The notes under the pieces were generated by a model. That model did no database searches. It saw only the letters and a list, made by a program, of their open reading frames with translations, and was not told the DNA's origin. From Methanoregula sp. PtaB.Bin085 (GTDB lineage: Archaea > Halobacteriota > Methanomicrobia > Methanomicrobiales > Methanospirillaceae), in the NCBI RefSeq assembly GCF_002067035.1, contig NZ_MVQB01000013.1, forward strand, positions 1-64,000: a stretch of 64,000 nucleotides of DNA, in the 5' to 3' direction. This document shows, in pieces, positions 1-64,000 of this stretch (the stretch's first letter is position 1; each line of letters opens with the position of its first letter). Made by a program: the position numbers and the translations under genes.

Positions 1-268
1 GGATGGTAATGGGATAAGTGACGTAGGTATCTACCGTCCTTCAACGCACATGTTTTATTTAAGGACACCCGGCTCCCCGACAACGGCGATAGACTGGGGT
101 ATCAGTTCGGATATCCCGGTAACGGGCGATTGGGATGGCAATGGGATAAGTGACGTAGGTATCTACCGTCCTTCAACGCACATGTTTTATTTAAGGACAC
201 CCGGCTCTCCGACAACAGCGATAGACTGGGGTATCAGTTCGGATATCCCGGTGACCGGTGCCTGGTAA
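1..268 (+). CDS. C-terminal fragment of a surface protein with FG-GAP-like repeats (cut by window edge)
   Basis: The reading frame is open from base 2 to the TAA at 266-268, so only the last ~88 residues are visible. They form two 44-residue units of the type [19 protein letters not shown] followed by a WGISSDIPVTG tail. The D-x-N-G-x-G-x-x-D loop is the calcium-binding signature of FG-GAP/VCBS-like beta-propeller blades. The last unit lacks the acidic loop and ends in G-A-W, like the other three repeat proteins of this window (G-K-W, G-H-W, G-R-W-L). The protein matches its neighbours closely, but the DNA uses different codons (ttatttaagg rather than ctatctccgg), so it belongs to a separate DNA subfamily. 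The catalytic or binding part lies outside the window. Confidence 0.8.
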   Translation, partial: DGNGISDVGIYRPSTHMFYLRTPGSPTTAIDWGISSDIPVTGDWDGNGISDVGIYRPSTHMFYLRTPGSPTTAIDWGISSDIPVTGAW

Positions 269-291
269 ATATAACTTTTGGTTCATCTCTC

Positions 292-315
292 AATCCGTAT
301 CGCTACATACGGATT
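292..315 (+). terminator. Perfect hairpin after the repeat gene
   Basis: AATCCGTAT at 292-300 pairs with ATACGGATT at 307-315 across a 6-nt loop, a perfect 9-bp stem that begins 24 nt after the stop codon. A C/T-rich stretch follows (319-338). Position and structure suggest a transcription end or RNA-stability hairpin. There is no long U-tract, so the terminator call is only moderate. Confidence 0.4.
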
Positions 316-464
316 CATCATACTTCCCCTTTCCCATTTCGGATAGAGAGAAGCGGGCATACCGATAATACCTGAGATAGGTATCTTTCAGAAAGGAGCT
401 GGTGGCTGGACAACATCGGGAATTGTATCCGGGACGGTGTTGCAGTCTAATTCCTGGAGGAAAT

Positions 465-614
465 ATGGAGATTCGCAGAAACATGGTCAATAGAAACTAT
501 GAATTTATTAAATTCAACGAGATCCCAATATCTCAATTAATAAAAACAATTCCCAAGTTCCCATCAATTATTAATGGGTTTTCTGCATCGTATCATCCCT
601 GCCACCCAGCATAA
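465..614 (+). CDS. Possible small ORF (49 aa) with a strong Shine-Dalgarno
   Basis: An ATG at 465 is preceded by tggaggaaat, a near-ideal GGAGG box four bases upstream, and opens a 49-codon frame ending in TAA at 612-614. The peptide is polar, has no membrane segment or recognisable motif, and ends in a His/Cys-containing tail. Its stop lies about 20 bases from the convergent permease stop at 635. Only the ribosome-binding site supports it. Otherwise the 366-base gap 269-634 holds only the hairpin at 292-315. Confidence 0.22.
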   Translation: MEIRRNMVNRNYEFIKFNEIPISQLIKTIPKFPSIINGFSASYHPCHPA

Positions 615-634
615 ATAATCTTCGGTCCCTTTAA

Positions 635-1885
635 TTACCCCTCACTCCGGATTGCTTCATATGGATTCATCAGACTACCTCTGTAAGCTGGCCAAAGGGA
701 AGAAATGCTGCCAATAAAAATTACAATAAGCAATGCAAGTCCAGCCATCGCACCAATCTCGATAACTGTGGGAATAAAAAAAGAAACTTGATGTGCACTG
801 TTAAGGGATCCTTGTGTATCCATCAAGTATAACGCAAAGACACTGATGGTAATTCCTGCAATTCCCCCAAATGCAGAAAGCAACAAGGATTCTGTGAATA
901 CTAATAAGAAAATGACATTCCTTTTCGCACCCATCGCCTTGAGCAGCCCGATCTCCCTCTGACGCTCATGGGCGACCATCGCTGATATCAGCGCGATAAG
1001 CGGGAGCGCAACAATAACCACAAAAACCGATATGAGGTTCAGGAGATCGGGAATCCCCTGGATATCTTCATTGACAGGTTCAAGGGAAAAATGTCTGTTA
1101 ATCACCCGGACTGTCCGGGATTCCGGTGAAAGATAGAATGCCCGCGTGATCCGATCTCCGACAACCTTCAACTTCTCGTCCGGGACATCCCGGATAAGAA
1201 TCGCACTGACATCTCCCGCAATGATTTTTGGAGACGATGGCGGGAGAACTCCCTTTACATTCGCAAGATTATACGCGTCTTCAAGCCGCAGGATCACCGC
1301 ATGGTCGACCGATGACCGCGTCAAATCCAGCTTTCCGGCGATGGTATATTTCTGGTCTCTGATGGAAAGCGGTGTCCCGGGATTCCCGGCAACAGCAGAA
1401 CCGATAATGACCTCGCCGGGTCCGAGAGGTTTGTCGAGAGGTTTTTGCAGCCATGGTTTGATGGTAAAATCCGTTTCCGGATCGATACCGTAGAGATTCA
1501 CCGGATCCGGCGATAATTCGGGTATGTTCAGCGTTGCGATAAAAATCTGGGGGCTCATGGATACGATCCCCGGAATTTTTTTGAGCCGACCCATGATATC
1601 TCCCTTTATCCGGAAATCTGATGGTTCGGCCATCACAATAGCAACCGTGTTTTCCGGTCCGGCACCCCGCAGGAATACCGTATACTGGGTCGGTACAACC
1701 ATGTGATCAGCTCCCATCCGTGTGACACTCCTGTTAACATCCCCTGCTGCGCCCTCCATGAGAACTTGTGATGTAAAAATTATCGCCGCAATGAATGCGA
1801 AACAGAAGAGTGTTGCCAGATTGCGGCCCGGCTTGTTCCTGATCGAGGCCGTAATAAATGTCAGGTAGTTCATCTTAAGAATCAT
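635..1885 (-). CDS. MacB/FtsX-type ABC transporter permease
   Basis: This is the membrane subunit of a MacB/LolCDE-like exporter. Using the ATG at 1885 it has ~416 residues; a second ATG (MNYLTF) lies at 1873, and longer starts would run into the ATPase gene. One N-terminal transmembrane helix (about residues 20-45) is followed by a ~220-residue extracytoplasmic MacB-PCD-like domain and three C-terminal helices. The cytoplasmic coupling loop HERQREIGLLKAMGA is typical of the family. The gene starts 2 nt after the ATPase stop and is the last gene of a four-gene operon. The upstream permease (2601-3812) is a paralogue with the same architecture, so the pair probably forms a heterodimer around the shared ATPase. 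The substrate is unknown; lipoproteins, peptides or envelope components are typical. Confidence 0.88.
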   Translation of the reverse strand: MILKMNYLTFITASIRNKPGRNLATLFCFAFIAAIIFTSQVLMEGAAGDVNRSVTRMGADHMVVPTQYTVFLRGAGPENTVAIVMAEPSDFRIKGDIMGRLKKIPGIVSMSPQIFIATLNIPELSPDPVNLYGIDPETDFTIKPWLQKPLDKPLGPGEVIIGSAVAGNPGTPLSIRDQKYTIAGKLDLTRSSVDHAVILRLEDAYNLANVKGVLPPSSPKIIAGDVSAILIRDVPDEKLKVVGDRITRAFYLSPESRTVRVINRHFSLEPVNEDIQGIPDLLNLISVFVVIVALPLIALISAMVAHERQREIGLLKAMGAKRNVIFLLVFTESLLLSAFGGIAGITISVFALYLMDTQGSLNSAHQVSFFIPTVIEIGAMAGLALLIVIFIGSISSLWPAYRGSLMNPYEAIRSEG

Positions 1886-1887
1886 GA

Positions 1888-2604
1888 TCAAATCCGGTCT
1901 GATGCAGGTTTGTCCGCCCTGGTATTGACACACGATAATTCCGGATCTGCCACCAGTTTACCCCTGACCATTCCAAAAACCCTGGATGCATATGGTATGA
2001 GATCCGGATTATGAGTGACCATGACAATTGTTGTCCCTTCGCGGTTCAGGTCCCTGAACAGGTTCATGATCTCGATCTCCGTATCAACATCAAGATCCCC
2101 GGTTGGTTCGTCTGCGATGAGGATCGCAGGACCGTTGATGAGGGAACGGGCAATGGCCACCCGTTTCATCTCACCGCTTGAAAGTGTGCCGGGATATGCA
2201 TCATTCCGGTGGGATAAACCTACTTTTTGCAGGAGTTCATCAGCCCGTGACCGGGAACCCGGTCCATCCGGGCAGAACAATGTCGGTACCATGACATTTT
2301 CAACGGCCGTCAGCGTGGGAATCAGGCCGGAGAACTGGAAGACAAATCCGATCTCTTTTGCCCGTACTTCGGCAGTTTTATCTTCAGAAAGATGATCGAT
2401 TTCCTGTCCCCGTATCCTTACAACCCCGGCAGTAGGAGTAATTAGGCCGGCCAGCATTGCAAGAAGGGTTGACTTCCCGCTTCCGGACCGTCCCAGGATA
2501 ATGATAAATTCCCCGGGATTTATGGTAAGGTCTGTATTATCTACTGCCCTTACGTCCCCCTTTGCGGTACTGAAGGTTTTTGTAATACCGGTAGCTTCTA
2601 TCAT
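1888..2604 (-). CDS. MacB/LolD-type ABC transporter ATP-binding protein
   Basis: This 238-residue ATPase powers the two flanking permeases. Visible motifs are Walker A GRSGSGKST, Q-loop FVFQFSGL, signature LSSGEMKRVAIARS, Walker B ILIADEPTGDLD and the switch histidine in MVTHNP. The start is fixed by an ATGA overlap: ATG at 2604-2602 overlaps the TGA of the upstream permease (2601-2603), and AAAGGAG lies five bases upstream. A longer in-frame extension to 2694 overlaps the permease and is not needed. Length and motifs fit the LolD/MacB class, whose systems usually work by mechanotransmission rather than translocating substrate through the membrane. Confidence 0.93.
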   Translation of the reverse strand: MIEATGITKTFSTAKGDVRAVDNTDLTINPGEFIIILGRSGSGKSTLLAMLAGLITPTAGVVRIRGQEIDHLSEDKTAEVRAKEIGFVFQFSGLIPTLTAVENVMVPTLFCPDGPGSRSRADELLQKVGLSHRNDAYPGTLSSGEMKRVAIARSLINGPAILIADEPTGDLDVDTEIEIMNLFRDLNREGTTIVMVTHNPDLIPYASRVFGMVRGKLVADPELSCVNTRADKPASDRI

Positions 2605-3812
2605 GATTCTCCTTTCCTGATGGTTTCGTATGGATCTGACCGGTTGATCAGAATTGCCGGATAGACAGAGGATATTCCGCCGATCCCTGCACACAAGAGG
2701 AGAGCAGTCCCTCCCTCGACCAACAATGCCCGGACTGATGGTATGATGAACGGAATTTTTAACGATAGTGCGATATGGTCCTGGAATAGCACCAGAATGA
2801 GTGCTGCCGCACCTATGCCGATGATGCCGCCAATAATTGCAAGGCTGAAGGATTCTGCAAGCATGAGCCTGATAACGAATCCCTTTGGTGCGCCAAGTGC
2901 CCGGATGATTGCAACTTCCTTTCTGCGTTCATGTGCAACCATCGCTGAGATGAATCCAAGGAGCGGTACAGATACCAGCGTAATTGCGAGAGTGGTGCCG
3001 AAAAGGAGATGTCTGATGGCAGCAAGCTGGCTGTTCACGGTATTGAGCAGGCCGTTGGGGGTAATTGTTTTTGTCCCCGGGACGTTTTCCTGGATTTGCT
3101 GTGCAACAGACTGCGGGGAATATCCCGGTTCCACCTTCACCAGTACAGCAGATATTTTCCCGGGAGGTATCGAGAGTTTTTTTACGGCTTTCAGCTCCGA
3201 CTCATCAGCCATTACATACGCATCTTCAAACCGGGTAAATACCGAGTTGTCAACTCCCATTCCGGTCTGTTTGAGGATTCCAACGACATGGAATGTATGG
3301 CCATAGAACATGAGATCATTCCCGACGTTCTGGATAACGGCACTGCCAATAATAATCTCGTCTTTTCCAAGTTTCATTTCCGGGTTTTCCTTCAGCCAGG
3401 CCGATATGGTGAAATCATTTTCCGGATCGATTGCTATCATCTGGACCGGGGCGGCACAACAGGATGCAAAGAGGGTTGCGATATAGATCTGGGGGCTGGC
3501 TTTTCCAACGCCGGACACGCGGGAAATTTTTTCAAGATTCGTCTCATCGAAAAAAAAGCTGGAGGGCTGCCCGTTGAGAATGATGGTCTGGCTTACCGCT
3601 GCATATTCTTCAGGCACAACAAGAATATCCGCTCCCATCCGCGACATGCCGGAATCAAGGCTTTCCTGTGCCCCGTCCACCAGGTACTGCGACGAGAATA
3701 ATGTAGCCGCGATGCATGCAAATGCAAAGATCGTTGCGATATTCCGGTACGGGCGGTTTGAAATGTTACTCCTTACCAGCGTGAAAAACCGGAGGTCTTT
3801 GGAATCATCCAT
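2601..3812 (-). CDS. MacB/FtsX-type ABC transporter permease
   Basis: This 403-residue permease is a paralogue of the one at 635-1885. An N-terminal helix (about residues 22-45) is followed by a large extracytoplasmic domain and three C-terminal helices, with the coupling loop HERRKEVAIIRALGA. The chosen start MDDSKDLRFF at 3812 lies one base after the stop of the DUF4418 gene. The extended frame to 3875 would overlap that gene. It overlaps the ATPase by four bases (ATGA). A Cys-Cys pair in the external domain (FASCCAAPVQ) is absent from the paralogue and might be lipidated, metal-binding or disulfide-forming. Confidence 0.88.
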   Translation of the reverse strand: MDDSKDLRFFTLVRSNISNRPYRNIATIFAFACIAATLFSSQYLVDGAQESLDSGMSRMGADILVVPEEYAAVSQTIILNGQPSSFFFDETNLEKISRVSGVGKASPQIYIATLFASCCAAPVQMIAIDPENDFTISAWLKENPEMKLGKDEIIIGSAVIQNVGNDLMFYGHTFHVVGILKQTGMGVDNSVFTRFEDAYVMADESELKAVKKLSIPPGKISAVLVKVEPGYSPQSVAQQIQENVPGTKTITPNGLLNTVNSQLAAIRHLLFGTTLAITLVSVPLLGFISAMVAHERRKEVAIIRALGAPKGFVIRLMLAESFSLAIIGGIIGIGAAALILVLFQDHIALSLKIPFIIPSVRALLVEGGTALLLCAGIGGISSVYPAILINRSDPYETIRKGES

Positions 3813-3813
3813 C

Positions 3814-4236
3814 TCATTCCCGTTTCCAGACGAGGTAACCGCCGATAAGGATGACCATAACTCCGAGCAGCTCAAGCACCGGCAGTGTCATTGTGCGGCA
3901 TGGGTGGGTGGCCAGTTTGCACATGCCGATCAATACTGTCGGGAACAGGATTACCAGTGCACCCAGGGCGATTGAAAAGACGCCGACAGCCTGGCGGGTC
4001 TCCGGCGTGTTCCTGGCAATGAGAAGACCCCCGGCGACCACGATCAACGCACCGATGCCGGAATCGGCACGGGCTGACCATCCGCAGGGCATCGGGAACT
4101 GCATGCCGGATACTGCCTGGACATAGAGTCCTTCCATTTCACAGACGGGAAAAATAATCCATGGAACCAGAATGATAATAATCCCCAGGATTACCAGCAG
4201 GGCACCAATACCATTAACGCGTGTATTCGAATCCAT
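3814..4236 (-). CDS. DUF4418 family membrane protein
   Basis: This 140-residue protein has about four hydrophobic segments and fits DUF4418, with conserved features including the CGWSARAD segment and the cysteines near GMCKLATHPC. It is the first gene of the ABC operon; the next gene starts one base after its stop. DUF4418 proteins are often found beside MacB-like permeases, so an accessory role in that exporter is likely, but no biochemical function is established. The start at 4236 (MDSNTRV) is preceded by GTGGT. The longer frame to 4296 adds a poorly structured N-terminus. TATA-like AT-rich sequence lies at about 4258-4283. Confidence 0.72.
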   Translation of the reverse strand: MDSNTRVNGIGALLVILGIIIILVPWIIFPVCEMEGLYVQAVSGMQFPMPCGWSARADSGIGALIVVAGGLLIARNTPETRQAVGVFSIALGALVILFPTVLIGMCKLATHPCRTMTLPVLELLGVMVILIGGYLVWKRE

Positions 4237-4365
4237 GATAACCACATTTTGAAGAAGCCTGTTATTAATGATTATTTTTGTACCATGGTCCTCCAAGGGA
4301 TTCTAACCGCTGCTTACGACAAAATTTCCAATATTCATCATTAAATAAATTGGTACCTTCCGCAT

Positions 4366-4385
4366 GTTTAATAAGATTTAAAAAA
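4366..4385 (+). promoter_or_regulatory. Candidate TATA region for the multicopper oxidase gene
   Basis: The gap 4237-4510 separates two divergent genes. On the plus strand, gtttaataagatttaaaaaa at 4366-4385 is the only strong AT-rich TATA-like stretch, which would imply a leader of ~100 nt before the ATG at 4511. The ribosome-binding site aaggag (4496-4501) sits nine bases before that ATG. No other element is recognised here. Confidence 0.3.
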
Positions 4386-4510
4386 AAGCATCAAGCACGT
4401 GTTCCGTGGTTACGCGAACATTGCAGGAATTGTGTTGTGATGTGCAGGAATTTTCCTCGGATTCAGTGCTGGAATCAGCATGCCGCATCTGAGCCAAGGA
4501 GCTGGATTGT

Positions 4511-7500
4511 ATGATTATTCCGACAAAAGATGAAATGAGCGACAGTCGATCATCCGGATCAAAGTTACTGGTATTGGTTGCCTTCGGGATGATTATTGCT
4601 CTTCTGTTGCTGAATGTCGCAGTCGTTGCGGTGGATGATGTGACGGATCTGAATGTATCAAACGTTACACCCTCCCCCGAGAATACAGAGCTGCCGATAA
4701 CCCTGGCTGCTGATCTGGTTACTCCCGATGCCACGATTGTACCAACAGAATCGCTTATCATTGCCGATGAAACTCCGGCTGATACCCCTGTTACGCCAAC
4801 GCTCTTTTCAGGTTCGTCTCAGTTTATCGACGGACCAGCAGAAATTGTGAGTACTACCGGCCTTTCCGGGATATCAAATCCATCCACGGCTGATATACAA
4901 TATACCGTCCACACTGCCAAACGTGTAACCCAGGCCCAGAGAGAAGCAGCGGCAGCAAATTATAAGGATATTCGTGAAAAGTTTTTGTTGCAGGGAAACA
5001 CCGCTCTTCCGGCAAGTCGTGGTTTTCAGATTGATACGGCATCATTCAACGGGACTCCGGGACCTTCAGTCCTGACAATGGATCCCGGCGGAGTCCCGCA
5101 CTATTTTGGCCCGTATGCGAACTGGGCCAACAGCCCGATGCCTATGGGGCATATCGCAAGTATCGCCGTTGATAATGGAGGTGAAGGGTATACAACTGCA
5201 CCCGCGGTGTCGATAGCGGATGTGTACTTCACCGGAAGCGGGGCAACTGCAACTGCGACGGTAGCCGGTGGTGCAGTTACCGGGATCACTGTCACAAACC
5301 CTGGCACGAATTATACCGCACCGGTGGTAATTATCGACGGGCCCGGGACCGGGGCAGCTGCTACTGCAACACTGGGCGGGCCTTTCTCCAGCGGGATGCG
5401 GAAATTTGTTGATACCCTTCCCGGGCTTAATTCTGCCGGGGCAAATAATCTCGGGCAGTATATCCCTGTTGCACAGTCAGACGATGCCATTTATCCCGGC
5501 AGCAATTATTACGAAATTGCGATCGTTCAGTTCACCGAGAAGATGCATTCGGATCTGCCCGAAACAACCCTGCGTGGCTATGTCCAGATTTCAACGCCGA
5601 ATGTGACCGGTCTCCACTACCCGCTGAACTATCCCAATGGTACAAATATTACCGATACCCTTGGAAGTCCCGTTTTTGGTGTTGATAAGCCCCACTATCT
5701 CGGGCCGCTTATCGTTGCAAATAATGGTACCCCAGTCAGGGTCAAATTCCAGAACTACCTGCCGGTTGGTGCAGAAGGCAATCTCTTCATCCCGGTAGAT
5801 ACCACGGTCATGGGAGCGGGCATGGGTCCGCTGGGTATGAATACAACTCCTATCTATTATACCCAGAACAGGCAGGAACTGCACCTCCATGGTGGAACGA
5901 CTCCCTGGATCAGCGACGGGACACCATACCAATGGATCACACCCGCCGGGGAATATACGGCATACCCGAAAGGTGTGAGCGTATACAATGTTCCGGATAT
6001 GCCGGATCCCGGCGATGGATCCATGACCTTCTTCTATACCAACCAGCAGAGTGCCCGGCTTATGTTCTACCATGACCATGCTCATGGCATCACACGCCTG
6101 AACGTCTATTCCGGAGCAGCAGCCGGGTACATTGTCCGGGACCAGCAGGAACGGGATATGATTGACGGTACGAATGTGACCGGTATCAATCCCACGTATG
6201 CAAAAGTTCTTCCCGATGTCGGGATCCCCCTTATCATCCAGGACAAGACCTGGGTGGACAACCGGACAATTGTGGCGCAGGACCCGACATGGGCCTGGGG
6301 CACTGATCCCGGTCAGCCGATGACCGGAGACCTGTGGTATCCCCACGTCTATATGCCGGCGCAGAATCCCTACGATGATACGGGTATCAACCCGTACGGA
6401 CGGTGGCACTACGGCCCCTGGTTCTATCCGCCAACTGCCATCACGCATGGACCTGTTTCAAACCCCTACTACGGGAACCTTAATTTCACTGGCGAACCGC
6501 CAATGATGCCAGGAACTCCCAACCCGTCCACACCCGGTGAAGCATTCATGGATACGCCCCTCGTGAACGGTGTTGCATACCCCACGATGACCGTTGATCC
6601 AAAGACATACCGTTTCAGGATCCTTAATGCGGCTAATGATCGGGCAGTGAACCTGCAGTTGTACGTTGCAGATCCGACCGTTATGACTGCCGACGGCAGG
6701 AATGATACAGAGGTCAAAATGGTGCCGGCATCACCGGGGACCCCGGGATTCCCGGCTAACTGGCCGACGGATGGAAGAGAAGGCGGTGTGCCGGATCCGG
6801 CAACAGTCGGGCCGTCGTTCATCCAGATTGGAACTGAGGGTGGTTTCCTGCCCGCACCCGTCGTTGTCCCGAACCAGCCAATCACCTGGGTCAATGACCC
6901 GACGCGGTTCGATTTCGGAAATGTTGACAAGCATACGGTTGTCCTGATGAGCGCAGAGCGTGCCGATGTCCTTGTTGACTTCTCCGCATATGCAGGAAAG
7001 ACCCTGATTCTCTACAACGATGCGCCGGCGGCATACCCGGCCGGTGTTCCCCAGTACGACTACTACACCGGCGATCCCGATCGAACTGATACCGGCGGAG
7101 CACCCACAACCCAGGCCGGCTATGGGCCCAACATCCGGACCGTTATGCAGATCAAGGTCAATAATATAACTCCGGCTCCCGCGTACGATCTCGCAACGCT
7201 GAATTCCGTATTTGCGAAGACCGCGTCGAAGCGGGGTGTCTTCGAATCATCGCAGCCACCTGTCATTGTACCGCAGGTAGCATACGGCAGTGCTTACAAC
7301 CAGGTATTTACCCAGAATAATTACGGAAGAATCAACGATCACTTCAAGAATTTCACGGCACTCTCCGGTTCATTCATCAACATCACGTTCCAGCCGAAAG
7401 CCCTGCACGATGAGATGGGTGCGGTATATGACCAGTACGGGCGGATGAGCGCAATGCTGGGGCTTGAAATTCCCTCGCCGACGTCGGTTACAGCGCAATT

Positions 7501-9709
7501 CATGCCCTATGGGTACGACAGCCCGCCAACCGACGTGATCATGAGCTCCGTCGGTGAAATGGATGGGGTTCAGGCAGGAGACGGGACCCAGATCTGGAAG
7601 ATCAGCCATAACGGTGTTGACAGCCACCCGATCCACTGGCATATGTATAATGTCCAGGTAATCAACCGCGTAGGATGGGACGGGTTTATCCGCGCCCCCG
7701 ATCGGACAGAATTGGGCTGGAAGGAAACCGTCAGGGTGAGCCCCCTTGAGGATACCGTCATAGCACTGAGGCCGGTTACCGCCTCGGTACCCTTCGAAGT
7801 CCCCGATCAGGTCAGGGCAATCACGCCTACTGCCCCTCTCGGGTCACCCATCGACGGGCCCCCGGGAGGCGGATGGTTTGACCCGATGGGCAACCCGATT
7901 ACTACGGGCGGTGCTGACCGAATCCTGAACCACCTTGTCAATTACGGATGGGAATATGTCTGGCACTGCCATATCCTCGCACATGAAGAGATGGACATGA
8001 TGCATGCTCAGGCAATATCCGTCAACCAGCCAACCTCACCTCCCGATACACTTACTTCGGGTGAGGTTACAGACATTACCAACAAGACCGCGGTATACCT
8101 TGCCTGGGTTGACCGGTCGACCAATGAAACCGACTGGATTGTCCAGAGATGCAACCTTTCCGATACCCTCTGGTACGATTTCAAGGTTGTCCCGTCATAT
8201 TCGGGGCCGCAGACGGGCGGATGGGCTATGACAGTCGATGATACTATTCCTGTCGATACAAACCCGCCCTACATGTACAGAATCAAGGCCTCCAATGTTG
8301 TGGGCGATGACTATGTTTATGACGGCGGGGTTGTTTTCCCAACCTCATGGCGAAACTCCATTGAGTCGGGAATAAACACATCCTCCTTCGCGGATCCGCC
8401 GAATGCATCGTTCACGTACTCGCCCTCGACGGGCGATGCCGCTCTCAATGTATCGTTTACCGATACATCGACAGGTTCGCCGACCGGCTGGATCTGGGAC
8501 TTTGGCGACGGGAATTTTGCTGCCGATAACGGACAGCAGAATCCGTACCATGTCTATGAAATTCCCGGAACGTACACAGTGACATTGACTGCGATGAACA
8601 TCGGCGGAAGCAATGTGTCCCCGACCACGGGAACGGTTATTGTGACAAAGGCTGCAGCACCTGCGGCTCCTTTAGCTTCCTTCACTAATGTAACTCCGAG
8701 AGAAGGAGCGGTGCCATTAACTGTCACATTCAATGCGGATGCCTCGACAAGCGATCCCGCAGTTTGGGCTACCTGGAGATGGACATTCGGCGACGGGACC
8801 TTCTCATCGGTGAAGAACGCGACACATACGTACACAACTGCCGGTAATTACACTGTTTCCCTTGCGGCGACGAACCTTGGGGGAACCGATGTGATGACCC
8901 GAACGGGCTATATCAACGTATCAATTGCTGCTCCTGTTGCGAATTTCTCTGGAACCCCCAGGACCGGAACAGCCCCGCTGACGGTCGTATTCACGGATTT
9001 ATCGACAAACGCCTCGACCAGCTGGGCATGGGACTTTGGTGACGGGAACGTCACAAATGCCACAGTTCAGAACCCGGTGCATACATACCTTCTCGCTGGT
9101 AATTACACGGTGGCTTTAACTGCAACAAATGGTGCTGGCAGCGATACCATGACGAAGGTGGGATATATAAATGTGACATCAAATAATTCTCCATACAGCG
9201 TAGGTGTCTACCGACCGTCAACACACATGTTCTACCTGCGGCCTGGAAACTGGCCTGTGGCGCCAACAACTGTCGTCAATTGGGGAATTAGTACGGATTT
9301 ACCGGTAACCGGTGACTGGAATGGGGACCGAATACCGGATGTTGGTGTCTATAGATCTTCAGCGCATACATTCTACCTGAAGAACGGCACCGTAACAACC
9401 AGTGTGAACTGGGGCGTTAGTACCGATACACCGGTAACGGGAGACTGGAATGGAGACGGACTGACGGATGTCGGTATCTACCGTCCGTCGACGCATATGT
9501 TCTACCTGAAGAACGGCTCTGTGACAACTGGTGTGAACTGGGGCGTTAGTACCGATACACCGGTAACGGGAGACTGGAATGGAGACGGACTGACGGATGT
9601 CGGCATCTTCCGTCCGTCGACGCATATGTTCTACATGAAAAACGGTTCCGTGACAACGGGCATCGATTGGGGGGTCAGCTCGGATTTGCCGGTTACCGGG
9701 AAATGGTAA
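4511..9709 (+). CDS. Giant secreted multicopper oxidase with PKD domains and FG-GAP-like repeats
   Basis: This is a 1732-residue mosaic. An N-terminal hydrophobic segment (residues ~20-40) is a signal peptide or anchor. Residues ~220-295 hold a twofold Gly/Ala-rich beta repeat ([11 protein letters not shown]...[10 protein letters not shown]). The multicopper oxidase core has all four copper motifs: HLHGG (~458), HDHAHG (~521), HPIHWH (~1039) and [13 protein letters not shown] (~1152), supplying the type 1, 2 and 3 copper ligands. An FN3-like segment (~1175-1285) precedes three PKD domains (~1297-1560, each with WDFGDG or WTFGDG), then four FG-GAP-like repeats (1563-1732) ending in G-K-W. The family couples oxidation of metals or phenols to O2 reduction, which is notable in a presumed anaerobe. 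The start has GGAG nine bases upstream. Confidence 0.9.
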
Positions 9710-9729
9710 TCCTCTCTTTTTTCTCTGAA
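9710..9729 (+). terminator. T-rich terminator after the multicopper oxidase
   Basis: The stop codon is followed at once by cctctcttttttctctg, a pyrimidine/T tract of the kind that ends transcription in archaea. The rest of the gap to 9878 is AT-rich. It holds a weak hairpin (ccgtt...aacgg near 9828-9846) and a TATA-like cctataattta (~9851), presumably the promoter of the next gene. Confidence 0.4.
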
Positions 9730-9878
9730 CCGTTTGATTAAACAACAGAACCAATTGGTTAGTTGTTAATAATTGTTCGATAGGGTATTTTTTTTAATCT
9801 TGTTTGCTATTTTTTTGATGAATAATCCGTTAAAAACTAAAAACGGATGTCCTATAATTTATTCGATGAGGATGGTTT

Positions 9879-11816
9879 ATGGCAGGTCTCAGGAGTCTGA
9901 CAATTATTTTCCTTCTGATCATTGGCGTTGCCGGAGTTATGGCAGAAAATGTTCAGGTGCAGCATGTCCGTATGAATACAATCGGTGCTTCGGTACCCGT
10001 AAATATTTCCCTTGACAGCTCATCAAATGGTCTTGCAGGGTACGATGTCACTATTATTCTTAGCAATCCAAACGTTGCGGAAATTACAGAAGTGAAGTTC
10101 CCGTCCTGGGCTGTTCTCAATGAGAGTACGCGCCTTACAGCATCATCGGTTCGAATCAGAGCAGTCGATTTACACAATACGATTAAAAATGGTGACCAGA
10201 ATATCGGCTTCGGATCGATTCTCCTGCGGGGTAAATCTATCGGATCGTCTGACATCATTGTAACCATCAGGAATATCACTGACGATCATGGGGATATTCT
10301 CACGACTGGATCTTCGGTACCTGGAAAAGTGACAGTTGACCAAACTCCGACACGAACTGCACCAATCATTGCTAACCATACGTCTACGCACCTTTCTCAG
10401 ATTCCACTGGCTGCGATCAATACTGCGAAATCCAGTCTCCATATCGCTTATGGACATACCTCTCACGGGAGTCAGATTATTACCGGAATGGAGGGATTGA
10501 CTTCATTCCCCGGTGCACCTTACGGAGGATCGACCTATGAGTTCAACAACGGCGGTAATGGTGGAGCCCTCGATCTGCGCGACACCCCATTTTCCGGAGC
10601 CTATGATCTCGGGAACCCGGATCGAACCGCTTGGGCTTCGGCCACCCGAACCTATCTTGCAGAGAATCCTGAGGTTAATGTCATAATCTGGTCCTGGTGT
10701 GGACAAGCTGATACGACAGAGTCAGATATCAATACATATCTCGAGCTGATGCGTTCCCTTGAGAAAGATTACCCGGAGGTTACCTTCGTATACATGACCG
10801 GCCATCTAACGGGGTCCGGGGGTTCAGGGAACCTGAATCAACGCAATGAGCAGATCCGCAGATATGTTCAGGCGAATAACAGCGTACTTTTTGATTTCGC
10901 AGACATCGAAAGTTTCGATCCTGATGGGAATGTCAATTATATGCTTTTGAATGCTGATGATAATTGTACATATAATAATAATATCCGATATAACTGGGCT
11001 GTTGAATGGCAGAATACCCACACCGAAGGTGTCGACTGGTTCGACTGCTCGCCAGCACATACACAACCACTTAACGGGAATCTGAAAGCATACGCTGCCT
11101 GGTGGCTCTGGGCCCGGCTTGGAGGATGGAACGGAATTCCGGTTAATACTGCAGTTCCCGATGCGGTTGGAGTCTATAGATCGTCCTCGCACATGTTTTA
11201 CCTGCGACCCGGCACCTGGCCATCCGGTGCAACTTCAGTAATAAACTGGGGTGTCAGCACGGATATTCCGGTGACAGGAGACTGGAACGGTAACGGGATA
11301 ACGGATGTGGGAATATACCGTCCATCGACGCATATGTTCTATCTCCGGACCCCCGGGTCTCCCACGACCGCGATAGACTGGGGTGTCAGCACGGATATTC
11401 CGGTGACAGGAGACTGGAACGGTAACGGGATAACGGATGTGGGAATATACCGTCCATCGACGCATATGTTCTATCTCCGGACCCCCGGGTCTCCCACGAC
11501 CGCGATAGACTGGGGTGTCAGCACGGATATTCCGGTGACAGGAGACTGGAACGGTAACGGGATAACGGATGTGGGAATATACCGTCCATCGACGCATATG
11601 TTCTATCTCCGGACTCCCGGGTCTCCCACGACCGCGATAGACTGGGGGGTAAGCTCGGATATTCCGGTGACAGGAGACTGGAATGGTAACGGGATAACGG
11701 ATGTGGGAATATACCGCCCGTCGACACATATGTTCTATCTCCGGACTCCCGGATCGCCAACGACCGCTATTGACTGGGGTGTGGGGACCGACGCACCAGT
11801 AATCGGTCACTGGTAA
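9879..11816 (+). CDS. Secreted SGNH-like hydrolase with cohesin-like domain and FG-GAP-like repeats
   Basis: This 645-residue secreted protein starts with a signal peptide ending near VAGVMA (~22). Residues ~24-150 form an all-beta, cohesin-like region (VNISLDSSSNGLAGYDVTI, with FPSWA). Residues ~170-425 resemble an SGNH/GDSL-type hydrolase: GHTSHGSQ (~193-200) could carry the nucleophilic Ser, and DCSPAHTQP (~388) the Asp-His pair, with WSWCGQ and TGHLTG between. The C-terminus has five 44-residue FG-GAP-like units, ending in G-H-W. Units 2-4 are nearly identical at DNA level (132-bp period). Substrate unknown; an extracellular ester or acetylated glycan is plausible. The hydrolase call rests on motif spacing, so a non-catalytic fold is possible. 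Confidence 0.72.
   Translation: MAGLRSLTIIFLLIIGVAGVMAENVQVQHVRMNTIGASVPVNISLDSSSNGLAGYDVTIILSNPNVAEITEVKFPSWAVLNESTRLTASSVRIRAVDLHNTIKNGDQNIGFGSILLRGKSIGSSDIIVTIRNITDDHGDILTTGSSVPGKVTVDQTPTRTAPIIANHTSTHLSQIPLAAINTAKSSLHIAYGHTSHGSQIITGMEGLTSFPGAPYGGSTYEFNNGGNGGALDLRDTPFSGAYDLGNPDRTAWASATRTYLAENPEVNVIIWSWCGQADTTESDINTYLELMRSLEKDYPEVTFVYMTGHLTGSGGSGNLNQRNEQIRRYVQANNSVLFDFADIESFDPDGNVNYMLLNADDNCTYNNNIRYNWAVEWQNTHTEGVDWFDCSPAHTQPLNGNLKAYAAWWLWARLGGWNGIPVNTAVPDAVGVYRSSSHMFYLRPGTWPSGATSVINWGVSTDIPVTGDWNGNGITDVGIYRPSTHMFYLRTPGSPTTAIDWGVSTDIPVTGDWNGNGITDVGIYRPSTHMFYLRTPGSPTTAIDWGVSTDIPVTGDWNGNGITDVGIYRPSTHMFYLRTPGSPTTAIDWGVSSDIPVTGDWNGNGITDVGIYRPSTHMFYLRTPGSPTTAIDWGVGTDAPVIGHW
11269..11796 (+). repeat. 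Tandem 132-bp DNA repeats inside the SGNH-like gene
   Basis: Four consecutive 132-bp units encode [19 protein letters not shown]-type blades. The first three copies look identical or nearly so at the nucleotide level; the last has diverged at several third positions. Such long, uninterrupted direct repeats are expected to change copy number by slippage or unequal recombination. Confidence 0.85.
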
Positions 11817-11826
11817 CTTTTTTTTC
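11814..11826 (+). terminator. Poly-T tract after the SGNH-like gene
   Basis: The stop codon runs directly into a run of nine T residues (11817-11825), a typical archaeal T-tract terminator. The following ~50 bases lead to the next ATG at 11876 with no clear Shine-Dalgarno. Confidence 0.45.
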
Positions 11827-11875
11827 GCTGTTCCGATCTGAATGTTTATTCTGTCTGAAACAGTATTACGTATTA

Positions 11876-13705
11876 ATGTCAGCAAACCGGATTATGCGCA
11901 CGGGAACCATACCCCTCATTCTGTTTATCCTCATTATTCCGACAGGAGTATCTGCAGTATTTCTCGATGAATCGAATGTTCTGGGATCTCCTGGGGACCA
12001 GTATTGGAATGTAGCCGCACCGGGGGATTATTTTTTAACTTTCTCTTCGGACACTATCAGCACAAATCATAATTATGCTATTCGTATCGTTTCATCCGAC
12101 GTCATACTGGATGGCATGGGTAAGAATCTCACAGGGCCGGGGATCGGCAGTGTTGAGCCAGGACCATCGTACTATGGCATAAGAGTCAACTCAGGGACTA
12201 TTACACAGAATGTTACCGTAAAAAATGTAAGTATCCAAAATAAAAATCTTGCAATTGTCTATGAATGGGTCAGCGGTGGGGGTATCCAGTCGGTTCATTG
12301 CTCGTCCAATACGCAAGGAATCACGACATGGAACAGCTCTAATCTGACGGTTCAGGCAAATATCGTAAATTCCAATACCCATGGAATTGTACTTGACGGA
12401 CATGCAGCCAAGAACGATTTCTTAGTTGTCGACTCGAACAACGCATATGGAAATTCCCAGTTCGGCATCCATCTCTGGTTGACGAACAATAATAACTCAA
12501 TAACCAACAATCAGGCAAATTTTAACAATATGGGAGTTGTATTCACAGACGGGGGTACTGGAAATTCCGGCACTAATAATACACTTTCCCGCAACACGGT
12601 AATCGGAAACGTGAATGGAATATACTTCCTGAATTACAGCGGAAATTCAATTTCATACAACACGATCAACGGGAATACCAATGTCGGTATGTGGTTCGAC
12701 CGGTCCGGGTCGAATAATTTCACGAGAAATTCTGTAAATGGTACGGGGTGGGTCGGCATCTATCTGGGGGGATCCAGCAGCGGGAATATAGTTTATGATA
12801 ATATATTCCAGAACACCGATAACGAAGAGACTGACGGGACCAGTCCTAACACCCGTTGGAATATTACGCCTGTGAGCGGCAGAAATCTGGTAAACGGGCC
12901 TTCGATCGGCGGAAATTACTGGACAAATCCATCAGGGCTCGGTTATTCGGATACCTGTTCTGATGGAAATTCTGATGGATTCTGCGACACCCCGTACACT
13001 CATACCGGGGGAATTACCGATTATTATCCCCTCCACAAGTGGGTCTCGACAGGTCAGGGAGTGGGGATATACCGTCCGTTGACGCATATGTTCTATCTCC
13101 GGACCCCCGGGTCTCCCACGACCGCGATAGACTGGGGTGTCAGCACGGATCTTCCGGTGACAGGAGACTGGAACGGTAACGGGATAACGGATGTGGGGAT
13201 ATACCGTCCGTCGACACATATGTTTTATCTCCGGACCCCCGGGTCTCCCACGACCGCGATAGACTGGGGTGTCGGCACGGATCTTCCGGTAACGGGAGAC
13301 TGGAATGGAAACGGGATAACGGATGTGGGGATATACCGTCCGTCGACGCATATGTTCTATCTCCGGACCCCCGGGTCTCCCACGACCGCGATAGACTGGG
13401 GTGTCAGCACGGATCTGCCGGTAACGGGGGACTGGAATGGAAACGGGATAACGGATGTGGGGATATACCGTCCGTCGACACATATGTTCTATCTCCGGAT
13501 TCCCGGGTCTCCCACGACCGCGATAGACTGGGGTGTCAGCACGGATCTTCCGGTAACGGGAGACTGGAATGGAAACGGGATAACGGATGTGGGGATATAC
13601 CGTCCGTCGACGCATATGTTCTATCTCCGGACTCCCGGGTCTCCCACGACCGCGATAGACTGGGGTGTCAGCACGGATCTGCCGGTAACGGGGAGATGGT
13701 TATAA
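11876..13705 (+). CDS. Secreted right-handed beta-helix protein with FG-GAP-like repeats
   Basis: This is a 609-residue secreted protein. A signal peptide (PLILFILIIPTGVSA, ending ~residue 27) precedes a parallel beta-helix of the NosD/PbH1 type (about 45-385), with repeated N-rich rungs such as NNNNSITNNQANFNN and TLSRNTVIGNVNGIYF. This fold is common in carbohydrate-binding or -cleaving surface proteins; no catalytic residues can be assigned. A short DGNSDGFCD acidic segment may bind calcium. Five FG-GAP-like units (from ~395) follow and end in G-R-W-L. The repeat DNA is almost interchangeable with that of the preceding gene. The start could instead be the internal Met of MRTGTIPL at 11894. 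Confidence 0.8.
   Translation: MSANRIMRTGTIPLILFILIIPTGVSAVFLDESNVLGSPGDQYWNVAAPGDYFLTFSSDTISTNHNYAIRIVSSDVILDGMGKNLTGPGIGSVEPGPSYYGIRVNSGTITQNVTVKNVSIQNKNLAIVYEWVSGGGIQSVHCSSNTQGITTWNSSNLTVQANIVNSNTHGIVLDGHAAKNDFLVVDSNNAYGNSQFGIHLWLTNNNNSITNNQANFNNMGVVFTDGGTGNSGTNNTLSRNTVIGNVNGIYFLNYSGNSISYNTINGNTNVGMWFDRSGSNNFTRNSVNGTGWVGIYLGGSSSGNIVYDNIFQNTDNEETDGTSPNTRWNITPVSGRNLVNGPSIGGNYWTNPSGLGYSDTCSDGNSDGFCDTPYTHTGGITDYYPLHKWVSTGQGVGIYRPLTHMFYLRTPGSPTTAIDWGVSTDLPVTGDWNGNGITDVGIYRPSTHMFYLRTPGSPTTAIDWGVGTDLPVTGDWNGNGITDVGIYRPSTHMFYLRTPGSPTTAIDWGVSTDLPVTGDWNGNGITDVGIYRPSTHMFYLRIPGSPTTAIDWGVSTDLPVTGDWNGNGITDVGIYRPSTHMFYLRTPGSPTTAIDWGVSTDLPVTGRWL
13061..13690 (+). repeat. Tandem 132-bp DNA repeats inside the beta-helix gene
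   Basis: Nearly five 132-bp units share blocks such as ccgggtctcccacgaccgcg with the repeats at 11269-11796, differing at few positions. This suggests recent copying between the two adjacent genes rather than independent divergence. Confidence 0.85.
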
Positions 13706-13740
13706 TCCAATTTCCTGCTAAGGAGAGATTAAGAGAGATA

Positions 13741-14346
13741 TTAATTTTCACACAAAGCCAAAGTCCAGAGATATGATGTACGACATTCTCTGATTTTCAA
13801 GCCATGAGATTTAAGAAGGTCTTCAAATTTTCTTTTCGACCAGTGGTTGATATGCCCAGGAGTATTCCCTCCCGATCCAACGTATTTCGCGCGAAGGATA
13901 TTGGCAAGCCGGAAATATGGTTCGTTCGGAACACTGAACAGGATATATTTTCGTGAAATTTTCCTGATGTTTTCGATTGCTTCGTCCGGGTTTTTGAGAT
14001 GTTCCAGGACTTCGTTTGCTACGATCAGATCGTATTTTTTACAAAGGGATCCCAGTTCATAAACTGATACTGTAAAAAAAACACAGTCGGGAAATTTTTT
14101 ACGGGCAGTATCGATGATCCTGGATGATACATCGGAGCCGGCAACCGGGATCCCGATAGCATTCAGGTGGTTGGTGACATACCCTTCACCACAACCAATT
14201 TCCAGTGCGGATGAAATTTCGGTTCTGATGGGACATAATATCCGATCAAGATCCAAGAAAAACCGAGTCATAAGAAATCTGACAATCGGATTTTTTGATT
14301 CATATTTATTATATAAATTTCCAGCGCCGTCAAATTCCTCGTTCAT
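13741..14346 (-). CDS. Class I SAM-dependent methyltransferase
   Basis: This 201-residue methyltransferase has motif I EIGCGEGYV (residues ~49-57), an acidic post-I strand around GSDVSS and a motif-IV-like VANEVLEHL. It is the last gene of a three-gene leftward operon and overlaps the upstream fusion gene by 17 bases, implying translational coupling. The short size and UbiE/Methyltransf_11-like core fit a sugar or lipid-linked glycan O-methyltransferase. The substrate cannot be read from sequence. Confidence 0.8.
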   Translation of the reverse strand: MNEEFDGAGNLYNKYESKNPIVRFLMTRFFLDLDRILCPIRTEISSALEIGCGEGYVTNHLNAIGIPVAGSDVSSRIIDTARKKFPDCVFFTVSVYELGSLCKKYDLIVANEVLEHLKNPDEAIENIRKISRKYILFSVPNEPYFRLANILRAKYVGSGGNTPGHINHWSKRKFEDLLKSHGLKIRECRTSYLWTLALCEN

Positions 14347-15802
14347 TGGATAACACCGCCAATTGATTCAGCCCGAATTCAAATGTCTCATATCCGACAA
14401 CCGATAGATGCAGATTCTGGGCAAGCCTGAAAATATCCTGTTTATGAAAAATCATGTTGTGTTCCTTAAATGCGGAACTGCTGAAAATTCCTATGAATGA
14501 ACCGATACGTAAAACTGCGTTTCCCAGTGGTGTTGGTGTTGTTATGACAATTTTTCCCGGGTTGTCCAGTCGTGTCACGAGTTCACCAAGTGTCTCGAAA
14601 GGATCCTGAAAATGCTCGATAACAGCCGAAAGGATGATGATATCATATTGTTCATGGTTACCTTTGAATTCCTCAAGAGAACAGAAAGACACATTTTCAG
14701 AAAAATGTATCTTACGGGCATTGAGAATTGCGGAGAAATCCTTATCCGTTCCGGTATACCGGGAAAACGGGATGTGGGATACAAGTTTTCCGTTTCCGCA
14801 CCCGTAATCAAGAATCCTGCCACCCGTTATTGCGTTTCTGATCTGAAAGATCCGTCGTTTTTCAAGGTAAGGTGAGAGCAGCCCGGTGATCTGTCCATTT
14901 CTTCTTTCGGATTCTTCTTTCGCCAGCATGACAAGAATATATCCTACGAGTGAAGGGAACACGGTAATAATCATGAAAAGGACGAATGCAAATACGAACC
15001 CATCTGCGGAGTTTTCGCCCAGGATACTGAATGTAAGGGAACCTACCGATTCCCTGAGTCCGAGGCCTGCTATCGTCAGGGGGATGTTCCCGATCAGTAC
15101 GATGAGGGGAATGGTGACGAAGACCCACGGGTTAAAACCGGCAGAGACTGCCACAAGGTATCCGATCAGACACGCGACAGCGTAATAGAGGAGAGCGAGG
15201 ATAAAAGATGTGGTCATAAGGGGTATATTCCCGACCATGGACTGGATTGCATGGGTGAATTGTTCGCAGTCATCCTGGCTGATTCCGGCATACTTCGCAA
15301 GCAATCCAATCGTTTTTTTATTGGTCATCAGGAAAAAAACAACGGTTACCGCAACGAAAAAGAATGCTATCAGAATCCCAAGCCCGATGTTGCCGGGGAA
15401 AAAAACAAGAATACTCAGAGCGGATAATACGATCAGTGTACAGATATCGATCCCTTTTTCAAGAATAATTGTAGGAAGAGTTGTTGTTTTTCTCTCTTCA
15501 ATATGAAAAACCCTGCCGATCTCTCCAAAATGTCCCGGAGTCACCAGTCCGTAGAAAGATCCTATGAGGAGGATTTTTATTGATTCAGAAAATGGTATGA
15601 TTATTCTACAATAATTCAGGAACAGATTCCAGCGCAGGGTCCTGATAATGATCAGGGCCGGGACGAAAAGGAATGCTCCTGCAAGGTAAACAAGGTTCAG
15701 TGATGACAGCGTCTTCACAACCTCAAGGATGCTTATCCTTGAAAAGATGAAGCCTATCAGCACAACAGTAAAAAAAATCTTAAGAACCGTATTCTTTTTC
15801 AT
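14330..15802 (-). CDS. Flippase-like (AglD/LPG-synthase TM) protein fused to a methyltransferase
   Basis: Residues 1-295 form a multi-spanning UPF0104/LPG_synthase_TM (AglD-like) domain with landmarks FYGLVTPGHFGEIGR and NIPLTIAGLGLRESV, typical of the family that moves or uses polyprenyl-linked sugars. Residues ~315-490 are a class I methyltransferase with LDYGCGNGK (~331-339) and a SAVIEHFQDP segment. The fusion links a membrane lipid-sugar transporter to a methylation activity in one 490-residue polypeptide. ATGA overlap with the upstream GT2 gene (15799-15802) shows co-translation. The AglD-like call is by fold; substrate unknown. Confidence 0.82.
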   Translation of the reverse strand: MKKNTVLKIFFTVVLIGFIFSRISILEVVKTLSSLNLVYLAGAFLFVPALIIIRTLRWNLFLNYCRIIIPFSESIKILLIGSFYGLVTPGHFGEIGRVFHIEERKTTTLPTIILEKGIDICTLIVLSALSILVFFPGNIGLGILIAFFFVAVTVVFFLMTNKKTIGLLAKYAGISQDDCEQFTHAIQSMVGNIPLMTTSFILALLYYAVACLIGYLVAVSAGFNPWVFVTIPLIVLIGNIPLTIAGLGLRESVGSLTFSILGENSADGFVFAFVLFMIITVFPSLVGYILVMLAKEESERRNGQITGLLSPYLEKRRIFQIRNAITGGRILDYGCGNGKLVSHIPFSRYTGTDKDFSAILNARKIHFSENVSFCSLEEFKGNHEQYDIIILSAVIEHFQDPFETLGELVTRLDNPGKIVITTPTPLGNAVLRIGSFIGIFSSSAFKEHNMIFHKQDIFRLAQNLHLSVVGYETFEFGLNQLAVLSNERGI

Positions 15803-16728
15803 TTTTTAAGCCTGTAAAGGATCTCTTCGGATAACATCCGCTGTGTCCTGTTCATGTCGGCAAGAAGGGCGAAAAGCATTGAGAGCCCGCCGAGAATAAG
15901 AAGGACTGTGGTCAGGAGCGCTGAAGGGAGGTACGGGGTCACCAGTCCGGTATTAAAAAAATGTGCAATCACGCGGAAACCGAAAACGAGTCCCGCGACG
16001 ATGAATCCAAGCCCGATGCTCATGAATACCATAAAAGGATGGTAGGTGCCGACACTCCTGAACAGGGTAATTCCTGCGTAACGGGCATACTGGAATATGC
16101 TTGATATCAGGCGGGAGGAATCTCCCCTGCGGTGGAATTCGACAGGAATCTGGGCGATCGGGATTTTCTTGTTTGCAGCCTGAATAAGCGTTTCCTGTGT
16201 ATAGGTATAATCACCAGTCAAATGAATCCTTGCTGCAGCATCGCGTGAAAAAGCTCTGAATCCTGTCTGGGCGTCCCTGATGGGCAACCCCGTTATCATT
16301 CGGATAATACCAGTTGCAATTTTATTCCCCCACAGGTTCCCGCGGGGCATGTGGCTGATTTTATCGATCTGACGATCACCAAGGACAATCTCTGCTCTCC
16401 TTTCGAGAATCGGTTTAATGAGATGGGGAATTTCCCTGCAGTTATACTGCAGATCTGCATCGATATTTACGATTATGTCGGCCCCCATTGCGAGGGATTC
16501 ATTCAGTCCATCCCGGAAGGAAACAGCCAGACCCATGTTGGTTGTGTGGGATAGTATCCTGTCTGCACCAGCCTGCTTCGCCTCTTCGGCCGTGCGATCG
16601 AGTGATCCGTCATTGATAACCAGGATACTGATTTCATCAATACCCTCAATTTTTTCAGGTATTCCCCTGATAACCGCCCCTACGGATTTTTCCTCGTTAT
16701 ACGCCGGGATGGTAATGATAAGTTTCAT
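15799..16728 (-). CDS. GT2 family glycosyltransferase, dolichyl-phosphate-sugar synthase type
   Basis: This 309-residue enzyme begins with the GT-A core LIITIPAYNEEKSVGAV and contains the metal-binding NIDADLQ motif (~95-101) and the QTGFRAFSR acceptor-side loop of DPM1/AglD-like enzymes. Two C-terminal transmembrane helices (about 235-255 and 270-292) anchor it. It probably transfers a sugar from a nucleotide donor to dolichyl phosphate on the cytoplasmic face. It heads the operon with the flippase-methyltransferase fusion, which makes a synthesis-then-flipping pair plausible. Confidence 0.87.
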   Translation of the reverse strand: MKLIITIPAYNEEKSVGAVIRGIPEKIEGIDEISILVINDGSLDRTAEEAKQAGADRILSHTTNMGLAVSFRDGLNESLAMGADIIVNIDADLQYNCREIPHLIKPILERRAEIVLGDRQIDKISHMPRGNLWGNKIATGIIRMITGLPIRDAQTGFRAFSRDAAARIHLTGDYTYTQETLIQAANKKIPIAQIPVEFHRRGDSSRLISSIFQYARYAGITLFRSVGTYHPFMVFMSIGLGFIVAGLVFGFRVIAHFFNTGLVTPYLPSALLTTVLLILGGLSMLFALLADMNRTQRMLSEEILYRLKK

Positions 16729-16805
16729 CAGGATTTATTAATTAAACTTTGGCGGACATTAATCCTTTGAGTCATTCAGATCGGGACGCGGTTGGGTTTT
16801 AAGCT

Positions 16806-16822
16806 AATACTATTATACTCAG
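16806..16822 (+). promoter_or_regulatory. Candidate TATA box of the rfbB operon
   Basis: aatactattatactcag lies 25-40 bases before the rfbB ATG at 16847, the spacing expected for an archaeal TATA box with a very short leader. The gap 16729-16846 also serves the divergent leftward operon; an AT-rich attaattaaac (16737-16747) sits very close to that gene's ATG. Confidence 0.4.
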
Positions 16823-16846
16823 AAATTACCAATATACCTGTAGTCA

Positions 16847-17902
16847 ATGCCCAGAAAAGTACTCGTTACCGGCGGGGCGGGATTTATCGGCAGTAATTTC
16901 ATCCATTACCTCTTGGATAGATATGACGATATTTCCGTCATCAACCTCGATGATCTGACCTATGCCGGAAATCTGCGGAATCTGGCCGATCTTGAAAAGG
17001 ATCCCAGGTATTTCTTCATCCGTGAAAATATCTGTAATTTTCCCGGCTTGCAGACCGTTTTTAAAAAATTCGAGCCGGATTATGTCATAAATTTTGCAGC
17101 TGAATCGCATGTGGACCGCAGTATTCTCGATCCTGACATTTTTATCAGGTCGAATGTTCTTGGAGTTCAGAATCTGTTAAAACTGTCGTTGGATTGCGAA
17201 ATAGAAAGGATGATTCAGATATCTACGGATGAGGTGTATGGTTCACTGGGCGAATCCGGGGTTTTTACCGAGAAAAGTCCGCTCGATCCCCGCAGTCCGT
17301 ATTCCGCGAGTAAAGCCAGCGCTGACCTTTTAACTCTGGCATATTATTATACGTTCAATCTTCCGGTCAATATTACACGGTGTTCCAATAATTACGGCCC
17401 TTTCCAGTTTCCTGAAAAACTTATTCCCCTCACGATTCTTCATTGTCTCAAGGGAGAAAAAATCCCGGTGTATGGTGACGGCCTCAATATCCGGGACTGG
17501 ATCCATGTTGATGATCACTGTTCCGCTATCGATCGTGTTCTTACTGACGGTATTCCGGGTGAGATCTATAATGTTGGCGCACAAAATGAAATGACGAATA
17601 TCGAGATGGTGAATACAATTATCTGTGCTCTTAAAGAACTGCGCCCTGATTTACCTCTTACTGAAGATTCTATCGTTTTCGTTCCCGATCGGAAGGGGCA
17701 TGATCGAAGATATGCGATCGATCCGGAGAAGATACAAAAGACCCTCGGCTGGAAATCTCGTATGCCCGTTTCCGAAGGAATTAAAACGACTGTCGAATGG
17801 TACCTCAACAATGTAAACTGGCTGGAGTCAGTTATCAATGCAGAATACCTTCATTATTATTCAGTGAATTACCGAATAGGTAATCCCTTACCGAAACTAT
17901 GA
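16847..17902 (+). CDS. rfbB: dTDP-glucose 4,6-dehydratase
   Basis: This 351-residue extended SDR enzyme converts dTDP-glucose to dTDP-4-keto-6-deoxyglucose. The Rossmann motif TGGAGFIGSN lies at residues ~8-17, the catalytic tyrosine-lysine pair is in PYSASKASADLL, and STDEVYGSLGE and NNYGPFQFPEKLIPLT are signatures of the RmlB/RffG group. It heads a rightward operon with rfbA, wecE and a wecD-like gene, so its product most likely feeds dTDP-Fuc4NAc. The next gene overlaps by ATGA (17899-17902). Confidence 0.93.
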   Translation: MPRKVLVTGGAGFIGSNFIHYLLDRYDDISVINLDDLTYAGNLRNLADLEKDPRYFFIRENICNFPGLQTVFKKFEPDYVINFAAESHVDRSILDPDIFIRSNVLGVQNLLKLSLDCEIERMIQISTDEVYGSLGESGVFTEKSPLDPRSPYSASKASADLLTLAYYYTFNLPVNITRCSNNYGPFQFPEKLIPLTILHCLKGEKIPVYGDGLNIRDWIHVDDHCSAIDRVLTDGIPGEIYNVGAQNEMTNIEMVNTIICALKELRPDLPLTEDSIVFVPDRKGHDRRYAIDPEKIQKTLGWKSRMPVSEGIKTTVEWYLNNVNWLESVINAEYLHYYSVNYRIGNPLPKL

Positions 17903-18627
17903 ACAGCAGAGAAAAATCAAACGACTGGCTCGATTCGATTAAATGCCATTTCAAGCGATATCCGGAACTGTATGGCGTTATTATCTGGACGATTTCGCCT
18001 GTATTCGTTTTCCGAAAAGATACTTACAGAAAATTACTGAAGTATATACGTCCCGGAAATAACAAAACAATTCTAAATATCGGTTCAGGTCCGTTCAAAC
18101 TCGAAGACGATATAATCAATATTGATATCGCGGCATATGAAAACGTGAACATTGTGGCTGATGCGATGTATCTGCCGTTCAGAACCAATTCCATTGACGC
18201 TGTCATCACTATCGTAGTCCTTGAGCATGTCCCCGAGCCTGAAAGAGTTGTTGACGAAATGCATCGAATACTCAAACCCGATGGCATCATCTACACGCAC
18301 GTCCCATTTCTTCAGGGTTATCACGCCAGTCCTCATGACTATTCACGGTGGACCGCGTCTGGTGTGGTTCAGCTCCACAGGAAATTTAATACAATTGAGA
18401 CAGGTGTCGGTGCCGGTCCTTCATCCTCTCTTGTCTGGATTCTGACAGAGTGGTTTTCGATGGTTTTTTCTTTCAGGAGTGTTATCCTGTACCGGTTTTT
18501 TTTCATCATATTCACAATCCTGTTGTGGCCTGTAAAGTTTTTCGATCTCATCCTGATTGGAAATCCAATGGCTCAGAATATTGCCTCGACGTTTTATTAT
18601 CTTGGGAAGAAGGTGCCGAATTCATGA
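17899..18627 (+). CDS. Class I SAM-dependent methyltransferase
   Basis: This 242-residue methyltransferase has a variant motif I ILNIGSGPFKLE (~56-67), motif II NIDIAAYENV and motif IV ITIVVLEHVPEP, of the Methyltransf_11 type. A hydrophobic C-terminal stretch (VILYRFFFIIFTILLWPVKF) suggests membrane association, as expected for a lipid-linked glycan substrate. It is tied to rfbB and rfbA by ATGA overlaps on both sides, so it is an integral part of the dTDP-sugar operon. The modified position is unknown. Confidence 0.82.
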   Translation: MNSREKSNDWLDSIKCHFKRYPELYGVIIWTISPVFVFRKDTYRKLLKYIRPGNNKTILNIGSGPFKLEDDIINIDIAAYENVNIVADAMYLPFRTNSIDAVITIVVLEHVPEPERVVDEMHRILKPDGIIYTHVPFLQGYHASPHDYSRWTASGVVQLHRKFNTIETGVGAGPSSSLVWILTEWFSMVFSFRSVILYRFFFIIFTILLWPVKFFDLILIGNPMAQNIASTFYYLGKKVPNS

Positions 18628-19367
18628 AGGGAGTAATTTTAGCGGGAGGGACGGGAACACGATTGTACCCGTTGACTAAAGTGACAAACAAGCATCTGTT
18701 ACCAGTAGGCAAAGAACCGATGATCTTCAATCCTGTGAGGCAGCTCATCAGCGCCGGTATAACTGAAATTCTTGTCGTAACGGGAAAAGAGCATATGGGC
18801 GAAATCGTCAGGTTATTGGGGAGCGGTTGTGATTTTAACTGCAGCTTTACATTCCGCGTCCAGGAGACTGCCGGCGGCATTGCCGATGCTCTTGCCCTTG
18901 CGAGAGTATTTGCCAACGGTGACCGGATTGTAGTGATTCTGGGAGATAATATCCTCACCCACAGCATCCGAAAATATGTAGAATCCTTTCAGAAACAACC
19001 TTCCGGTGCGAAGGTGCTCCTGAAAAGGGTTGGGGATCCGGAACGATTCGGTGTTGCCGCTCTCGACGAGCAGAAAAAAATGATCATTCAGATCGATGAA
19101 AAACCTGAAAAACCCAAAAGCGATTATGCCGTGATAGGTGTATATATGTATGATTTCCGTGTGTTTGACGTCATCCAAACCATCAAACCATCTGATCGGG
19201 GAGAACTCGAGATCACATCGGTAAACAACTGGTATGTCGAGCATGATGCGTTGACTTATAATATGATTAATGGTGAGTGGACGGATGCCGGGACCTTCGA
19301 ATCACTCATGCAGGCTAACCGCATGCTGTTTGCTGTCAACAATATTATCCAGGATGATGAGGTTTGA
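18624..19367 (+). CDS. rfbA: Glucose-1-phosphate thymidylyltransferase
   Basis: This 247-residue nucleotidyltransferase makes dTDP-glucose, the first step of the pathway. The N-terminal signature KGVILAGGTGTRLYPLT is followed by KHLLPVGKEPMI, GDNIL and the late DAGTFESLMQAN; the length is that of short RmlA-like enzymes. The start is fixed by the ATGA overlap at 18624-18627; an upstream in-frame extension to 18450 would cover the methyltransferase in another frame. Next step: RfbB (16847-17902). Confidence 0.92.
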   Translation: MKGVILAGGTGTRLYPLTKVTNKHLLPVGKEPMIFNPVRQLISAGITEILVVTGKEHMGEIVRLLGSGCDFNCSFTFRVQETAGGIADALALARVFANGDRIVVILGDNILTHSIRKYVESFQKQPSGAKVLLKRVGDPERFGVAALDEQKKMIIQIDEKPEKPKSDYAVIGVYMYDFRVFDVIQTIKPSDRGELEITSVNNWYVEHDALTYNMINGEWTDAGTFESLMQANRMLFAVNNIIQDDEV

Positions 19368-20524
19368 TGCAGGTCCCTTTCACCCGCCCCTATCTTGCCG
19401 GCAACGAACTTCTTTACATAGAGGACGTACTTACATCGGTGTGTCAGGGGGGGCACATCTCTGGTGATGGAAAATACTCTCGTATGGTCCACGAAACCAT
19501 CGAAAAGACCTTTGGCGCCCGTAAAGCGTTATTGACAACATCCGGGACAACGTCACTTGAACTGGCTACGCAGCTTCTGGATCTCAAATTTGGTGACGAA
19601 GTGATCGTCCCGTCATATACGTTCTCATCAACAGTGAATCCAGTTGTTCTTGCAGGTGCAAGGCCCGTATTCGCTGATATCTGTCCTGACACCCTGAATA
19701 TTGATCCGGATGAGATCCGGCGGAAAATCACAAAAAAAACCCGTGCCATTTTTCCCGTTCATTATGGGGGGGTATCCTGCGCTATGGACGAGATCATGGA
19801 GATCTCAGCCGACCATAAGCTTAGCGTCGTCGAAGATGCCGCCCAGGCTGTCAATGCGAGATACCGGGGCAGGTACCTTGGAACGATCGGCGACTTTGGA
19901 TGCTATAGTTTTCACGAAACCAAGAACTATACCTGCGGTGAAGGTGGTGCGCTTCTCATAAATTCTGAGGATCCTGAGATCCTCGAGAGAGCAGAAGTAC
20001 TTCGGGAAAAGGGGACGAACCGGAACAAGTTTGACCGGGGAGAAGTCGATAAATATACTTGGGTTGACATCGGATCGAGTTACCTTCCCAGCGATATACT
20101 TGCCGCCGTCCTCTACGCTCAGCTGGAAAAACTTGATGAAATCCAAAAGATGCGTATGGAGATTTGGGACACGTACAACAGGGCATTCAAACCGTTTGAG
20201 GAACGCGGAATGATCCGGTTGCCGGTTGTGCCCCGCTATGCGGAACATAACGCACACTTGTTTTATATAATATTCCGTGATGAAATGACGCGGGATTTGG
20301 TTATGTCCCGGCTCAAGAGTTCGGGGATCCGAGCGGTTTTTCATTACGTGCCTCTCCACTCCTCCCCAATGGGTTTGAAAATGGGAAGTCGGAAAAAAGA
20401 CCTTCCGGTAACCGAAGAAATGAGCAGCAGGCTGTTGAGATTCCCGATATATGCGGGAATGGAACATGAGATATTGGAATATATCGTTCAAAAAACCATC
20501 AGTATTCTTAAGGAGTTGGAATGA
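19367..20524 (+). CDS. wecE: dTDP-4-amino-4,6-dideoxygalactose transaminase (WecE/RffA type)
   Basis: This PLP-dependent DegT/DnrJ/EryC1-family aminotransferase has 385 residues. It matches WecE closely along its length: PFTRPYLAGNELLYI, TTSGTTSLELA, VPVSYTF-like VPSYTFSSTVNPVV, VEDAAQAV, the PLP lysine in SFHETKNYTCGEGGA, EKGTNR and WVDIGSSYLPSD. It converts dTDP-4-keto-6-deoxyglucose to dTDP-4-amino-4,6-dideoxygalactose. The ATG at 19367 overlaps the rfbA stop by one base (TGATG); a TTG three bases earlier is less likely. The WecE-like EKGTNR and IGSS segments argue against perosamine- or quinovosamine-type aminotransferases. Confidence 0.9.
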   Translation: MQVPFTRPYLAGNELLYIEDVLTSVCQGGHISGDGKYSRMVHETIEKTFGARKALLTTSGTTSLELATQLLDLKFGDEVIVPSYTFSSTVNPVVLAGARPVFADICPDTLNIDPDEIRRKITKKTRAIFPVHYGGVSCAMDEIMEISADHKLSVVEDAAQAVNARYRGRYLGTIGDFGCYSFHETKNYTCGEGGALLINSEDPEILERAEVLREKGTNRNKFDRGEVDKYTWVDIGSSYLPSDILAAVLYAQLEKLDEIQKMRMEIWDTYNRAFKPFEERGMIRLPVVPRYAEHNAHLFYIIFRDEMTRDLVMSRLKSSGIRAVFHYVPLHSSPMGLKMGSRKKDLPVTEEMSSRLLRFPIYAGMEHEILEYIVQKTISILKELE

Positions 20525-20525
20525 T

Positions 20526-21326
20526 ATGCCGGATTATGACGCGATAAAAAAACATTGGGACGATCTTTCGGTCAATGAAGGTTCCTATAAGGCCTCTTGG
20601 GACGATTTTTATATGCTGCAGAAGGAACTATCTGAAATATGTCGCCATATTCAGGGCAACGAATCGATCTGCGACATCGGGTGCAATAACGGCTACTGCG
20701 ACTTCAGGCTCCTATCTCAGTATGACAAGATCCAGATTACGGGTATTGATTTTTCAGAGAAATTAATTTCAGAAGCCAGTACACAGCTGGAGAAATCTGG
20801 ATTCAAGGGCAGGGCATCGTTTTTTACCGGAAATATTCTTAATCCTGACACATTTCCGCAGCAAAAGTTCGATCTTGTCCTGATTAAAAGAGTACTCATC
20901 AATCTTCTGGATGAGAACGATCAGATCCTCGCGCTTAAAAATGTTCAAACTCTGTTGAATAGTAACGGACGGATAATTCTGTCCGAAGCCATTGAAGAAA
21001 ACTGGGAGCGGCTCAATAGGCTCAGGAGGGAATTCGGGCTTGAAGAGCTAAAACAACCATGGCATAACCGGTATCTTTCAAAATCTGTTATTGATTTCAT
21101 TTATACGAATTTCGAAGTTGAAACCGATGATGATTATTCCAGTTCCTATTACATCATTTCGCGTGTGTTCCATCCATGGATAAAGAAGATCAACAATGAT
21201 AAACAACTGGAATATGTCAGCGAAATCAATCGAATGGCATCCATGGTTCCCAATTTCGGAGATTATGGTACTCAGCGGCTCCTGATATTATCCCTAAAAG
21301 AAATCGAGAGGAATCATGCAGAATAA
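20526..21326 (+). CDS. Class I SAM-dependent methyltransferase
   Basis: This 266-residue methyltransferase has motif I ICDIGCNNGYCDFRLL (~43-58), motif II ITGIDFSEKLI and a motif-IV-like DLVLIKRVLINLLD. The true start is the ATG at 20526, one base past the wecE stop and preceded by aaggagttgg; the longer frame from 20451 lies inside wecE. It overlaps the next glycosyltransferase by 11 bases. Its place between amino-sugar synthesis and the ArnC-like enzyme suggests it methylates the deoxyamino sugar or a neighbouring residue; this is inference. Confidence 0.82.
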   Translation: MPDYDAIKKHWDDLSVNEGSYKASWDDFYMLQKELSEICRHIQGNESICDIGCNNGYCDFRLLSQYDKIQITGIDFSEKLISEASTQLEKSGFKGRASFFTGNILNPDTFPQQKFDLVLIKRVLINLLDENDQILALKNVQTLLNSNGRIILSEAIEENWERLNRLRREFGLEELKQPWHNRYLSKSVIDFIYTNFEVETDDDYSSSYYIISRVFHPWIKKINNDKQLEYVSEINRMASMVPNFGDYGTQRLLILSLKEIERNHAE

Positions 21327-22254
21327 CACCGAGTATTCTATTGTTGTTCCGGTTTTTAACAGTGAGAAATCCCTCGAGGAACTGCTTACACGCCTCAATC
21401 GTCTCTTCCATCCCATATCAGAATCGTATGAAATTATTCTTGTCGATGATCGAAGTATAGATTCCAGCTGGGATATTCTCAAGAGACTTCATGCCGACAA
21501 TTCAAAAATTAAAATAATCAGGCTTATACGGAATTTCGGGCAGCATAACGCATTGCTTGCCGGGTTGAATATCTGCACTGGAAAAATCATTATCACACTG
21601 GACGATGACCTTCAGCATCCCCCAGAAGAGATACCGAAGCTCATTGCGAAATTAAAAGAGGGTTTTTTCGTAGTTTATGGAAAATATCCCCCGGAAAATG
21701 ACAGCCGTATTGAAAATTTTTTAAGTCGGCTGTACCAAAAGATCATCCATATAATTCTGGATATCCCCCAAGAAATTTTTATCTCGAGTTTTGTAATTTA
21801 CCAAAGAGAGATTGTTCAGAATATTATCACAATAAAAAGTTCCTACCCTTTTTTACCAGCTATGACAGTACGATCTGCACCGGTCAGCAAAATTACGAAT
21901 GTGGATGTTGCCCATCAGAAACGTAAAAAGGGCTCTTCCAACTATGGATTAATAAGATATTTCAAATATTCGCTGAACCTTATAATCAATTACTCTTCGA
22001 TGCCCCTGGTTTTTGTCGCTTCTTTAGGAATCCTTCTGAGTATTTTCAGCATCTTTTTTGGATTCTGGATAATTATCCAGAAAATTATCAACCCCTCATA
22101 TGGTATAATGGGCTGGAATTCCCTAATGGTAGCAATTTGTTTCCTTGGTGGGGCAATACTCATGTCCATGGGGATCCTTGGGGAATACCTTCGCAGGATC
22201 CTTGCCGAAACCTCCTATGGCCAGCAATATGTGATTAGTGAAATAGATGCATAA
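21316..22254 (+). CDS. ArnC-like GT2 polyprenyl-phosphate glycosyltransferase
   Basis: This 312-residue GT2 enzyme strongly resembles ArnC: YSIVVPVFNSEKSLEELL, the conserved RNFGQHNALLAGLN, TLDDDLQHPPEEIPKL (DxD-type metal site) and two C-terminal helices ending in MGILGEYLRRILAETS. ArnC moves a 4-amino-4-deoxy sugar derivative from a nucleotide onto polyprenyl phosphate in the cytoplasm. Here the likely donor is the dTDP-4-amino/acetamido-4,6-dideoxygalactose made by the upstream genes. Two small EmrE-like proteins and a GT-C enzyme follow, paralleling ArnEF and ArnT. Confidence 0.85.
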   Translation: MQNNTEYSIVVPVFNSEKSLEELLTRLNRLFHPISESYEIILVDDRSIDSSWDILKRLHADNSKIKIIRLIRNFGQHNALLAGLNICTGKIIITLDDDLQHPPEEIPKLIAKLKEGFFVVYGKYPPENDSRIENFLSRLYQKIIHIILDIPQEIFISSFVIYQREIVQNIITIKSSYPFLPAMTVRSAPVSKITNVDVAHQKRKKGSSNYGLIRYFKYSLNLIINYSSMPLVFVASLGILLSIFSIFFGFWIIIQKIINPSYGIMGWNSLMVAICFLGGAILMSMGILGEYLRRILAETSYGQQYVISEIDA

Positions 22255-22280
22255 TTATTATTCATGAAACAGGATCCACA

Positions 22281-23269
22281 ATGACGGTCGATATGATGGA
22301 TTCCGGCGATATCGAGGCGTTATCTGACATCTCTTCCAGGTACCCTTTCAAACCCTATTACTATTATTCCCGGTACCGAAGTTCAATTGGACGATATATG
22401 ATCGCAGATATCAAGCAGCTAATGAACGATCGAAATACTTATTCCCTGTGCCTGAGGGAGCAGGGGGAAATAACCGCGTTTGCCGTCATTAAAAAATCAT
22501 CAACCGAATCGCTTCATTTCAAGAAAAAGATGTTCGCGGTTGAGTATATCTTTTCTATGGGTTCGTTCCGAAATTCAGTCACTAATAAAAAAATGATGCT
22601 GGATTTTTTCAGGTCGGAAATCATGCCAGACTATGATATGATCTCCGCCAGGGTGGATTGCGGGGATTTATCAACCATCCATATCCTCGAACAGGAATCA
22701 TTCAGAATGATGGATTGCCTGATTACCTATTCCTCCGCAACGTTTCGGAAAAAAATACCTGCAGCAGCCAACCCTATATCATTCGGTTATTTGAGAAATC
22801 TGATCGCGAAAAAATCATCAGGATTGCCAAAGACTCATTCACCCTTGATCGCTTCCACTCGGATCCGAATTTTCCGAAGGCTGAATGCGATACCTTATAC
22901 GCGGGTTTCGCAAAAGATGCAATGCGAGGTATCGGTGCGGATGTTATCATGATAGCCGAAACGGAAGGAGACGTCGTGGGTTTCATAACTATCGAGAAGG
23001 AAAACCATAATCTGGCAAGATACGGAATTAAAATTGGTACATTCGTACTCAATGCAGTCTCACCTCAGTATCGGAATCTTGGTATCTACTCCGCATTGAT
23101 AAAAAACAGTATTCGGTTTATCAGTAACTATGCAAATCTGGTTGAAGTCAGAACACAGGCCAATAATGTGCCGGTCTTCCATACACTTCTGAAAAACGGA
23201 TTCCATCCAGTAAGAACCCAGATTACCTTCCATCATTGGAATCCGATAACGACATCCATAACCTATTAG
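22281..23269 (+). pseudogene. WecD/RffC-like GNAT acetyltransferase interrupted by a one-base frameshift
   Basis: Two overlapping frames together read as one ~329-residue protein. The first (from ATG 22281) gives an N-terminal domain ending ...HILEQESFRMMDCLITYSSATFRKK; the second continues ...QPYIIRLFEKSDREKIIRIA into a GNAT domain with DRFHSDPNFPKAECDTLYAGF, VGFITIE and SPQYRNLGIYSALI (acetyl-CoA loop). They meet at a run of seven A (22749-22755); one extra A, or a -1 slip, joins them. The two-domain layout matches WecD, which acetylates dTDP-4-amino-4,6-dideoxygalactose to dTDP-Fuc4NAc. It may be a real mutation, phase-variable slippage, transcriptional slippage or a sequencing error; the sequence alone cannot decide. 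The second frame has its own ATG at 22658 but no clear ribosome-binding site. Confidence 0.78.
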
Positions 23270-23309
23270 TTTTGAAAAAAAATGAATGAATGAATTCGAG
23301 GATTTGAGT

Positions 23310-23678
23310 ATGAGCCGGAATTTCTATATCATATTCATCATTCTTTCAATTCTGTTTCAGGCATTCAGCGGAATATTTGGGAAATATGCAGCGCTGTCAC
23401 TCATCCCGTCAGGTCCGCTGGCAATCTTTTCGAATAGTTTTTACCTCCTTTCGATCGGATGCATGATCCTTCAGGCAATTGTCTGGCAGGTTGCACTCAC
23501 ACAATACGATATCTCGCTCGTCTATCCTTTTCAAAGCATAACAATGATCGTTGTTCTTTTCCTGTCCTTTCAATTATTCGGCGAGACAATTTCCGTATTC
23601 AATATCACCGGAATCGCAATAATTTTTATGGGAATATATTTTTTAAGCCGTGAGATCCCAGGAGGAATAAAGCAATGA
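23310..23678 (+). CDS. Small EamA/SMR-type transporter subunit, ArnE/ArnF-like (first of pair)
   Basis: This 122-residue protein has four predicted membrane helices. The start chosen is MSRNFYII at 23310, which begins just before the first helix; an upstream ATG at 23286 adds eight polar residues. FGKYAALSLIPSGPL in the first half and LTQYDISLVYPFQSIT are typical of half-size DMT transporters such as ArnE/ArnF, which move aminoarabinosyl-polyprenyl phosphate to the outer face. It overlaps its partner by ATGA (23675-23678), so the two are probably made together and act as a heterodimer flipping the lipid-linked sugar made by the ArnC-like enzyme. Confidence 0.78.
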   Translation: MSRNFYIIFIILSILFQAFSGIFGKYAALSLIPSGPLAIFSNSFYLLSIGCMILQAIVWQVALTQYDISLVYPFQSITMIVVLFLSFQLFGETISVFNITGIAIIFMGIYFLSREIPGGIKQ

Positions 23679-24013
23679 CAATGCTTTATTATGGTATTGC
23701 CGGATGTTCAATACTGTTAACCGGGCTTGCCCAGGTTCTTTTAAAAACTGGCGCCACACAAAAAAGCAGTGACGAGAACATTTACCTGAACAGGTTTACT
23801 CTCAGTGGTTATTCAATTCTGCTTCTCGTAACAATTCTGACGGTTTACTCCCTACAGGGCATCGAACTGAAAACATTCTACGCAGCTGCGTATTCTCTTG
23901 CAATTGTTATTGTGACCGTGCTTTCCGGGATTTTTCTCAGGGAACATTTATCCCGGAACAAACTTACAGGGATCTTACTGATCCTCATCGGGATCATTGT
24001 TTTTAACCTTTAG
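23675..24013 (+). CDS. Small EamA/SMR-type transporter subunit, ArnE/ArnF-like (second of pair)
   Basis: This 112-residue, four-helix protein resembles half an EamA transporter: GLAQVLLKTGA at the end of helix 1 and AAAYSLAIVIVTVLSGIFL before the final helix LTGILLILIGIIVFNL. It is coupled to the preceding gene by a four-base overlap. Each member alone is too short for a full ten-helix DMT permease, which supports a heterodimer. The C-terminus ends right after helix 4, as in SMR proteins. Confidence 0.78.
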   Translation: MTMLYYGIAGCSILLTGLAQVLLKTGATQKSSDENIYLNRFTLSGYSILLLVTILTVYSLQGIELKTFYAAAYSLAIVIVTVLSGIFLREHLSRNKLTGILLILIGIIVFNL

Positions 24014-24086
24014 TTCATGAAAGAATGAGCATTATTTTATTTGATCCATTTCCAAATAGATTAATGAATTTTTCCGGAGTGCCTTG

Positions 24087-26285
24087 ATGGATTCTGAAAA
24101 ATCCCCTTTGATTGTTGAACTCTTAACCTATGTTGTTGCTTTTTTCAGTTCAATTATCATCGCCTCAGTCATATTGCACCTCTGGGCAGCAGATCTGGCC
24201 GTTCCATTCTCGTATTCCGGGGATGTCAATTCAATCGGGCTCTGGATAAAAAGTGTCATCGATGAGGGATGGTATTTCCATAATAGTCAGGTCGGGATGC
24301 CTTTCGGCCTCGATATGCTGGATTTTCCCTTCAATGCCACGTTTGAATTTCTGATAATCAAATGTGTTGCATTGTTTTCATCGGATTACGCCGTTATTCT
24401 GAATATTGTCTATCTGGCGTCGTTCCCTCTCACGACGCTGACTTCAGTATTTGTCTTCAGACAGCTGAAAATATCCCGCACGATTGCAGTTTTTGGAGGC
24501 CTTCTCTACACATTTATCCCATACCATTTCCTCAGAGGTGAGGATCATTTTCTCTTCTCGCAGTATTATTTACTGCCACTGGTTATTCTGGTAACAATCT
24601 GGATTGCCGGGAACGAAGATTTGTTGGGGAAAGGCCGGAATATGCCAAACTGGAAAATTATCATCTCTGTTTTCACATGTATTTTGATCGGTCTGACCAC
24701 CGTGTACTACACGTATTTTTCCTGTTTTTTCCTGCTTGTCGGAGGATGCTATACATTTTTTGTATACCATCAAAAAAGAAATTTTTTTACCGCAATATCC
24801 TTCATTGTCATCGCGACTGTAATCATGTTTCTGTGCCTAACCCCGGCCCTGATCCATCAGCTTGAATATGGTCCGAATCCCACAGCGTGGCAGAGGACAC
24901 CGGGTGATGCAGAAATCTATGGATTGAAGATTATCCAGCTGCTTCTCCCGATTCACGACCATTTCATTCCTACGTTCGCGGCTGCATCCGATAATTACCA
25001 GCAATACGCACCCCTGGTGAATGAAAATGCAACATCTTCCCTGGGCCTGCTTGGGAGTATTGGATTTCTGCTTTTGCTGTGGGGATTGCTCATCGGAAAA
25101 TTACCGTTTGCTGGAATCTTTGGCACTGAGATACGGTCCGAATTCCAGTCCCTTTTCATAAAGTTGTCAGTCCTGAATATTTCAGCAGTACTTCTGGCAA
25201 CAATAGGTGGATTTGGGGCCATAATTGCCTATGTATTCCCGTACATCCGTGGTTATAACAGGATAAGTGTTTTCATCTCATTCTTCTCAATCCTGGCGTT
25301 CATGATTTACCTGCAGATCATTTCCGATAAATACGGACATCGAAAGCATCTTACTGCAATATTCTTGATTGTCATTGTCTCTCTACTCATATTCGGTATC
25401 CAGGATATGTCAAATAGTCACTATGTCCCAGCCTATGACGCGATAAAAGCTGAATATCATTCTGACGATAATTTTGTCAGGCAGATTGAATCACATTTAC
25501 CAGAAGGTGCCATGGTATTCCAACTTCCCTACATGCAGTTCCTTGGTGGGGGCCTCCCGAATAAGATTTTTTATTACGACCCCCTGAAACCTTACCTTCA
25601 TTCCAGGTTCCTTCGGTGGAGCTATGGTACCATGATCGATCGGTCCGGGGATTTGTGGCAGAGGGAAATCTCTCAAAGACCTCTCGACTCCCTGGCAGAG
25701 TCATTGAGTTATTCTGGTTTTTCAGGAATCTGGATTGATACCTTTGGGTACAAGAATCCTGAAGAAGTCGTTGCCCGCCTTAAACTGATACTGGGTACGG
25801 AGCCGATATCGAGCGAAAATGGCCGGTACGTTTTTTTCGATATGCGGCAATACAACAAAAAACTGAGAGAGCATCTCACCGATCAGGAATTCCTGAAAAA
25901 ACAATATCTCACACTCAACCCGATAATCCCCCGCTGGGGGCAGGGATTCTCTGTTTTTGAGAGCGACCCGGATAATAACTGGCGATGGGCTTCATCTTCT
26001 GGTACCGTTTTTTTTGATAATCCCACACCGGAAAACAGGGTGATACTTATTAATACAACCATACGGACCGGATGGTCGGAAAATGCCAATGTTACAATAC
26101 AATCCAGTGAGTTCTCAGACACCCTCGCTGTTAATAATCTCGGTACGTTGTATGAGCGGAAGATTATCGTCCCTCCCGGGAGCTATTCCGTAACATTCCA
26201 TTGCGATGCTGCAAGAGTACCTGTTTCAGATCCACGAAACCTCGTTTTCAGAATGGACAATTTCAAAACGCTGGAGATCATGTAA
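24087..26285 (+). CDS. GT-C-type multi-spanning membrane glycosyltransferase (putative)
   Basis: This 732-residue protein has roughly ten to eleven membrane helices in its first ~440 residues and a ~290-residue extracytoplasmic C-terminal part. An early acidic loop (SYSGDVNSIGLWIKSVIDEG, residues ~50-70) and the PYHFLRGEDHF segment fit a polyprenyl-phosphate-sugar-dependent GT-C fold, where loop acidic residues are catalytic. It is the last gene of the dTDP-sugar operon and would be the natural counterpart of ArnT. The start is ATG 24087 with CGGAG seven bases upstream; a TTG at 24084 is possible. No specific GT family can be assigned with certainty. It ends 18 bases from the convergent 26304-28430 gene. 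Confidence 0.65.
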   Translation: MDSEKSPLIVELLTYVVAFFSSIIIASVILHLWAADLAVPFSYSGDVNSIGLWIKSVIDEGWYFHNSQVGMPFGLDMLDFPFNATFEFLIIKCVALFSSDYAVILNIVYLASFPLTTLTSVFVFRQLKISRTIAVFGGLLYTFIPYHFLRGEDHFLFSQYYLLPLVILVTIWIAGNEDLLGKGRNMPNWKIIISVFTCILIGLTTVYYTYFSCFFLLVGGCYTFFVYHQKRNFFTAISFIVIATVIMFLCLTPALIHQLEYGPNPTAWQRTPGDAEIYGLKIIQLLLPIHDHFIPTFAAASDNYQQYAPLVNENATSSLGLLGSIGFLLLLWGLLIGKLPFAGIFGTEIRSEFQSLFIKLSVLNISAVLLATIGGFGAIIAYVFPYIRGYNRISVFISFFSILAFMIYLQIISDKYGHRKHLTAIFLIVIVSLLIFGIQDMSNSHYVPAYDAIKAEYHSDDNFVRQIESHLPEGAMVFQLPYMQFLGGGLPNKIFYYDPLKPYLHSRFLRWSYGTMIDRSGDLWQREISQRPLDSLAESLSYSGFSGIWIDTFGYKNPEEVVARLKLILGTEPISSENGRYVFFDMRQYNKKLREHLTDQEFLKKQYLTLNPIIPRWGQGFSVFESDPDNNWRWASSSGTVFFDNPTPENRVILINTTIRTGWSENANVTIQSSEFSDTLAVNNLGTLYERKIIVPPGSYSVTFHCDAARVPVSDPRNLVFRMDNFKTLEIM

Positions 26286-26303
26286 TTTTTTTTAAAATAA
26301 TAA

Positions 26304-28430
26304 TCATGGATATGATGTTACTCCAAGATTCCGGAATGCCAGCGTAATATTTTTCGTACTGTTAACATCCACATAGTGGGAATCGGGTATCGTTGCTTGG
26401 AGAAAAATTTCATTGTCCCCGTGTTTCAGGGGAATTATCGTACTGAACCGAGTAAAATTTTCCGGGATAATAAACCTTCTTGGAGCCATACCACTGATAT
26501 TCATCGTCAGGAATCGTTCACGATCCAGTGAACGCGCTTCGAAGGAGAAGACTGCATCCCGTTTCCTGTCTGAAAAGATTTGGACCGTTGCGTCATTGAA
26601 GATCCAGCGGAAGAAGATCCCTTCTTCGTCGCTTTCCAGGTCATTCCAGTCACCGGTCAGCTTGTTAATAATGACGAGGGGGGTGGTATTTTCCGGGGAA
26701 ATCTGGTACACTTTATACCCGCTGTTCGATTCCAGCATAATGGGGAAATCAAATGTTCTCGTGGAAATGAGATAATGCGCCGGTGTTATCCGGTCGGTGA
26801 AGTTGCCACTGATCTCATCCTGAGCGGAGAACATGATCACCGGATATCTGCACCAGAATTTTGTAAGGTAATAGTGGATTTGTTCAAGGGGGGAATTGTC
26901 TCCGACATCCCAAAAGATCCTTACATCATTCCCCGAAATCCTATCAAAAAAGAGACCGGTATCCGCATACCCGGCTGCATGGACCGATTGCGACAATTCG
27001 GTACTCACTGCATAACCTGACGTGAGAATAATGCAACACATCAATACAACGAACAGCAATTCCTTCCTGTGTATGAAGAGAATCGTACAGACAGTGGATG
27101 CGATAAGTGCGCTTAGCACGAAGAATACCAGTGGCACGAAAACCACAATTTCCTTGATATAAAGGATCGGAAAAATGTTAGTGGGATTGTATGAGGCAAG
27201 GGGTTTTGTAACCAGAAAAATTATGAAAATGATCAAATTGAGCAGAATAAGATTCCGGAAAAATTTCAAATGTTCTTCCTTTCCTGATCTGAAATATTGA
27301 ACGAATCCGATTAACCCGAAGAGAAAAATCCCCGGGACCAAGGGATCGATGTATCTCCCCAGAATTGAATAGTTGGACGTGATATTATAGATCGCCTCAA
27401 GGCCACGCATATGCGTTATTGTCACAATTAGCGTGAATGCAGACGTGAGTAAAAAAAATATCAGGAGATACAGTAACCCGGTATTGAGACGATCCATTCG
27501 GGATTCCGCAATCCCGTGGGAATTGATCGTCTTACACGGAAGGAAAAGCAGGAGGGATATCCCGATAATGAATACCGTGAAGAAATTGAGGCTGATGATA
27601 AGGTATTCGATTTCGTGGAAAAATGCTCCGACAAAATCTAGAATTCCCGGGATTGTGGAGAACAGCGATATGAGAACCGACACATAGCCTTTGTCGCTAT
27701 AGGGGGTCAGGCGAAGATCATACAGTGAGTAAAATGCAAGCCCTGCCGCGATCCCCATAAGAGCTGAAGACCACAGCACATAATATCGTGACACAAATGA
27801 TGCAATTTTATTTTGTCTGAATTCGAGTACTGCAAGAATCGAGAAAAGGAGGAGCAGACTGAGAAGTGCGGAAATTCCCATGGTCCTGACAAAGACGAGA
27901 CCGGACAAGGTAAAACCGGCTAAAACCTGCCAGAATTTTCGTTCATCCGTGATCGATTCCAACAGGAACCATAAGGAAAAATAAAATAAGGGAATATACA
28001 GGTTCTCCGACGAAAGCATAAACGTATAAACCGTTACGGCCGGCAGGCAGCTGATAAGAAAAGCTCCCGCAAGCGATGTTTCCGGATTGCAATATTTTCT
28101 TAAAATACCGTAGAGCGGGAATATGACGGATGAATTTATCACGGCATTGATAACAAGTATCCCGTGGTAGATGAGGATTTTTTCAGAAAATAAAAAAAAG
28201 ACAAGCGAGAGGACAAGGGGATACCCCACAGGGTATCCGGATTGAAGGACGGAAAAATTGCTCTCGAAAAGAGAGCGCGCCGCATTTTCGTAGACTGTTT
28301 CGTCTCCAAAATTAAAGGGGGAGGAAAAATATGATGAAATGATGGCTTTTACCAGAATCAGAAAGAAAAATAAAGCTAATAACACGAGGAACTGATGGGT
28401 TTCAGGATTTTTTTTATTAGCGAAAATCAT
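26304..28430 (-). CDS. GT39-like (ArnT/PMT-type) membrane glycosyltransferase
   Basis: This 708-residue protein has about twelve predicted helices in its first ~460 residues and a soluble C-terminal domain. The first external loop holds the acidic motif FNFGDETVYENAARSLF (residues ~38-54), comparable to the catalytic D-E of GT39/GT83 enzymes, followed by SGYPVGYPLVLSLVF. FVRTMGISALLSL is also typical of the ArnT-like group. It is the last gene of the long leftward run starting at 41659. It should transfer a sugar from a polyprenyl-phosphate donor on the external face; acceptor unknown. Confidence 0.7.
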   Translation of the reverse strand: MIFANKKNPETHQFLVLLALFFFLILVKAIISSYFSSPFNFGDETVYENAARSLFESNFSVLQSGYPVGYPLVLSLVFFLFSEKILIYHGILVINAVINSSVIFPLYGILRKYCNPETSLAGAFLISCLPAVTVYTFMLSSENLYIPLFYFSLWFLLESITDERKFWQVLAGFTLSGLVFVRTMGISALLSLLLLFSILAVLEFRQNKIASFVSRYYVLWSSALMGIAAGLAFYSLYDLRLTPYSDKGYVSVLISLFSTIPGILDFVGAFFHEIEYLIISLNFFTVFIIGISLLLFLPCKTINSHGIAESRMDRLNTGLLYLLIFFLLTSAFTLIVTITHMRGLEAIYNITSNYSILGRYIDPLVPGIFLFGLIGFVQYFRSGKEEHLKFFRNLILLNLIIFIIFLVTKPLASYNPTNIFPILYIKEIVVFVPLVFFVLSALIASTVCTILFIHRKELLFVVLMCCIILTSGYAVSTELSQSVHAAGYADTGLFFDRISGNDVRIFWDVGDNSPLEQIHYYLTKFWCRYPVIMFSAQDEISGNFTDRITPAHYLISTRTFDFPIMLESNSGYKVYQISPENTTPLVIINKLTGDWNDLESDEEGIFFRWIFNDATVQIFSDRKRDAVFSFEARSLDRERFLTMNISGMAPRRFIIPENFTRFSTIIPLKHGDNEIFLQATIPDSHYVDVNSTKNITLAFRNLGVTSYP

Positions 28431-28491
28431 CGTTCACTATTGCATTCGGCTCTCAAATAAACCTCGCTTTCCGAAGGAATGAGCTGGTTCA

Positions 28492-29880
28492 TCATCTTTG
28501 AAACAGGAAACTGCCGATACGCTGGAACAGAGTCCGGGCTGGCTTCATCAGAGAGAATTCCCTGAGTCGTTCTACTTCGGCCTGCCGGTAGACCGCTGCG
28601 AACCGGCTTTCAGATCCGGAAGGGAGAACCTCGTCAAGGTCTCGTTCATATCTCCATATGTATCGGGTAGGAAAATCCCCCTTATGGATCCGAAGGTCCC
28701 GGTTTACAAAAAGTGAGATCTCTCTTGCGATCTTTTTGGGATCATGTTTTTCTCTTACATACCGATGTGCCATGCATCCCAGCCTGTACCTGCGATCCGC
28801 ATCGTGGATCAGTTTTACAAGTGTATCTTTCAGATCCTGTTCTTCCTTAAGCGGAACAGGAGAAATTTTCTCCACGACCCCGTCGGGAAGTTCAGAGAAC
28901 CAGGCAGTATCCGTTACGATGCATGGTTTGCCGGCAGTCATTGCCTGAAGGACTGTTGCAGATGTTTCACCCATTGAGGGATTGCGGAGGTTCACTACAA
29001 TATCTGAACAGGCTAATAACCGTTCATAATCCTCTCTTAAAACAAATCCCGTTTTCTTAATCGTATCGTCCAGGAAACCATCAATATAATTCCCTTCACC
29101 GACCATCAGGTACTGAATGTCGGGAGCTGATTCTTGGATAATCCTCTTGACTGCACAGATAATTTCGGCATTCCGTTTCGTTGGTGCAATGTACCCAAAA
29201 GATGCAATGAGAAGGGTTCCGGGACGGATCCCATACTGTTTCCTGGTGCGTGCCAGGTCTCTTGGCGGGTATTCAAATCTCATGTTCGCATAATTTACCT
29301 GATTTATTCTTGCGATTTTTTCTGGCGTACATCCAAATTCAACCAATAGTTTTTCGGCATATTCGGAATGCACGATGATTCCGTGTGCCTTGGAAATGAT
29401 CCCTTGGATCATCGGGAAGTATTCCGGATGGGCAAACTGGAGAGGTGGAGTCTTCGACTTCAGGATCCTTTTTACCTTATGAATTCCGCGCTCCCCAAAA
29501 ATCTGATAAAATTCCCGAATATACCCCTCCCTGTCTCGTTTATAATCCAGATAGTAGCCGGTCACAAGGAAATAGAGAACGAAATCGTGGAGTATAACAT
29601 GACCCGGGTGTTGGAGAAAAACATCATACATCTCCGAATGAAATTCAGGATTATTTCCCATGTTGAAGAGAATGCATGGGTAATCGCTAAGCTTGGACAG
29701 GGATGTAGTCCCGTTGCGATAATTGATACTCGTGAATTTTTTCGCCAGTGATTTTTCAGGAGTTCGGGTCACCCAGAGATCAATATCAAAATATCGGGCA
29801 AGATGAGGCAGGAGTGCCTCGGAATAATCCGAGATACCACTTTTCTGTGGGGGCAGTGGGCTAAAATATGCAAGTTTCAT
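28492..29880 (-). CDS. GT4 family glycosyltransferase (WbpX-like N-terminus)
   Basis: This 462-residue GT-B enzyme opens with MKLAYFSPLPPQKSGISDYS, the signature of a GT4 subgroup that includes D-rhamnan polymerising enzymes. The C-terminal nucleotide-sugar domain has IASFGYIAPTKRN, YLMVGEGNY and the E-x7-E region near NLRNPSMGETSATVLQAMTAG (glutamates shared with the family). It overlaps the upstream GT4 by four bases (29877-29880). With its two GT4 neighbours and gmd/rmd it forms an A-band-like rhamnosyltransferase set; individual linkages cannot be inferred. Confidence 0.85.
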   Translation of the reverse strand: MKLAYFSPLPPQKSGISDYSEALLPHLARYFDIDLWVTRTPEKSLAKKFTSINYRNGTTSLSKLSDYPCILFNMGNNPEFHSEMYDVFLQHPGHVILHDFVLYFLVTGYYLDYKRDREGYIREFYQIFGERGIHKVKRILKSKTPPLQFAHPEYFPMIQGIISKAHGIIVHSEYAEKLLVEFGCTPEKIARINQVNYANMRFEYPPRDLARTRKQYGIRPGTLLIASFGYIAPTKRNAEIICAVKRIIQESAPDIQYLMVGEGNYIDGFLDDTIKKTGFVLREDYERLLACSDIVVNLRNPSMGETSATVLQAMTAGKPCIVTDTAWFSELPDGVVEKISPVPLKEEQDLKDTLVKLIHDADRRYRLGCMAHRYVREKHDPKKIAREISLFVNRDLRIHKGDFPTRYIWRYERDLDEVLPSGSESRFAAVYRQAEVERLREFSLMKPARTLFQRIGSFLFQR

Positions 29881-30929
29881 GATACGAGTTGCCGGATGAC
29901 GTAATCCCAGTTGATATTCAGATTCTGTATTAATTCATATCCCTGGTTGCCGAGGTTCTTCGCGTGCTCGCGGTCGTTATACAGGGAATCCATCACGAAG
30001 GCGATTTCCTGTGGCTCTGGCTTGATAATAAACCCGTTTTTCTCATTCACGAATTCAGAAGGTCCTCCGGCATCAGTATGTATGATAACGGGCTTTCCTG
30101 AATAAAACGATTCAAGGGTGATGTACCCGTAGTCTTCCTGATAAGCACCGAAATAGACCCCAAGGGATTTCGCGTAGAGATCAGCTTTTTCCTCTTCTGA
30201 AACATATCCCCTGATTTCAAGACGGGAAAGGGTTCCGTCAGTTTTTGCTCGTTCCCTGATATCATTGATTGTCCTCTGGTCGCCGGTTCCTGCTATAATT
30301 ACCCGGATCCGTGTCTTACAGAATTTGAGAGCACTTACCAGCAGGATCTGGCGTTTTATCTTATCTATCCTGCTCGGATAAAAGATGTAATCCTGGGAAG
30401 TTTCTGCACGGAAAATCTCCGGATTTTTCGGAGGGGGATACAATGGAATTGAACTTATGGAATTAAATTGCATGAGCCGGTCAGAAACCGTCTTGGAGAT
30501 CGTGAATATTTTTCTGCTCTTGGGAAGGAACCTGTTATCGCAATCAACGATAAGCTTCCGGACTTCATCACCGAACTCCATTGCGTGGAGATCACCATGA
30601 TCCGTACCCCATAACTCATATGCTTGCCGATGCTGATGACACAGCCAGAGAACTTTATTCTCATGATTGGCCAGATAAACCGGGAATTTTAAAGCGATAA
30701 CGCGGTCGATTTTTTCTCCATTTACTTCTGTGACATCGATCTTCCGGGCAACCATCATGGAATCAACAATCTTTTCAGGAGGATACCATTTGAAGGGGAT
30801 CGTGATGATATCAGCATCATGTCCCCTTTTTTTCAATTCATCGCGGAGAGATTCTGCAAGCACTTCAGCCCCACCCCTGATGAAAGGAACCTGAACGTTT
30901 AATATACCGATTTTCATGGGAATTTTCAC
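29877..30929 (-). CDS. GT4 family glycosyltransferase
   Basis: This 350-residue GT-B enzyme has an N-terminal acceptor domain with VPFIRGGAEVLAESL and a donor domain with FYPSRIDKIKRQILLV, VIIAGTGDQRT and YQEDYGYITLESFYSGKPVI (conserved E-x7-E pair). The ATG at 30929 overlaps the stop of the upstream GT4 by ATGA; MKIGIL at 30917 is an alternative. It is the middle of three consecutive translationally coupled GT4 genes. Confidence 0.87.
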   Translation of the reverse strand: MKIPMKIGILNVQVPFIRGGAEVLAESLRDELKKRGHDADIITIPFKWYPPEKIVDSMMVARKIDVTEVNGEKIDRVIALKFPVYLANHENKVLWLCHQHRQAYELWGTDHGDLHAMEFGDEVRKLIVDCDNRFLPKSRKIFTISKTVSDRLMQFNSISSIPLYPPPKNPEIFRAETSQDYIFYPSRIDKIKRQILLVSALKFCKTRIRVIIAGTGDQRTINDIRERAKTDGTLSRLEIRGYVSEEEKADLYAKSLGVYFGAYQEDYGYITLESFYSGKPVIIHTDAGGPSEFVNEKNGFIIKPEPQEIAFVMDSLYNDREHAKNLGNQGYELIQNLNINWDYVIRQLVS

Positions 30930-32035
30930 GATCCTGTCATTTGAAATGCGGTTAAAAATTTTTTCTGAATTATTTCCTGAGAGAATCTGGATGTGACATT
31001 TTCGCTACCATATTTCCGACAAAAATCCTGAATTTTTTCATCAGAAAATACAGTATATAATGCAGATGCAGAAAAATCGTAATCGAAAGTATCGAACATA
31101 ATCTGCTTATTTCCGATGGTTTCCAGCAGAGCCGTACCGCTGTGCGCAATGACCGGCAACTCGAATTTTTGTGCTTCGATTATCGGTACGCAGAATCCTT
31201 CATGTTCACTCATGCATAAAAATTCATCACAGGATATATAATATGACTTAAGATCTTTCTCCGAGATCTTATCGATAAACGAAATGCTGTCCTTGAGATT
31301 ATATTTCCTTATAAGGTCGAGAAGCATAATATTATACAATTGTAATTCCTGTTGATCCATCGACCCGACTAACCACAAATGAATTTTATTATCATAATTT
31401 TCTTTATAGTTCCTGAGTGTTTTCATCAGATGAATATGTCCCTTGTTGGGCGCTACCCTACCAACAAACAGCACGTTATTACAATTATTCCCAATCAGAG
31501 AATCGATAAGTGAAAAATTTGGCTCGACATTTTTCAGTTTTTCCAGTTGGGTGAATGGTGGAATAGTAAGACTGAATTCCGGTTTCAGTCCTCCTGCCTT
31601 GAGCTGACGGGAATTGAATTCTGAATCGCCCCACCAGAAAGAATGACAAAACTTCTTCAGCAACCTGTCTGTTTGTCTCATACCCTGAAGACATATTTCA
31701 TAATAGAAACTCGAATATTTTTCAAAAAAATGAGGTGGTGTGATGTTGTGGAATTTAAAAAAAGTTTTTCCTTTGAATTTGTTAAGGATTTCTTCACCCT
31801 CTTTCCAGTAAACACTGTGATGGTATATAAGGACAGAGTTCTTGTTTTCCATGAATCTGTCATGTTGCCTTGAATTTAACTGGAAACCCTTCAGGTCATT
31901 CGTCAGATTTTCAGCGATTAATCCAACTTCATATCCTTGGTTGCGGAGAATGGAATACATCCCAAGGATATCGTTACCAATTGCATCGCCATCAACAATT
32001 GTCTGATGGGCAATAGCGATAGTTGGCAGGGTCAT
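30926..32035 (-). CDS. GT4 family glycosyltransferase
   Basis: This 369-residue GT-B enzyme has LFVGRVAPNKGHIHLMKTL and the donor-site CMSEHEGFCVPIIEAQKFELPVI. The N-terminal IVDGDAIGNDILGMYSILRN is characteristic of a subgroup found in polysaccharide clusters. The gene is AT-rich, with several homopolymer runs, relative to the housekeeping genes after 44 kb. It follows the coiled-coil methyltransferase gene by 13 bases and overlaps the next GT4 by four. Confidence 0.86.
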   Translation of the reverse strand: MTLPTIAIAHQTIVDGDAIGNDILGMYSILRNQGYEVGLIAENLTNDLKGFQLNSRQHDRFMENKNSVLIYHHSVYWKEGEEILNKFKGKTFFKFHNITPPHFFEKYSSFYYEICLQGMRQTDRLLKKFCHSFWWGDSEFNSRQLKAGGLKPEFSLTIPPFTQLEKLKNVEPNFSLIDSLIGNNCNNVLFVGRVAPNKGHIHLMKTLRNYKENYDNKIHLWLVGSMDQQELQLYNIMLLDLIRKYNLKDSISFIDKISEKDLKSYYISCDEFLCMSEHEGFCVPIIEAQKFELPVIAHSGTALLETIGNKQIMFDTFDYDFSASALYTVFSDEKIQDFCRKYGSENVTSRFSQEIIQKKFLTAFQMTGS

Positions 32036-32048
32036 TCTGATGGTCTCC

Positions 32049-33488
32049 TTATTTCGTACAGATTATGGCGTAGTCCTGAGCACCAAACAGGAGTGAATTT
32101 AAACGATCAATGTTTTGGTTATATAATTCTGCATTTCTTCTTGCAGTATCATCCACCTGTAGATCTGTTTCGACTTTTTTCAGTCTCTCATCATCGGGAA
32201 CCGGTGAAGAGAATATCTTTTCGCATATTCTGAACCCGGCAGCATTCAGCAGGTATTCCAGCGTTTCAGGATGAACCGGTCTCGTATGTGTAAGGTCAAT
32301 ATAAAAATTCACAAACGAGATAAATGATAACGGATTTACTGTTTCAATAACTATTGTCGAGCCAGCTTTCATCTTCCGGTAACAAAGCGAAAGCAACCGC
32401 AGCAGATAGGCTGGATCCAGATGTTCAACAACCTGATCCAGGAATATTCCATCAAGATAATTGTCATCTAGGTTCTCAAGGTAGGATATCGCATCTGCTT
32501 GAATTACGTTCAGCTCACGTGAACGACAGAATTCAACCATATCAGTATCGATGTCAATTCCGACTCCCCCGATCCGATTTTCTTTGAGTATTTCAAGAAA
32601 TTCACCTCGTCCGCAACCAATATCGAGAACAAGGGTACTGTTTTTAAAGTAGTGTAGGAATTTCGTCTGTCGTTGTTTTATTACGTCCCGCGAACCCCGG
32701 AATTTTTCTTCAAAATGCAAATAGTTTGTGTCTGCCAGCGCATCTGGTATCAAATAAGGATCGTTTTGTGTGAAATTTTCTTGCATCCGCTTTTCAAGAG
32801 TTTGAACATTTCCTGTCTGAAATATTCGACGCTTTTCAAGCCGTGAAAATTCGTCCAGAACGCATGAAGCAATGCTCTCCCGGATTTTTTTATTGTTTAT
32901 TTCTTCTTTCAGTGAAATTTTCTGGATCAATTCCGCTTCACACAGCCCAATTTTTCTGGTCAATTCATCGTCTGTTTGAGAAATTTTTTGTATTAATTCC
33001 AATCCCTGGAGGGAGATCTTTTCAGCTATTTCCTTTTCATATTGTGTCATCCAACGGCGTAACGTATCATCGTGATGACGGATCCTTCGATCGGTCTCGA
33101 TGCAATTTTGCACCACGATATTAATTATCCGCGTAGAGCAAGCATTGAACTCAGTCTGGCGGGAGATAACCGGATCAATATAACGGCAGACCTCCCCATG
33201 AATCAGATTCCGGCATTGTATTAGGATATACCCGATGTAGGGGCGATGCGAGGTGATGAAATAACTGGTGTTGTGAATATCCCACATCGTATTGAGGAGG
33301 GACAGATCCCGCTGGAATGAGTCGTCGGACAGTTCCATAAAATGTATCGCATCTGATGCAACGGTCTGATTCTCATGGTTGGAGGGAGTTCCGGGAGTAT
33401 TGCTGCAACGGATATTCTGAAATATCTGGGCATTAATCCGTTCGATAGTCATCTCATCGCCGAAGGGTTCTTTTGTGTCATTATCCAT
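32049..33488 (-). CDS. Methyltransferase with central coiled coil, WbdD-like chain-terminator candidate
   Basis: This is a ~479-residue protein (start MDNDTKEP at 33488; ATG at 33500 also possible). Residues ~150-250 are a long heptad-rich coiled coil with repeated units such as ELIQKISQTDDELTRKI. The C-terminal ~220 residues are a class I methyltransferase: LVLDIGCGRGEFLEIL (motif I), GVGIDIDTDMVEFC, GIFLDQVVEHLDP and DLTHTRPVHPETLEYLL. It lies directly behind a Wzt carrying a C-terminal glycan-binding domain, the place occupied by the chain-terminating methyltransferase WbdD in O8/O9a-type systems. There the coiled coil acts as a length ruler; here it precedes rather than follows the catalytic domain. 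No kinase domain is visible. Confidence 0.75.
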   Translation of the reverse strand: MDNDTKEPFGDEMTIERINAQIFQNIRCSNTPGTPSNHENQTVASDAIHFMELSDDSFQRDLSLLNTMWDIHNTSYFITSHRPYIGYILIQCRNLIHGEVCRYIDPVISRQTEFNACSTRIINIVVQNCIETDRRIRHHDDTLRRWMTQYEKEIAEKISLQGLELIQKISQTDDELTRKIGLCEAELIQKISLKEEINNKKIRESIASCVLDEFSRLEKRRIFQTGNVQTLEKRMQENFTQNDPYLIPDALADTNYLHFEEKFRGSRDVIKQRQTKFLHYFKNSTLVLDIGCGRGEFLEILKENRIGGVGIDIDTDMVEFCRSRELNVIQADAISYLENLDDNYLDGIFLDQVVEHLDPAYLLRLLSLCYRKMKAGSTIVIETVNPLSFISFVNFYIDLTHTRPVHPETLEYLLNAAGFRICEKIFSSPVPDDERLKKVETDLQVDDTARRNAELYNQNIDRLNSLLFGAQDYAIICTK

Positions 33489-33506
33489 TTTTCCCACCAC
33501 GTGTTG

Positions 33507-34748
33507 TCAGTCTGGAATTGATTCAATTTCAATCGAAGGATGCAAATCAGTAATCCCCAGGTATACGGGAAGATTCTTGTTTTGTAAAACCCTGAGTGTA
33601 ATAATATCGTTGAGCCGGAGCAGGTACTCCTCGAAGGAATTTACTGCTCTTCCGCCATTGTCGATGGCGATAGTGATTAAGTACTCATCTGGCTGCAACA
33701 AAAGCCTGAATTTTACCGATACATCATACCATTTACCTGCCATCACAGGATTATTTTTCTGGTTCAGGAGATGAGTGTTTGTACCAAAGATCGATACCCC
33801 GTATCGGTTTCGGATTAATATCCCGAATACTGGTTCTTCAATATCCCGTAGACAACGGAAGGAATAATTAATAATGATCTCATCTTCACCATAAACATGT
33901 GTCACAGGCTGTTTTTTACAGTCAAGAATCCTTATTGCACCGAATTCAATCTTATTTGTTGAAATATTTGCATGATTTTTCTCAGGTTTTTTTTCATCAT
34001 TATGGATTACAATTCTTTCCCCCGAATGAGAACTTAAACAGATTTGTGTAATATACAAATCAATAATTCCTCTCGGAATCCCGAAAGACACCATTTTTCC
34101 ATGATTGAGGAGTATGGCATAGTCGCATAGTGTAGTCACCGCATTCATATCATGCGATACGAACACAATCGATCCACCAGACTCCCGGAACTCCTGGATT
34201 TTCCTCATGCACTTCTGCTGGAAATATGCATCCCCGACGGATAACGCTTCATCGACAAGGAAACATGTAGGCTCAGCATGGATCGCGATAGAAAATGCCA
34301 GCCGCATTACCATGCCGGAGGAGTATGTCTTGATGGGTTCGTAGATGAATTCCCCGAGCTCGGAGAAATCGATGATTGTCTGTTTCTTCCGGTCAATCTC
34401 ATCACGGGTCATACCGAGAAGAGTACCGTTCATGTAAATGTTTTCAATGCCGGTCATCTCATAGTTAAAACCGGTCCCCAGTTCGAGAAGACCCGTGACT
34501 TTACCGTCAACGGTGATCGAACCGCTATCAGGGATTACAATTCCTGAGAGTATTTTCAGTAGTGTTGACTTCCCTGCACCATTATCTCCAATGATCCCGA
34601 GTGTCTGGCCGGGACCGACCTCGAAGGATATATTGTCGAGTGCGATGAAGTCCTTGTGGTACGATTTTCGGAACAGGATTTCCCGGAGCCGATCGGCAGG
34701 CGAATGATAAAGTTTGAATTTCTTTGAAATGCCTTCGACTTTTATCAT
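33507..34748 (-). CDS. wzt: Polysaccharide ABC exporter ATPase with C-terminal glycan-binding domain
   Basis: This 413-residue Wzt has an ATPase (residues ~1-250) with Walker A GDNGAGKSTLL, YSSGMVMRLAFSIA signature region and FLVDEALSVGD Walker B. A ~150-residue beta-rich C-terminal domain (EIIINYSFRCLRDIEEPVFG, GVSIFGTNT) matches the Wzt_C domain that recognises the modified non-reducing end of the finished chain. The start is MIKVEGISKKF at 34748; the earlier ATG at 34772 only adds eight residues. It is paired with the Wzm at 34837. The second Wzt of the locus lacks this domain. Confidence 0.92.
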   Translation of the reverse strand: MIKVEGISKKFKLYHSPADRLREILFRKSYHKDFIALDNISFEVGPGQTLGIIGDNGAGKSTLLKILSGIVIPDSGSITVDGKVTGLLELGTGFNYEMTGIENIYMNGTLLGMTRDEIDRKKQTIIDFSELGEFIYEPIKTYSSGMVMRLAFSIAIHAEPTCFLVDEALSVGDAYFQQKCMRKIQEFRESGGSIVFVSHDMNAVTTLCDYAILLNHGKMVSFGIPRGIIDLYITQICLSSHSGERIVIHNDEKKPEKNHANISTNKIEFGAIRILDCKKQPVTHVYGEDEIIINYSFRCLRDIEEPVFGILIRNRYGVSIFGTNTHLLNQKNNPVMAGKWYDVSVKFRLLLQPDEYLITIAIDNGGRAVNSFEEYLLRLNDIITLRVLQNKNLPVYLGITDLHPSIEIESIPD

Positions 34749-34836
34749 GGAAAACGGTCCCCCCATTGACATGCCATGTCAGGTTTTATCACATATTGCC
34801 GCTTTTCTGATCGAGTACCGGAATACTTAATGACGA

Positions 34837-35604
34837 TCATATGAAATCCCGGATATCCTTTTCAAGCTTTTTATAGACGATATAATCCAGTGCGATGAGG
34901 ACAAGGCTCCCGATCAGGACGAGCGCTAAGAAATTGAACGAGGGCACCCGTTCATACACGAAAATATCATGGTATCCGGACACAACTGCCTGCATCGGGT
35001 TCAGGATCAGCAGCTGCTGTGCATATGATGGCAGGATCTCGAAGACATAGACGATTGGGGTGAACCAGAACCAGACCTGGAAACAGATATTCACGACCTC
35101 CTTGAGATCTCTGAGGAAGACGACCAGCATCGCCAGAAAGAAACCGAGTGCATAACCAAAAACCTGCTGAACGATGTAAATGATCGGGATAAACAGGATC
35201 AGCGGCGTGAAAGAAAAACCGGTTATGAAAAGGATCAGGAGGAAAATTGCGAATGTTACGCAGAATGTGATAGTCTCCGAGAGAACGATGAAGACAGGGA
35301 GTGTCGGCAGGTCCACATGGATCTTCGAAATAATGTGTTTCTTCTCAAGAAAAACCGTCGATGACCGGGTCACGGTATTCGCAAATGCCGTCCATGGGAT
35401 CAGGCCTGCGATAAGGTATATCCCGTATCCCCAGACATTGGACATTCCCGGAAGCCGGGCTCCCATCAGGCTGCCGAAAATGATCATGTAGATCAGGATG
35501 TTAATGAGCGGGTAGATGAAGGACCATGCAAATCCGAGTGCGGAGCCGGAATAGCGCTCGATGAAATCCCGTTTCGTTAGTTCGATAATCAGACTGTAAT
35601 TCAT
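34837..35604 (-). CDS. wzm: Polysaccharide ABC exporter permease
   Basis: This 255-residue ABC-2 permease has six predicted helices and starts MNYSLIIELTKRDFIERYS, with the amphipathic N-terminal KRDF-x-x-RY helix typical of Wzm. PWTAFANTVTRSS and FFLAMLVVFLRDLKEVVN are family landmarks. The start at 35604 is preceded by gggaatcctcgt and is better than the in-frame extension to 35664. It forms the membrane channel with the 33507-34748 ATPase for export of a lipid-linked polysaccharide. Confidence 0.9.
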   Translation of the reverse strand: MNYSLIIELTKRDFIERYSGSALGFAWSFIYPLINILIYMIIFGSLMGARLPGMSNVWGYGIYLIAGLIPWTAFANTVTRSSTVFLEKKHIISKIHVDLPTLPVFIVLSETITFCVTFAIFLLILFITGFSFTPLILFIPIIYIVQQVFGYALGFFLAMLVVFLRDLKEVVNICFQVWFWFTPIVYVFEILPSYAQQLLILNPMQAVVSGYHDIFVYERVPSFNFLALVLIGSLVLIALDYIVYKKLEKDIRDFI

Positions 35605-35678
35605 ACGAGGATTCCCTTCATGCTGATTTCCCGTTCGAAATTTATCCCGTGCATGGTTTTCCAAGATTCCGATCTCGA

Positions 35679-35692
35679 TTTTATAATAATTG
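35679..35692 (-). promoter_or_regulatory. Candidate TATA box upstream of the wzm-wzt-methyltransferase unit
   Basis: The 180-base gap 35605-35784 contains, read leftward, aattattataaaat (35692-35679), a good TATA-like element ~75 bases before the wzm start. Gaps of 80-180 bases around gmd and rmd contrast with the tight packing elsewhere and suggest that the long leftward run has internal promoters. Confidence 0.3.
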
Positions 35693-35784
35693 GCGTTGGT
35701 AATACAAATTCCTTGGCAGGCTTCACCGGAGGGAATCAGGATTTCATATCACCGGTTTTTTCATAACCCGATATTCGGCAGGCC

Positions 35785-36852
35785 TCAACATTTTCCCACG
35801 ATCCGTTTCAATTGATCTGCAAATTTCCTGATATCAAATTCCTTTGCCCGGGCAACACATGCCTCGTGGTATTTTTCCGGCGATCTGCCCACAGCGATTA
35901 TGGCATCAGAAATTCCTTGAGGTTCTGGATGGACAAGAATGCCGGTATCCGGTGTTACTGTTTCCCGGAACCCCCCCTCATCCACGGCAACAACCGGTTT
36001 GCCACTGGCCATCGCCTCGAGCGGCGTGAGGCCGAAATCCTCATCAACGGCCGTGCAGAGCAGGCCCCGGCACCGCGCGTAGAGATCGATGAGTTTTTCT
36101 TCGCTGACCTCTCCGAGAATTGAAACATTTGGCGGGAGATCCCTCATGATTTTCTGAATATAAACAGATGTATGGTCGCCCTGTGAGTAACCCCCGGCAA
36201 TCACCAGTATCTGGTCCGGCAATCTCCGAAAAACCTCCGTCTGGAGTTCGATCCGCTTTTCCGGGTAGAGCCGGTTTACCGACAGCCAGAAATCCCCGTA
36301 TTCGCAGCAGTGAAACCGTGCGGTATCGACACCCGGATAGATGATCGTTGAATCCCTGTTGTAAAACTTTTTCACCCTGTTTCGGATGTTTTCTGAATTA
36401 GCTACGATGGCATCGACATTCCTGATGCTCCGCTGGTCAAAATACCGGTGAAGAGCGATCCATATTCGGGCAATCTGGCGCTTGAAAAAACCCTGCTTCT
36501 CCACAACCGCCGGGTACTGGTCATAGAACATCCGGGCTGGCGTGTTGCAGTACCACATATTGGGGTGGTGACGATGAGCGGGATAATGCGCCCAGTTGCC
36601 GCTGAAGATGAAATAATCGTACTGTGCTGAAAAATCAGAAAAATAAAAGCGGAACGATGCGGAGATTTGTTTGAGTGGCGGAAATGAGATAGTCTCTCCG
36701 AGACTGATGACTCTCACCGATGGATCGAGACGGTGAACGGCATCGGTATCCGTCGTAATGATATCGGCGTCGAGAATTTTTGCCATCGCAATGACAAGGC
36801 GCTCCCCACCGCCGATAGCCCCGAAATAATCGTGAAAAATGGCAATTCTCAC
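35785..36852 (-). CDS. GT4 family glycosyltransferase (paralogue of the one at 40568)
   Basis: This 355-residue enzyme starts [20 protein letters not shown], the N-terminal glycine-rich acceptor loop. Its donor site contains [11 protein letters not shown] and [21 protein letters not shown] with the conserved EDFG...E pair. It is clearly homologous along its whole length to the GT4 at 40568-41659, sharing [21 protein letters not shown] (versus [11 protein letters not shown]) and [20 protein letters not shown]. Each copy precedes a Wzm/Wzt pair, indicating duplication of a GT4-wzm-wzt cassette around gmd and rmd. Confidence 0.88.
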
Positions 36853-36868
36853 GTCATTTCACCAAAAA

Positions 36869-37921
36869 TTAATCCCCTTTCCACCACTTGCGGGGGAACT
36901 TCTTCTCGAGGAGTGCATCGCCCTCGCCGGGTGGCATGACTCCGTTTGCCCGGAGATCCGCATCGAGCATTATGCGGGCAAGGTCCTTGAATTTGATCTT
37001 CGGTTTCCAGCCAAGGACTTTTGCTGCCTTGCCGGCATCCGCACGGAGATCGTCGACTTCGGTGGGGCGGAAATACCTCTTGTCGATTTTGATATGCGTG
37101 TCCATGTCGATATCAACATAGGAACATGCGAATTCGAGGAATTCTTCAATGGAATGGGTTTCTCCGGTACCGATGACGAAATCATCTGCTTTCTTTGCCT
37201 GGAGCATCATCCACATGGCTTCCACGTATTCCGGTGCAAATCCCCAGTCACGTTTCGCCTTGAGGTTTCCAAGGTAGAGATATTTTGCCTTCTTTGCCAG
37301 GATCGCAGCAAGTCCGCGTGTGATCTTTCGAGTGACAAAAGTCTCGCCCCGACGAGGGGATTCGTGGTTGAAGAGGATCCCGTTCGTTGCAAACATCCTG
37401 TATCCCTCGCGGTAATTGTGCACCATCCAGTAGGCATACAGTTTTGCACAGGCATAGGGACTTCGCGGGACAAAGCAGGTTTCTTCGTTCTGGGGTGCCT
37501 CTGCACCACCGAACATTTCACTTGAGGAGGCCTGGTAGAACCGGATTGGTCTGCCGCTTCTCCGGATCGCTTCAAGGATCCTTGTTGTGCCCAGGCCGGT
37601 GACATTGCCGGTGTATTCCGGTGTATCGAAACTCATCCGCACGTGGCTCTGCGCCCCGAGATGGTAGACCTCATCGGGTTTCAGGTTGAAGATAATATTC
37701 ACGAGCTGTTCTGAATCAGAGAGATCCCCGTAATGCAGGAAAAGCTGGGCACCGGGTTCATGGGCATCGACATAGATGTGATCGATACGGCCGGTATTGA
37801 AGGTAGATGCCCGCCGGATCAAGCCGTGCACGACATATCCTTTCGATAACAGGAATTCTGTAAGGTACGATCCGTCCTGCCCGGTCAGACCGGTGATGAG
37901 TGCTGTTTTCTGTTTCGTCAT
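36869..37921 (-). CDS. gmd: GDP-mannose 4,6-dehydratase
   Basis: This 350-residue extended SDR enzyme makes GDP-4-keto-6-deoxymannose. It shows [19 protein letters not shown] (Rossmann), [37 protein letters not shown] (Tyr-Lys) and [16 protein letters not shown], all near-diagnostic for Gmd. The start MTKQKTAL at 37921 has cattcc/aggatc context (AGGATC just upstream); a weak ATG seven codons earlier is unlikely. With the neighbouring rmd it should produce GDP-D-rhamnose. The next gene (GT4) begins 16 bases after its stop. Confidence 0.94.
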
Positions 37922-38027
37922 GATCCTTTCCTGGAACAACAAAAACTGGTTGAATATATTGTCTTTTTTTCAGATTAAATAATTCGTTACCAAAAGTACC
38001 TGTCTCATATAATACGTATGTCCGAAA

Positions 38028-39017
38028 TTAACCCTGCCGGTGGCTAAAATCCATACGGGCTTTCCAGTACTCCACCATCTCCTGCAGGCTGTCAACAAGC
38101 GGGTGACACGGCATCCATCCGAGCCCGGACCGGATCTTTTCACAACTCCCAAATATTGCCGGGTTCTCCTGGGGGCGCATTTTCGTGGGATTCTGTTTTA
38201 TCTGTACTTCGATCGTCAGCCGGTCCGACAGCATAGTCACCAGTTCGCTGATAGCGTATCCCCGACCGCTGCAGATATTGTATGCCTGTCCGGCCTTACC
38301 TTTGTCGAGCAGCAGTGTGTACGCAGAAACAACATCGCGTACATCCAGAAAGTCACGGATGATCGTCCCATCGCCGATCTCGATCACCGGCTCCTGCAAT
38401 CCAAGCTCAATTCTCGCAAACTGTTTCGTGATTGCTCCTGCAACGAAACGATCGGTCTGTCCGGGCCCGCAATGGTTAAAGGAGCGGGTACAGCAGATAT
38501 CTATTCCGAACCCATCGTGGTAGACACCTGCCATGTGTTCCTGTGCCACGCGGGCAACGGCATAGGGGTTAGCCGGACGTAGCGGATGGTCCTCGGTGAG
38601 CGGGAGATCGTTTTTGGATACAACACCATACTGCTCGGACGAACCAACTGACAGAATCCTCGTGCCAGTATCCATACAGCGGACGGTGTCGATTATATTG
38701 AGGAAGATTGAGGTATTGTTCACAAAGGAATCCACCGGGGATTTCCAGCTCTCCCCGACAGAACTCTGTGCAGCGAGATGAATGATTTGATCCGGCTGGA
38801 TTTTTTCCATAATCGTCCTGATTCTCGGGAAATTATTCAGGTCGGCAGTATGGAAATGGTGCCACCTGTCCCGCCCGCTGCTGATACGAATGAAATCCCA
38901 AGCAGGTTTCGATCGACTGATACCATGGATTTCCAGTGGAGTATCGAGGGAATTCAGATAATTAACGCAATAACCCCCGACAAATCCGCTGATTCCGGTG
39001 ATGAGGATCTTTTTCAT
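38028..39017 (-). CDS. rmd: GDP-6-deoxy-D-mannose reductase (GDP-4-keto-6-deoxymannose reductase)
   Basis: This 329-residue SDR enzyme begins KKILITGISGFVGGYCV. It shares the Rmd-specific blocks SFNHCGPGQTDRFV, DFLDVRDVVSAYTLLL, AYNICSGRGYAI and PTKMRPQENPAIFGS. The catalytic Tyr-Lys dyad region is altered: the usual YxxxK appears as NPYAVARVAQEHM, with Arg or Ala where Lys is expected. The family fit is strong, so this may be a genuine substitution or shifted alignment. The product GDP-D-rhamnose is the donor for D-rhamnans. The gap to gmd (37922-38027) is 106 bases. Confidence 0.85.
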   Translation of the reverse strand: MKKILITGISGFVGGYCVNYLNSLDTPLEIHGISRSKPAWDFIRISSGRDRWHHFHTADLNNFPRIRTIMEKIQPDQIIHLAAQSSVGESWKSPVDSFVNNTSIFLNIIDTVRCMDTGTRILSVGSSEQYGVVSKNDLPLTEDHPLRPANPYAVARVAQEHMAGVYHDGFGIDICCTRSFNHCGPGQTDRFVAGAITKQFARIELGLQEPVIEIGDGTIIRDFLDVRDVVSAYTLLLDKGKAGQAYNICSGRGYAISELVTMLSDRLTIEVQIKQNPTKMRPQENPAIFGSCEKIRSGLGWMPCHPLVDSLQEMVEYWKARMDFSHRQG

Positions 39018-39097
39018 CTGCGGCGTTCCCTGAATAATATCATTACGTTCTCTGATTTATAACGGGCGGGATAGACGGTATTCGTGTCGATTATTAT

Positions 39098-39820
39098 TCA
39101 GGCCGATTCGTATCTCGCGATAACATCCCGTGTCTCACCAATCATCACCAGCTTTCCGTGGTCGAGCAACATTGCCCTCGTGCAATGCTCTGCGATATCA
39201 TCGAGCTCATGGGAAACGAAAATGATCGTAACGCCCTCCTTTTTAAAACGTTCCAGTACGTCCAGACATTTTCTCTGGAAGTCCATATCCCCGACCGCAA
39301 GAACCTCGTCGAGCAGGAGGATTTCGGGTTTTGTCTGGATTGCGGTCGAAAATGCGAGCCGGACCTGCATGCCGGAGGAAAAATTCCTGAGCTTGGTGTC
39401 TCTGAACCGCTCCATGCCGGCAAATTCAAGGATCTCATCGGTTTTTTCATCGATCTCCCGGGGAGTCAGTCCCATGATGATACCATAAATCCTGATATTT
39501 TCCGCTGCAGTAAAATCCCTGTTGAAGCCAACCCCCAGTTCCAGAAACGGCGTAACCTGTCGTTTTACCCGAACGGTTCCGCAGGTTGGCACGATGATTC
39601 TCGAAAGGATTTTCAGTAATGTGCTCTTGCCGCTCCCGTTCTGCCCGATAATGCCGAGCATCTCCCCTTCTTCAACGGAAAATGAGATATCTTTAAGGGC
39701 AAAAAACGTTTCATAGGACGCAGGCCGTAACACACCGGTAAGCGTTTCGAAAAGGGTATTTCGCTTTTCATGAGGAATCTGGAATTCCTTGCTGAGGTGC
39801 TCGATCTCAATCACGGTCAT
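39098..39820 (-). CDS. wzt: Polysaccharide ABC exporter ATPase, short form without glycan-binding domain
   Basis: This 240-residue ATPase has GQNGSGKSTLLKIL (Walker A), NFSSGMQVRLAFSTA (signature) and LLLDEVLAVGD (Walker B), and stops right after the ABC domain (EPTRDVIARYES-type end). The Wzt at 33507 continues for ~150 more residues. It overlaps the permease gene by one base (39820). Short Wzt proteins generally serve systems whose chain length is set without a terminal modification, such as teichoic-acid-like or capsule-like export. Confidence 0.9.
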   Translation of the reverse strand: MTVIEIEHLSKEFQIPHEKRNTLFETLTGVLRPASYETFFALKDISFSVEEGEMLGIIGQNGSGKSTLLKILSRIIVPTCGTVRVKRQVTPFLELGVGFNRDFTAAENIRIYGIIMGLTPREIDEKTDEILEFAGMERFRDTKLRNFSSGMQVRLAFSTAIQTKPEILLLDEVLAVGDMDFQRKCLDVLERFKKEGVTIIFVSHELDDIAEHCTRAMLLDHGKLVMIGETRDVIARYESA

Positions 39821-40599
39821 TACAATTCCTCCGCAAACCGGGGTTCCAGCCTCATGAAGACCGCGTAACCGATACCAAGAATTACCCCCGCCATAACGAT
39901 AACAAACAGGAATGAGGAGATGTTCGGGGCCCTGGAATAGAGTGTAACATCACGCGCGAGGAAGATTACCTGTGCGAGCGGGTTGTAAGACAATATCTGC
40001 AGCAGCTGCGGGGGGAATATACTCAGTGGATAGATGACCGGCGTTGCAAAAAAACCGACCTGGAGTACAAGCGCCCAGATATACCGGATATCACGATAGA
40101 AAACATTGAGAGCGGACAGTATAAGGGAGGTTCCCAGTACGATTACAAAAAACAGGAAGATGATCACAGGAATGTACAGAGCATTCATGGACAGCGGGAT
40201 TCTGAAGTACAATAAAAATGCCAGAAAAACGATTGATTCGAAAAAGCTCATGAGCAGAGTCGTGATACAGCCTGATATGACAAGAATGTCCCGCGGAAAA
40301 TACACTTTTTTCACCATTTGGGGTTTGTCAGAGATCGCGACGAGACTGGCCGTCGTAGACCGGGTAAAAAAACTCCACATAATGATGCCCTGCAACAGGA
40401 AAAGCGGATAATATTCGACCTGCGCCGGTATTATACTCGAAAAAACGAGGTAGAGAATCGCAAACATGAACAGGGGTTCCAGGAGTGACCAGAAATACCC
40501 GAGGATCGAATTCTTGTATCGTTGTTTGAATTCAACCCATGCCAGAACCCAGATGAGATTCCGATACTTAACGAGTTCCCTGATATGCTGAAATGACAT
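39820..40599 (-). CDS. wzm: Polysaccharide ABC exporter permease
   Basis: This 259-residue ABC-2 permease has [22 protein letters not shown] at the N-terminus (amphipathic gate helix), [17 protein letters not shown] and [16 protein letters not shown]. It partners the 240-residue ATPase, with the ATPase start overlapping its stop. Its own start lies inside the end of the upstream GT4 gene (32-base overlap, 40568-40599), so GT4, permease and ATPase are translationally coupled. Confidence 0.9.
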
Positions 40600-41659
40600 T
40601 CCTGACCGCCGTTTTTATTCTTTCTTCAAAACGCAGGAGATCAAATTCCCGTGCCCGCGCAATACATGCATCCTTATACGATTCAGGATTCCTGCCAACA
40701 ATTTTGATGGCCTGGATAATAATATCCATCGACGGTTCCGTAAGGAGTCCCGTTCCCGGGATAACCGTCTCCCTGAACCCCCCCTCGTTCACTGCGACAA
40801 TCGGCTTCCCGCTCGCCATTGCTTCGAGCGGGGTGATGCCGAAATCCTCGTCAAGCGCAGTACAGATAAGGCCTTTACACCGTGCATAGAGATCGATGAG
40901 ATCCGGTTCCGGAATCTCACCAAGGAAACTGACATTCGGGGGCGGGTCTGCAGAGACCCGGTCGATATATAACGATGCATGGTCTCCCTGTGCATATCCC
41001 CCGGCAATCACCAGTTTCTCATCCGGCAACTGCCTGAATGCTTCGATCTGCAGTTCGATCCGCTTTTCCGGGTACAACCGGTTCACGGACAGCCAGAAAT
41101 CACCATATTCAGTGCACCGGAACCGGGATGTATCGACCGGGGGGGAAATGACCTCCGCATCCCGCGAGTAGGTGTTCAGGATCCGCGCCCTGACATTTTC
41201 TGAGTTGGTGACAATCGTATCAACAGAGCGCACTGAATGACGGTCAAAAAACCGGTGAAGATGTACCCATACGCGGAATTGCTGGCGCCGGATAAATCCC
41301 TGTCGTGAGAGAAAAAGGGGATACAGGTCATAGAACGCCCGTACCGGCGTATGGCAGTACCACAGGTTCGGGTGGTGGCGTTGTGCAGCGTAATGCGCCC
41401 AGTTCCCGCTGAATATGAAAAAATCATAATCTTCTGAATAATTGCAGGACCAGAATTTCCAAGAGGCCGCGATCTGCTTGAGCCCCGGGATCGCGGGAGT
41501 CGCGCCGAGACTGATCACCCGCGCATCGGGATCCATCTTTTGCAGGGCATCGGTATCGGTCGTTATGATATCGGCGTCAAGTGCCTTTGCCATGGCAAGG
41601 ACAACCCGTTCACCGCCGCCGATTGCACCGAAGTAATCATGGAAGATTGCGACCTTCAT
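40568..41659 (-). CDS. GT4 family glycosyltransferase (paralogue of the one at 35785)
   Basis: This 363-residue enzyme starts at [17 protein letters not shown] (41659), matching its paralogue exactly; the open frame extends 82 codons upstream to 41905, but that extension is absent from the paralogue and overlaps structured non-coding sequence, so it is rejected. Donor-site motifs are [25 protein letters not shown] and [18 protein letters not shown]. It is the first gene of the leftward polysaccharide run and overlaps wzm by 32 bases. Confidence 0.88.
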
Positions 41660-42111
41660 CCGCGTTTCCCGGTTATTATTATATTTCACGGATGGGGTAT
41701 TTATTCGGGTCGAATGGCTTGGTCGCCAGCCCGATGTGATCCCTCTTCCTTCGAAGAATGCTCCACATTCTTCTCGACACCCCTGCGGTCGGTCCTCGGA
41801 GGGGGAGGAAGCCCAAGGCTGTAAGCCCCCTTGAGCCTGTGAGAGGTCGTCAGACCTCAAACTGGAGAAGGGAGGCTTCAGCCGATCTTCGACTCCCATC
41901 CCCAACTTTTTTTTTCAGTTCCCCATATATGGGCATGCTCCACGGGGCGAGGGCAGATAGACCCCGACCGCCCGTAGCCTCATCTTCATCTGACGCTATA
42001 CCTCAGCAGGTTTTCCACAGAGACGTTTTTCATAATCCCTGAAATCCTGCAAGACCGCACATTCCGCCAGCAACCAAATCTGTATTATTAATACAAATAC
42101 GGAAAATACTG
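41660..42111. other. 450-base non-coding gap with hairpins between divergent glycosyltransferases
   Basis: No convincing gene is present. The gap holds a perfect hairpin GAAGAATG-ctcca-CATTCTTC at 41753-41773, a second GAGGTC-gtca-GACCTC at 41842-41857, a polypyrimidine T9 run at ~41908-41916, and a near-palindrome TGTATTA-t-TAATACA at 42081-42095 just before the ATG at 42112. The first ~250 bases are GC-rich and unlike the coding regions around them, as expected for an intergenic repeat or small RNA. The promoter of the leftward run must also lie here, near 41670-41700 (attattatatttc). Confidence 0.45.
42081..42095 (+). promoter_or_regulatory. TATA-like palindrome before the GT2 gene
   Basis: TGTATTA at 42081-42087 and TAATACA at 42089-42095 are inverted around a single T. 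The AT-rich core is 17-31 bases before the ATG at 42112, the position of a TATA box for a near-leaderless transcript. The dyad could also be bound by a dimeric regulator; this is inference. Confidence 0.35.
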
Positions 42112-43275
42112 ATGATCATGAATCCGGCAGGCAGCCCTGAGAGTCCCCCCGACGTGTCGGTACTCCTGCCGGCCCTTGATGAAGAGCTGACGATCGGCAG
42201 CTGCATCAGCAAGATCCAGCAGGTCTTTCGGGAGAACTCCATCCGCGGCGAGATTATCGTTGCCGACGCATCAACAGACCGGACCGCTGAGATAGCCACA
42301 TCTCTTGGCGCGATCGTGATCCACCCAAAGAAAAAAGGATACGGCAACGCATATCTCGCGGCGTTTGAAAAAGCCCGCGGACAGTATATCGTCCTTGGCG
42401 ATGCCGACGATACCTATGATTTCCTCGAGATCCCGAAGCTGCTCGCACCCCTGAAGAACGGTGCCGACTTTGTCATCGGCTCCCGGTTCAAAGGAACCAT
42501 CTGCAAGAACTCCATGACACCGCTCCACCGGTATATCGGCAACCCGGTCCTGACGTGGATGGTCAACTGGATCTTCGGGACCCGGTTCTCCGACACCCAC
42601 AGCGGCTTCCGCGCAATAACAAAACAGGCCCTGTCCAGGCTCATCCTGAAATCCGGTGGTATGGAGTTTGCGTCCGAGATGCTCATCGATGCATCGCGGG
42701 AAAACCTGCGGATCGAGGAGGTGCCGATCAACTACTATCCGAGAAAGGCCCCGTCCAAGCTTCACAGTTTTGCCGACGGGTGGCGGCATGTGCGCTTTGT
42801 TCTCCTGATGAAACCGCTCCCGTTCATTGCCGTGCCGGGTAGTATCTTTGCCGCAACCGGTCTCGTTCTCATGGGTTTTTTTTACCTCAAGGGGGATGTC
42901 GAGTCATCGCACCTGCACACGTTCATCCTGAGCGCAATGATGCTGATGGGCGGCATCCAGGTAGTCGTATCGGCCCTGCTCATGAAGACATACTCGGTTA
43001 TCCACGGGTATGAGAACAAGGCGGGGATTATCGAGCTCTTCATGCGCTACCATAACCTTGAGAAGTTCCTCATGTTCGGTTCCGCCCTGGCGTTTCTCGG
43101 GGTACTGACCGGTCTTAATATTTTCCTCCACTGGATCCGCACGGGTTTCGGTGGCCTCTCCCAGATTGCAGAAGCGATCATCTCGCTCGTCCTCATCACG
43201 ACCGGGCTGCAGGTATTCCTTTTTGCGATCTTCCAGAGCATGATGCTGTTGAACGAGACCAATGGCCAGGGATAG
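42112..43275 (+). CDS. GT2 family glycosyltransferase with C-terminal membrane domain
   Basis: This 387-residue protein has a GT-A core starting VSVLLPALDEELTIGSCI, metal-binding LGDADDTYD (~99-107), GSRFKGTICKNSM and DTHSGFRAITKQAL of the DPM1/dolichyl-phosphate-glucose synthase group. Four C-terminal helices (from ~240) include FIAVPGSIFAATGLVLMGF and VLTGLNIFLHWI. It should load a sugar onto a polyprenyl phosphate. The ATG at 42118 (MNPAGS) is an alternative start. The next GT4 begins nine bases after its stop. Confidence 0.87.
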   Translation: MIMNPAGSPESPPDVSVLLPALDEELTIGSCISKIQQVFRENSIRGEIIVADASTDRTAEIATSLGAIVIHPKKKGYGNAYLAAFEKARGQYIVLGDADDTYDFLEIPKLLAPLKNGADFVIGSRFKGTICKNSMTPLHRYIGNPVLTWMVNWIFGTRFSDTHSGFRAITKQALSRLILKSGGMEFASEMLIDASRENLRIEEVPINYYPRKAPSKLHSFADGWRHVRFVLLMKPLPFIAVPGSIFAATGLVLMGFFYLKGDVESSHLHTFILSAMMLMGGIQVVVSALLMKTYSVIHGYENKAGIIELFMRYHNLEKFLMFGSALAFLGVLTGLNIFLHWIRTGFGGLSQIAEAIISLVLITTGLQVFLFAIFQSMMLLNETNGQG

Positions 43276-43284
43276 GGTGCCCTG

Positions 43285-44412
43285 ATGAAGATCGCCTTTG
43301 TCTACGATGCGATCTTTCCCTACGTGAAAGGCGGTGGCGAGAAGCGCATCCACGAGATTGCAGTCCGGCTTGCAGCCCGCGGGCATGACGTTCATCTCGT
43401 CGGCATGAAGTACTGGGACGGCCCGGATATGGTGAGCCGGGACGGGATATCCCTGCACGGGATCTGCCCGGCGGCCGAATCCCTATATGTCCGTGGGAGG
43501 AGGAGCATCCGGCAGGCACTCCGTTTCAGCCTGTTTCTTGTTCCCTTCCTGATCAAAGAACGATTCGATATCATCGAATGCCAGCAGTTCCCGTACTTCC
43601 CCTGTTTTTCCGTTAAACTTTCATCAGCAATGAAAAAGACACCGTTTGTTATCGCATGGTACGAGGTATGGGGAAACTACTGGTACGATTACCTCGGGTG
43701 GCCGGGGGTGCTGGGAAAATGCACTGAACGGCTGCTGGGATTCCTGACACGCAATCATATTGCCATATCGGAAAGGACCGCGCGAAGTCTCGACCGCGAG
43801 GGTATCTTTCACGGGGTCACGGTTTTTCCCGTTGGCATCAGCACGGAACAGGTAATATCCATACCCGCTGCGCCTGAACAACGGGACATCATTTTTGTAG
43901 GCCGGCTGATCCGGGAAAAGCATGCCGACCTGCTCGTCAGTGCTTTTATCATACTTGCGGAAGAGTATCCGGAACTGACACTTTTTATCCTTGGCGACGG
44001 GCCCGAGAAGGAAGCGGTCTGCAACCGGATACGGGCCTGTTCGTGCAGGGACCGGATAACCCTCCGGCCGTTCCTTGAATCCCATGATCAGGTGATCGCC
44101 AGGATCAAGTCGGCGCATGTCCTGGTCCTCCCGTCAACCAGAGAAGGTTTCGGCATCGTGGCGCTGGAAGCGCTCGCGTGCGGACTGCCGGTTGTTACCG
44201 TGAACCACCCGGACAACGCCATCTGTGATATGATTACACCGGAGACGGGATTTATTGCAGATCTTTCAGAAGATGACCTTGCCGGAAAAATCCGGCTTGC
44301 CCTTGACCGCTACCCGGCAATGAAGGATGCCTGTATGGCATCAGCAGCTCGTTATTCGTGGGATCAGATTATTCCCCGGCTTGAAGAGTATTACCAGGCG
44401 CGCATCCGGTAA
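43285..44412 (+). CDS. GT4 family glycosyltransferase
   Basis: This 375-residue GT-B enzyme begins MKIAFVYDAIFPYVKGGGEK with the acceptor-loop glycines. It has IIFVGRLIREKHADLLV, LFILGDGPEKEAV and LPSTREGFGIVALEALACGLPVV with the paired glutamates. It sits downstream of the GT2 gene in a two-gene rightward operon. The natural order would be loading of a first sugar by the GT2 and extension by this enzyme, but the linkage is not determined. Higher GC than the glycan genes before 35 kb. Confidence 0.88.
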   Translation: MKIAFVYDAIFPYVKGGGEKRIHEIAVRLAARGHDVHLVGMKYWDGPDMVSRDGISLHGICPAAESLYVRGRRSIRQALRFSLFLVPFLIKERFDIIECQQFPYFPCFSVKLSSAMKKTPFVIAWYEVWGNYWYDYLGWPGVLGKCTERLLGFLTRNHIAISERTARSLDREGIFHGVTVFPVGISTEQVISIPAAPEQRDIIFVGRLIREKHADLLVSAFIILAEEYPELTLFILGDGPEKEAVCNRIRACSCRDRITLRPFLESHDQVIARIKSAHVLVLPSTREGFGIVALEALACGLPVVTVNHPDNAICDMITPETGFIADLSEDDLAGKIRLALDRYPAMKDACMASAARYSWDQIIPRLEEYYQARIR

Positions 44413-44486
44413 CGGAATCGGGAACCGGCGCTCTGATGATTACCATGGGGACCTTCACTTGAAAAAAAACATGAAATGATCTGATG

Positions 44487-44558
44487 ATGGGGGCTGATGC
44501 CCCCATACGCCTGCATGTGATGAACAGCCGCCGCCCTGAATGGCGCCCCGCGGCGGCT
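44487..44558. other. Two strong consecutive GC hairpins between convergent genes
   Basis: ATGGGGGC-tgat-GCCCCCAT (44487-44506) is a perfect 8-bp hairpin, and AGCCGCCGC pairs with GCGGCGGCT (44526-44558) in a 9-bp stem. A third stem GCCCC-GCGA-GGGGC with a GNRA-type loop follows near 44600-44613. The region lies between the GT4 stop (44412) and the convergent aglB stop (44731), so bidirectional termination is likely. The rest of the 318-base gap is AT-rich with further small dyads (AATGAT-tttc-ATCATT near 44649-44664) and no ORF. Confidence 0.4.
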
Positions 44559-44730
44559 TCCATGCGTTTTTCCCAACACCTGCTCTGGCCCCGCCGTGCC
44601 CCGCGAGGGGCCCTGAGGCGTGGTGCCCTCACAATTTATCCCGATTCCAATGATTTTCATCATTCGGGTATGAACATGATCAGTTCATGTGACATGCAAT
44701 GGTTCATGTCATGCCTGTTGCGGAAGTGTC

Positions 44731-47385
44731 TTACCCGTTTACCGTCAGTCCCTGTACCACCGCGTCTTCTGTTACTTCAAACGTGCGCGATGTCCCGATA
44801 ATACGGTATGGTCCGGTTGCACGGACATCGCAGGGATTCCCTTTCGTGGAGTACGGGACAATGAATTCACCGCCGGAACTCTCCTGACGGTACACGAATG
44901 TACGGCCGGTGTTCGTCACGAGCCGGAGCTCGATGATCCCTTCGCCCGGGATGTGCGCGCCCCGGACGTACTCGAAGATTTTGACGGTTTTTATCCCGTT
45001 CATGATGAACGGGGCCGACTCCGGAAACGGCGTAACGGTTGCATCATCCGGTGACTCGTGGACCAGCCGGTAGTGAACAAGAGCGGGGAGCGTGGAGAGC
45101 GGTTTGTCCGGCATGTCGGAATACAGATCCGCATAGGACGTTGGCAGCAGTTCCGGGCCTTCCGGTATGATGGGGGTACCTGTCATATTGACCAGGGATA
45201 GGTTGATAGTCTGCCGGCCCGTGATCACGCGTGAGAAACCCGAAGCTTCTGCGGTCTCAGCAGATGTCGGTTTCCGGATAGTGTACTTCACGTATTCTGC
45301 CGTTGAGGGAACGGTCATCGATCCATCAAACACATAGAGCCTTGCAACCATTGTCCGGTAATACCCGTCGTTAAAGAGGTGGATCTTTTTGAGGTGAGAA
45401 CCGTCCTTTGGATCAGGAACAAGGAACCACCGGATATACGATGAAATGTCCCCCGATCCGCTCATCCACGGGACGAGGTTGGTGAACGTGCTGACAGCGA
45501 GTGTTGAATCGGTGATGACGTACTTTCCCTGGTATTTCTCTATGATCCCATTCGCCCGTGCCTCGTTGTCGCTGAGGAAGAATGCAGCAGTCCCGCTCTC
45601 CCCGGCAAGGTTGTCCTGGAACGGGTTGGTTACCGGCATCCGGTGGGCAAAGAACGTGATCCAGTGACCGGCGTCCCAGATCGCAAGGATGCCGTAGGAA
45701 CCTGCCGGTGCTGAATAGTTCCTGCTGTCATACCGGTCGAAATAACCGATGCCGGGATCGGGTGTTCCGGATTTGAGCCACCCGAGAGACTCCAGCCAGT
45801 CTGCCGGGATCTCCCTGTCATGGGCGGCTGCGGCAAACCGGATGTCCTGTGAAAGTGAGAGCCCTGCATGGATAATAGCAAGGAAACAGACGATAACAAG
45901 ACACGCAGCCTTGAGGGTATCTGGTATTCCGGGAGTACTTTTTCCCGGTGCGGCGGCTTTTCTCTTCTTTCCTGTTTTATGCCGATCAGGTTGATTTTCC
46001 GATACTGATTTTTCCGCATCCGGTTCGGGAGTGTTGGAAAAAACCGCGATCTTCCGTAAGAGGCCGCCCTGATCCCACCGGAACGGTTCGGTAATGCAGA
46101 GTGCGGAGAGGAGCGCGATATTCACCGTGAAGTAGTACAGAAACCGCTGGAACTGGAATGTGAGGAGAAGCATCGCAACAGACCAGACCGCAAAAAAGAC
46201 CATGGCTCGTTCCGGTTTTTTTGTCAGACAGTACCCGAGAACCAGAAAACCCCCGGCAACCAGCAGGATGGCGACATTGATCGCATCGTACGCGCCGGCA
46301 AACGACCATGGCAGGGTCTCCTGTACCCCTATCGAGAACGCGGAATACCCGAACAGGAGATGCTGTGCCTGGGTGACGAGCTGTTGGAACACCGGGACAA
46401 CCTGGCTGATGACAAGCCCTGCAATGATAATGCCGGCGAGGACCAGGAAGTAGTGGGTCCTCCTGCCACGGAATGCTTTTGCGAGAATATACAGGAGCAG
46501 CGATCCCGCTGCAACAGCCCCATGGGCAAGGACGAGCCCGGAGGAATAATTCATGATACTGAGCCCTTCGTGCCGGAAACCTGAAATGAGAAGAAGAACG
46601 ATAGTCGTGCCGAGTGCCAGCAGGTTCAGGATACAGAGATATTCCGGATCTTTTCCGGAAAGGAAATCCACAATGTTCTGGATGACCGTGAAGAGCGCGA
46701 CAACAAGCAGGACCAGGAGCACGGTTGTTGATGTGATGAGGGCTGCGAAGTACAGGATGCCGGCCAGGACACAGAGCCCGGCAAACGTAAGCAGGGTGTT
46801 CCTGTTCTTCCGGTCCGGCCGGTGGGCTTCCGAATATGCAATGGTTTCAAGGTAGACGAGAATGAAGAGTGTGCTGAAGAGAACCTCGGCGATGTGGTGA
46901 TCGACCATCCCGTACGATGAGAATGTGAAGTACAGGAAGGACGTGAAGGAGATCAGTCCCGCTGCCACAATACCGGTCTTCCGGTCTGCGATCCGTAATC
47001 CCAGGAAATATAGCGTCGGGACTAACAACACAGCCATCAGAGGGGCGACGAAACCGGATGCCGCGACGATGGCGTCCCGTGTTACTGCACCAGTGATGAG
47101 GCAGAGAAGCGCGGCAACGAACGGCAGTCCCGGTCCCCAGTCGATTGTTTTTCCCGCCGGATATGCGGTCATCGGGTCGAACCAGTTGTACTGCGGGAAA
47201 TCGTGGACCATCACCTCAATCTGCCGGAGGTTATACCACGTGTCCGTATCGTACACCGGGAAGAACGGCTGGTTGCCGGTGATAAGTGCCGGGATAATCC
47301 GGATGATCAGGGCAACCGCCATGAAAAGAAGGATAAACGCGACGGTGACCGGTTGCCGGTACTTGTTCAGGGCAGTGATGTCCAT
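44731..47385 (-). CDS. aglB: AglB/STT3 oligosaccharyltransferase
   Basis: This 884-residue membrane enzyme transfers the lipid-linked glycan to asparagine in N-glycosylation on the outer membrane face. About thirteen helices fill the first ~490 residues. The first external loop has the catalytic DTDTWYN (~45-51), with FDPMTAYPAGKTIDWGPG after it; GVQETLPWS supplies the external-loop glutamate. The WWDYG-type catalytic motif appears as IWDAGHWI (~569-576), with Ile in the first position. A basic linker (DRHKTGKKRKAAAPGK, ~470-490) connects to the globular domain. It may share a transcript with the rtcB operon, whose last stop lies 68 bases upstream. Confidence 0.93.
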   Translation of the reverse strand: MDITALNKYRQPVTVAFILLFMAVALIIRIIPALITGNQPFFPVYDTDTWYNLRQIEVMVHDFPQYNWFDPMTAYPAGKTIDWGPGLPFVAALLCLITGAVTRDAIVAASGFVAPLMAVLLVPTLYFLGLRIADRKTGIVAAGLISFTSFLYFTFSSYGMVDHHIAEVLFSTLFILVYLETIAYSEAHRPDRKNRNTLLTFAGLCVLAGILYFAALITSTTVLLVLLVVALFTVIQNIVDFLSGKDPEYLCILNLLALGTTIVLLLISGFRHEGLSIMNYSSGLVLAHGAVAAGSLLLYILAKAFRGRRTHYFLVLAGIIIAGLVISQVVPVFQQLVTQAQHLLFGYSAFSIGVQETLPWSFAGAYDAINVAILLVAGGFLVLGYCLTKKPERAMVFFAVWSVAMLLLTFQFQRFLYYFTVNIALLSALCITEPFRWDQGGLLRKIAVFSNTPEPDAEKSVSENQPDRHKTGKKRKAAAPGKSTPGIPDTLKAACLVIVCFLAIIHAGLSLSQDIRFAAAAHDREIPADWLESLGWLKSGTPDPGIGYFDRYDSRNYSAPAGSYGILAIWDAGHWITFFAHRMPVTNPFQDNLAGESGTAAFFLSDNEARANGIIEKYQGKYVITDSTLAVSTFTNLVPWMSGSGDISSYIRWFLVPDPKDGSHLKKIHLFNDGYYRTMVARLYVFDGSMTVPSTAEYVKYTIRKPTSAETAEASGFSRVITGRQTINLSLVNMTGTPIIPEGPELLPTSYADLYSDMPDKPLSTLPALVHYRLVHESPDDATVTPFPESAPFIMNGIKTVKIFEYVRGAHIPGEGIIELRLVTNTGRTFVYRQESSGGEFIVPYSTKGNPCDVRATGPYRIIGTSRTFEVTEDAVVQGLTVNG

Positions 47386-47453
47386 TGCTGTTTAGTACTA
47401 ATGAACCGGAGATGCATAAAGTTAGCACACGGACGATAACTCCGGAAAACGTG

Positions 47454-48029
47454 TTATAATGGTGTCGGCGATGCTGCCGAGCAGAATTCTTGTAAAAATT
47501 TCCGGGAGGGATATTCATGAAGGCTTGTGACAATGATCGTCCCTTTGCCGAGAGTATTCTCAACAACGACCGCTGCGGATCCGCAGGTTCCGGGAGCATC
47601 GCCATCGTACTCCGGGAAAATGCCGTCACATTCGATCGTGGAAGGATCGTAATCATCGATGAGGGAATGGGCACGGGAACCGGCTTCACAGGTAATGTTT
47701 CTGGGATGGAAGTCATGCTGGTATGTGATATGGAACGGGAGCCAGTCGTAGGCATCCGGCTTGTCTGCTGCAGCGCCGAATACCAGCAGGGAACCGCCGT
47801 TCTCAACAAACCGCCGGATGCGCGGGGCCGACGCACGGAGGGCCGGGAGGAGGTTCGAATACGCCGGGTTGGCAAACCCTGTGGGAATGATCAGGCAGTT
47901 GAGGGTGGGCCGGTAAAATGGCGCCGCGAGCATGTGTGGTGTAACGAGTTCACAGCCGATCCCGCAATCCTCGATGAAGCGGTTGAAGTGCAGCGGCGTT
48001 GCCCAGACGAACCCGGCCCGGCAGTTCAC
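47454..48029 (-). CDS. Type 1 glutamine-amidotransferase-like protein downstream of rtcB
   Basis: This 191-residue protein has a Rossmann-like amidotransferase fold: NCLIIPTGFANPAY and FVENGGSLLVFGAA resemble ThuA/GATase1-like proteins, and GKGTIIVTSLHEYPSRKFLQ ends the core as in trehalose-utilisation-type domains. The usual nucleophile elbow cysteine is not evident, so it may be non-catalytic. It starts with GTG at 48029 and overlaps the rtcB stop (GTGA, 48026-48029), so it is co-translated with the RNA ligase. The coupling suggests a function in the same RNA process, but this is inference. Confidence 0.62.
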   Translation of the reverse strand: MNCRAGFVWATPLHFNRFIEDCGIGCELVTPHMLAAPFYRPTLNCLIIPTGFANPAYSNLLPALRASAPRIRRFVENGGSLLVFGAAADKPDAYDWLPFHITYQHDFHPRNITCEAGSRAHSLIDDYDPSTIECDGIFPEYDGDAPGTCGSAAVVVENTLGKGTIIVTSLHEYPSRKFLQEFCSAASPTPL

Positions 48030-49459
48030 CCCTTGATCACCCCGACAGGGACCAGCCGCGCGACGAGTTTTGAGATCCCGACCTCGTGCACAACGTTCAC
48101 GACCTCGTCGCTTGGCTTGTAGACATCGGGCGCCTCATCGGCTATGGCGTTCTCGTTGGGGGCCCGGACAATGATGCCCTCCTTGAGAAGCCCGGCCGCG
48201 ATCTCCTTCCCGCTCAGTTTCTTCTTTGCCTGCGTACGGCTCATGATCCTGCCTGCCCCGTGGCAGGTGCTGCCAAAGGTTTTTTCCATAGCGGCATGGG
48301 TCCCGTGCAGGACAAAGGATGAGGTCCCCATACTGCCGGGGATGATGACCGGCTGGCCGGTCCGGCCAAGGTCGGGCGGGAGATCGGGAGAGCCGGGACC
48401 GAATGCACGTGTTGCCCCCTTACGGTGGACGCATACCTCACTCCGTTTTCCCCCGTACTGATGCTCTTCGCGTTTTGCGACATTGTGGGCAACATCATAT
48501 ACCAGCGGCATATCGTTGTAATCGATCCCGCACAGTCTGGAAATGACATTACGGGCAGTGTGCATGATCATCTGCCGGTTGGCCCATGCATAATTTGCCG
48601 ATGCGGCCATTGCCCCGAAATAGGCTTTTCCCTCCGGAGACAGGATCGGCGCACAGGCCAGTTGCCGGTCGGGAAGGGCAATATGGTATCTCTTTGTCGC
48701 CTGCTCGAGGGTCTTCAGATGATCGGTGCAGACCTGGTGCCCAAGGCCCCGCGAACCGCAATGGATCATGCAGCAGACCTGCCCGGCAGAAATGCCGAAT
48801 GCACGGGCAGCATCGGGATCGTAGATCTCCCTTACAACCTGGAGCTCGAGGAAATGGTTTCCTGATCCAAGGGTCCCGCCCTGGGGAACCCCCCGCTGTT
48901 TTGCCTTTGCGGAGACCTGGCTGCTGTCAGCCTGCTTCATGCATCCCCGGTCTTCGCACCGCTCAAGGTCCCGCGGAAGCCCGTACCCGGACTCAACCGC
49001 CCAGCGCGCTCCTTTGGTCATCATCTCGTCGAGCGTCTTTGGCGAAACCTTGAGCGGGCTTTTTGCCCCCACCCCGGTCGGGACTGCAGAGAAGAGCGCA
49101 TCCACGAGATCGCGCCGGCCGGTGATATCCTTTGCCTCAAGCGGCGTGGTGAACAGTCTCACGCCGCAGTTGATATCGAAGCCGACACCGCCGGGGGAGA
49201 TGACTCCCTCTTCGAGCGAGAATGCTGCAACGCCGCCAATCGGGAACCCGTACCCCCAGTGGATGTCCGGCATGGCAAGCGAGTGCCCGATGATCCCCGG
49301 GAGGGTTGCGACATTCGCAAGCTGCTGGACAGCGCCAGGTTCGAGAATACTGCCAAGGGATTCCGAGAGGTAGAACCTTCCCGGCACGCGCATGTTGGGA
49401 ACAAACCCGACCGGCACCTCCCATTCGTTCGTCCCGATACGTATAACTCCCTCAATCAT
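48026..49459 (-). CDS. rtcB: RtcB tRNA-splicing ligase
   Basis: This 477-residue GTP/Mn2+-dependent ligase joins 2',3'-cyclic phosphate and 5'-OH RNA ends in archaeal tRNA splicing. Key residues are visible: the metal cysteine in FDINCGVRLF (~93-99), GSGNHFLELQVV, IHCGSRGLGHQVC, HNVAKREEH, RKGATRAFGPG, PGSMGTSSFVLHGT and the guanylylated histidine in FGSTCHGAGRIMSRT (~395-405). No intein is inserted. The start MIEGVIRIG at 49459 fits family N-termini; an ATG three codons earlier (49468) is possible. Archease is encoded immediately upstream. Confidence 0.96.
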   Translation of the reverse strand: MIEGVIRIGTNEWEVPVGFVPNMRVPGRFYLSESLGSILEPGAVQQLANVATLPGIIGHSLAMPDIHWGYGFPIGGVAAFSLEEGVISPGGVGFDINCGVRLFTTPLEAKDITGRRDLVDALFSAVPTGVGAKSPLKVSPKTLDEMMTKGARWAVESGYGLPRDLERCEDRGCMKQADSSQVSAKAKQRGVPQGGTLGSGNHFLELQVVREIYDPDAARAFGISAGQVCCMIHCGSRGLGHQVCTDHLKTLEQATKRYHIALPDRQLACAPILSPEGKAYFGAMAASANYAWANRQMIMHTARNVISRLCGIDYNDMPLVYDVAHNVAKREEHQYGGKRSEVCVHRKGATRAFGPGSPDLPPDLGRTGQPVIIPGSMGTSSFVLHGTHAAMEKTFGSTCHGAGRIMSRTQAKKKLSGKEIAAGLLKEGIIVRAPNENAIADEAPDVYKPSDEVVNVVHEVGISKLVARLVPVGVIKG

Positions 49460-49543
49460 GCAGATCATTTCCTGTGGTTCCCGTCCGGAACAGCGCCCGG
49501 ACTGCCGCCATTATCCGGGATGCTGTCCGGTGGATACCCGATC

Positions 49544-49951
49544 CTATACATCAAATACGATGTCCAGCATATATCCGTTCGCATCGCGGCCGATGGCAAG
49601 CCCGGAGTACGAGATGCCCTTGACTTCCGTTCCGAGCAAATGCCGAGCCCTGTCGAAGGGTTCACCGTCAAGCACAGCCTCCAGGCGCGATCCGCTGATC
49701 GCGATCCGGGCAGATGAGAACACCAGCCCGTCCACATCGGAGATAAAGAGCACTTCCGAGAGGAAGTCATGGAGGAGCGATTCCGGATCTGCAGCTTCGA
49801 GCGTAACCGTCCGCTGTATTCCTCCTTTCCGGTCGGGCCCGTACATCACCTGCATCAGAGCAGCAAAGGCCTCCGCAAAGAGCGCCTCCATGGTCGGGGC
49901 CGTTGCGTGTATCTTTACGTCCGCAGTATGGGAGACCTCAACAAAGCTCAT
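49544..49951 (-). CDS. Archease, RtcB activator
   Basis: This 135-residue protein matches archease: the N-terminal SHTADVKIHATAPTMEALFAE, DPESLLHDFLSEVLF, and a C-terminal GYMLDIVFDV whose acidic residues coordinate the metal. Archease promotes multiple turnover of RtcB. Its ATG overlaps the preceding stop by one base (TGATG at 49951), and rtcB follows 84 bases downstream on the same strand. Confidence 0.92.
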   Translation of the reverse strand: MSFVEVSHTADVKIHATAPTMEALFAEAFAALMQVMYGPDRKGGIQRTVTLEAADPESLLHDFLSEVLFISDVDGLVFSSARIAISGSRLEAVLDGEPFDRARHLLGTEVKGISYSGLAIGRDANGYMLDIVFDV

Positions 49952-50238
49952 CAGTATTCAGGCCCGGAGAATTCGCTGTCGTCAAAAAACGGTATCATGT
50001 CCAGATGGATACTGTTGAGGAACCGTGCCTGGTGGACCGATACATAGATGGTATGATCTCCTGCCTTGAGGAGGAGGTCCGTCTTTTTCGGCGGCTTGAC
50101 CCGCACCGGCAATAAAATGGGCCCGCCGCACGAGGTGCAGATCCGGAAATCACAGTCCCGTTGCCTGATATAATCGAGCACTTCAGGGGCGATCGTGATC
50201 TCTGCCAGGCTTGCGCTGTCACGTGCACGGGTAAACAT
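49951..50238 (-). CDS. Small CxxC protein upstream of archease (unknown function)
   Basis: This ~95-residue protein (MFTRARDSASLAEI at 50238; an upstream ATG at 50265 adds nine residues) has a single RICTSCGGPILLP motif that could form half a zinc ribbon or zinc-bridged dimer, followed by PPKKTDLLLKAGDHTIYVSVHQAR, suggesting a basic nucleic-acid-binding surface. It is coupled to archease by a TGATG overlap. A TTTTTAA tract at ~50266-50274 would place the transcription start close to the 50238 ATG. No family recognised. Confidence 0.6.
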   Translation of the reverse strand: MFTRARDSASLAEITIAPEVLDYIRQRDCDFRICTSCGGPILLPVRVKPPKKTDLLLKAGDHTIYVSVHQARFLNSIHLDMIPFFDDSEFSGPEY

Positions 50239-50295
50239 GTTGCTTCCATAATAGGAAGCATGCATTAAAAACGGTTATGGATCGGATTGGGGGGA

Positions 50296-50604
50296 TTATG
50301 CCCCGACAATGCCGACCACGATGTCGACATACTTTTCCTTGAGTTCGTAACTGTTCGCTCCATCGGCGTTCCGGTTTGCCCGGAGGATGCCGATGCGGGA
50401 GGCAATGATGCCGACCATCGATGCAACAGCGTGGAATGTCACGGTGAACTGTTTTTGCAGTTCGGCAACAATCTCGGCGATCGTGATCGACTGGGTCTTT
50501 ACAAAGAGCCTGAGTACTTCACGCCTGATGCCGGTCTTGTCCCGCGAGAGGTAGGACCGGAGACGGTTCTCGATGACTCTCTTGATCTCTGTTGGAGATC
50601 TCAT
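50296..50604 (-). CDS. DUF2551 family regulator (methanogen-type)
   Basis: This 102-residue protein starts MRSPTEIKRVIENRLRSYLS and shows VTFHAVASMVGIIASRIGILR, characteristic of DUF2551 proteins that are largely confined to methanogens and predicted to be winged-helix DNA-binding proteins. A strong TATATATA at ~50624-50634 read leftward lies 20-30 bases before its ATG, predicting a leaderless transcript. It is separated from the rtcB group by ~30 bases, and the 220-base gap on its other side faces divergent secF. Confidence 0.82.
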   Translation of the reverse strand: MRSPTEIKRVIENRLRSYLSRDKTGIRREVLRLFVKTQSITIAEIVAELQKQFTVTFHAVASMVGIIASRIGILRANRNADGANSYELKEKYVDIVVGIVGA

Positions 50605-50621
50605 ACGCTAAATGTCAAAGT

Positions 50622-50640
50622 TCTGTGTATATATATTTTT
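50622..50640 (-). promoter_or_regulatory. TATA box of the DUF2551 gene
   Basis: The leftward read is aaaaaatatatatacacag, centred about 26 bases before the ATG at 50604, the expected TATA-to-start spacing for a leaderless archaeal mRNA. The rest of 50641-50824 carries the secF promoter, with aactatttaattccc (~50789-50803) about 25-35 bases before the secF ATG. Confidence 0.5.
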
Positions 50641-50824
50641 TCTTTTTATGCGTTATTAAATCCCTGTTTGGAAAATGCGCCATTTTTAGAAGGAACAAAA
50701 ATTTTCTGCGAAATCCCTCAATCGTTCCATTTCGTGCTGATTTTTCCGGGTGGAAATCCCGGCCAAAACTGCCCGGCCACCCTTCTCGTAACTATTTAAT
50801 TCCCGGCGAACAGATGGATAAGAC

Positions 50825-51676
50825 ATGGGATTGATCAACTACAATATCGAGAAATATACGCCACAGCAGCTCGTGGCGATCCCTCTCGTGCTTTTTATCA
50901 TCTCCCTTGTTGTCATCGGATCGACATTTGCTTCCACCGGAATGCCGGTCACACCGGGCATTGATTTTTCCGGGGGTACTGCCGTGACAATCATCACCAC
51001 GGACAGTGATGAACAGCTGCAGGCAACCTTCTCCGGCTATCCTCTGTCGGAAATAAGCGATATGAACAACGGGAAGTTCCTGAAATTCGGGTCCATGGAC
51101 GATGCAAAATACCAGACTCTCGCACAGCTCATCAGCCAGAAATACCCGGATGCCAAGATCGACCAGATCGGTGAATCGTTCGGGAAATCGCTGCAGAGTC
51201 AGGCTGCCATTGCCCTTGTTTTTTCCTTTATCGGCATGGCGATCGTCGTCTTCCTCTCCTTCAGGACTTTGGTGCCCTCCGCAGCGGTTGTCATGTCGGC
51301 ACTCGCGGACATGGCGATGACTGCAGCGGTCATGAATATCATCGGCATTCCCCTGTCCCTTGGGACAACCGCAGCGCTCCTCATGCTCATTGGTTACTCG
51401 GTTGACAGCGATATCCTGCTCACGAACCGGGTCCTGAAACGACAGGGAAAACTGAATGACAAGCTGATGGGAGCCTTCCATACCGGCATGATCATGACCT
51501 CAACAACCCTTGCCGCGGTCACGGCACTGTTCGTGGTCTCATGGTTCGGGTCGGTCCAGATCCTGATGGAAATCTCGGCAGTCCTCCTGATCGGGCTGGT
51601 TGCCGATGTCCTGAACACATGGTTAACGAATGTCGGCATCCTGAAATGGTACGTGCTGAAAGGAGGTGGCAAATGA
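50825..51676 (+). CDS. secF: Protein-export membrane protein SecF
   Basis: This 283-residue protein has six predicted helices; a first helix (IPLVLFIISLVVIGSTF) precedes an external domain carrying PGIDFSGGTAVTI, the SecF-family D-F-S-G-G motif. IGYSVDSDILLTNRVLK is the conserved cytoplasmic-side helix of the C-terminal half. With SecD it uses the proton or sodium gradient to help release proteins from SecYE. In archaea secF commonly precedes secD, as here, and the two overlap by ATGA (51673-51676). Confidence 0.93.
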   Translation: MGLINYNIEKYTPQQLVAIPLVLFIISLVVIGSTFASTGMPVTPGIDFSGGTAVTIITTDSDEQLQATFSGYPLSEISDMNNGKFLKFGSMDDAKYQTLAQLISQKYPDAKIDQIGESFGKSLQSQAAIALVFSFIGMAIVVFLSFRTLVPSAAVVMSALADMAMTAAVMNIIGIPLSLGTTAALLMLIGYSVDSDILLTNRVLKRQGKLNDKLMGAFHTGMIMTSTTLAAVTALFVVSWFGSVQILMEISAVLLIGLVADVLNTWLTNVGILKWYVLKGGGK

Positions 51677-53133
51677 ACCAGAAGGAACTCAAAGCGCTCG
51701 TCACCGACTGGCGTGTTGCGACCCTTATCATCCTGCTCCTGATCTCGGTCATCGCGATTTACCCGCACTTCGACGAGAAGGGCAATATTGCCACAAATCT
51801 CCAGTACGGCCTCGACCTCCAGCACGGTGCATGGATCCAGCTGGAGATGAAAGGGGAGGTTGTCGGGTTCACCACGGACCGGCAGCTGGAGGATTTCATC
51901 TCCAATCTCTCACGGGAAGCCGATGCCGAAGTGATCCTCATCGACGAGTCCCACCTGGAAATCCGGAAATCCTACACGCAGGAAGAACTCAGGCCCATCT
52001 TCGCGTCTGCCGGCGGGGAGATGACCAGTTACAGCATCGGCGTCTCCAAGTCCACCGCTGACGATGTCAAACGCATCCTCGAGAACAAGATCAATGCAAT
52101 GGGGACCAAGGATGCCAAGGTTAACACGCTCACCGGCCTGAATAACGTTGCGCGCTATGTCCGCGTCGAGATGGCCGGTGTGGACATGAAGCAGGCGCAG
52201 GAGATTGTCGGGAAGCAGGGAAAGTTCGAGATCCGCGTCCAGACAACCGGCAACGAGACCGAGCATGTCGTATCCGGTGACTCGATCACGAGTGTCCAGC
52301 TTCCCTCGCAGGAACCCCCGGGCAGCGACAAGTGGGGTGTCAGTTTCACGCTGAGCGAAGAAGGTGCGACGGCCTTCCAGCAGGCAGCGATCCGGTACGG
52401 TGCGACGAAGGATCCCGAGAACCACTACCTCCAGATGATCCTCGACAACAAGACCGTGTACTCGGCGCCCCTGTCTGATGATCTGGCAGTGCAGCTGGAG
52501 ACCCAGAAGATCCGTCAGCTCTATGCCTCGACCGGGACCGGGAAATACGGTTCGAACCAGGCCTCCGAACTGGAGATCCACCTCCGCGCCGGGGCGCTGC
52601 CGGTTGATGTTACCATTGCAGGATCCGGCGGCACATCGGCACCGCTCGGGGAACGATACAAGATGATGGCGGTCCTTGCCGGGATCCTTGCCCTGATCAC
52701 GGTCGGGTGCGTCATCTATTACCGGTACCGCGAACCCGGTATTGTCCTCCCGATGGTCATGATCAATGCCTCGGAGCTGCTCATCCTGCTCGGGTTCATC
52801 GCCCTGATCCGGTTCCAGATGGACCTGCCGACGATTGCGGGTCTCGTGGCCGTGGTGGGGACCGGCATCGACCAGCTCGTCATCATCACGGACGAGATCC
52901 TGCATGAAGGAAAGGTCCCGTCGCCCAACCTCTACCTCAAGCGCCTGACCCGGGCACTGGGAATCATCATCGCTGCGGCAGCGACCGTTGTCATCGCCAT
53001 GGTCCCGCTCGCCCTGATGGATCTCTCAACCCTGAAGGGATTTGCCATCATCACCATCCTCGGTGTCGTTGTCGGTGTCGCGGTGACCCGCCCGGCGTAT
53101 GGTAAAGTCATCATGCAGATCCTCTCCAAGTAA
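51673..53133 (+). CDS. secD: Protein-export membrane protein SecD
   Basis: This 486-residue protein has an N-terminal helix (TLIILLLISVIAIYP), the P1 domain motif LQYGLDLQHGAWIQLEM (the D-L-x-x-G-x motif of SecD), a ~250-residue external region, and five C-terminal helices with VVGTGIDQLVIITDEIL and MDLSTLKGFAIITILGVVVGV. The start is fixed at 51673 by the overlap with secF. A T8 tract at ~53152-53159 is a likely terminator. Archaeal SecD lacks the SecA partner, so it works post-translocation. Confidence 0.94.
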   Translation: MNQKELKALVTDWRVATLIILLLISVIAIYPHFDEKGNIATNLQYGLDLQHGAWIQLEMKGEVVGFTTDRQLEDFISNLSREADAEVILIDESHLEIRKSYTQEELRPIFASAGGEMTSYSIGVSKSTADDVKRILENKINAMGTKDAKVNTLTGLNNVARYVRVEMAGVDMKQAQEIVGKQGKFEIRVQTTGNETEHVVSGDSITSVQLPSQEPPGSDKWGVSFTLSEEGATAFQQAAIRYGATKDPENHYLQMILDNKTVYSAPLSDDLAVQLETQKIRQLYASTGTGKYGSNQASELEIHLRAGALPVDVTIAGSGGTSAPLGERYKMMAVLAGILALITVGCVIYYRYREPGIVLPMVMINASELLILLGFIALIRFQMDLPTIAGLVAVVGTGIDQLVIITDEILHEGKVPSPNLYLKRLTRALGIIIAAAATVVIAMVPLALMDLSTLKGFAIITILGVVVGVAVTRPAYGKVIMQILSK

Positions 53134-53149
53134 CAAGAGCATAGGTTTA

Positions 53150-53161
53150 TCTTTTTTTTCA
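53150..53161 (+). terminator. Poly-T tract after secD
   Basis: A run of eight T (53152-53159), 18 bases after the secD stop, fits archaeal T-tract termination. The short gap to the thioredoxin ATG (53188) also contains its candidate upstream region. Confidence 0.4.
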
Positions 53162-53187
53162 TCGACAACTCCTACAGGTATATTGTT

Positions 53188-53460
53188 ATGAGCAAGCCGA
53201 TCCTGTACGATTTTTTTGCCACCTGGTGCGGGCCCTGCCGGATGCAGACCCCGATCATCGAGGAACTGGCAAAAAAGATGGGGAACGCCGTTGAGATCAA
53301 GACTGTCGATGTCGACCAGCACATGGATCTTGCCGAAAAATACGGGATCCGTGTCGTTCCCACACTCATTATCGAAAAGGACGGCAGGATCATCAAGTCG
53401 CTCGAAGGGGTCACCGATGCGGCGACGCTCGAGAATATGCTGCGGCCGCTGGTGAGCTGA
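53188..53460 (+). CDS. Thioredoxin
   Basis: This 90-residue protein has the redox motif in FFATWCGPCRMQTPIIEEL (WCGPC, ~11-15) with the cis-proline in VVPTLIIEKDG. It is shorter than E. coli thioredoxin (~108) because the N-terminal strand is trimmed, as in small archaeal thioredoxins. It is followed with no gap by the F420:NADP reductase gene. The cytosolic thiol role is standard; its reductase is not in the window. Confidence 0.93.
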   Translation: MSKPILYDFFATWCGPCRMQTPIIEELAKKMGNAVEIKTVDVDQHMDLAEKYGIRVVPTLIIEKDGRIIKSLEGVTDAATLENMLRPLVS

Positions 53461-54111
53461 GTGAGGATCGGTATCGTTGGCGGGACCGGTGATATCGGAG
53501 AGGGAATGGCGCTGCGCATGTCGCCGGTCTTCGATGTCATCGTCGGGTCACGCGAGGCGGATAAGGCGGAAGCAACCTGCCGGCTCGGCAGGGAGACGCT
53601 GAAAGGCCGGGGAAAAGACTGTTCACTGACCGGCGTTACCAATCAGGATGCTGTGGACAAAGCGGATATTGTCATTCTCGCAATTCCCTTCAAGCACCTT
53701 GCATCCACGCTGGAAGGCCTGCACGGGTTCGAGGGCAAGATCGTGGTGAGTCCCGTCAATCCTATGGAAAAGCGGGACCATTTCACCTTCGTTCCTCCTC
53801 CGGAAGGATCCGCTGCCCTGATGGCACGCCGCCTGCTCCCCTCATCTGCCCGCATCTGTTCAGCGTTCAACACGATCGCGGCCAACAAGTGGAAGGCGCT
53901 CGATGAGGAACTTGCGTATTCCGTGCCGGTCTGCGGCGATGATGCAGACGCGAAGCGCCAGGTCATGGAGATCGTGAATAAAATCTCACGGCTCCAGGCG
54001 TTCGATGCCGGCCCGCTTGCAGCATCCTCGATGGTCGAGGCGCTCACCCCCCTCCTGCTCAATATCGCCCGGTATAACCGAATGAGGGATGTCGGCATCC
54101 AGTTCCGGTAA
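53461..54111 (+). CDS. npdG: F420-dependent NADP reductase
   Basis: This 216-residue protein begins (GTG at 53461, immediately after the thioredoxin TGA) with RIGIVGGTGDIGEGMALRM, the NADP-binding loop of Fno-type reductases, then GSREADKAE. VSPVNPMEKRDHF and the C-terminal ALTPLLLNIARYNRMRDVG match the two-domain F420H2:NADP oxidoreductase that exchanges electrons between the methanogenic cofactor F420 and NADP. Adjacent co-transcription with thioredoxin hints at a thiol-redox link. Confidence 0.87.
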   Translation: MRIGIVGGTGDIGEGMALRMSPVFDVIVGSREADKAEATCRLGRETLKGRGKDCSLTGVTNQDAVDKADIVILAIPFKHLASTLEGLHGFEGKIVVSPVNPMEKRDHFTFVPPPEGSAALMARRLLPSSARICSAFNTIAANKWKALDEELAYSVPVCGDDADAKRQVMEIVNKISRLQAFDAGPLAASSMVEALTPLLLNIARYNRMRDVGIQFR

Positions 54112-54257
54112 CGGCTGACAGGAACCTTTCATGATAATATCCTCTCTCCGGTCGGGAAACAACACTTCTCTTTTCGAATCCGCACGGACGGGTCCTGCGG
54201 TCTTCACCGGGGAACATCTGACGCATTCGTGCAGGAGAGATCCTTGGGAGTTCCATT

Positions 54258-54800
54258 ATGTACGCCCATGAATTCGAGCGGATCGGGAAACGCCTCTTTG
54301 CCGAGCATCTCGTCGGGGGCAACTTCGGCAACATCAGCATCCGCCATAACCAGGCCGGGTTTTATATCAAGCGGACCGGAGCATATCTCGATTCGGCAAC
54401 CGAACCGGTTCTTGTCCCCCTTGACGGGGACGTCCCCCCGGAAGCATCAAGCGAATACCGGGTCCACCGTGACGTGTACCGGAAGACCCGGCATCTGGCA
54501 ATCGTCCACGCCCATCCTCCTGCCGCTGTTGCTCTCTCGCTGGTGCTGGATAAGATCCACCCCGAGGACAGCGAGGGCATCATGTTCTGCCCTGTCATCC
54601 CGGTTGTTTCCGGCGAGCCGGGATCACAGGCAATTGCCGATGCGGTGTCGGATGCCCTCATCAGCTCAAAGCTCGTTATCGCCCGCGGGCACGGCACCTT
54701 CGCGGCGGGAAAAACGCTTGACGAGGCCTACCTCTTTACCTCTCTTTGCGAGCACGCGTGCCGGGTGCTCGCGATCAAACGGGGATTTTCCTGCGAGTGA
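54258..54800 (+). CDS. Class II aldolase/adducin family protein (FucA-like)
   Basis: This 180-residue zinc-dependent aldolase has GGNFGNISIR (substrate phosphate loop), the zinc histidines in IVHAHPPAAVALSL and the final IARGHGTFAAG. ASSEYRVHRDVY contains the catalytic glutamate expected in fuculose-phosphate aldolases. In methanogens a fuculose-1-phosphate aldolase has been proposed to supply lactaldehyde for coenzyme F420 synthesis, which would suit the neighbouring F420 reductase. The 146-base gap upstream has no ORF. Confidence 0.84.
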   Translation: MYAHEFERIGKRLFAEHLVGGNFGNISIRHNQAGFYIKRTGAYLDSATEPVLVPLDGDVPPEASSEYRVHRDVYRKTRHLAIVHAHPPAAVALSLVLDKIHPEDSEGIMFCPVIPVVSGEPGSQAIADAVSDALISSKLVIARGHGTFAAGKTLDEAYLFTSLCEHACRVLAIKRGFSCE

Positions 54801-55602
54801 ATTTTTCAGATCCGGAGAAATCTAATACTCCGAGGCATTCCGTGGAATAACGAGAGTGACTCCCTATTTCCTCAATGAGTGCTGGCGCATTCCTTTCGAC
54901 TTTGAGCCCTGACGGGTTCTTCAGCACACAAAGAACGCTGATGCGTTCAGGAAAAGGTTGCAGACTTTCTCCTGCCGCTGACCGGTACGATATGGCAGGG
55001 CAAGACCCGGAAGAAAGAATTGAAGTCGCCGCAGGAGCGAGTCGAAAATTCGGTGTGAGAATTTTCTCCAGCCAGCCCCGACCTGATGGTCACAGCCGGC
55101 TCCCTGCGGGTACGGGTAGTTCAAAGATCCTTCTGCTCTTCTCAACTCCGCCCTTCCGGAGAAGGTCCCGGATTCATCAGAACCTCGACGATGAGAAAAA
55201 CCATCAGGTTCTTCGAATCGGCTGCCGTTTATCGCAATTGGGGTTCGGGGGTATCTGCATTGCCATCATGCAATGCGGATTCAAGAAGATAATCCGCAGG
55301 ATTATATTCAAGCATCATCTCCCATAATTCATCATCTTCGTTTTCCGTTCGCAGATCGATATCCGGAATTTTTTTTCAATCGACCCCTCGCCCCCCGTCC
55401 GTGAAATTTTAACCGGGATCCGATCGATCTGCCGGAATGCTCACGCCGGACACAGAAAAAAGTAGTAAAGTACTCCCTTAGTGAGTCAAGTACATACCCG
55501 GCAATCAAGAGGGTTCTTTACACCATTTTTTCATGATGGAACAAATTAAATCAAAAAAGTCGGTTTTTTCTATAGAGAGAAAAACCACAGCACCGGAAAA
55601 AA
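54801..55602. other. 800-base gap without a recognisable gene
   Basis: No ORF here looks coding; the longest (54875-55327, plus strand) is Ser/Arg-rich with no hydrophobic core or domain. Notable elements are a 7-bp dyad GCGGATT...AATCCGC (55275-55297), an imperfect repeat-rich aagtagtaaagtactccc block (~55460-55478) and the hairpin at 55562-55586. It may represent decayed coding sequence or a non-coding RNA locus. Confidence 0.4.
55562..55586 (-). terminator. Hairpin terminator of the aglJ-like gene
   Basis: GGTTTTT...AAAAACC (55562-55586) forms a 7-bp stem about 17 bases after the leftward gene's stop at 55603. Read leftward, an AT-rich stretch follows. Good position for transcription termination or mRNA 3' end protection. 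Confidence 0.45.
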
Positions 55603-56532
55603 TCACTTCTGCTGCCGCGGCGGCTGGAGCAGCTGGATCTCACGGATGATCTCGCGGTGGAAGACGAGGAGCATGTCGCTGATCATGCCGAACATGAAAA
55701 TCTCGATACCAACCACGATGAGAAGCACGGTGAGGATGGTGAGCGGTATGTGCTCAACATTGCCCGGCTTGAGCCATTCCAGCAGCACATAGATACCGGT
55801 AAGGAACCCGAGGAGGGAGGTCAGGATGCCCATCAAACCAAAGTAGAACATCGGGTTGTTCACCCGGGCGAGCCGGTAGATGGTGCTGACGATCTTGAGG
55901 CCGTCATGGAACGGCGAGAGCTTGGTTGCAGTCCCCGGCCGGCTCGAGTACCGGATCGGGACGACCATGATGCGCTGGCCGTTCCTGACTGCCTCGACCG
56001 AGATCTCCGTTTCGATCTCAAATCCCTTCTCCTTCAGGGTCATCTGGCTTACTGCAAGCTTGGTGAACGCGCGGTATCCCGACAGGATATCGTGCAGGTC
56101 CCGGCTGTGGGCGATCTTGAAGAGGAGATTGAGCATATGGTTGCCGAACAGGTTGAGCCGGGAGAATGCACCTTCCTCGGCATTGATGAGCCGGTCGCCG
56201 ATAACCTGGTCGAATCCCAGAAACAGCGGCGTCAGCATCTTCTCCGCGTCTTTTGCAGAATACGTGCCGTCGCCGTCGAGCATAAGAATGTACGGCTGCT
56301 CAATGATCTCGAATGCCTCGATGATCGCATTGCCCTTCCCCTTGCCGGTCTGGGTGCGGACCGTGGCACCGGCTTCACGGGCGAGCTTCACCGTGTTATC
56401 GGAGCTCTTTGCGTCGATGACCAGGATATGGTTGTAGCCGAGCTGTTTGAAATCCCGGACGATACCGCCGATGGTTGGCGCTTCATTAAGCGTCGGGATC
56501 AGAACGCAGACCTCGTCCTTGTTGAATTTCAT
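55603..56532 (-). CDS. aglJ: AglJ-like GT2 dolichyl-phosphate glycosyltransferase for N-glycans
   Basis: This 309-residue protein matches archaeal AglJ: CVLIPTLNEAPTIGGIVRDF, LVIDAKSSDNTVKLAREAGA, GKGKGNAIIEAFE, the metal site LMLDGDGTYSAKD, and DILSGYRAFTK. Two C-terminal helices (about 235-257, 268-292) anchor it. In Haloferax AglJ adds the first sugar of the N-glycan to dolichyl phosphate, so this enzyme is a plausible partner of AglB. It starts 38 bases from the divergent DUF99 gene; atagtattttt lies between. Confidence 0.8.
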   Translation of the reverse strand: MKFNKDEVCVLIPTLNEAPTIGGIVRDFKQLGYNHILVIDAKSSDNTVKLAREAGATVRTQTGKGKGNAIIEAFEIIEQPYILMLDGDGTYSAKDAEKMLTPLFLGFDQVIGDRLINAEEGAFSRLNLFGNHMLNLLFKIAHSRDLHDILSGYRAFTKLAVSQMTLKEKGFEIETEISVEAVRNGQRIMVVPIRYSSRPGTATKLSPFHDGLKIVSTIYRLARVNNPMFYFGLMGILTSLLGFLTGIYVLLEWLKPGNVEHIPLTILTVLLIVVGIEIFMFGMISDMLLVFHREIIREIQLLQPPRQQK

Positions 56533-56570
56533 CCGTATAGTATTTTTAATCGGGTGTCATAAGTGCTTCT

Positions 56571-57137
56571 ATGCATCTCCCCAAGAAAGGCCTGCGGGCG
56601 CTGGGGATTGCGGAGAGCTTTGCCGGGCGCTCCCGGTCGGTTCTTGCCGGTGTTGTCATGCGAAAGGACCTCCGCATCGATGGTTTTACCTCAGGCAGGG
56701 TCACGGTCGGCGGCATGGATGCAACCGATACTGTCCTGCAGATGATCCACGATCTCGACCGTCGGGATATCAATGTCGTCCTGTTGTCCGGCTGCGTGAT
56801 CGCATGGTTCAACGTGATCGATGTCCGGCGGATCGCGGAGGAAACCGGGATACCGGTCATCTGCGTCACGTACGAGGAATCGGACGGGCTGCTTGACGAT
56901 CTCCGGTACCATTTCCCGGACGATGAGGACCGGATACAGGCATACCTGCAGTTGGGCGAGCGGGAACCGGTGGATCTTGGCGGGAACCGGACCATCTACC
57001 TGCGGGCGGCAGGGATTGGTTATCCCGATGCTGCACGGTTCTGCCGGGACTTCACGCTCGAGGGGAAGATCCCCGAGCCCCTGCGGGTTGCACGGCTCCT
57101 TGCGCGTGAGGTCTTTTCCGGCAGGGGAGGGCAATAA
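56571..57137 (+). CDS. DUF99/UPF0215 family protein (endonuclease V-like fold)
   Basis: This 188-residue protein contains RALGIAESFAGRSRSVLAGVV, DGFTSGRVTVGGMDATD, VLLSGCVIAWFNVIDVRRI and IPVICVTYEESDGL, the conserved blocks of archaeal DUF99. The family shares the endonuclease V fold, and one member is reported to cleave at deoxyuridine. The start is clear; the promoter region is shared with the divergent AglJ gene. A DNA-repair role is likely but unproven for this branch. Confidence 0.85.
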   Translation: MHLPKKGLRALGIAESFAGRSRSVLAGVVMRKDLRIDGFTSGRVTVGGMDATDTVLQMIHDLDRRDINVVLLSGCVIAWFNVIDVRRIAEETGIPVICVTYEESDGLLDDLRYHFPDDEDRIQAYLQLGEREPVDLGGNRTIYLRAAGIGYPDAARFCRDFTLEGKIPEPLRVARLLAREVFSGRGGQ

Positions 57138-57230
57138 TTCCGGCTGGTTGCCCCAAGGAAAGTATTCATATTCCCAAAAATAAAACAGGACTGGAACGAT
57201 TTAATCTGGTTACCGGAGTTGATATTTTCC

Positions 57231-57422
57231 ATGCCAACCGATGACAAGAATGCACGCTGGGTCTGCCTCGAATGCCACTGGATCTATGATCCGGCCAAGG
57301 GCGACCCGAAGAACGGTATCCCGGCCGGTACCCCGTGGGAGAAAGTTCCGGACACCTGGCGTTGTCCCGAATGCAAGATCCTCAAGTGCAAGAAAGGTGT
57401 CTTTAAGCGACTTGAGGATTGA
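57231..57422 (+). CDS. Rubredoxin-like protein
   Basis: This 63-residue iron protein has both cysteine knuckles, [16 protein letters not shown] and [14 protein letters not shown], with the conserved [16 protein letters not shown] between. The second knuckle departs from the rubredoxin norm: CPECKILKC has Lys where glycine follows the last Cys and an extra cysteine four residues on. The start MPTDDKN at 57231 has GGAG upstream. It ends 20 bases inside the 3' end of the convergent pilin-like gene. Electron transfer in oxygen-stress defence is typical. Confidence 0.9.
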
Positions 57423-57990
57423 GGAAATAATTATAGAACCATTTCACGGTGTATTTTTTCTCCGGCGGGTACGTGTCGCGGGAGAGTATTTGGCCGGTTG
57501 ACGTGTCGTAGACTTCGATCCGGATGGTGTCATCCGGATGGAATGTTCCGTCGTTAAAATCTATGAATAATTCCTGGCCTTCGTACCAGCGTGACGTAGC
57601 GTAATTCACGTTTCCTCTCACTCCGAGACCCCCGATATTCTTAATACCAGTATGATCAGAATTGCAAAAAGCCTCGCCATTCAACGTGGGTAATTTTGCG
57701 TTTGAGGGGACACCGTTGACGAATAATTTTACGGAAAGGTACCGGTTGAGGTAACTTCTTTTACCGACATTCTTCAGTGTCACATAGCTGTTAAAATCCA
57801 TTTTTCCATTTTTATCATAATGGTCAATATTTACAATTTTGAAGATATCCGGAACATCATCTGCCTGTAAAATATGGATGCCCAGACACATCAGCAGGAG
57901 AATCGTCGCGAGAATGATCGTGATACTTATCATCATCACATTGCCGATAACTGACATGCCTGCGCGATCGGATTCTGGCAGCGGGGACAC
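57403..57990 (-). CDS. Archaeal type IV pilin-like protein
   Basis: This 195-residue protein starts GTG (57990) with [20 protein letters not shown], an archaeal class III signal peptide: a basic/glycine site (RAG) just before the hydrophobic helix [21 protein letters not shown]. The rest is beta-rich with [12 protein letters not shown] and [19 protein letters not shown], as in archaellin/pilin-like DUF1628 proteins. It should be processed by a PibD-type peptidase and assembled or exported. Solitary here, no pilus machinery is in the window. Confidence 0.78.
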
Positions 57991-58095
57991 ATTCCTCAGT
58001 TATATTATTGAGTATATAGCGTTTGTGAAATCCTTTCGCAAACAATATACCGGAGGATATCGGGTGTTATTGTTTCCCGAAAAATAATTTGGTTA

Positions 58096-58371
58096 TCAAA
58101 CCCTCATAATGAGTGCAAGAATCTCCCTCGCCATCTCCGGCTCCAGTACCTGCGTCAGCACGAACCCGGCCAGGATCACGAACACGCTCCAGAACACCTT
58201 CTTCATCTGCTTATTCCTGCCGATGAGCTGGATGATGGTGTCTATATCGGTGCTCATCGCTTTCCGGATCATCTTGGGCAGGAAGAGGAACAGGAGCAGG
58301 AAGATCATCGCAGCAATGGTGAACGAGAGCATGCTCCTGCCCTTCTCGGAGAGGAGAACCCACGCAGGCAC
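58096..58371 (-). CDS. Small membrane protein, last gene of the tiny-gene operon
   Basis: This 91-residue protein (GTG at 58371) has two hydrophobic stretches, SFTIAAMIFLLLFLFLP (~16-32) and VFWSVFVILAGFVLTQV, with a charged middle. The same reading frame is open further upstream to the stop at 58450-58452, where it encodes NEFGEAASEALFAGLF, but no ATG, GTG or TTG is present in frame, so either translation begins at GTG 58371 or the true N-terminus is lost by mutation. The preceding gene ends in the same frame at 58450. Confidence 0.5.
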   Translation of the reverse strand: MPAWVLLSEKGRSMLSFTIAAMIFLLLFLFLPKMIRKAMSTDIDTIIQLIGRNKQMKKVFWSVFVILAGFVLTQVLEPEMAREILALIMRV

Positions 58372-58449
58372 GGTGAATAATCCGGCAAATAATGCCTCGG
58401 AAGCAGCCTCGCCGAACTCATTGCGGATGTTGCGACGTTCAACCCGACT

Positions 58450-58935
58450 TTAGCCGCTGACAGTTGATAGCCGCTCACCCGCTCCCCCGTTGATGTCTCC
58501 TCCCCCGGGCGGATGACGGCCCGGCTCTCCCCCGGTTATCCCGGGAGATCTCACTTCTCCGGAATACCCCGGCACAACCAAAGGATCGATCACCGCCCCG
58601 TGCTGGTTGATCTCCACGAACCCCGTGCCCGCGGACCGGAAGAACCGGATGTTGCCGTAATAATCGCAGGCCCAGATCTCGCAGGACCGGCCGGGATCCG
58701 GCGGAACGCGGCTGAGGTGCGCGATGGCGGACGGGAACTGCGCGGCCATTCCTGCAGTCGTATCGAAGAGGCGCTTGGTCCGCGTCGCTTTTCCGATCGT
58801 TGTCTGGCCGGGTTCCGCGATGATGAAATCGCAGACACAGCCGTGATACCTCTTGCACAGGATCACAAACCCGCGTGCGTTCGCGTACGGCATCGCGATC
58901 TCCATCGCTTTCTCGGGCCACGGTCCGCGGTTCAC
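58450..58935 (-). CDS. Unknown conserved-looking protein of the tiny-gene operon
   Basis: This 161-residue protein begins GTG at 58935 (GTGA overlap with the preceding gene's stop). It has FVILCKRYHGCVCDFIIAEPG, AQFPSAIAHLSRVPPDPGRSCEIWACDYYGN and a low-complexity Pro/Gly C-terminus (GGEPGRHPPGGGD). Four cysteines could bind a metal or form disulfides. No family is recognised. The overlaps on its upstream side and the codon pattern favour a real gene over the other large frames on this stretch. Confidence 0.55.
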   Translation of the reverse strand: MNRGPWPEKAMEIAMPYANARGFVILCKRYHGCVCDFIIAEPGQTTIGKATRTKRLFDTTAGMAAQFPSAIAHLSRVPPDPGRSCEIWACDYYGNIRFFRSAGTGFVEINQHGAVIDPLVVPGYSGEVRSPGITGGEPGRHPPGGGDINGGAGERLSTVSG

Positions 58936-59159
58936 GATCTCACCTCCACTTTTACGCTATAGCCGGCCTGTGGGACTTTCATCCGCAGTTCGCGGCAGAT
59001 CGAGCGCGTCCGGACACTCACGTTGTAGTAGTGCCGGCCGGCTTTCTTCACAACGATTCGCACGAGTTCCTCGCCCGCCCGTTTCACTTCCTTTTGGATG
59101 ATGGACGGGATGAGGAAGAGCGGAACTTTTGGCGTGAGGACCGCTGGTCTCCGCGGCAT
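58932..59159 (-). CDS. Small basic protein of the tiny-gene operon
   Basis: This 75-residue protein starts MPRRPAVLTPK at 59159, where the ATG overlaps the stop of the 43-codon gene (TGATG). An upstream ATG at 59174 would overlap more. It is rich in Lys/Arg with KEVKRAGEELVRIVVKKAGRHY and a KVEVRS end, suggesting a nucleic-acid- or membrane-facing role. Function unknown; it fits the translational chain tightly. Confidence 0.55.
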   Translation of the reverse strand: MPRRPAVLTPKVPLFLIPSIIQKEVKRAGEELVRIVVKKAGRHYYNVSVRTRSICRELRMKVPQAGYSVKVEVRS

Positions 59160-59290
59160 CAGGAACGCCTCCATGCTTCACCGTCCGCAGGTACACGCAG
59201 GATGGTCCGGCCCTGCCGGACACATTCTGTCATGCCATGACGTTCCGGCAGGATTATCTCCGGCCCCGATTCAACAGTTTTCCTGCTCAC
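59159..59290 (-). CDS. Tiny 43-residue protein of the same operon
   Basis: A 44-codon frame begins GTG at 59290-59288 and ends with TGA at 59161-59159, which overlaps the ATG of the next gene by one base. The upstream gene stops at 59293, two bases earlier. The peptide contains GPEIILPERHGMTECV and RVPADGEAWRRS. The exact packing on both sides is the main evidence. It falls below the usual ORF length cutoff. Confidence 0.5.
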   Translation of the reverse strand: MSRKTVESGPEIILPERHGMTECVRQGRTILRVPADGEAWRRS

Positions 59291-59292
59291 GG

Positions 59293-59595
59293 CTAAAGCC
59301 TCCCCAGTCTTCGCAGGAAGACATCGGCATAATGGTTAATCCTGGTCCGCACACGTTCCGGCAGGGTGAAGGGATCGCAGGCTATGCGGAGTCCCGCTGG
59401 TCTGCGGACTCCCTCTACCTGGATGAAGTACACTTCTTCTCCCCGCAACGGCCGCTGCCCGTATTCCGGGTACCGTGCCGTCATGCAGGTTCTTTCCACG
59501 CCGGTTCTGTCGTACATTGCTGTACGCTTTTCGTTCCGGGGAGTACACAATTCCCCGGGTTGTATCGTTTTCACCATTGCAATCACACAGTCCAC
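59293..59595 (-). CDS. Unknown small protein of the tiny-gene operon
   Basis: This 100-residue frame starts with GTG (59595) or with Met of MVKTIQPGEL seven codons later. The C-terminal half GEEVYFIQVEGVRRPAGLRI and FTLPERVRTRINHYADVFLRR has ordered alternation typical of a folded domain. It stops two bases before the 43-codon gene. A competing frame (59336-59833) is richer in low-complexity residues and is rejected. Function unknown. Confidence 0.5.
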   Translation of the reverse strand: MDCVIAMVKTIQPGELCTPRNEKRTAMYDRTGVERTCMTARYPEYGQRPLRGEEVYFIQVEGVRRPAGLRIACDPFTLPERVRTRINHYADVFLRRLGRL

Positions 59596-59762
59596 ATTTT
59601 CTGCAGTTACGCGGGAGGTGAGCGGCTCCGCTCGCCTCTTTCATTCTGTAAGGACCGGCCGGCTCCGGAAAGCGGGAACGGCAGCGGTTGGGCTGCCGGG
59701 TATCGTATAGCGGGGAAAATCTCCACGCCAGCGATCCGCTTCCGCTCAGGCCGGTATCCCGG

Positions 59763-60044
59763 TCACGCAGAAATCCGCTGACACTGGAGAATCTTATGGT
59801 CCCGGCAGGGTGCAACCGCCGGGACATTCCCACAATGGCCTGCAGGGCTGTCCTTCATGGTGCGTGAAGGATCTCGGGAAAAGGTCGGGTATTCCGGCTC
59901 ACTGCCGGCAATACGGAAGCCCATCATCATGTACAGCACGATACACTCGATCACGATCACCGCGGCTATCCGTTCCGCCTCGCGGAGGGAATGGCCGAGG
60001 GCCATGATCTTTGTCGTCGTGGGGATACAGGATTCAGCAAGCAT
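59763..60044 (-). CDS. Small membrane-anchored protein, first gene of the tiny-gene operon
   Basis: This 93-residue protein (ATG 60044, or ATG 60005 giving 80 residues) has one likely membrane helix, IAAVIVIECIVLYMMMGF, after a short charged N-terminus (SLREAER). A Gly/Pro/Cys-rich tail follows. A 167-base gap to the next gene (59596-59762) includes a GAGCGG...CCGCTC hairpin at ~59619-59634, which may be a processing site. No family recognised. Confidence 0.45.
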   Translation of the reverse strand: MLAESCIPTTTKIMALGHSLREAERIAAVIVIECIVLYMMMGFRIAGSEPEYPTFSRDPSRTMKDSPAGHCGNVPAVAPCRDHKILQCQRISA

Positions 60045-60130
60045 TGTGATTATCTAAGAAAAGTGGCGATTGAATATATACTAGTTGGTCGATTATTGTT
60101 CTTGGTATTGTACATTATAAAATATTAGCA

Positions 60131-60258
60131 GCGGACCCTGTAGGAGATTGTTGTGAGTATGAGGTTACCCCCCGGTTTCTGCCGCATATTCCGGATTATG
60201 TCTGCATTGGCTGGATTGATTGAGAAACATCTTAGATTTCTGTTACTATCATCTACCG
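60131..60258 (+). repeat. Leader-element copy C (divergent copy of the A/B element)
   Basis: This ~128-base stretch shares long blocks with copies A (61468-61654) and B (63697-63883): gcggacc, gtgagt.tgaggttaccc, ccggtttctg, ctgcattggctggatt-like and agatttct.ttac.atcatctacc. It lies in the gap between the tiny-gene operon and the TPR lipoprotein, 78 bases before that gene's ATG at 60334. Pairs in the central hairpin have changed together relative to A and B (see findings). The AT-rich stretch 60280-60330 may contain the promoter. Confidence 0.7.
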
Positions 60259-60333
60259 ATCACGAGGAGTAAAAATTCTCGTTGAGCGGATAAAAACATA
60301 AAAATTATCGATAAAAGAATCAAAGAATAGGAT

Positions 60334-60714
60334 ATGAAAAGAATTGCAGGTCTTTTCCTGATACTGATATTCTTATCATTCAGCGGATGTGTCTCGCAGG
60401 ATGGGACGTCTGCTGCAATTTATCCACGGCAATTTTCCCAGAGAGTGAATGCCAGCCAGGAGGATTTCGATCGGATGGTGGAATCGGATCCAGCGAATGC
60501 ATCCGCATGGTGCCTGCGGGGGATGTACTACAACAATGCTTTTGGCCAGTATGATAAAGCGCTGGAGAATTATAACAAAGGCCTTGAACTGGATCAGGAA
60601 AGTGGTTTATGCTGGTATGCAAAGGGGATTACCCTCCGGAACATGAAACAATTCAATGAAGCAGAACTATGCCTCCGGAATGCAAAAACCTATGATCCTT
60701 CTCTCCCCCTCTGA
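60334..60714 (+). CDS. TPR-containing lipoprotein
   Basis: This 126-residue protein has the lipobox LSFSGCVS (Cys at ~19) after a short signal peptide (RIAGLFLILIFLS), so it should be membrane-anchored by a lipid on that cysteine. Residues ~48-115 form two to three TPR-like helices: NASAWCLRGMYYNNAFGQYDKA and ESGLCWYAKGITLRNMKQFNEA. TPRs mediate protein-protein contacts. It follows the leader element C by 78 bases. Its 3' end overlaps the convergent 60653-61447 gene by 62 bases, which is unusually long. Confidence 0.78.
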   Translation: MKRIAGLFLILIFLSFSGCVSQDGTSAAIYPRQFSQRVNASQEDFDRMVESDPANASAWCLRGMYYNNAFGQYDKALENYNKGLELDQESGLCWYAKGITLRNMKQFNEAELCLRNAKTYDPSLPL

Positions 60715-61447
60715 TGAACGGAATCCAGGTTTCCGTTTTGGAAAAAAAGAAAGTCCAGGTGTAATACATCGTGTTGGACCACCGTGCAAGGGTCCATGCT
60801 GGCGGCACTGCACCCGGGGGGAAATCCCCGAAATGCTGGGAATACGTGGAATAATAGTATCCGGACGGGGGCAGGATTGAATTGTCCCATGCTTCTGTAA
60901 ACGTGGTGTAATAACTCTCAGCCGTTTTTTCTTTCTGGCGGACCCACTTGGAACCATCCCACCTCATGAGATCTGCGATGACAAGAGACCACGGGCACGG
61001 GTAATTTGTCGTAGTGCCTGCCCAGTAATTTATGGCGCCGGGAATGGCTGTAGTTGCACTATAGGCATCTGCAGTGTAGATGATTACCTCCAGCGAGGAG
61101 GCAATTTTATCGTTTCCTGACGATTTGCCGGTTGCCGTTGCAGTTGCAAACTCTTTCTCAGTGGTCTGGGAGAATTGATGGTAATTCGGGATCATGGTCT
61201 TCAGTTTTGAGTATACATTTTTCTGATCCTGAGACAGATTTGACCAGAATTCCGGATTTCGCTTTTCAAGGATCTGGCTTACCGGGACCTCCTTGCCCTC
61301 CATCGTGTAAGCCCATTCCATGTATGCGTCTACTTCCGGCGATGCCGTACTTGTTGTCATCTCTGCTGATCCGGCTGGCATTATTACTGTGACTGCCAGG
61401 AAGAGCGCAAGCATGACAACCAGGGTTTTGTAGAGTTCCATTTTCAT
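60653..61447 (-). CDS. Secreted protein of unknown function
   Basis: This ~264-residue protein starts MKMELYKTLVVMLALFLAV at 61447, with AAAGGAG upstream, and has a classical signal peptide ending near AGSAEMT. The mature part contains EVDAYMEWAYTMEGKEVP and a Trp/Tyr-rich region (MRWDGSKWVRQKEKTAESYY, TWTFFFSKTETWI), suggesting a carbohydrate- or peptide-binding fold. No catalytic motif. Its last ~20 residues overlap the convergent lipoprotein gene in the other strand, so the C-terminus may be an extension by loss of the original stop. Confidence 0.65.
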   Translation of the reverse strand: MKMELYKTLVVMLALFLAVTVIMPAGSAEMTTSTASPEVDAYMEWAYTMEGKEVPVSQILEKRNPEFWSNLSQDQKNVYSKLKTMIPNYHQFSQTTEKEFATATATGKSSGNDKIASSLEVIIYTADAYSATTAIPGAINYWAGTTTNYPCPWSLVIADLMRWDGSKWVRQKEKTAESYYTTFTEAWDNSILPPSGYYYSTYSQHFGDFPPGAVPPAWTLARWSNTMYYTWTFFFSKTETWIPFIRGGEKDHRFLHSGGIVLLH

Positions 61448-61467
61448 GCTCCTTTGGCTTGTTCTCA

Positions 61468-61654
61468 ATACGCTCCGCTCGCCGGTACAGAATCATTCCG
61501 CCTTTTCAGTGAGGCGGGTATCGCAAGCGGACCGGGGAGAGGAGTTATGTGAGTGTGAGGTTACCCTCCCCGGTTTCTGCGGTGCATTCGGGAGAATGCC
61601 CGCACTGGCTGGATTCAGTGCGCGACAAATAAGATTTCTATTACAATCATCTAC
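61468..61654 (+). repeat. Leader-element copy A (187 bp)
   Basis: This 187-bp block is essentially identical to copy B (63697-63883), with one G/C difference noticed (cagtgcg versus cactgcg). It begins 20 bases upstream of the leftward secreted protein's start and ends 74 bases before a plus-strand ATG at 61728. Structural features: ACCGGGGAG...CTCCCCGGT outer arm (about 61519-61564) and an inner hairpin TGCGG(t)GCATTC-GGGA-GAATGCCCGCA with a GNRA-type loop. Flanking bases up to the ATG remain collinear with copy B. Confidence 0.85.
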
Positions 61655-61727
61655 TGGTCTGGCGACTGGTAAACCGTTATAATTAATACTATAAGCGCAG
61701 GCTTCAGTAACGTAAACTGAGGTATCC

Positions 61728-61834
61728 ATGAAGGCACTCGGAAATATATCATGATCCCGGTTGGCGCGATCATGCTCGTGTCGGGAATTTTTTTCAGAAA
61801 TTTGCAATTAATAATAGTTATTCAACCTGGCTAA
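61728..61834 (+). pseudogene. Remnant of a small signal-peptide gene downstream of copy A
   Basis: ATG AAG GCA at 61728 is in the same relation to copy A as ATG AAG GTA at 63957 is to copy B (74 bases). The frame stops after eight codons (MKALGNIS). One base removed near 61741-61745 would join it to MIPVGAIMLVSGIFFRN, a hydrophobic signal-like segment that runs to TAA at 61832-61834. It may be a frameshifted start of a lost secreted protein gene, the rest having been deleted. Confidence 0.35.
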
Positions 61835-61838
61835 CCAA

Positions 61839-62015
61839 TCACCTGTCGAAATAATACCGGATGATCCCTATGGCAATGAGGATAACCATCATCAGGCCTA
61901 GGTTCGGAAAATAATTCCTGTTGTAAACCATGACGGAGTAAAAATCGATACATGCCAGAATGATTCCGATAATGAGAAGGATATTCCATGCCATGCCTGC
62001 GTATTGGTTTTTCAT
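61839..62015 (-). CDS. Small two-helix membrane protein (58 aa)
   Basis: ATG at 62015 is preceded by gggagccct (GGGAG five bases upstream) and opens 58 codons to TGA at 61839. The peptide has two hydrophobic helices, NILLIIGIILACIDFYSVMV and LGLMMVILIAIGIIRYY, joined by YNRNYFPN, ending FDR. It is the third gene behind the serine protease on the same strand. Too short for usual ORF lists; the ribosome-binding site and clean two-helix pattern support it. No family recognised. Confidence 0.6.
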   Translation of the reverse strand: MKNQYAGMAWNILLIIGIILACIDFYSVMVYNRNYFPNLGLMMVILIAIGIIRYYFDR

Positions 62016-62083
62016 AGGGCTCCCTGTATTATCCCAATCAGTTACTATCTGCCCTTCTGGTCGAGAGTCCGTCGGAATGTCTA

Positions 62084-62554
62084 TCAGAGTACTGTATCCC
62101 GAGGTACTTCAACATGGACAATTCCCGTCAGGACAAATTTGCACGGAACGTTTGTTATATTAAACGTTCTTCCCCGTTCAGAAATACGATTATGGATCTC
62201 ATAGACAACGGTCCGGTTAACTTTCTGTGAGTCGTCTATCATCACGATGATCGAACCCTGCATATCCTTCCTGAACCCGATTACCGGTCCTTTCGGGTAA
62301 TAATACGGGCTGATATCCGTATCGGATGCATTGATGAACCGCTCCATCAGATCCGGGTCGTTGAGAAAAACCGTTCTATCCGGGTTTTCCCTTTCCAGTC
62401 CGAATGAATCAATGATCCGTTCTCCCGGAATAGTCGCCGACAGATTTGGTTTCATATCCGGGCCTTCATCTTGTTCCATCCCTGTAGGAAGAATTAATAC
62501 AAGACCAAAAACAATCCCGAGGATTAGAATTCCGGTCATTACGTATCGGTTCAT
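62084..62554 (-). CDS. Stand-alone propeptide-like membrane-anchored protein
   Basis: This 156-residue protein has an N-terminal helix (TGILILGIVFGLVLILPTG) that anchors or exports it. Residues ~82-150 (SPYYYPKGPVIGF, MQGSIIVMIDDSQKVN, EIHNRISERGRTFNITNVPCKFV) are clearly related to residues ~80-155 of the downstream-facing protease (KYYYPNGPMIGKG, MKGSIVVMINKDWVVN, EIYEKISEQGRQKGIENIPCRF). It lacks the catalytic domain, so it resembles a free propeptide or inhibitor/chaperone. A GGTGA ribosome-binding site precedes the ATG at 62554, and the protease gene ends 32 bases upstream. Confidence 0.68.
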   Translation of the reverse strand: MNRYVMTGILILGIVFGLVLILPTGMEQDEGPDMKPNLSATIPGERIIDSFGLERENPDRTVFLNDPDLMERFINASDTDISPYYYPKGPVIGFRKDMQGSIIVMIDDSQKVNRTVVYEIHNRISERGRTFNITNVPCKFVLTGIVHVEVPRDTVL

Positions 62555-62586
62555 CTGTTTTCACCGTTCTGGAAAAAATGGGGATT

Positions 62587-63675
62587 TTATCCGGTCAATG
62601 GCGTTATCCAGTTAAGATCACGCCGGATTCCCTGCACTGGTGAGAAAATGGCATATCCAGTCCCGTTTGATCGTCCTACGTGGATCCCAACCAGTACTGT
62701 CTCCCCAGTGGAATATTTCTCATACACAGGTGCTCCGCTGTCACCCGTTGCAGAAGAGTAGGTGGCGTACCATTGATTCTGAATGTATTTTCCGTAATGG
62801 TCATTCCAGACATTGGCCTGGTACACCGTGCTACCCGTTGTCAATCCCGATTCCACTCCAGACATATACAGGGTAAGTCCTGACGGATTGTCATCCCAGT
62901 AATTGAATGTCTTGTATGCAGAAGCGGATTCATACACTTTGGGATTACTCGTAACCCCACTCGTCAATTGTGTCCATGAAGAATCAGAATAGGTATTACC
63001 CAGAGTGGTTTTATAGCCGATAAAGGCGCCGCTGACGGTCGGATCCGGCTGATACACTGATGATCCTATCGATCCCATATGGCCTGTTGCGACGATGCCA
63101 CGGTTTCCGGAAGAATCCGTTGCAACAAATCCAAGCGTGGAATAATACCCAGCCATGTGAACCTTGGTTCCCCCGATTACCGGTCGTATCTGTTCGGTCC
63201 GGGTGGCTTGCGTTTCCATGAGTCCCATGGAGATAAACCTGCAGGGAATATTTTCGATGCCCTTCTGTCGTCCCTGTTCGGAAATTTTTTCGTAAATCTC
63301 CTTTAACACTGACTGATTCACGACCCAATCTTTGTTAATCATCACAACGATTGATCCTTTCATGTCAATGCCTTTACCAATCATTGGACCATTCGGATAG
63401 TAGTATTTTTGCAGTTCTTTGTCTGATTCGCTGTTTACGGCTCTCAGACTTGAATACCAAGGATCGGAATCAATTTTCCGCAAATCAGTATATGGTAATT
63501 TTTCTGACGGTACCCGGCCGAATGCAGCGAGAATGATTTCTTTCTGATATGCAGTTTCCGCGTTTTTTATCGCAGATTCCTTTGATAAATCATCACTCGC
63601 ACTCACTATCGGTACAAATATTATCGCTGCCAGCATTAGTGCCAGCAGGATAACGATTATCTTGTGTGGTTTCAT
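62587..63675 (-). CDS. Secreted trypsin-like serine protease with N-terminal propeptide
   Basis: This 362-residue protein has a signal peptide (IIVILLALMLAAIIFVPIVSA, ending ~26), a propeptide-like region (~30-160) and a chymotrypsin-fold catalytic domain (~165-362). The expected triad is visible: His in RGIVATGHMGSIGS (~198), an Asp in SDSSWTQLTSG (~232) and the nucleophile in SSATGDSGAPVYE (~312), with VGIHVGRSNGTGYAIFSP as the last strands. This is like streptogrisin/alpha-lytic enzymes, which need a propeptide to fold. AAAAGGAG lies upstream of the ATG at 63675. It heads a three-gene operon. Confidence 0.85.
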   Translation of the reverse strand: MKPHKIIVILLALMLAAIIFVPIVSASDDLSKESAIKNAETAYQKEIILAAFGRVPSEKLPYTDLRKIDSDPWYSSLRAVNSESDKELQKYYYPNGPMIGKGIDMKGSIVVMINKDWVVNQSVLKEIYEKISEQGRQKGIENIPCRFISMGLMETQATRTEQIRPVIGGTKVHMAGYYSTLGFVATDSSGNRGIVATGHMGSIGSSVYQPDPTVSGAFIGYKTTLGNTYSDSSWTQLTSGVTSNPKVYESASAYKTFNYWDDNPSGLTLYMSGVESGLTTGSTVYQANVWNDHYGKYIQNQWYATYSSATGDSGAPVYEKYSTGETVLVGIHVGRSNGTGYAIFSPVQGIRRDLNWITPLTG

Positions 63676-63696
63676 CCCTTTTCGCTCCTTTTTTCG

Positions 63697-63883
63697 ATAC
63701 GCTCCGCTCGCCGGTACAGAATCATTCCGCCTTTTCAGTGAGGCGGGTATCGCAAGCGGACCGGGGAGAGGAGTTATGTGAGTGTGAGGTTACCCTCCCC
63801 GGTTTCTGCGGTGCATTCGGGAGAATGCCCGCACTGGCTGGATTCACTGCGCGACAAATAAGATTTCTATTACAATCATCTAC
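63697..63883 (+). repeat. Leader-element copy B (187 bp)
   Basis: This block matches copy A with a single visible base difference. It starts 22 bases upstream of the leftward protease's ATG (63675) and ends 74 bases before the plus-strand ATG at 63957. The same hairpins are present (ACCGGGGAG/CTCCCCGGT and the GNRA hairpin). Its AT-rich right flank (attacaatcatc, ttgtaatagaaacc) may contain promoter elements for the rightward gene. Confidence 0.85.
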
Positions 63884-63956
63884 CAGTCCATCGATCGGTA
63901 GATAGTTGTAATAGAAACCTTAAGTGCCTGGCTTTGAGACGCAATCCGTGATATCC

Positions 63957-64000
63957 ATGAAGGTATCCGGAATATCCCTCATTTTCCTGGTATGCGCGTT
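63957..64000 (+). CDS. 5' end of a probable secreted protein gene (cut by window edge)
   Basis: ATG at 63957 begins a frame MKVSGISLIFLVCA that is open to the window end. A short basic start followed by a hydrophobic run and a cysteine suggests a signal peptide, perhaps of a lipoprotein. It occupies the same position relative to leader copy B as the TPR lipoprotein does to copy C. Nothing more can be said from 14 residues. Confidence 0.5.
   Translation, partial: MKVSGISLIFLVCA

Follow-up and report, generated by a model that had tools for sequence, protein, structure and literature searches.

We consider it probable that ten closely packed genes of Methanoregula sp. PtaB.Bin085 encode a three-component extracytoplasmic glycosylation system, consisting of a polyprenyl-phosphate-sugar synthase, an SMR flippase and a GT-C enzyme, dedicated to a 4-amino-4,6-dideoxyhexose. 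They occupy positions 16847-26285 on the + strand of the window, that is, the whole stretch of 64,000 nucleotides that was analysed. The proposal draws on gene identities, gene order, conservation and the absence of a competing pathway, all established from sequence. The ten genes, in order, and a neighbouring gene block are the following:

16847..17902, + strand: rmlB/rfbB, dTDP-glucose 4,6-dehydratase (TIGR01181, 445.5 bits, cut-off 365.1)
17899..18627, + strand: SAM methyltransferase 1 (Methyltransf_11; Pfam PF08241, 52.9 bits)
18624..19367, + strand: rmlA/rfbA, short glucose-1-phosphate thymidylyltransferase of 247 aa (best matches TIGR01208/TIGR01207, 233 bits)
19364..20524, + strand: wecE, dTDP-4-keto-6-deoxyglucose 4-aminotransferase (PRK11706, TIGR02379)
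20526..21326, + strand: SAM methyltransferase 2, between wecE and GT2 (PF13847, 71.1 bits; start set by homology)
21316..22254, + strand: GT2 of the GtrB/ArnC/PgfS type (PF00535, 119 bits)
22281..23269, + strand: wecD-like GNAT N-acyltransferase, split (PRK10975, 57.6 bits with frames joined)
23286..23678, + strand: SMR protein 1, predicted ArnE-like flippase subunit (ArnE/ArnF matches; 4 predicted TM)
23675..24013, + strand: SMR protein 2, predicted flippase subunit (ArnE matches; EmrE structures)
24084..26285, + strand: GT-C-like glycosyltransferase (fold match of an AF2 model)
28492..40599, - strand: surface-polysaccharide genes (Wzt_C PF14524, 88.8 bits; other names by sequence reading)

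The gaps between neighbours are short or overlapping, from -11 to 70 bases (in order -4, -4, -4, 1, -11, 26, 16, -4 and 70), so the spacing is operon-like. A consensus promoter and terminator scan, its consensus being ill suited to archaea, gave promoter counts in the window equal to those in shuffled sequence. All the genes named in the original prediction were found where it had placed them; its gene list overlooked the two methyltransferases within the operon (17899-18627 and 20526-21326), and its WecD-like acetyltransferase gene, although there, carries a frameshift that had escaped notice.

In the proposed route, RmlA and RmlB would provide dTDP-4-keto-6-deoxyglucose, and WecE would aminate it to dTDP-4-amino-4,6-dideoxygalactose (dTDP-Fuc4N). 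Provided that its gene works, the WecD-like GNAT would acylate the amine, which may also be methylated. The GT2 would then load the sugar onto polyprenyl (dolichyl) phosphate on the inner side of the membrane, SMR1 and SMR2 would move the lipid-linked sugar outward as an ArnE/ArnF-like heterodimer, and the GT-C enzyme would add it to a surface glycan. GT2 donor specificity, flipping, acceptor and N-substituent are the predicted elements of this route. A polyprenyl-phosphate-Fuc4N donor that is flipped and used outside the cell had been proposed originally, and it is the best-supported reading in view of synteny, co-occurrence and the absence of RmlC, WecF and an RmlD above cut-off.

The first steps are carried by the dTDP-sugar genes. 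WecE exceeds both curated cut-offs (PRK11706, 541.6 bits against 375; TIGR02379, 478.8 bits against 434.85), and the nearest solved relative of the archaeal WecE profile is E. coli WecE (6blg/4piw, E 3e-162), perosamine synthase and ArnB being matched at about 1e-66 to 1e-62. From this similarity, dTDP-Fuc4N is the predicted WecE product. The two RmlA models are the top matches of RmlA, at 233 bits, yet it stays under their cut-offs; short RmlA forms 66-84% identical to it occur in L041, L042, L046, L047 and L048. Absences were assessed by family searches of the organism's own genome, which is 98% complete. Its sole RmlB above cut-off is the operon copy, RmlC (PF00908) has no match in it (11 of 14 control genomes have RmlC), and no RmlD (TIGR01214) scores above cut-off. 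WecE is therefore the only recognised sink for dTDP-4-keto-6-deoxyglucose, and a dTDP-L-rhamnose pathway was rejected as the purpose of rmlA and rmlB. Additionally, the same searches gave no match for WecF (PF07429), the cytoplasmic Fuc4NAc transferase, and an ECA-like route was discarded for this reason.

The protein of the sixth gene has a GT2 domain, TM helices at its C-terminus and a conserved DDD motif, the features of GtrB/DPMS-like polyprenyl-phosphate glycosyltransferases, D96-D98 being invariant in the six archaeal members. It had been described as ArnC-like, but GtrB and PgfS resemble it just as much: it scores 178.9 bits with PgfS and 176.0 bits with ArnC, both below cut-off (529 for ArnC), and among PDB structures its profile matches GtrB sll0501 with 210 bits (residues 3-308) and ArnC with 202 bits. 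On these scores, the Arn-like label seems no better than a Gtr-like one, so the donor is assigned entirely from the gene neighbours. This resemblance leaves room for another explanation, in which Fuc4N is consumed in the cytoplasm by a cytoplasmic glycosyltransferase, in the style of ECA or O-antigen repeats, while the GT2, SMR and GT-C proteins serve another sugar such as glucose or mannose and share no more than the operon with it. GT4 enzymes are encoded nearby, and in G116 the GT2-SMR-SMR triad stands beside a different aminotransferase and is thus not tied to WecE alone, a point that also weighs against the preferred reading. We regard cytoplasmic use as unlikely, since the genome has no WecF and the GT2 is found so regularly with WecE. 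In the sample of 232 genomes of the class, the GT2 clade (>300 bits) is present in 10, WecE in 11 and the two together in 9 (Fisher p 1.2e-13); in every case they share contig and strand and lie 0.7-11 kb apart. Furthermore, among the 80 closest relatives of the GT2, which are mostly bacterial and spread across phyla, 41 have WecE within 6 kb, though WecE is rare (11/232 class genomes and 1/14 controls).

The extracytoplasmic reading also relies on the SMR pair. All six archaeal SMR1 members match ArnE (best 3.4e-10) and ArnF, and all six SMR2 members match ArnE (best 1.9e-8), the SMR2 profile matching EmrE structures as well. Scores of the window proteins themselves are lower, 25.9 bits for SMR1 with ArnE and 18.4 bits for SMR2 with ArnF, below the curated ArnE/ArnF cut-offs (92 and 99). 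The ArnE/F match of the window SMR2 is weak, which counts against the preferred reading, and EbrA, EbrB and MdtI score about as well as ArnF. In this sense, the two proteins might be drug or cation exporters that lie by chance among glycan genes to which they are unrelated. This is very improbable given that all 12 SMR family members match ArnE, that the two genes, overlapping or touching each other, are contiguous with the GT2 gene in 9 of the 10 GT2-clade genomes of the class, and that bacteria, too, repeatedly have SMR pairs next to GT2 and WecE. The same GT2-SMR1-SMR2 run is found in Methanosarcina sp. fen_51; in the window, GT2 and SMR1 are separated by the wecD-like gene.

For the last gene there was no Pfam or NCBIfam match, and the comparison of its sequence with solved structures gave nothing meaningful, the fold comparison alone being informative. 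A low-confidence AF2 model (mean pLDDT 57) suggests a GT-C membrane fold, with AftA as the leading match (Z 17.1, rmsd 5.6, 489 aligned), followed by OST/AglB/PglB at Z 12-15, AftD, and ArnT at Z 11.8. Only GT-C enzymes match the membrane part of the model, and the C-terminus, at about 623-733, is a carbohydrate-binding-like beta-sandwich. AftA, AftD and ArnT use polyprenyl-phosphate sugars. The low confidence of the model is itself a point against the preferred reading, and so is the distribution of the GT-C, which is no fixed partner: the family is present in 10 of the 232 class genomes, with WecE in just one of them, the window's own. Of the wecE-arnC-arnE/F-GT-C synteny that had been anticipated, wecE, GT2 and the SMR pair are conserved while the GT-C is not; we dropped it as part of a conserved core and kept it as an exchangeable last enzyme.

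The original prediction named dTDP-Fuc4NAc as product; the WecE scores agree with the Fuc4N part, but the N-acetyl part is questionable. At an A7 run (22749-22755), what looks like a -1 frameshift splits the wecD-like GNAT, the reading frame of which is broken in the assembly as given, and this also tells against the preferred reading. The two ORFs are taken as one gene because joining the frames raises the WecD score (PRK10975) from 42.9 bits, for the 3' ORF alone, to 57.6 bits; the joined protein is below the WecD cut-off of 219, its best match still being WecD. Among the 232 class genomes no intact copy was found, with no homolog above 25% identity, so assembly error, pseudogene and slippage are not told apart. 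The acyl step differs among relatives, with a GNAT, a formyltransferase, a hexapeptide enzyme or none, and the acetyl designation is therefore unsafe. A variant that overlaps with the preferred reading, being a form of it, takes the GNAT for a pseudogene and methyltransferase 2 for the enzyme adding the final group, so that the Fuc4N would bear an N-formyl, an N-methyl or dimethyl, or some other N-acyl group. The split at A7 is in line with it, and so are G121, whose cluster encodes a homolog of methyltransferase 2 but no acyltransferase that was recognised, G111, with a hexapeptide acyltransferase at the equivalent position, and G166, of the same genus, with a formyltransferase between WecE and GT2. 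On the other side, both GNAT halves are open and rejoin over a single homopolymer, which is what an assembly error or a slippage site would produce, and WecD-like GNATs are also found in L039, L043, L050 and L144. This variant is possible, but we would not favour it. The Arn pathway includes formylation, and the position of the G166 formyltransferase speaks for the preferred reading in this respect. Regarding the methyltransferases, number 1 has homologs in like clusters (61% identical in L047, 55% in L046) and possibly methylates the sugar. Number 2 gave generic matches only among solved structures, with no close relative; L046 carries a gene 58% identical to it in the same position, and no N-acyltransferase was recognised there.

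The preferred extracytoplasmic system shares features with several described ones. As in the Arn pathway (ArnB-ArnA-ArnC-ArnE/F-ArnT), which adds L-Ara4N to lipid A, a DegT-made 4-amino sugar nucleotide is combined with a polyprenyl-phosphate-loading GT2, an SMR-type flippase pair and a GT-C, with formylation in one relative (G166). However, the sugar here would be a dTDP hexose (Fuc4N) made by RmlA/RmlB/WecE, whereas Arn uses a UDP-pentose made by ArnA/ArnB; the GT2 is not specifically ArnC; the GT-C differs from ArnT in sequence and has the C-terminal domain described above; and archaea are without lipid A. Gtr/CsbB-GtcA-YfhO systems, which place side chains on O-antigen and teichoic acid, likewise have a polyprenyl-phosphate-sugar synthase, a small membrane flippase and an acceptor-specific GT-C that varies by locus. 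In Ottowia, the homolog of the window's GT-C comes after GtrA and a GT2 relative. The flippase of the Gtr/CsbB-GtcA-YfhO systems is GtrA or MATE instead of an SMR pair, and no Fuc4N(R) donor was found in the open-access literature on them. With the ECA Fuc4NAc branch (RffG/RffH/WecE/WecD/WecF) the operon shares RmlB, RmlA and WecE, as well as a GNAT that is distantly WecD-like, but its sugar is predicted to be used extracellularly, from a polyprenyl-monophosphate donor, in a genome without WecF. The original prediction also knew of no described archaeal pathway of this kind; AglD-AglR-AglS of Haloferax volcanii is a precedent, in which a single sugar borne on dolichyl phosphate is moved outward and joined to a glycan outside (PMC3871713). 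That system differs in its mannose donor, its N-glycan acceptor, the lack of Fuc4N genes and an AglR that is Agl15-related (flippase-type) and not SMR (PMC3871713).

The pathway is not peculiar to archaea either, which corrects the original reading. Pairing of WecE with this GT2 is common in bacteria, where a WecD-like GNAT is often present as well and SMR pairs sometimes are, and close WecE homologs stand beside it in Chloroflexota, Bacteroidota, Bacillota and others. About half of the GT2 relatives have WecE nearby, and the WecEs of archaea group as a single clade within those of bacteria; the module is accordingly not archaeal in origin. Linkage to WecE does not cluster on the GT2 tree, 65 of 500 shuffles giving an equally low value, and so marks no single GT2 sub-clade. 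We found no paper in the open-access literature joining WecE with ArnC as one system; the parts are each of known kinds, and the combination appears new, yet widespread in bacteria. A wider proposal, which falls just short of an even call, is that WecE, GT2, SMR pair and an interchangeable GT-C make up an undescribed, widespread three-component class that adds 4-amino-4,6-dideoxyhexoses to the surface polymers of bacteria and methanogens. Its N-substituent would change with the exchange of a single cassette gene, be it for a GNAT, a formyltransferase, a hexapeptide enzyme or another, and in this archaeon the system may be switched on and off at A7. A survey of 12,939 genomes placed the Fuc4NAc pathway in Gammaproteobacteria only (PMC7725333), a distribution contradicted by a methanogen WecE above cut-off and by the close homologs in the phyla just named. 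This suggests that, outside enterobacteria, Fuc4N is as a rule used by way of a lipid-monophosphate, extracytoplasmic route and not the ECA route. The finding opens a direct test of surface sugars in methanogens of this order, and proposes a specific function for GT-C-like families so far uncharacterised, namely the window's own and DUF6044.

As to the acceptor, the most likely candidate is the polymer of the neighbouring ABC system. The block at 28492..40599 contains three GT4 enzymes, a terminal methyltransferase, a Wzt with C-terminal domain, Wzm and a GT4, together with Gmd- and Rmd-like genes and a second ABC exporter. Some systems of the Gtr/CsbB-GtcA-YfhO type act on ABC-exported polymers (PMC11127046, PMC7389260). 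In Roseburia (L117), a wzt-MT-GT4-GT4-GT4 run stands beside wecE-GT2-SMR-SMR, with a YfhO.

We found that ten consecutive plus-strand genes between 16847 and 26285, in an archaeal assembly of 2.9 Mb and 98% completeness, follow the order rmlB, methyltransferase 1, rmlA, wecE, methyltransferase 2, GT2, wecD-like GNAT, SMR1, SMR2 and GT-C, with intergenic gaps of -4, -4, -4, 1, -11, 26, 16, -4 and 70 bases. At the family level, the single run of RfbB, RfbA, WecE, a GT2, an SMR pair and a GT-C enzyme described in the original prediction is present. Its downstream part comprises:

21316-22254 (+), GT2, predicted polyprenyl-phosphate sugar synthase
22281-22952 and 22658-23269 (+), overlapping frames of the wecD-like GNAT
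23286-23678 (+), SMR1
23675-24013 (+), SMR2
24084-26285 (+), GT-C

The G+C content is 42-47% at the operon and mostly 50-60% toward the outer parts of the window, which would fit a pattern common in laterally acquired glycan loci.

RmlB and WecE passed curated cut-offs in the family model search, while RmlA is a short form whose top-scoring models are RmlA, at a score under the cut-off. Among solved structures, the archaeal WecE profile matched E. coli WecE with E 3e-162, the next aminotransferases being perosamine synthase and ArnB (about 1e-66 to 1e-62). GtrB, PgfS and ArnC are equally close to the GT2. SMR1 resembles ArnE/F and SMR2 matches ArnE, each in 6/6 archaeal members, the SMR2 match being weak in the window copy. 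The window's own genome holds one RmlB above cut-off, no RmlD above cut-off and no match to RmlC, which is present in 11 of 14 control genomes, so WecE is the only recognised fate of dTDP-4-keto-6-deoxyglucose. The family search found no WecF in this genome either, which leaves it without the known enzyme that uses dTDP-Fuc4NAc in the cytoplasm. Family-level gene identities, gene order, conservation and the absence of competing enzymes are directly supported, as read from sequence. In the proposed pathway, WecE would form dTDP-4-amino-4,6-dideoxygalactose (dTDP-Fuc4N), the GT2 would produce polyprenyl-P-Fuc4N(R), the SMR pair would flip it and the GT-C would put the sugar on a glycan.

The predicted WecD-like acetyltransferase gene exists, but its reading frame is not intact as assembled: the two frames join at CGG AAA AAA ATA, within an A7 tract (22749-22755). 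The joined product matches WecD over residues 111-309 with 57.6 bits (42.9 for the second frame alone), and we read it as a single gene with an apparent -1 frameshift. The frame change may reflect an error in the assembly, decay of the gene or a slippage/phase-variation tract; no intact close homolog was found among the 232 genomes of the window's class.

WecE exceeds its cut-off in 11/232 class genomes and the GT2 clade (>300 bits) occurs in 10/232; both are found together in 9 (Fisher p 1.2e-13), always sharing contig and strand, at a distance of 0.7-11 kb. The window's GT-C family, used as a control, likewise occurs in 10 class genomes, with WecE only in the window's own. The synteny search suggested with the original prediction also recovered GT2-SMR1-SMR2 as neighbours in 9/10 GT2-clade genomes, the window departing from strict adjacency by its interposed wecD-like gene; in the tenth genome, G130, the locus stops at the contig edge. 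Methanosarcina sp. fen_51 keeps the order wecE, GNAT, GT2, SMR1, SMR2, and in G426, a more distant genome of the same phylum, wecE directly abuts a more distant GT2. Near this full-length wecE lies a second, fragmentary one of 91 aa (locus L155, 9533-12214). The delivery triad is not exclusive to WecE clusters, since in genome G116 it has RmlA, RmlB and another kind of aminotransferase nearby.

At or near the WecE-GT2 gap, a WecD-like GNAT occurs in the window and in loci L039, L043, L050 and L144, a formyltransferase (Formyl_trans_N, 73 bits) in L047, of the same genus, a hexapeptide acyltransferase in L040 and methyltransferase 2 alone in L046. The large membrane enzyme is also exchanged: the window has its GT-C, L040, L046 and L047 an unnamed family, and L039, L144 and L155 DUF6044. 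In three-component systems the donor and flippase modules stay constant while the last enzyme can be exchanged (PMC11127046, PMC7389260), and window-type clusters share this layout. Other methanogen clusters carry, after wecE, genes for an AcpS-like protein, an AMP-ligase and LuxE- and LuxC-like enzymes (acyl-protein synthetase and acyl reductase), recognised by reading and mutual similarity:

L039, 4528-9816
L043, 5225-9712
L144, 16988-19900
L145, 3-3686

A WbqC-family protein lies directly upstream of GT2 in L147 (1252-1941; PF08889, scanned) and L145 (9720-10415, by similarity).

The archaeal GT2 profile was run over 84,980 species genomes and the best 80 loci, nearly all bacterial, were taken. 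Of these 80, 41 have a WecE homolog no more than 6 kb away (identity 38% or higher, mostly 45-57%), on the GT2 strand in 39/41; BLAST found a WecD-like GNAT in 13 of the 41 and SMR proteins in 10. The WecE, GT2 and SMR module is mainly bacterial. In the unrooted WecE tree, 13 archaeal sequences fall on one side of one branch (93/71), among bacterial ones; in the GT2 tree, also unrooted, archaeal sequences form one clade except G426, leaving out the Woesearchaeota sequence L077, which is placed elsewhere. Transfer from bacteria to methanogens, followed by spread among methanogens, would be the simplest account of these unrooted trees. Fundidesulfovibrio (L115, 8275-12172) has consecutive genes for relatives of both window methyltransferases, of the GT2 and of WecE, a sign that the methyltransferases may move together with the module. 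In gut-bacterial loci with WecE and GT2, ATP-grasp ligases with a LAL_C2 domain directly precede SMR pairs (L117, 11621-12841; L112, 7952-9154) and possibly aminoacylate the 4-amino group.

Neither Pfam nor NCBIfam matches the GT-C protein, and AlphaFold modelled it with low confidence (pLDDT 57.4, pTM 0.53). The membrane part of this model matched GT-C enzymes exclusively: AftA (Z 17.1), oligosaccharyltransferases (Z 12-15), AftD and ArnT (Z 11.8). Residues 623-733 of the same low-confidence model match beta-sandwich carbohydrate-binding domains. The acceptor is likely the polysaccharide of the adjoining minus-strand cluster (28492-40599), where reading indicates GT4 enzymes, Gmd- and Rmd-like genes and an ABC exporter; the Wzt of this exporter ends in a Wzt_C domain that scores 88.8 bits. 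The carbohydrate-binding-like domain supports this acceptor, as do two bacterial loci: Roseburia sp. L117 has the wzt-MT-GT4-GT4-GT4 order of the window followed by YfhO, wecE, GT2 and an SMR pair, and one Ottowia thiooxydans cluster combines wzm and wzt with a GT2 relative, with GtrA (PF04138, 61 bits) and with a protein homologous to the window GT-C (31%). AglB-linked N-glycans are a possible alternative, given an aglB-like gene, identified by reading, at 44731-47385. Two complete-looking Wzm/Wzt-type ABC exporters share a stretch of 7 kb (33507-35664 and 39098-40599, minus strand); the Wzt_C domain belongs to the first, and the second Wzt (240 aa) is too short for one.

WecE and WecD are known from enterobacterial common antigen, and GT2, SMR and GT-C proteins from Arn and Gtr systems. 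Each module is thus already known. For their combination, in which the sugar is Fuc4N and the flippase an SMR pair, we found no report in the open-access literature searched, and it would be a new variation on known systems. Outward use of a dolichyl-P-monosaccharide does have an archaeal precedent in Haloferax AglD/AglR/AglS (PMC3871713). A genome survey described Fuc4NAc as restricted to Gammaproteobacteria (PMC7725333).

Elsewhere in the window, 14330-15802 (-) encodes an LPG-synthase-type membrane domain (PF03706) fused to a methyltransferase domain. Three consecutive secreted proteins at 4511-13705 (+) share near-identical C-terminal tandem repeats ([14 protein letters not shown]...[13 protein letters not shown]) of propeller-like type. 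The first (4511-9709, +; 1732 aa) reads by eye as multicopper oxidase-like, with HxH and HCH copper motifs and PKD domains, which is unusual for a strict anaerobe, as the methanogen-like genome would imply.

Follow-up and report, generated by a model that had tools for sequence, protein, structure and literature searches.

The described system closest in fold to the locus reported here is the archaeal Hjc protein (PDB entries 1gef and 2wcw), with which the product of one of its genes, P5, shares the core fold and small size. P5 differs from Hjc in that it is only 9% identical to it, lacks the glutamate of the E-x-K motif and belongs to a multi-copy, membrane-linked module. In the PD-(D/E)XK superfamily, loss of the metal-binding glutamate leads to loss of nuclease activity. 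A further PD-(D/E)XK family, UPF0102/YraN (3fov), resembles P5 through a weak profile match over the core (E 0.026; for Hjc, the profile match is E 0.69) but departs from it in catalytic motif and context. P6 has two hydrophobic helices in common with the SieB superinfection exclusion protein; however, the match to Pfam SieB is only E 0.12, at 12.5 bits far below the cut-off of 26, and full-length P6 has four to five transmembrane (TM) segments. Finally, archaeal dark-matter islands, which are blocks of unannotated genes, have been reported to be enriched in integrated elements and defence genes (PMC6393860); the main text of that report contains neither Methanoregula nor Methanomicrobi-, and we did not find the module described there, nor did we find a description of it in the literature on Methanoregula and Methanomicrobiales. 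We propose that Methanomicrobiales have an undescribed accessory module in multiple copies and that the locus is one of these, shortened but largely under selection; our confidence in this explanation is about evenly balanced.

We analyzed a window of 64,000 nucleotides that opens contig NZ_MVQB01000013.1 of Methanoregula sp. PtaB.Bin085 (contig C13 of genome G000) and compared it with 60 related genomes, many of which are fragmented assemblies. The original prediction had claimed six leftward open reading frames (ORFs), and all six are present where it had placed them, their lengths in codons being those given in residues in Table 1 (P4 has 80 codons if counted from the first ATG). The three junctions that it had quoted, namely a 2-nt gap between P2 and P3, TGATG at P3/P4 and GTGA at P4/P5, are exact, but its statement that all of the frames are tightly joined holds for three of the five junctions and fails for P1-P2 (167 nt) and P5-P6 (78 nt). 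It had also correctly noted TM helices at both ends (one in P1 and two in P6) and a basic protein (P4), whereas the several Cys-rich proteins that it had described are mildly so at most, with 5, 4, 1, 1, 5, and 0 Cys residues in P1 to P6. The start of P4 is the ATG at 59159 and that of P5 the GTG at 58935; the Shine-Dalgarno-like sequences GGAGG and GGAGGTGA precede P4 and P5, and homologues begin at the same residues, those of P4 sharing the start MPRR. The GTG of P6 has no Shine-Dalgarno-like signal, and alignment to full-length proteins extends the homology ~20 residues upstream of it, which makes this start doubtful; no start codon lies between the P5 stop and the P6 GTG.

Table 1. Features of the locus, in window coordinates
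Feature	Coordinates	Strand	Description
P1	59763..60044	-	93 aa with a single TM helix; opens the module
P2	59293..59595	-	100-aa ORF; may be a fast-diverging counterpart of the ORF preceding P4 in relatives
P3	59159..59290	-	43-aa ORF; without support as a conserved gene
P4	58932..59159	-	75-aa basic protein, pI 11
P5	58450..58935	-	161 aa, Hjc-fold PD-(D/E)XK protein (predicted) without the metal-binding Glu
P6	58096..58371	-	91 aa; corresponds to the C-terminal half of a membrane protein of ~196 aa
In-frame upstream remnant of P6, NIRNEFGEAASEALFAGLFT	58372..58431	-	aligns with ..HYFWFGEVAMAAVLAGTFA.. of full-length proteins
Candidate archaeal TATA box, TATATATT	60073..60080	-	~30 nt upstream of the P1 ATG; proposed from sequence and position only
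Lineage-specific island, part in the window	57991..64000	.	whole island extends from ~57991 to ~65340 in contig coordinates and is flanked by the pilin gene and a TPR gene of 321 aa

When 20-kb regions of congeners were compared side by side, a full module with the order P1-variable ORF-P4-P5-[cargo site]-c1-c6-c8-P6 emerged, in which c1 has 167 aa, c6 has 54 aa with one TM segment, c8 has ~158 aa and full-length P6 has ~196 aa. Among 80 c1 loci from named genomes, titled Methanoregula, Methanolinea, Methanoculleus or unclassified Methanomicrobiales, 64 have room downstream and P6 occurs in 28 of these; c6, c8 and P6 follow in that order at 26 of the 28 c1 loci that have P6. The distance from P4/P5 to c1 varies from 0.1 to 9.4 kb. 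The copy in the window lacks c1, c6, c8 and the first half of P6 and keeps P1, P4, P5 and the second half of P6. In a sister genome (G002), P6 is cut at the same point, ~0.4 kb after P5, and c1, c6 and c8 are likewise missing; because the same short form is present in both, the truncation appears to be older than the split of the two species. We had also considered the tail of P5 to be a read-through artefact of the deletion and dropped this idea, the P5 tail of the sister genome being of similar length. The anatomy of the module is well supported; its function we infer.

A search for homologues in relatives had been proposed with the original prediction, which named a lack of conservation as the result that would speak against it; conservation was found. 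P5 and P6 have matches in 33 and 30 of the 60 related genomes, respectively, all confined to the genus, and P4 in 43, with weak matches in five other genera; P4 homologues adjoin P5 in many congeners. P1 homologues are present in four congeners (G002, G008, G019 and G021) and, by profile, at locus L104. At two loci of G002, in G021 and at L104, P4 follows ~0.8 kb downstream of the P1 homologue; in G008 and G019 the homologue is close to c8/P6. The gene order P1, P4, P5, P6 is the same in other Methanoregula species. Compared with the sister genome, pN/pS was 0.46 for P1, 0.36 for P4, 0.46 for P5 and 0.40 for P6 (the last from 46 codons), with 95% intervals below 0.75, values that are rough, with dS ~0.9-1.3 and synonymous sites close to saturation, and that could mostly reflect the sister lineage. 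We conclude that P1, P4, P5 and P6 are conserved and, as judged against the sister species, under purifying selection. P2 had no clear homologue in the 60 genomes; its weak collinear match to a 154-aa ORF before P4 at loci L052 and L053 (30%, E 0.2-0.6) is not significant as evidence that P2 is a homologue of the ORF preceding P4. P3 gave zero tblastn matches in 16 related regions and no Pfam or PHROG match. The codon scores of P1, P4, P5 and P6 favor their own frame, and those of P2 and P3 are the best of six frames yet weak. That the six are mostly spurious ORFs of high-GC DNA is thus compatible with P2 and P3, which combine weak codon scores with the lack of clear homologues, but is refuted for the conserved and selected P1, P4, P5 and P6, and we regard this explanation as highly improbable.

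The flank of the locus has genes that by eye encode a dehydrogenase, an aldolase, a glycosyltransferase, a DUF99 protein and rubredoxin, and then the pilin gene (Pfam Pilin_N). This flank is collinear in congeners through the pilin gene, after which a TPR gene of 321-324 aa comes next. Because the G000 orthologue of the TPR gene of G005, G017, G018 and G020 is at contig position 65416, G000 alone has ~7.3 kb, with P1-P6 inside it, separating pilin from TPR. The G+C content is 59-63% over P2-P5 versus 43-51% in the remainder of the island. No tRNA gene that could have served as an integration site was found in the window, and an Rfam scan returned nothing relevant. We also note several local features of this region. 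An intergenic repeat of ~130 nt occurs ahead of leftward island genes at 60130-60261, 61526-61659 and 63755-63888, the first copy being 76% identical to the others, and was not found elsewhere in the genome; in a longer form, the stretches at 61442-61846 and 63670-64077 are 81% identical. The leftward neighbours at 62084-62554 and 62587-63675 have ~80 residues in common at 45% identity, reflecting a local duplication within the island. In the flank, the rubredoxin-like gene (57219-57422) and the pilin gene (57403-57990) overlap tail to tail by 20 nt, and this pair, adjoining the DUF99-like gene, is conserved in congeners.

Copies of the module elsewhere show recent duplication and exchangeable content. 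In G020, the copies L052 and L053 are 97.7% identical over 1736 bp around P4-P5, 95.5% identical over c1 and ~80% identical from there through P6; their outer ends are sharp, and no terminal repeats or target duplication were seen there by eye. In one of the two, P5 and c1 are separated by an additional 1.94 kb, which encodes an IrrE-type peptidase (Peptidase_M78, with RmrA-like PADLOC matches) and an ORF that is PIN-like by eye. The gap between P5 and c1 in other copies holds CARF, GIY-YIG, PIN or DUF4062 genes. Further, of four full-length HsdM genes present in five genomes, three are no more than 10 kb away from a module locus (p ~0.004), an exploratory association based on four genes and on the c1 loci listed; PIN genes were not enriched near module loci in the five genomes. 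The island location, the duplication and the cargo together underlie our reading of the module as accessory. Against this reading stands the distribution of c1, which is present in 54 of 60 genomes and 11 of 13 genera and is highly conserved; a purely accessory element would not usually occur in nearly all genomes of an order. The module could instead be an order-specific cell-biology complex of the envelope, or of the chromosome at the membrane, with many paralogues and no part in conflict or mobility. Outside the genus, c1 is often preceded by a P5-like gene and, at several loci, followed by a small TM protein, which also speaks for this view. However, c1 varies from 1 to 11 copies per genome where present and no copy was found in two nearly complete genomes, G016 (Methanoregula, one contig, 94%) and G037 (another genus, 98%), and variable cargo, recent duplication and an island location likewise speak against such a complex. 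We see a cell-biology complex as an unlikely alternative to an accessory module.

Searches with the module genes yielded no significant match in Pfam, NCBIfam, PHROGs or PADLOC. With PADLOC at E 0.01, none was found for P1, P2, P4, P5, P6, c1, c8 or full-length P6, the two marginal matches being at E 0.014 and 0.07. The module, which is multi-copy in Methanomicrobiales methanogens, matches no family in the four sequence libraries searched. The original prediction that none of the genes belongs to a known family is thus borne out by the four libraries (for P3, by Pfam and PHROGs) but has to be modified for P5, which has the Hjc fold in its predicted structure. The structure model of c1 is confident (pLDDT 91) and has no significant match in the PDB or in a viral structure library; resemblances to TBP-like and tunnel-enzyme-like proteins had Z below 7 and were set aside as common arrangements, and a c1 profile found nothing among PDB sequences.

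An origin from a virus or plasmid, in which P4-P5 would serve the replication of an integrated replicon and c1-P6 its virion or its maintenance, would account for a module that is multi-copy, located in islands and duplicated within a genome. It could also draw on a large ORF between P4 and c1 in L060 and L074 that is primase-polymerase-like by eye: it has 1024 aa in L074 (4876-7950), is split into two ORFs in L060 (4874-7960), directly follows a P4-like gene and has a weak PHROG helicase match. This ORF is, however, missing from most copies and has no Pfam match. Further, no relative of c1 or P6 was found in IMG/VR (2.9 million viral contigs), none of c1 or P5 in a phage collection, and c1 was not found in a plasmid collection; the PHROGs search and the viral structure comparison of c1 point the same way, and 0 of 13 tyrosine integrases (PF00589) in five genomes lay within 20 kb of module loci. 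We judge an integrated replicon to be rather improbable. Of the origins that had been put forward for the six genes, a virus is accordingly not supported, whereas the remnant of a mobile element is supported by a truncated copy inside an island absent from relatives and by full copies that duplicate within a genome, and the membrane-linked small system suits the full module with its three or four membrane proteins. A toxin-type cassette found no support for the six genes themselves. A membrane toxin-antitoxin or superinfection-exclusion cassette would explain the small genes, the two TM helices of P6 and its weak matches to SieB and to a 2TM effector (PADLOC, E 0.07), but these matches are far below cut-offs, the module has at least six conserved genes and no type II toxin-antitoxin domain was found in the core genes with Pfam and NCBIfam. 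The toxin-type genes, such as the peptidase and PIN-like pair, are optional cargo and not core, and we strongly doubt this explanation.

We next consider P5. Its AlphaFold2 model has a pLDDT of ~90 or more over residues 10-110, and a structure search returned mostly Hjc entries at the top ranks, the best aligning with Z 10.1 and an rmsd of 3.0 over 103 residues (VIA-align; best Foldseek E 0.004), which places P5 with the PD-(D/E)XK core fold. HMM alignment to 1gef and 3fov showed that P5 does not carry the full set of metal-binding catalytic residues of Hjc (D, E-x-K). Position 49, the site of the Hjc glutamate, is R in 16, Q in 4, K in 2 and neutral in 4 of 26 sequences and acidic in none. 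Asp-36 is retained in 14 of the 26 and Glu-86 is invariant, and these residues may form a displaced active site. We conclude that P5 is, according to its model, an Hjc-fold protein that is predicted to have lost nuclease activity.

Under our preferred reading of an accessory module, P5, its catalytic glutamate lost and the site now mostly occupied by a basic residue, would bind branched or double-stranded DNA without cutting it, probably with the basic P4 as its partner. P1, c6 and P6 would anchor the complex at the membrane, and c1 and c8 may be its soluble executing or structural parts. The module would most likely act against foreign DNA at the membrane or in the upkeep of such DNA there, and perhaps it is a membrane-anchored DNA-binding conflict system. 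The copy in the window, which is without c1, c6 and c8, probably retains a DNA-binding/membrane or interfering role only, or is decaying. More speculatively, and with a chance that we put well short of even, the module may represent a new membrane-tethered class in which an inactivated Hjc-fold protein captures DNA structures and signals to c1 and the membrane partners, the gap between P5 and c1 docks exchangeable conflict genes and stripped copies such as that in the window serve as regulators or decoys.

Accessory conflict and mobile modules in archaeal islands are already known as a broad kind; what is new, as far as we have searched, is the module itself. A patch of tiny unexplained ORFs thereby becomes one copy of a gene module that can be defined and counted and that is common throughout a methanogen order. 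With its presence in nearly every genome of the order, c1 is a good structural target. Overall, the combination of an inactivated Hjc-fold protein, a membrane-linked module and a site for defence-type cargo offers an idea that may be tested through DNA binding, localisation and the entry of viruses and plasmids.
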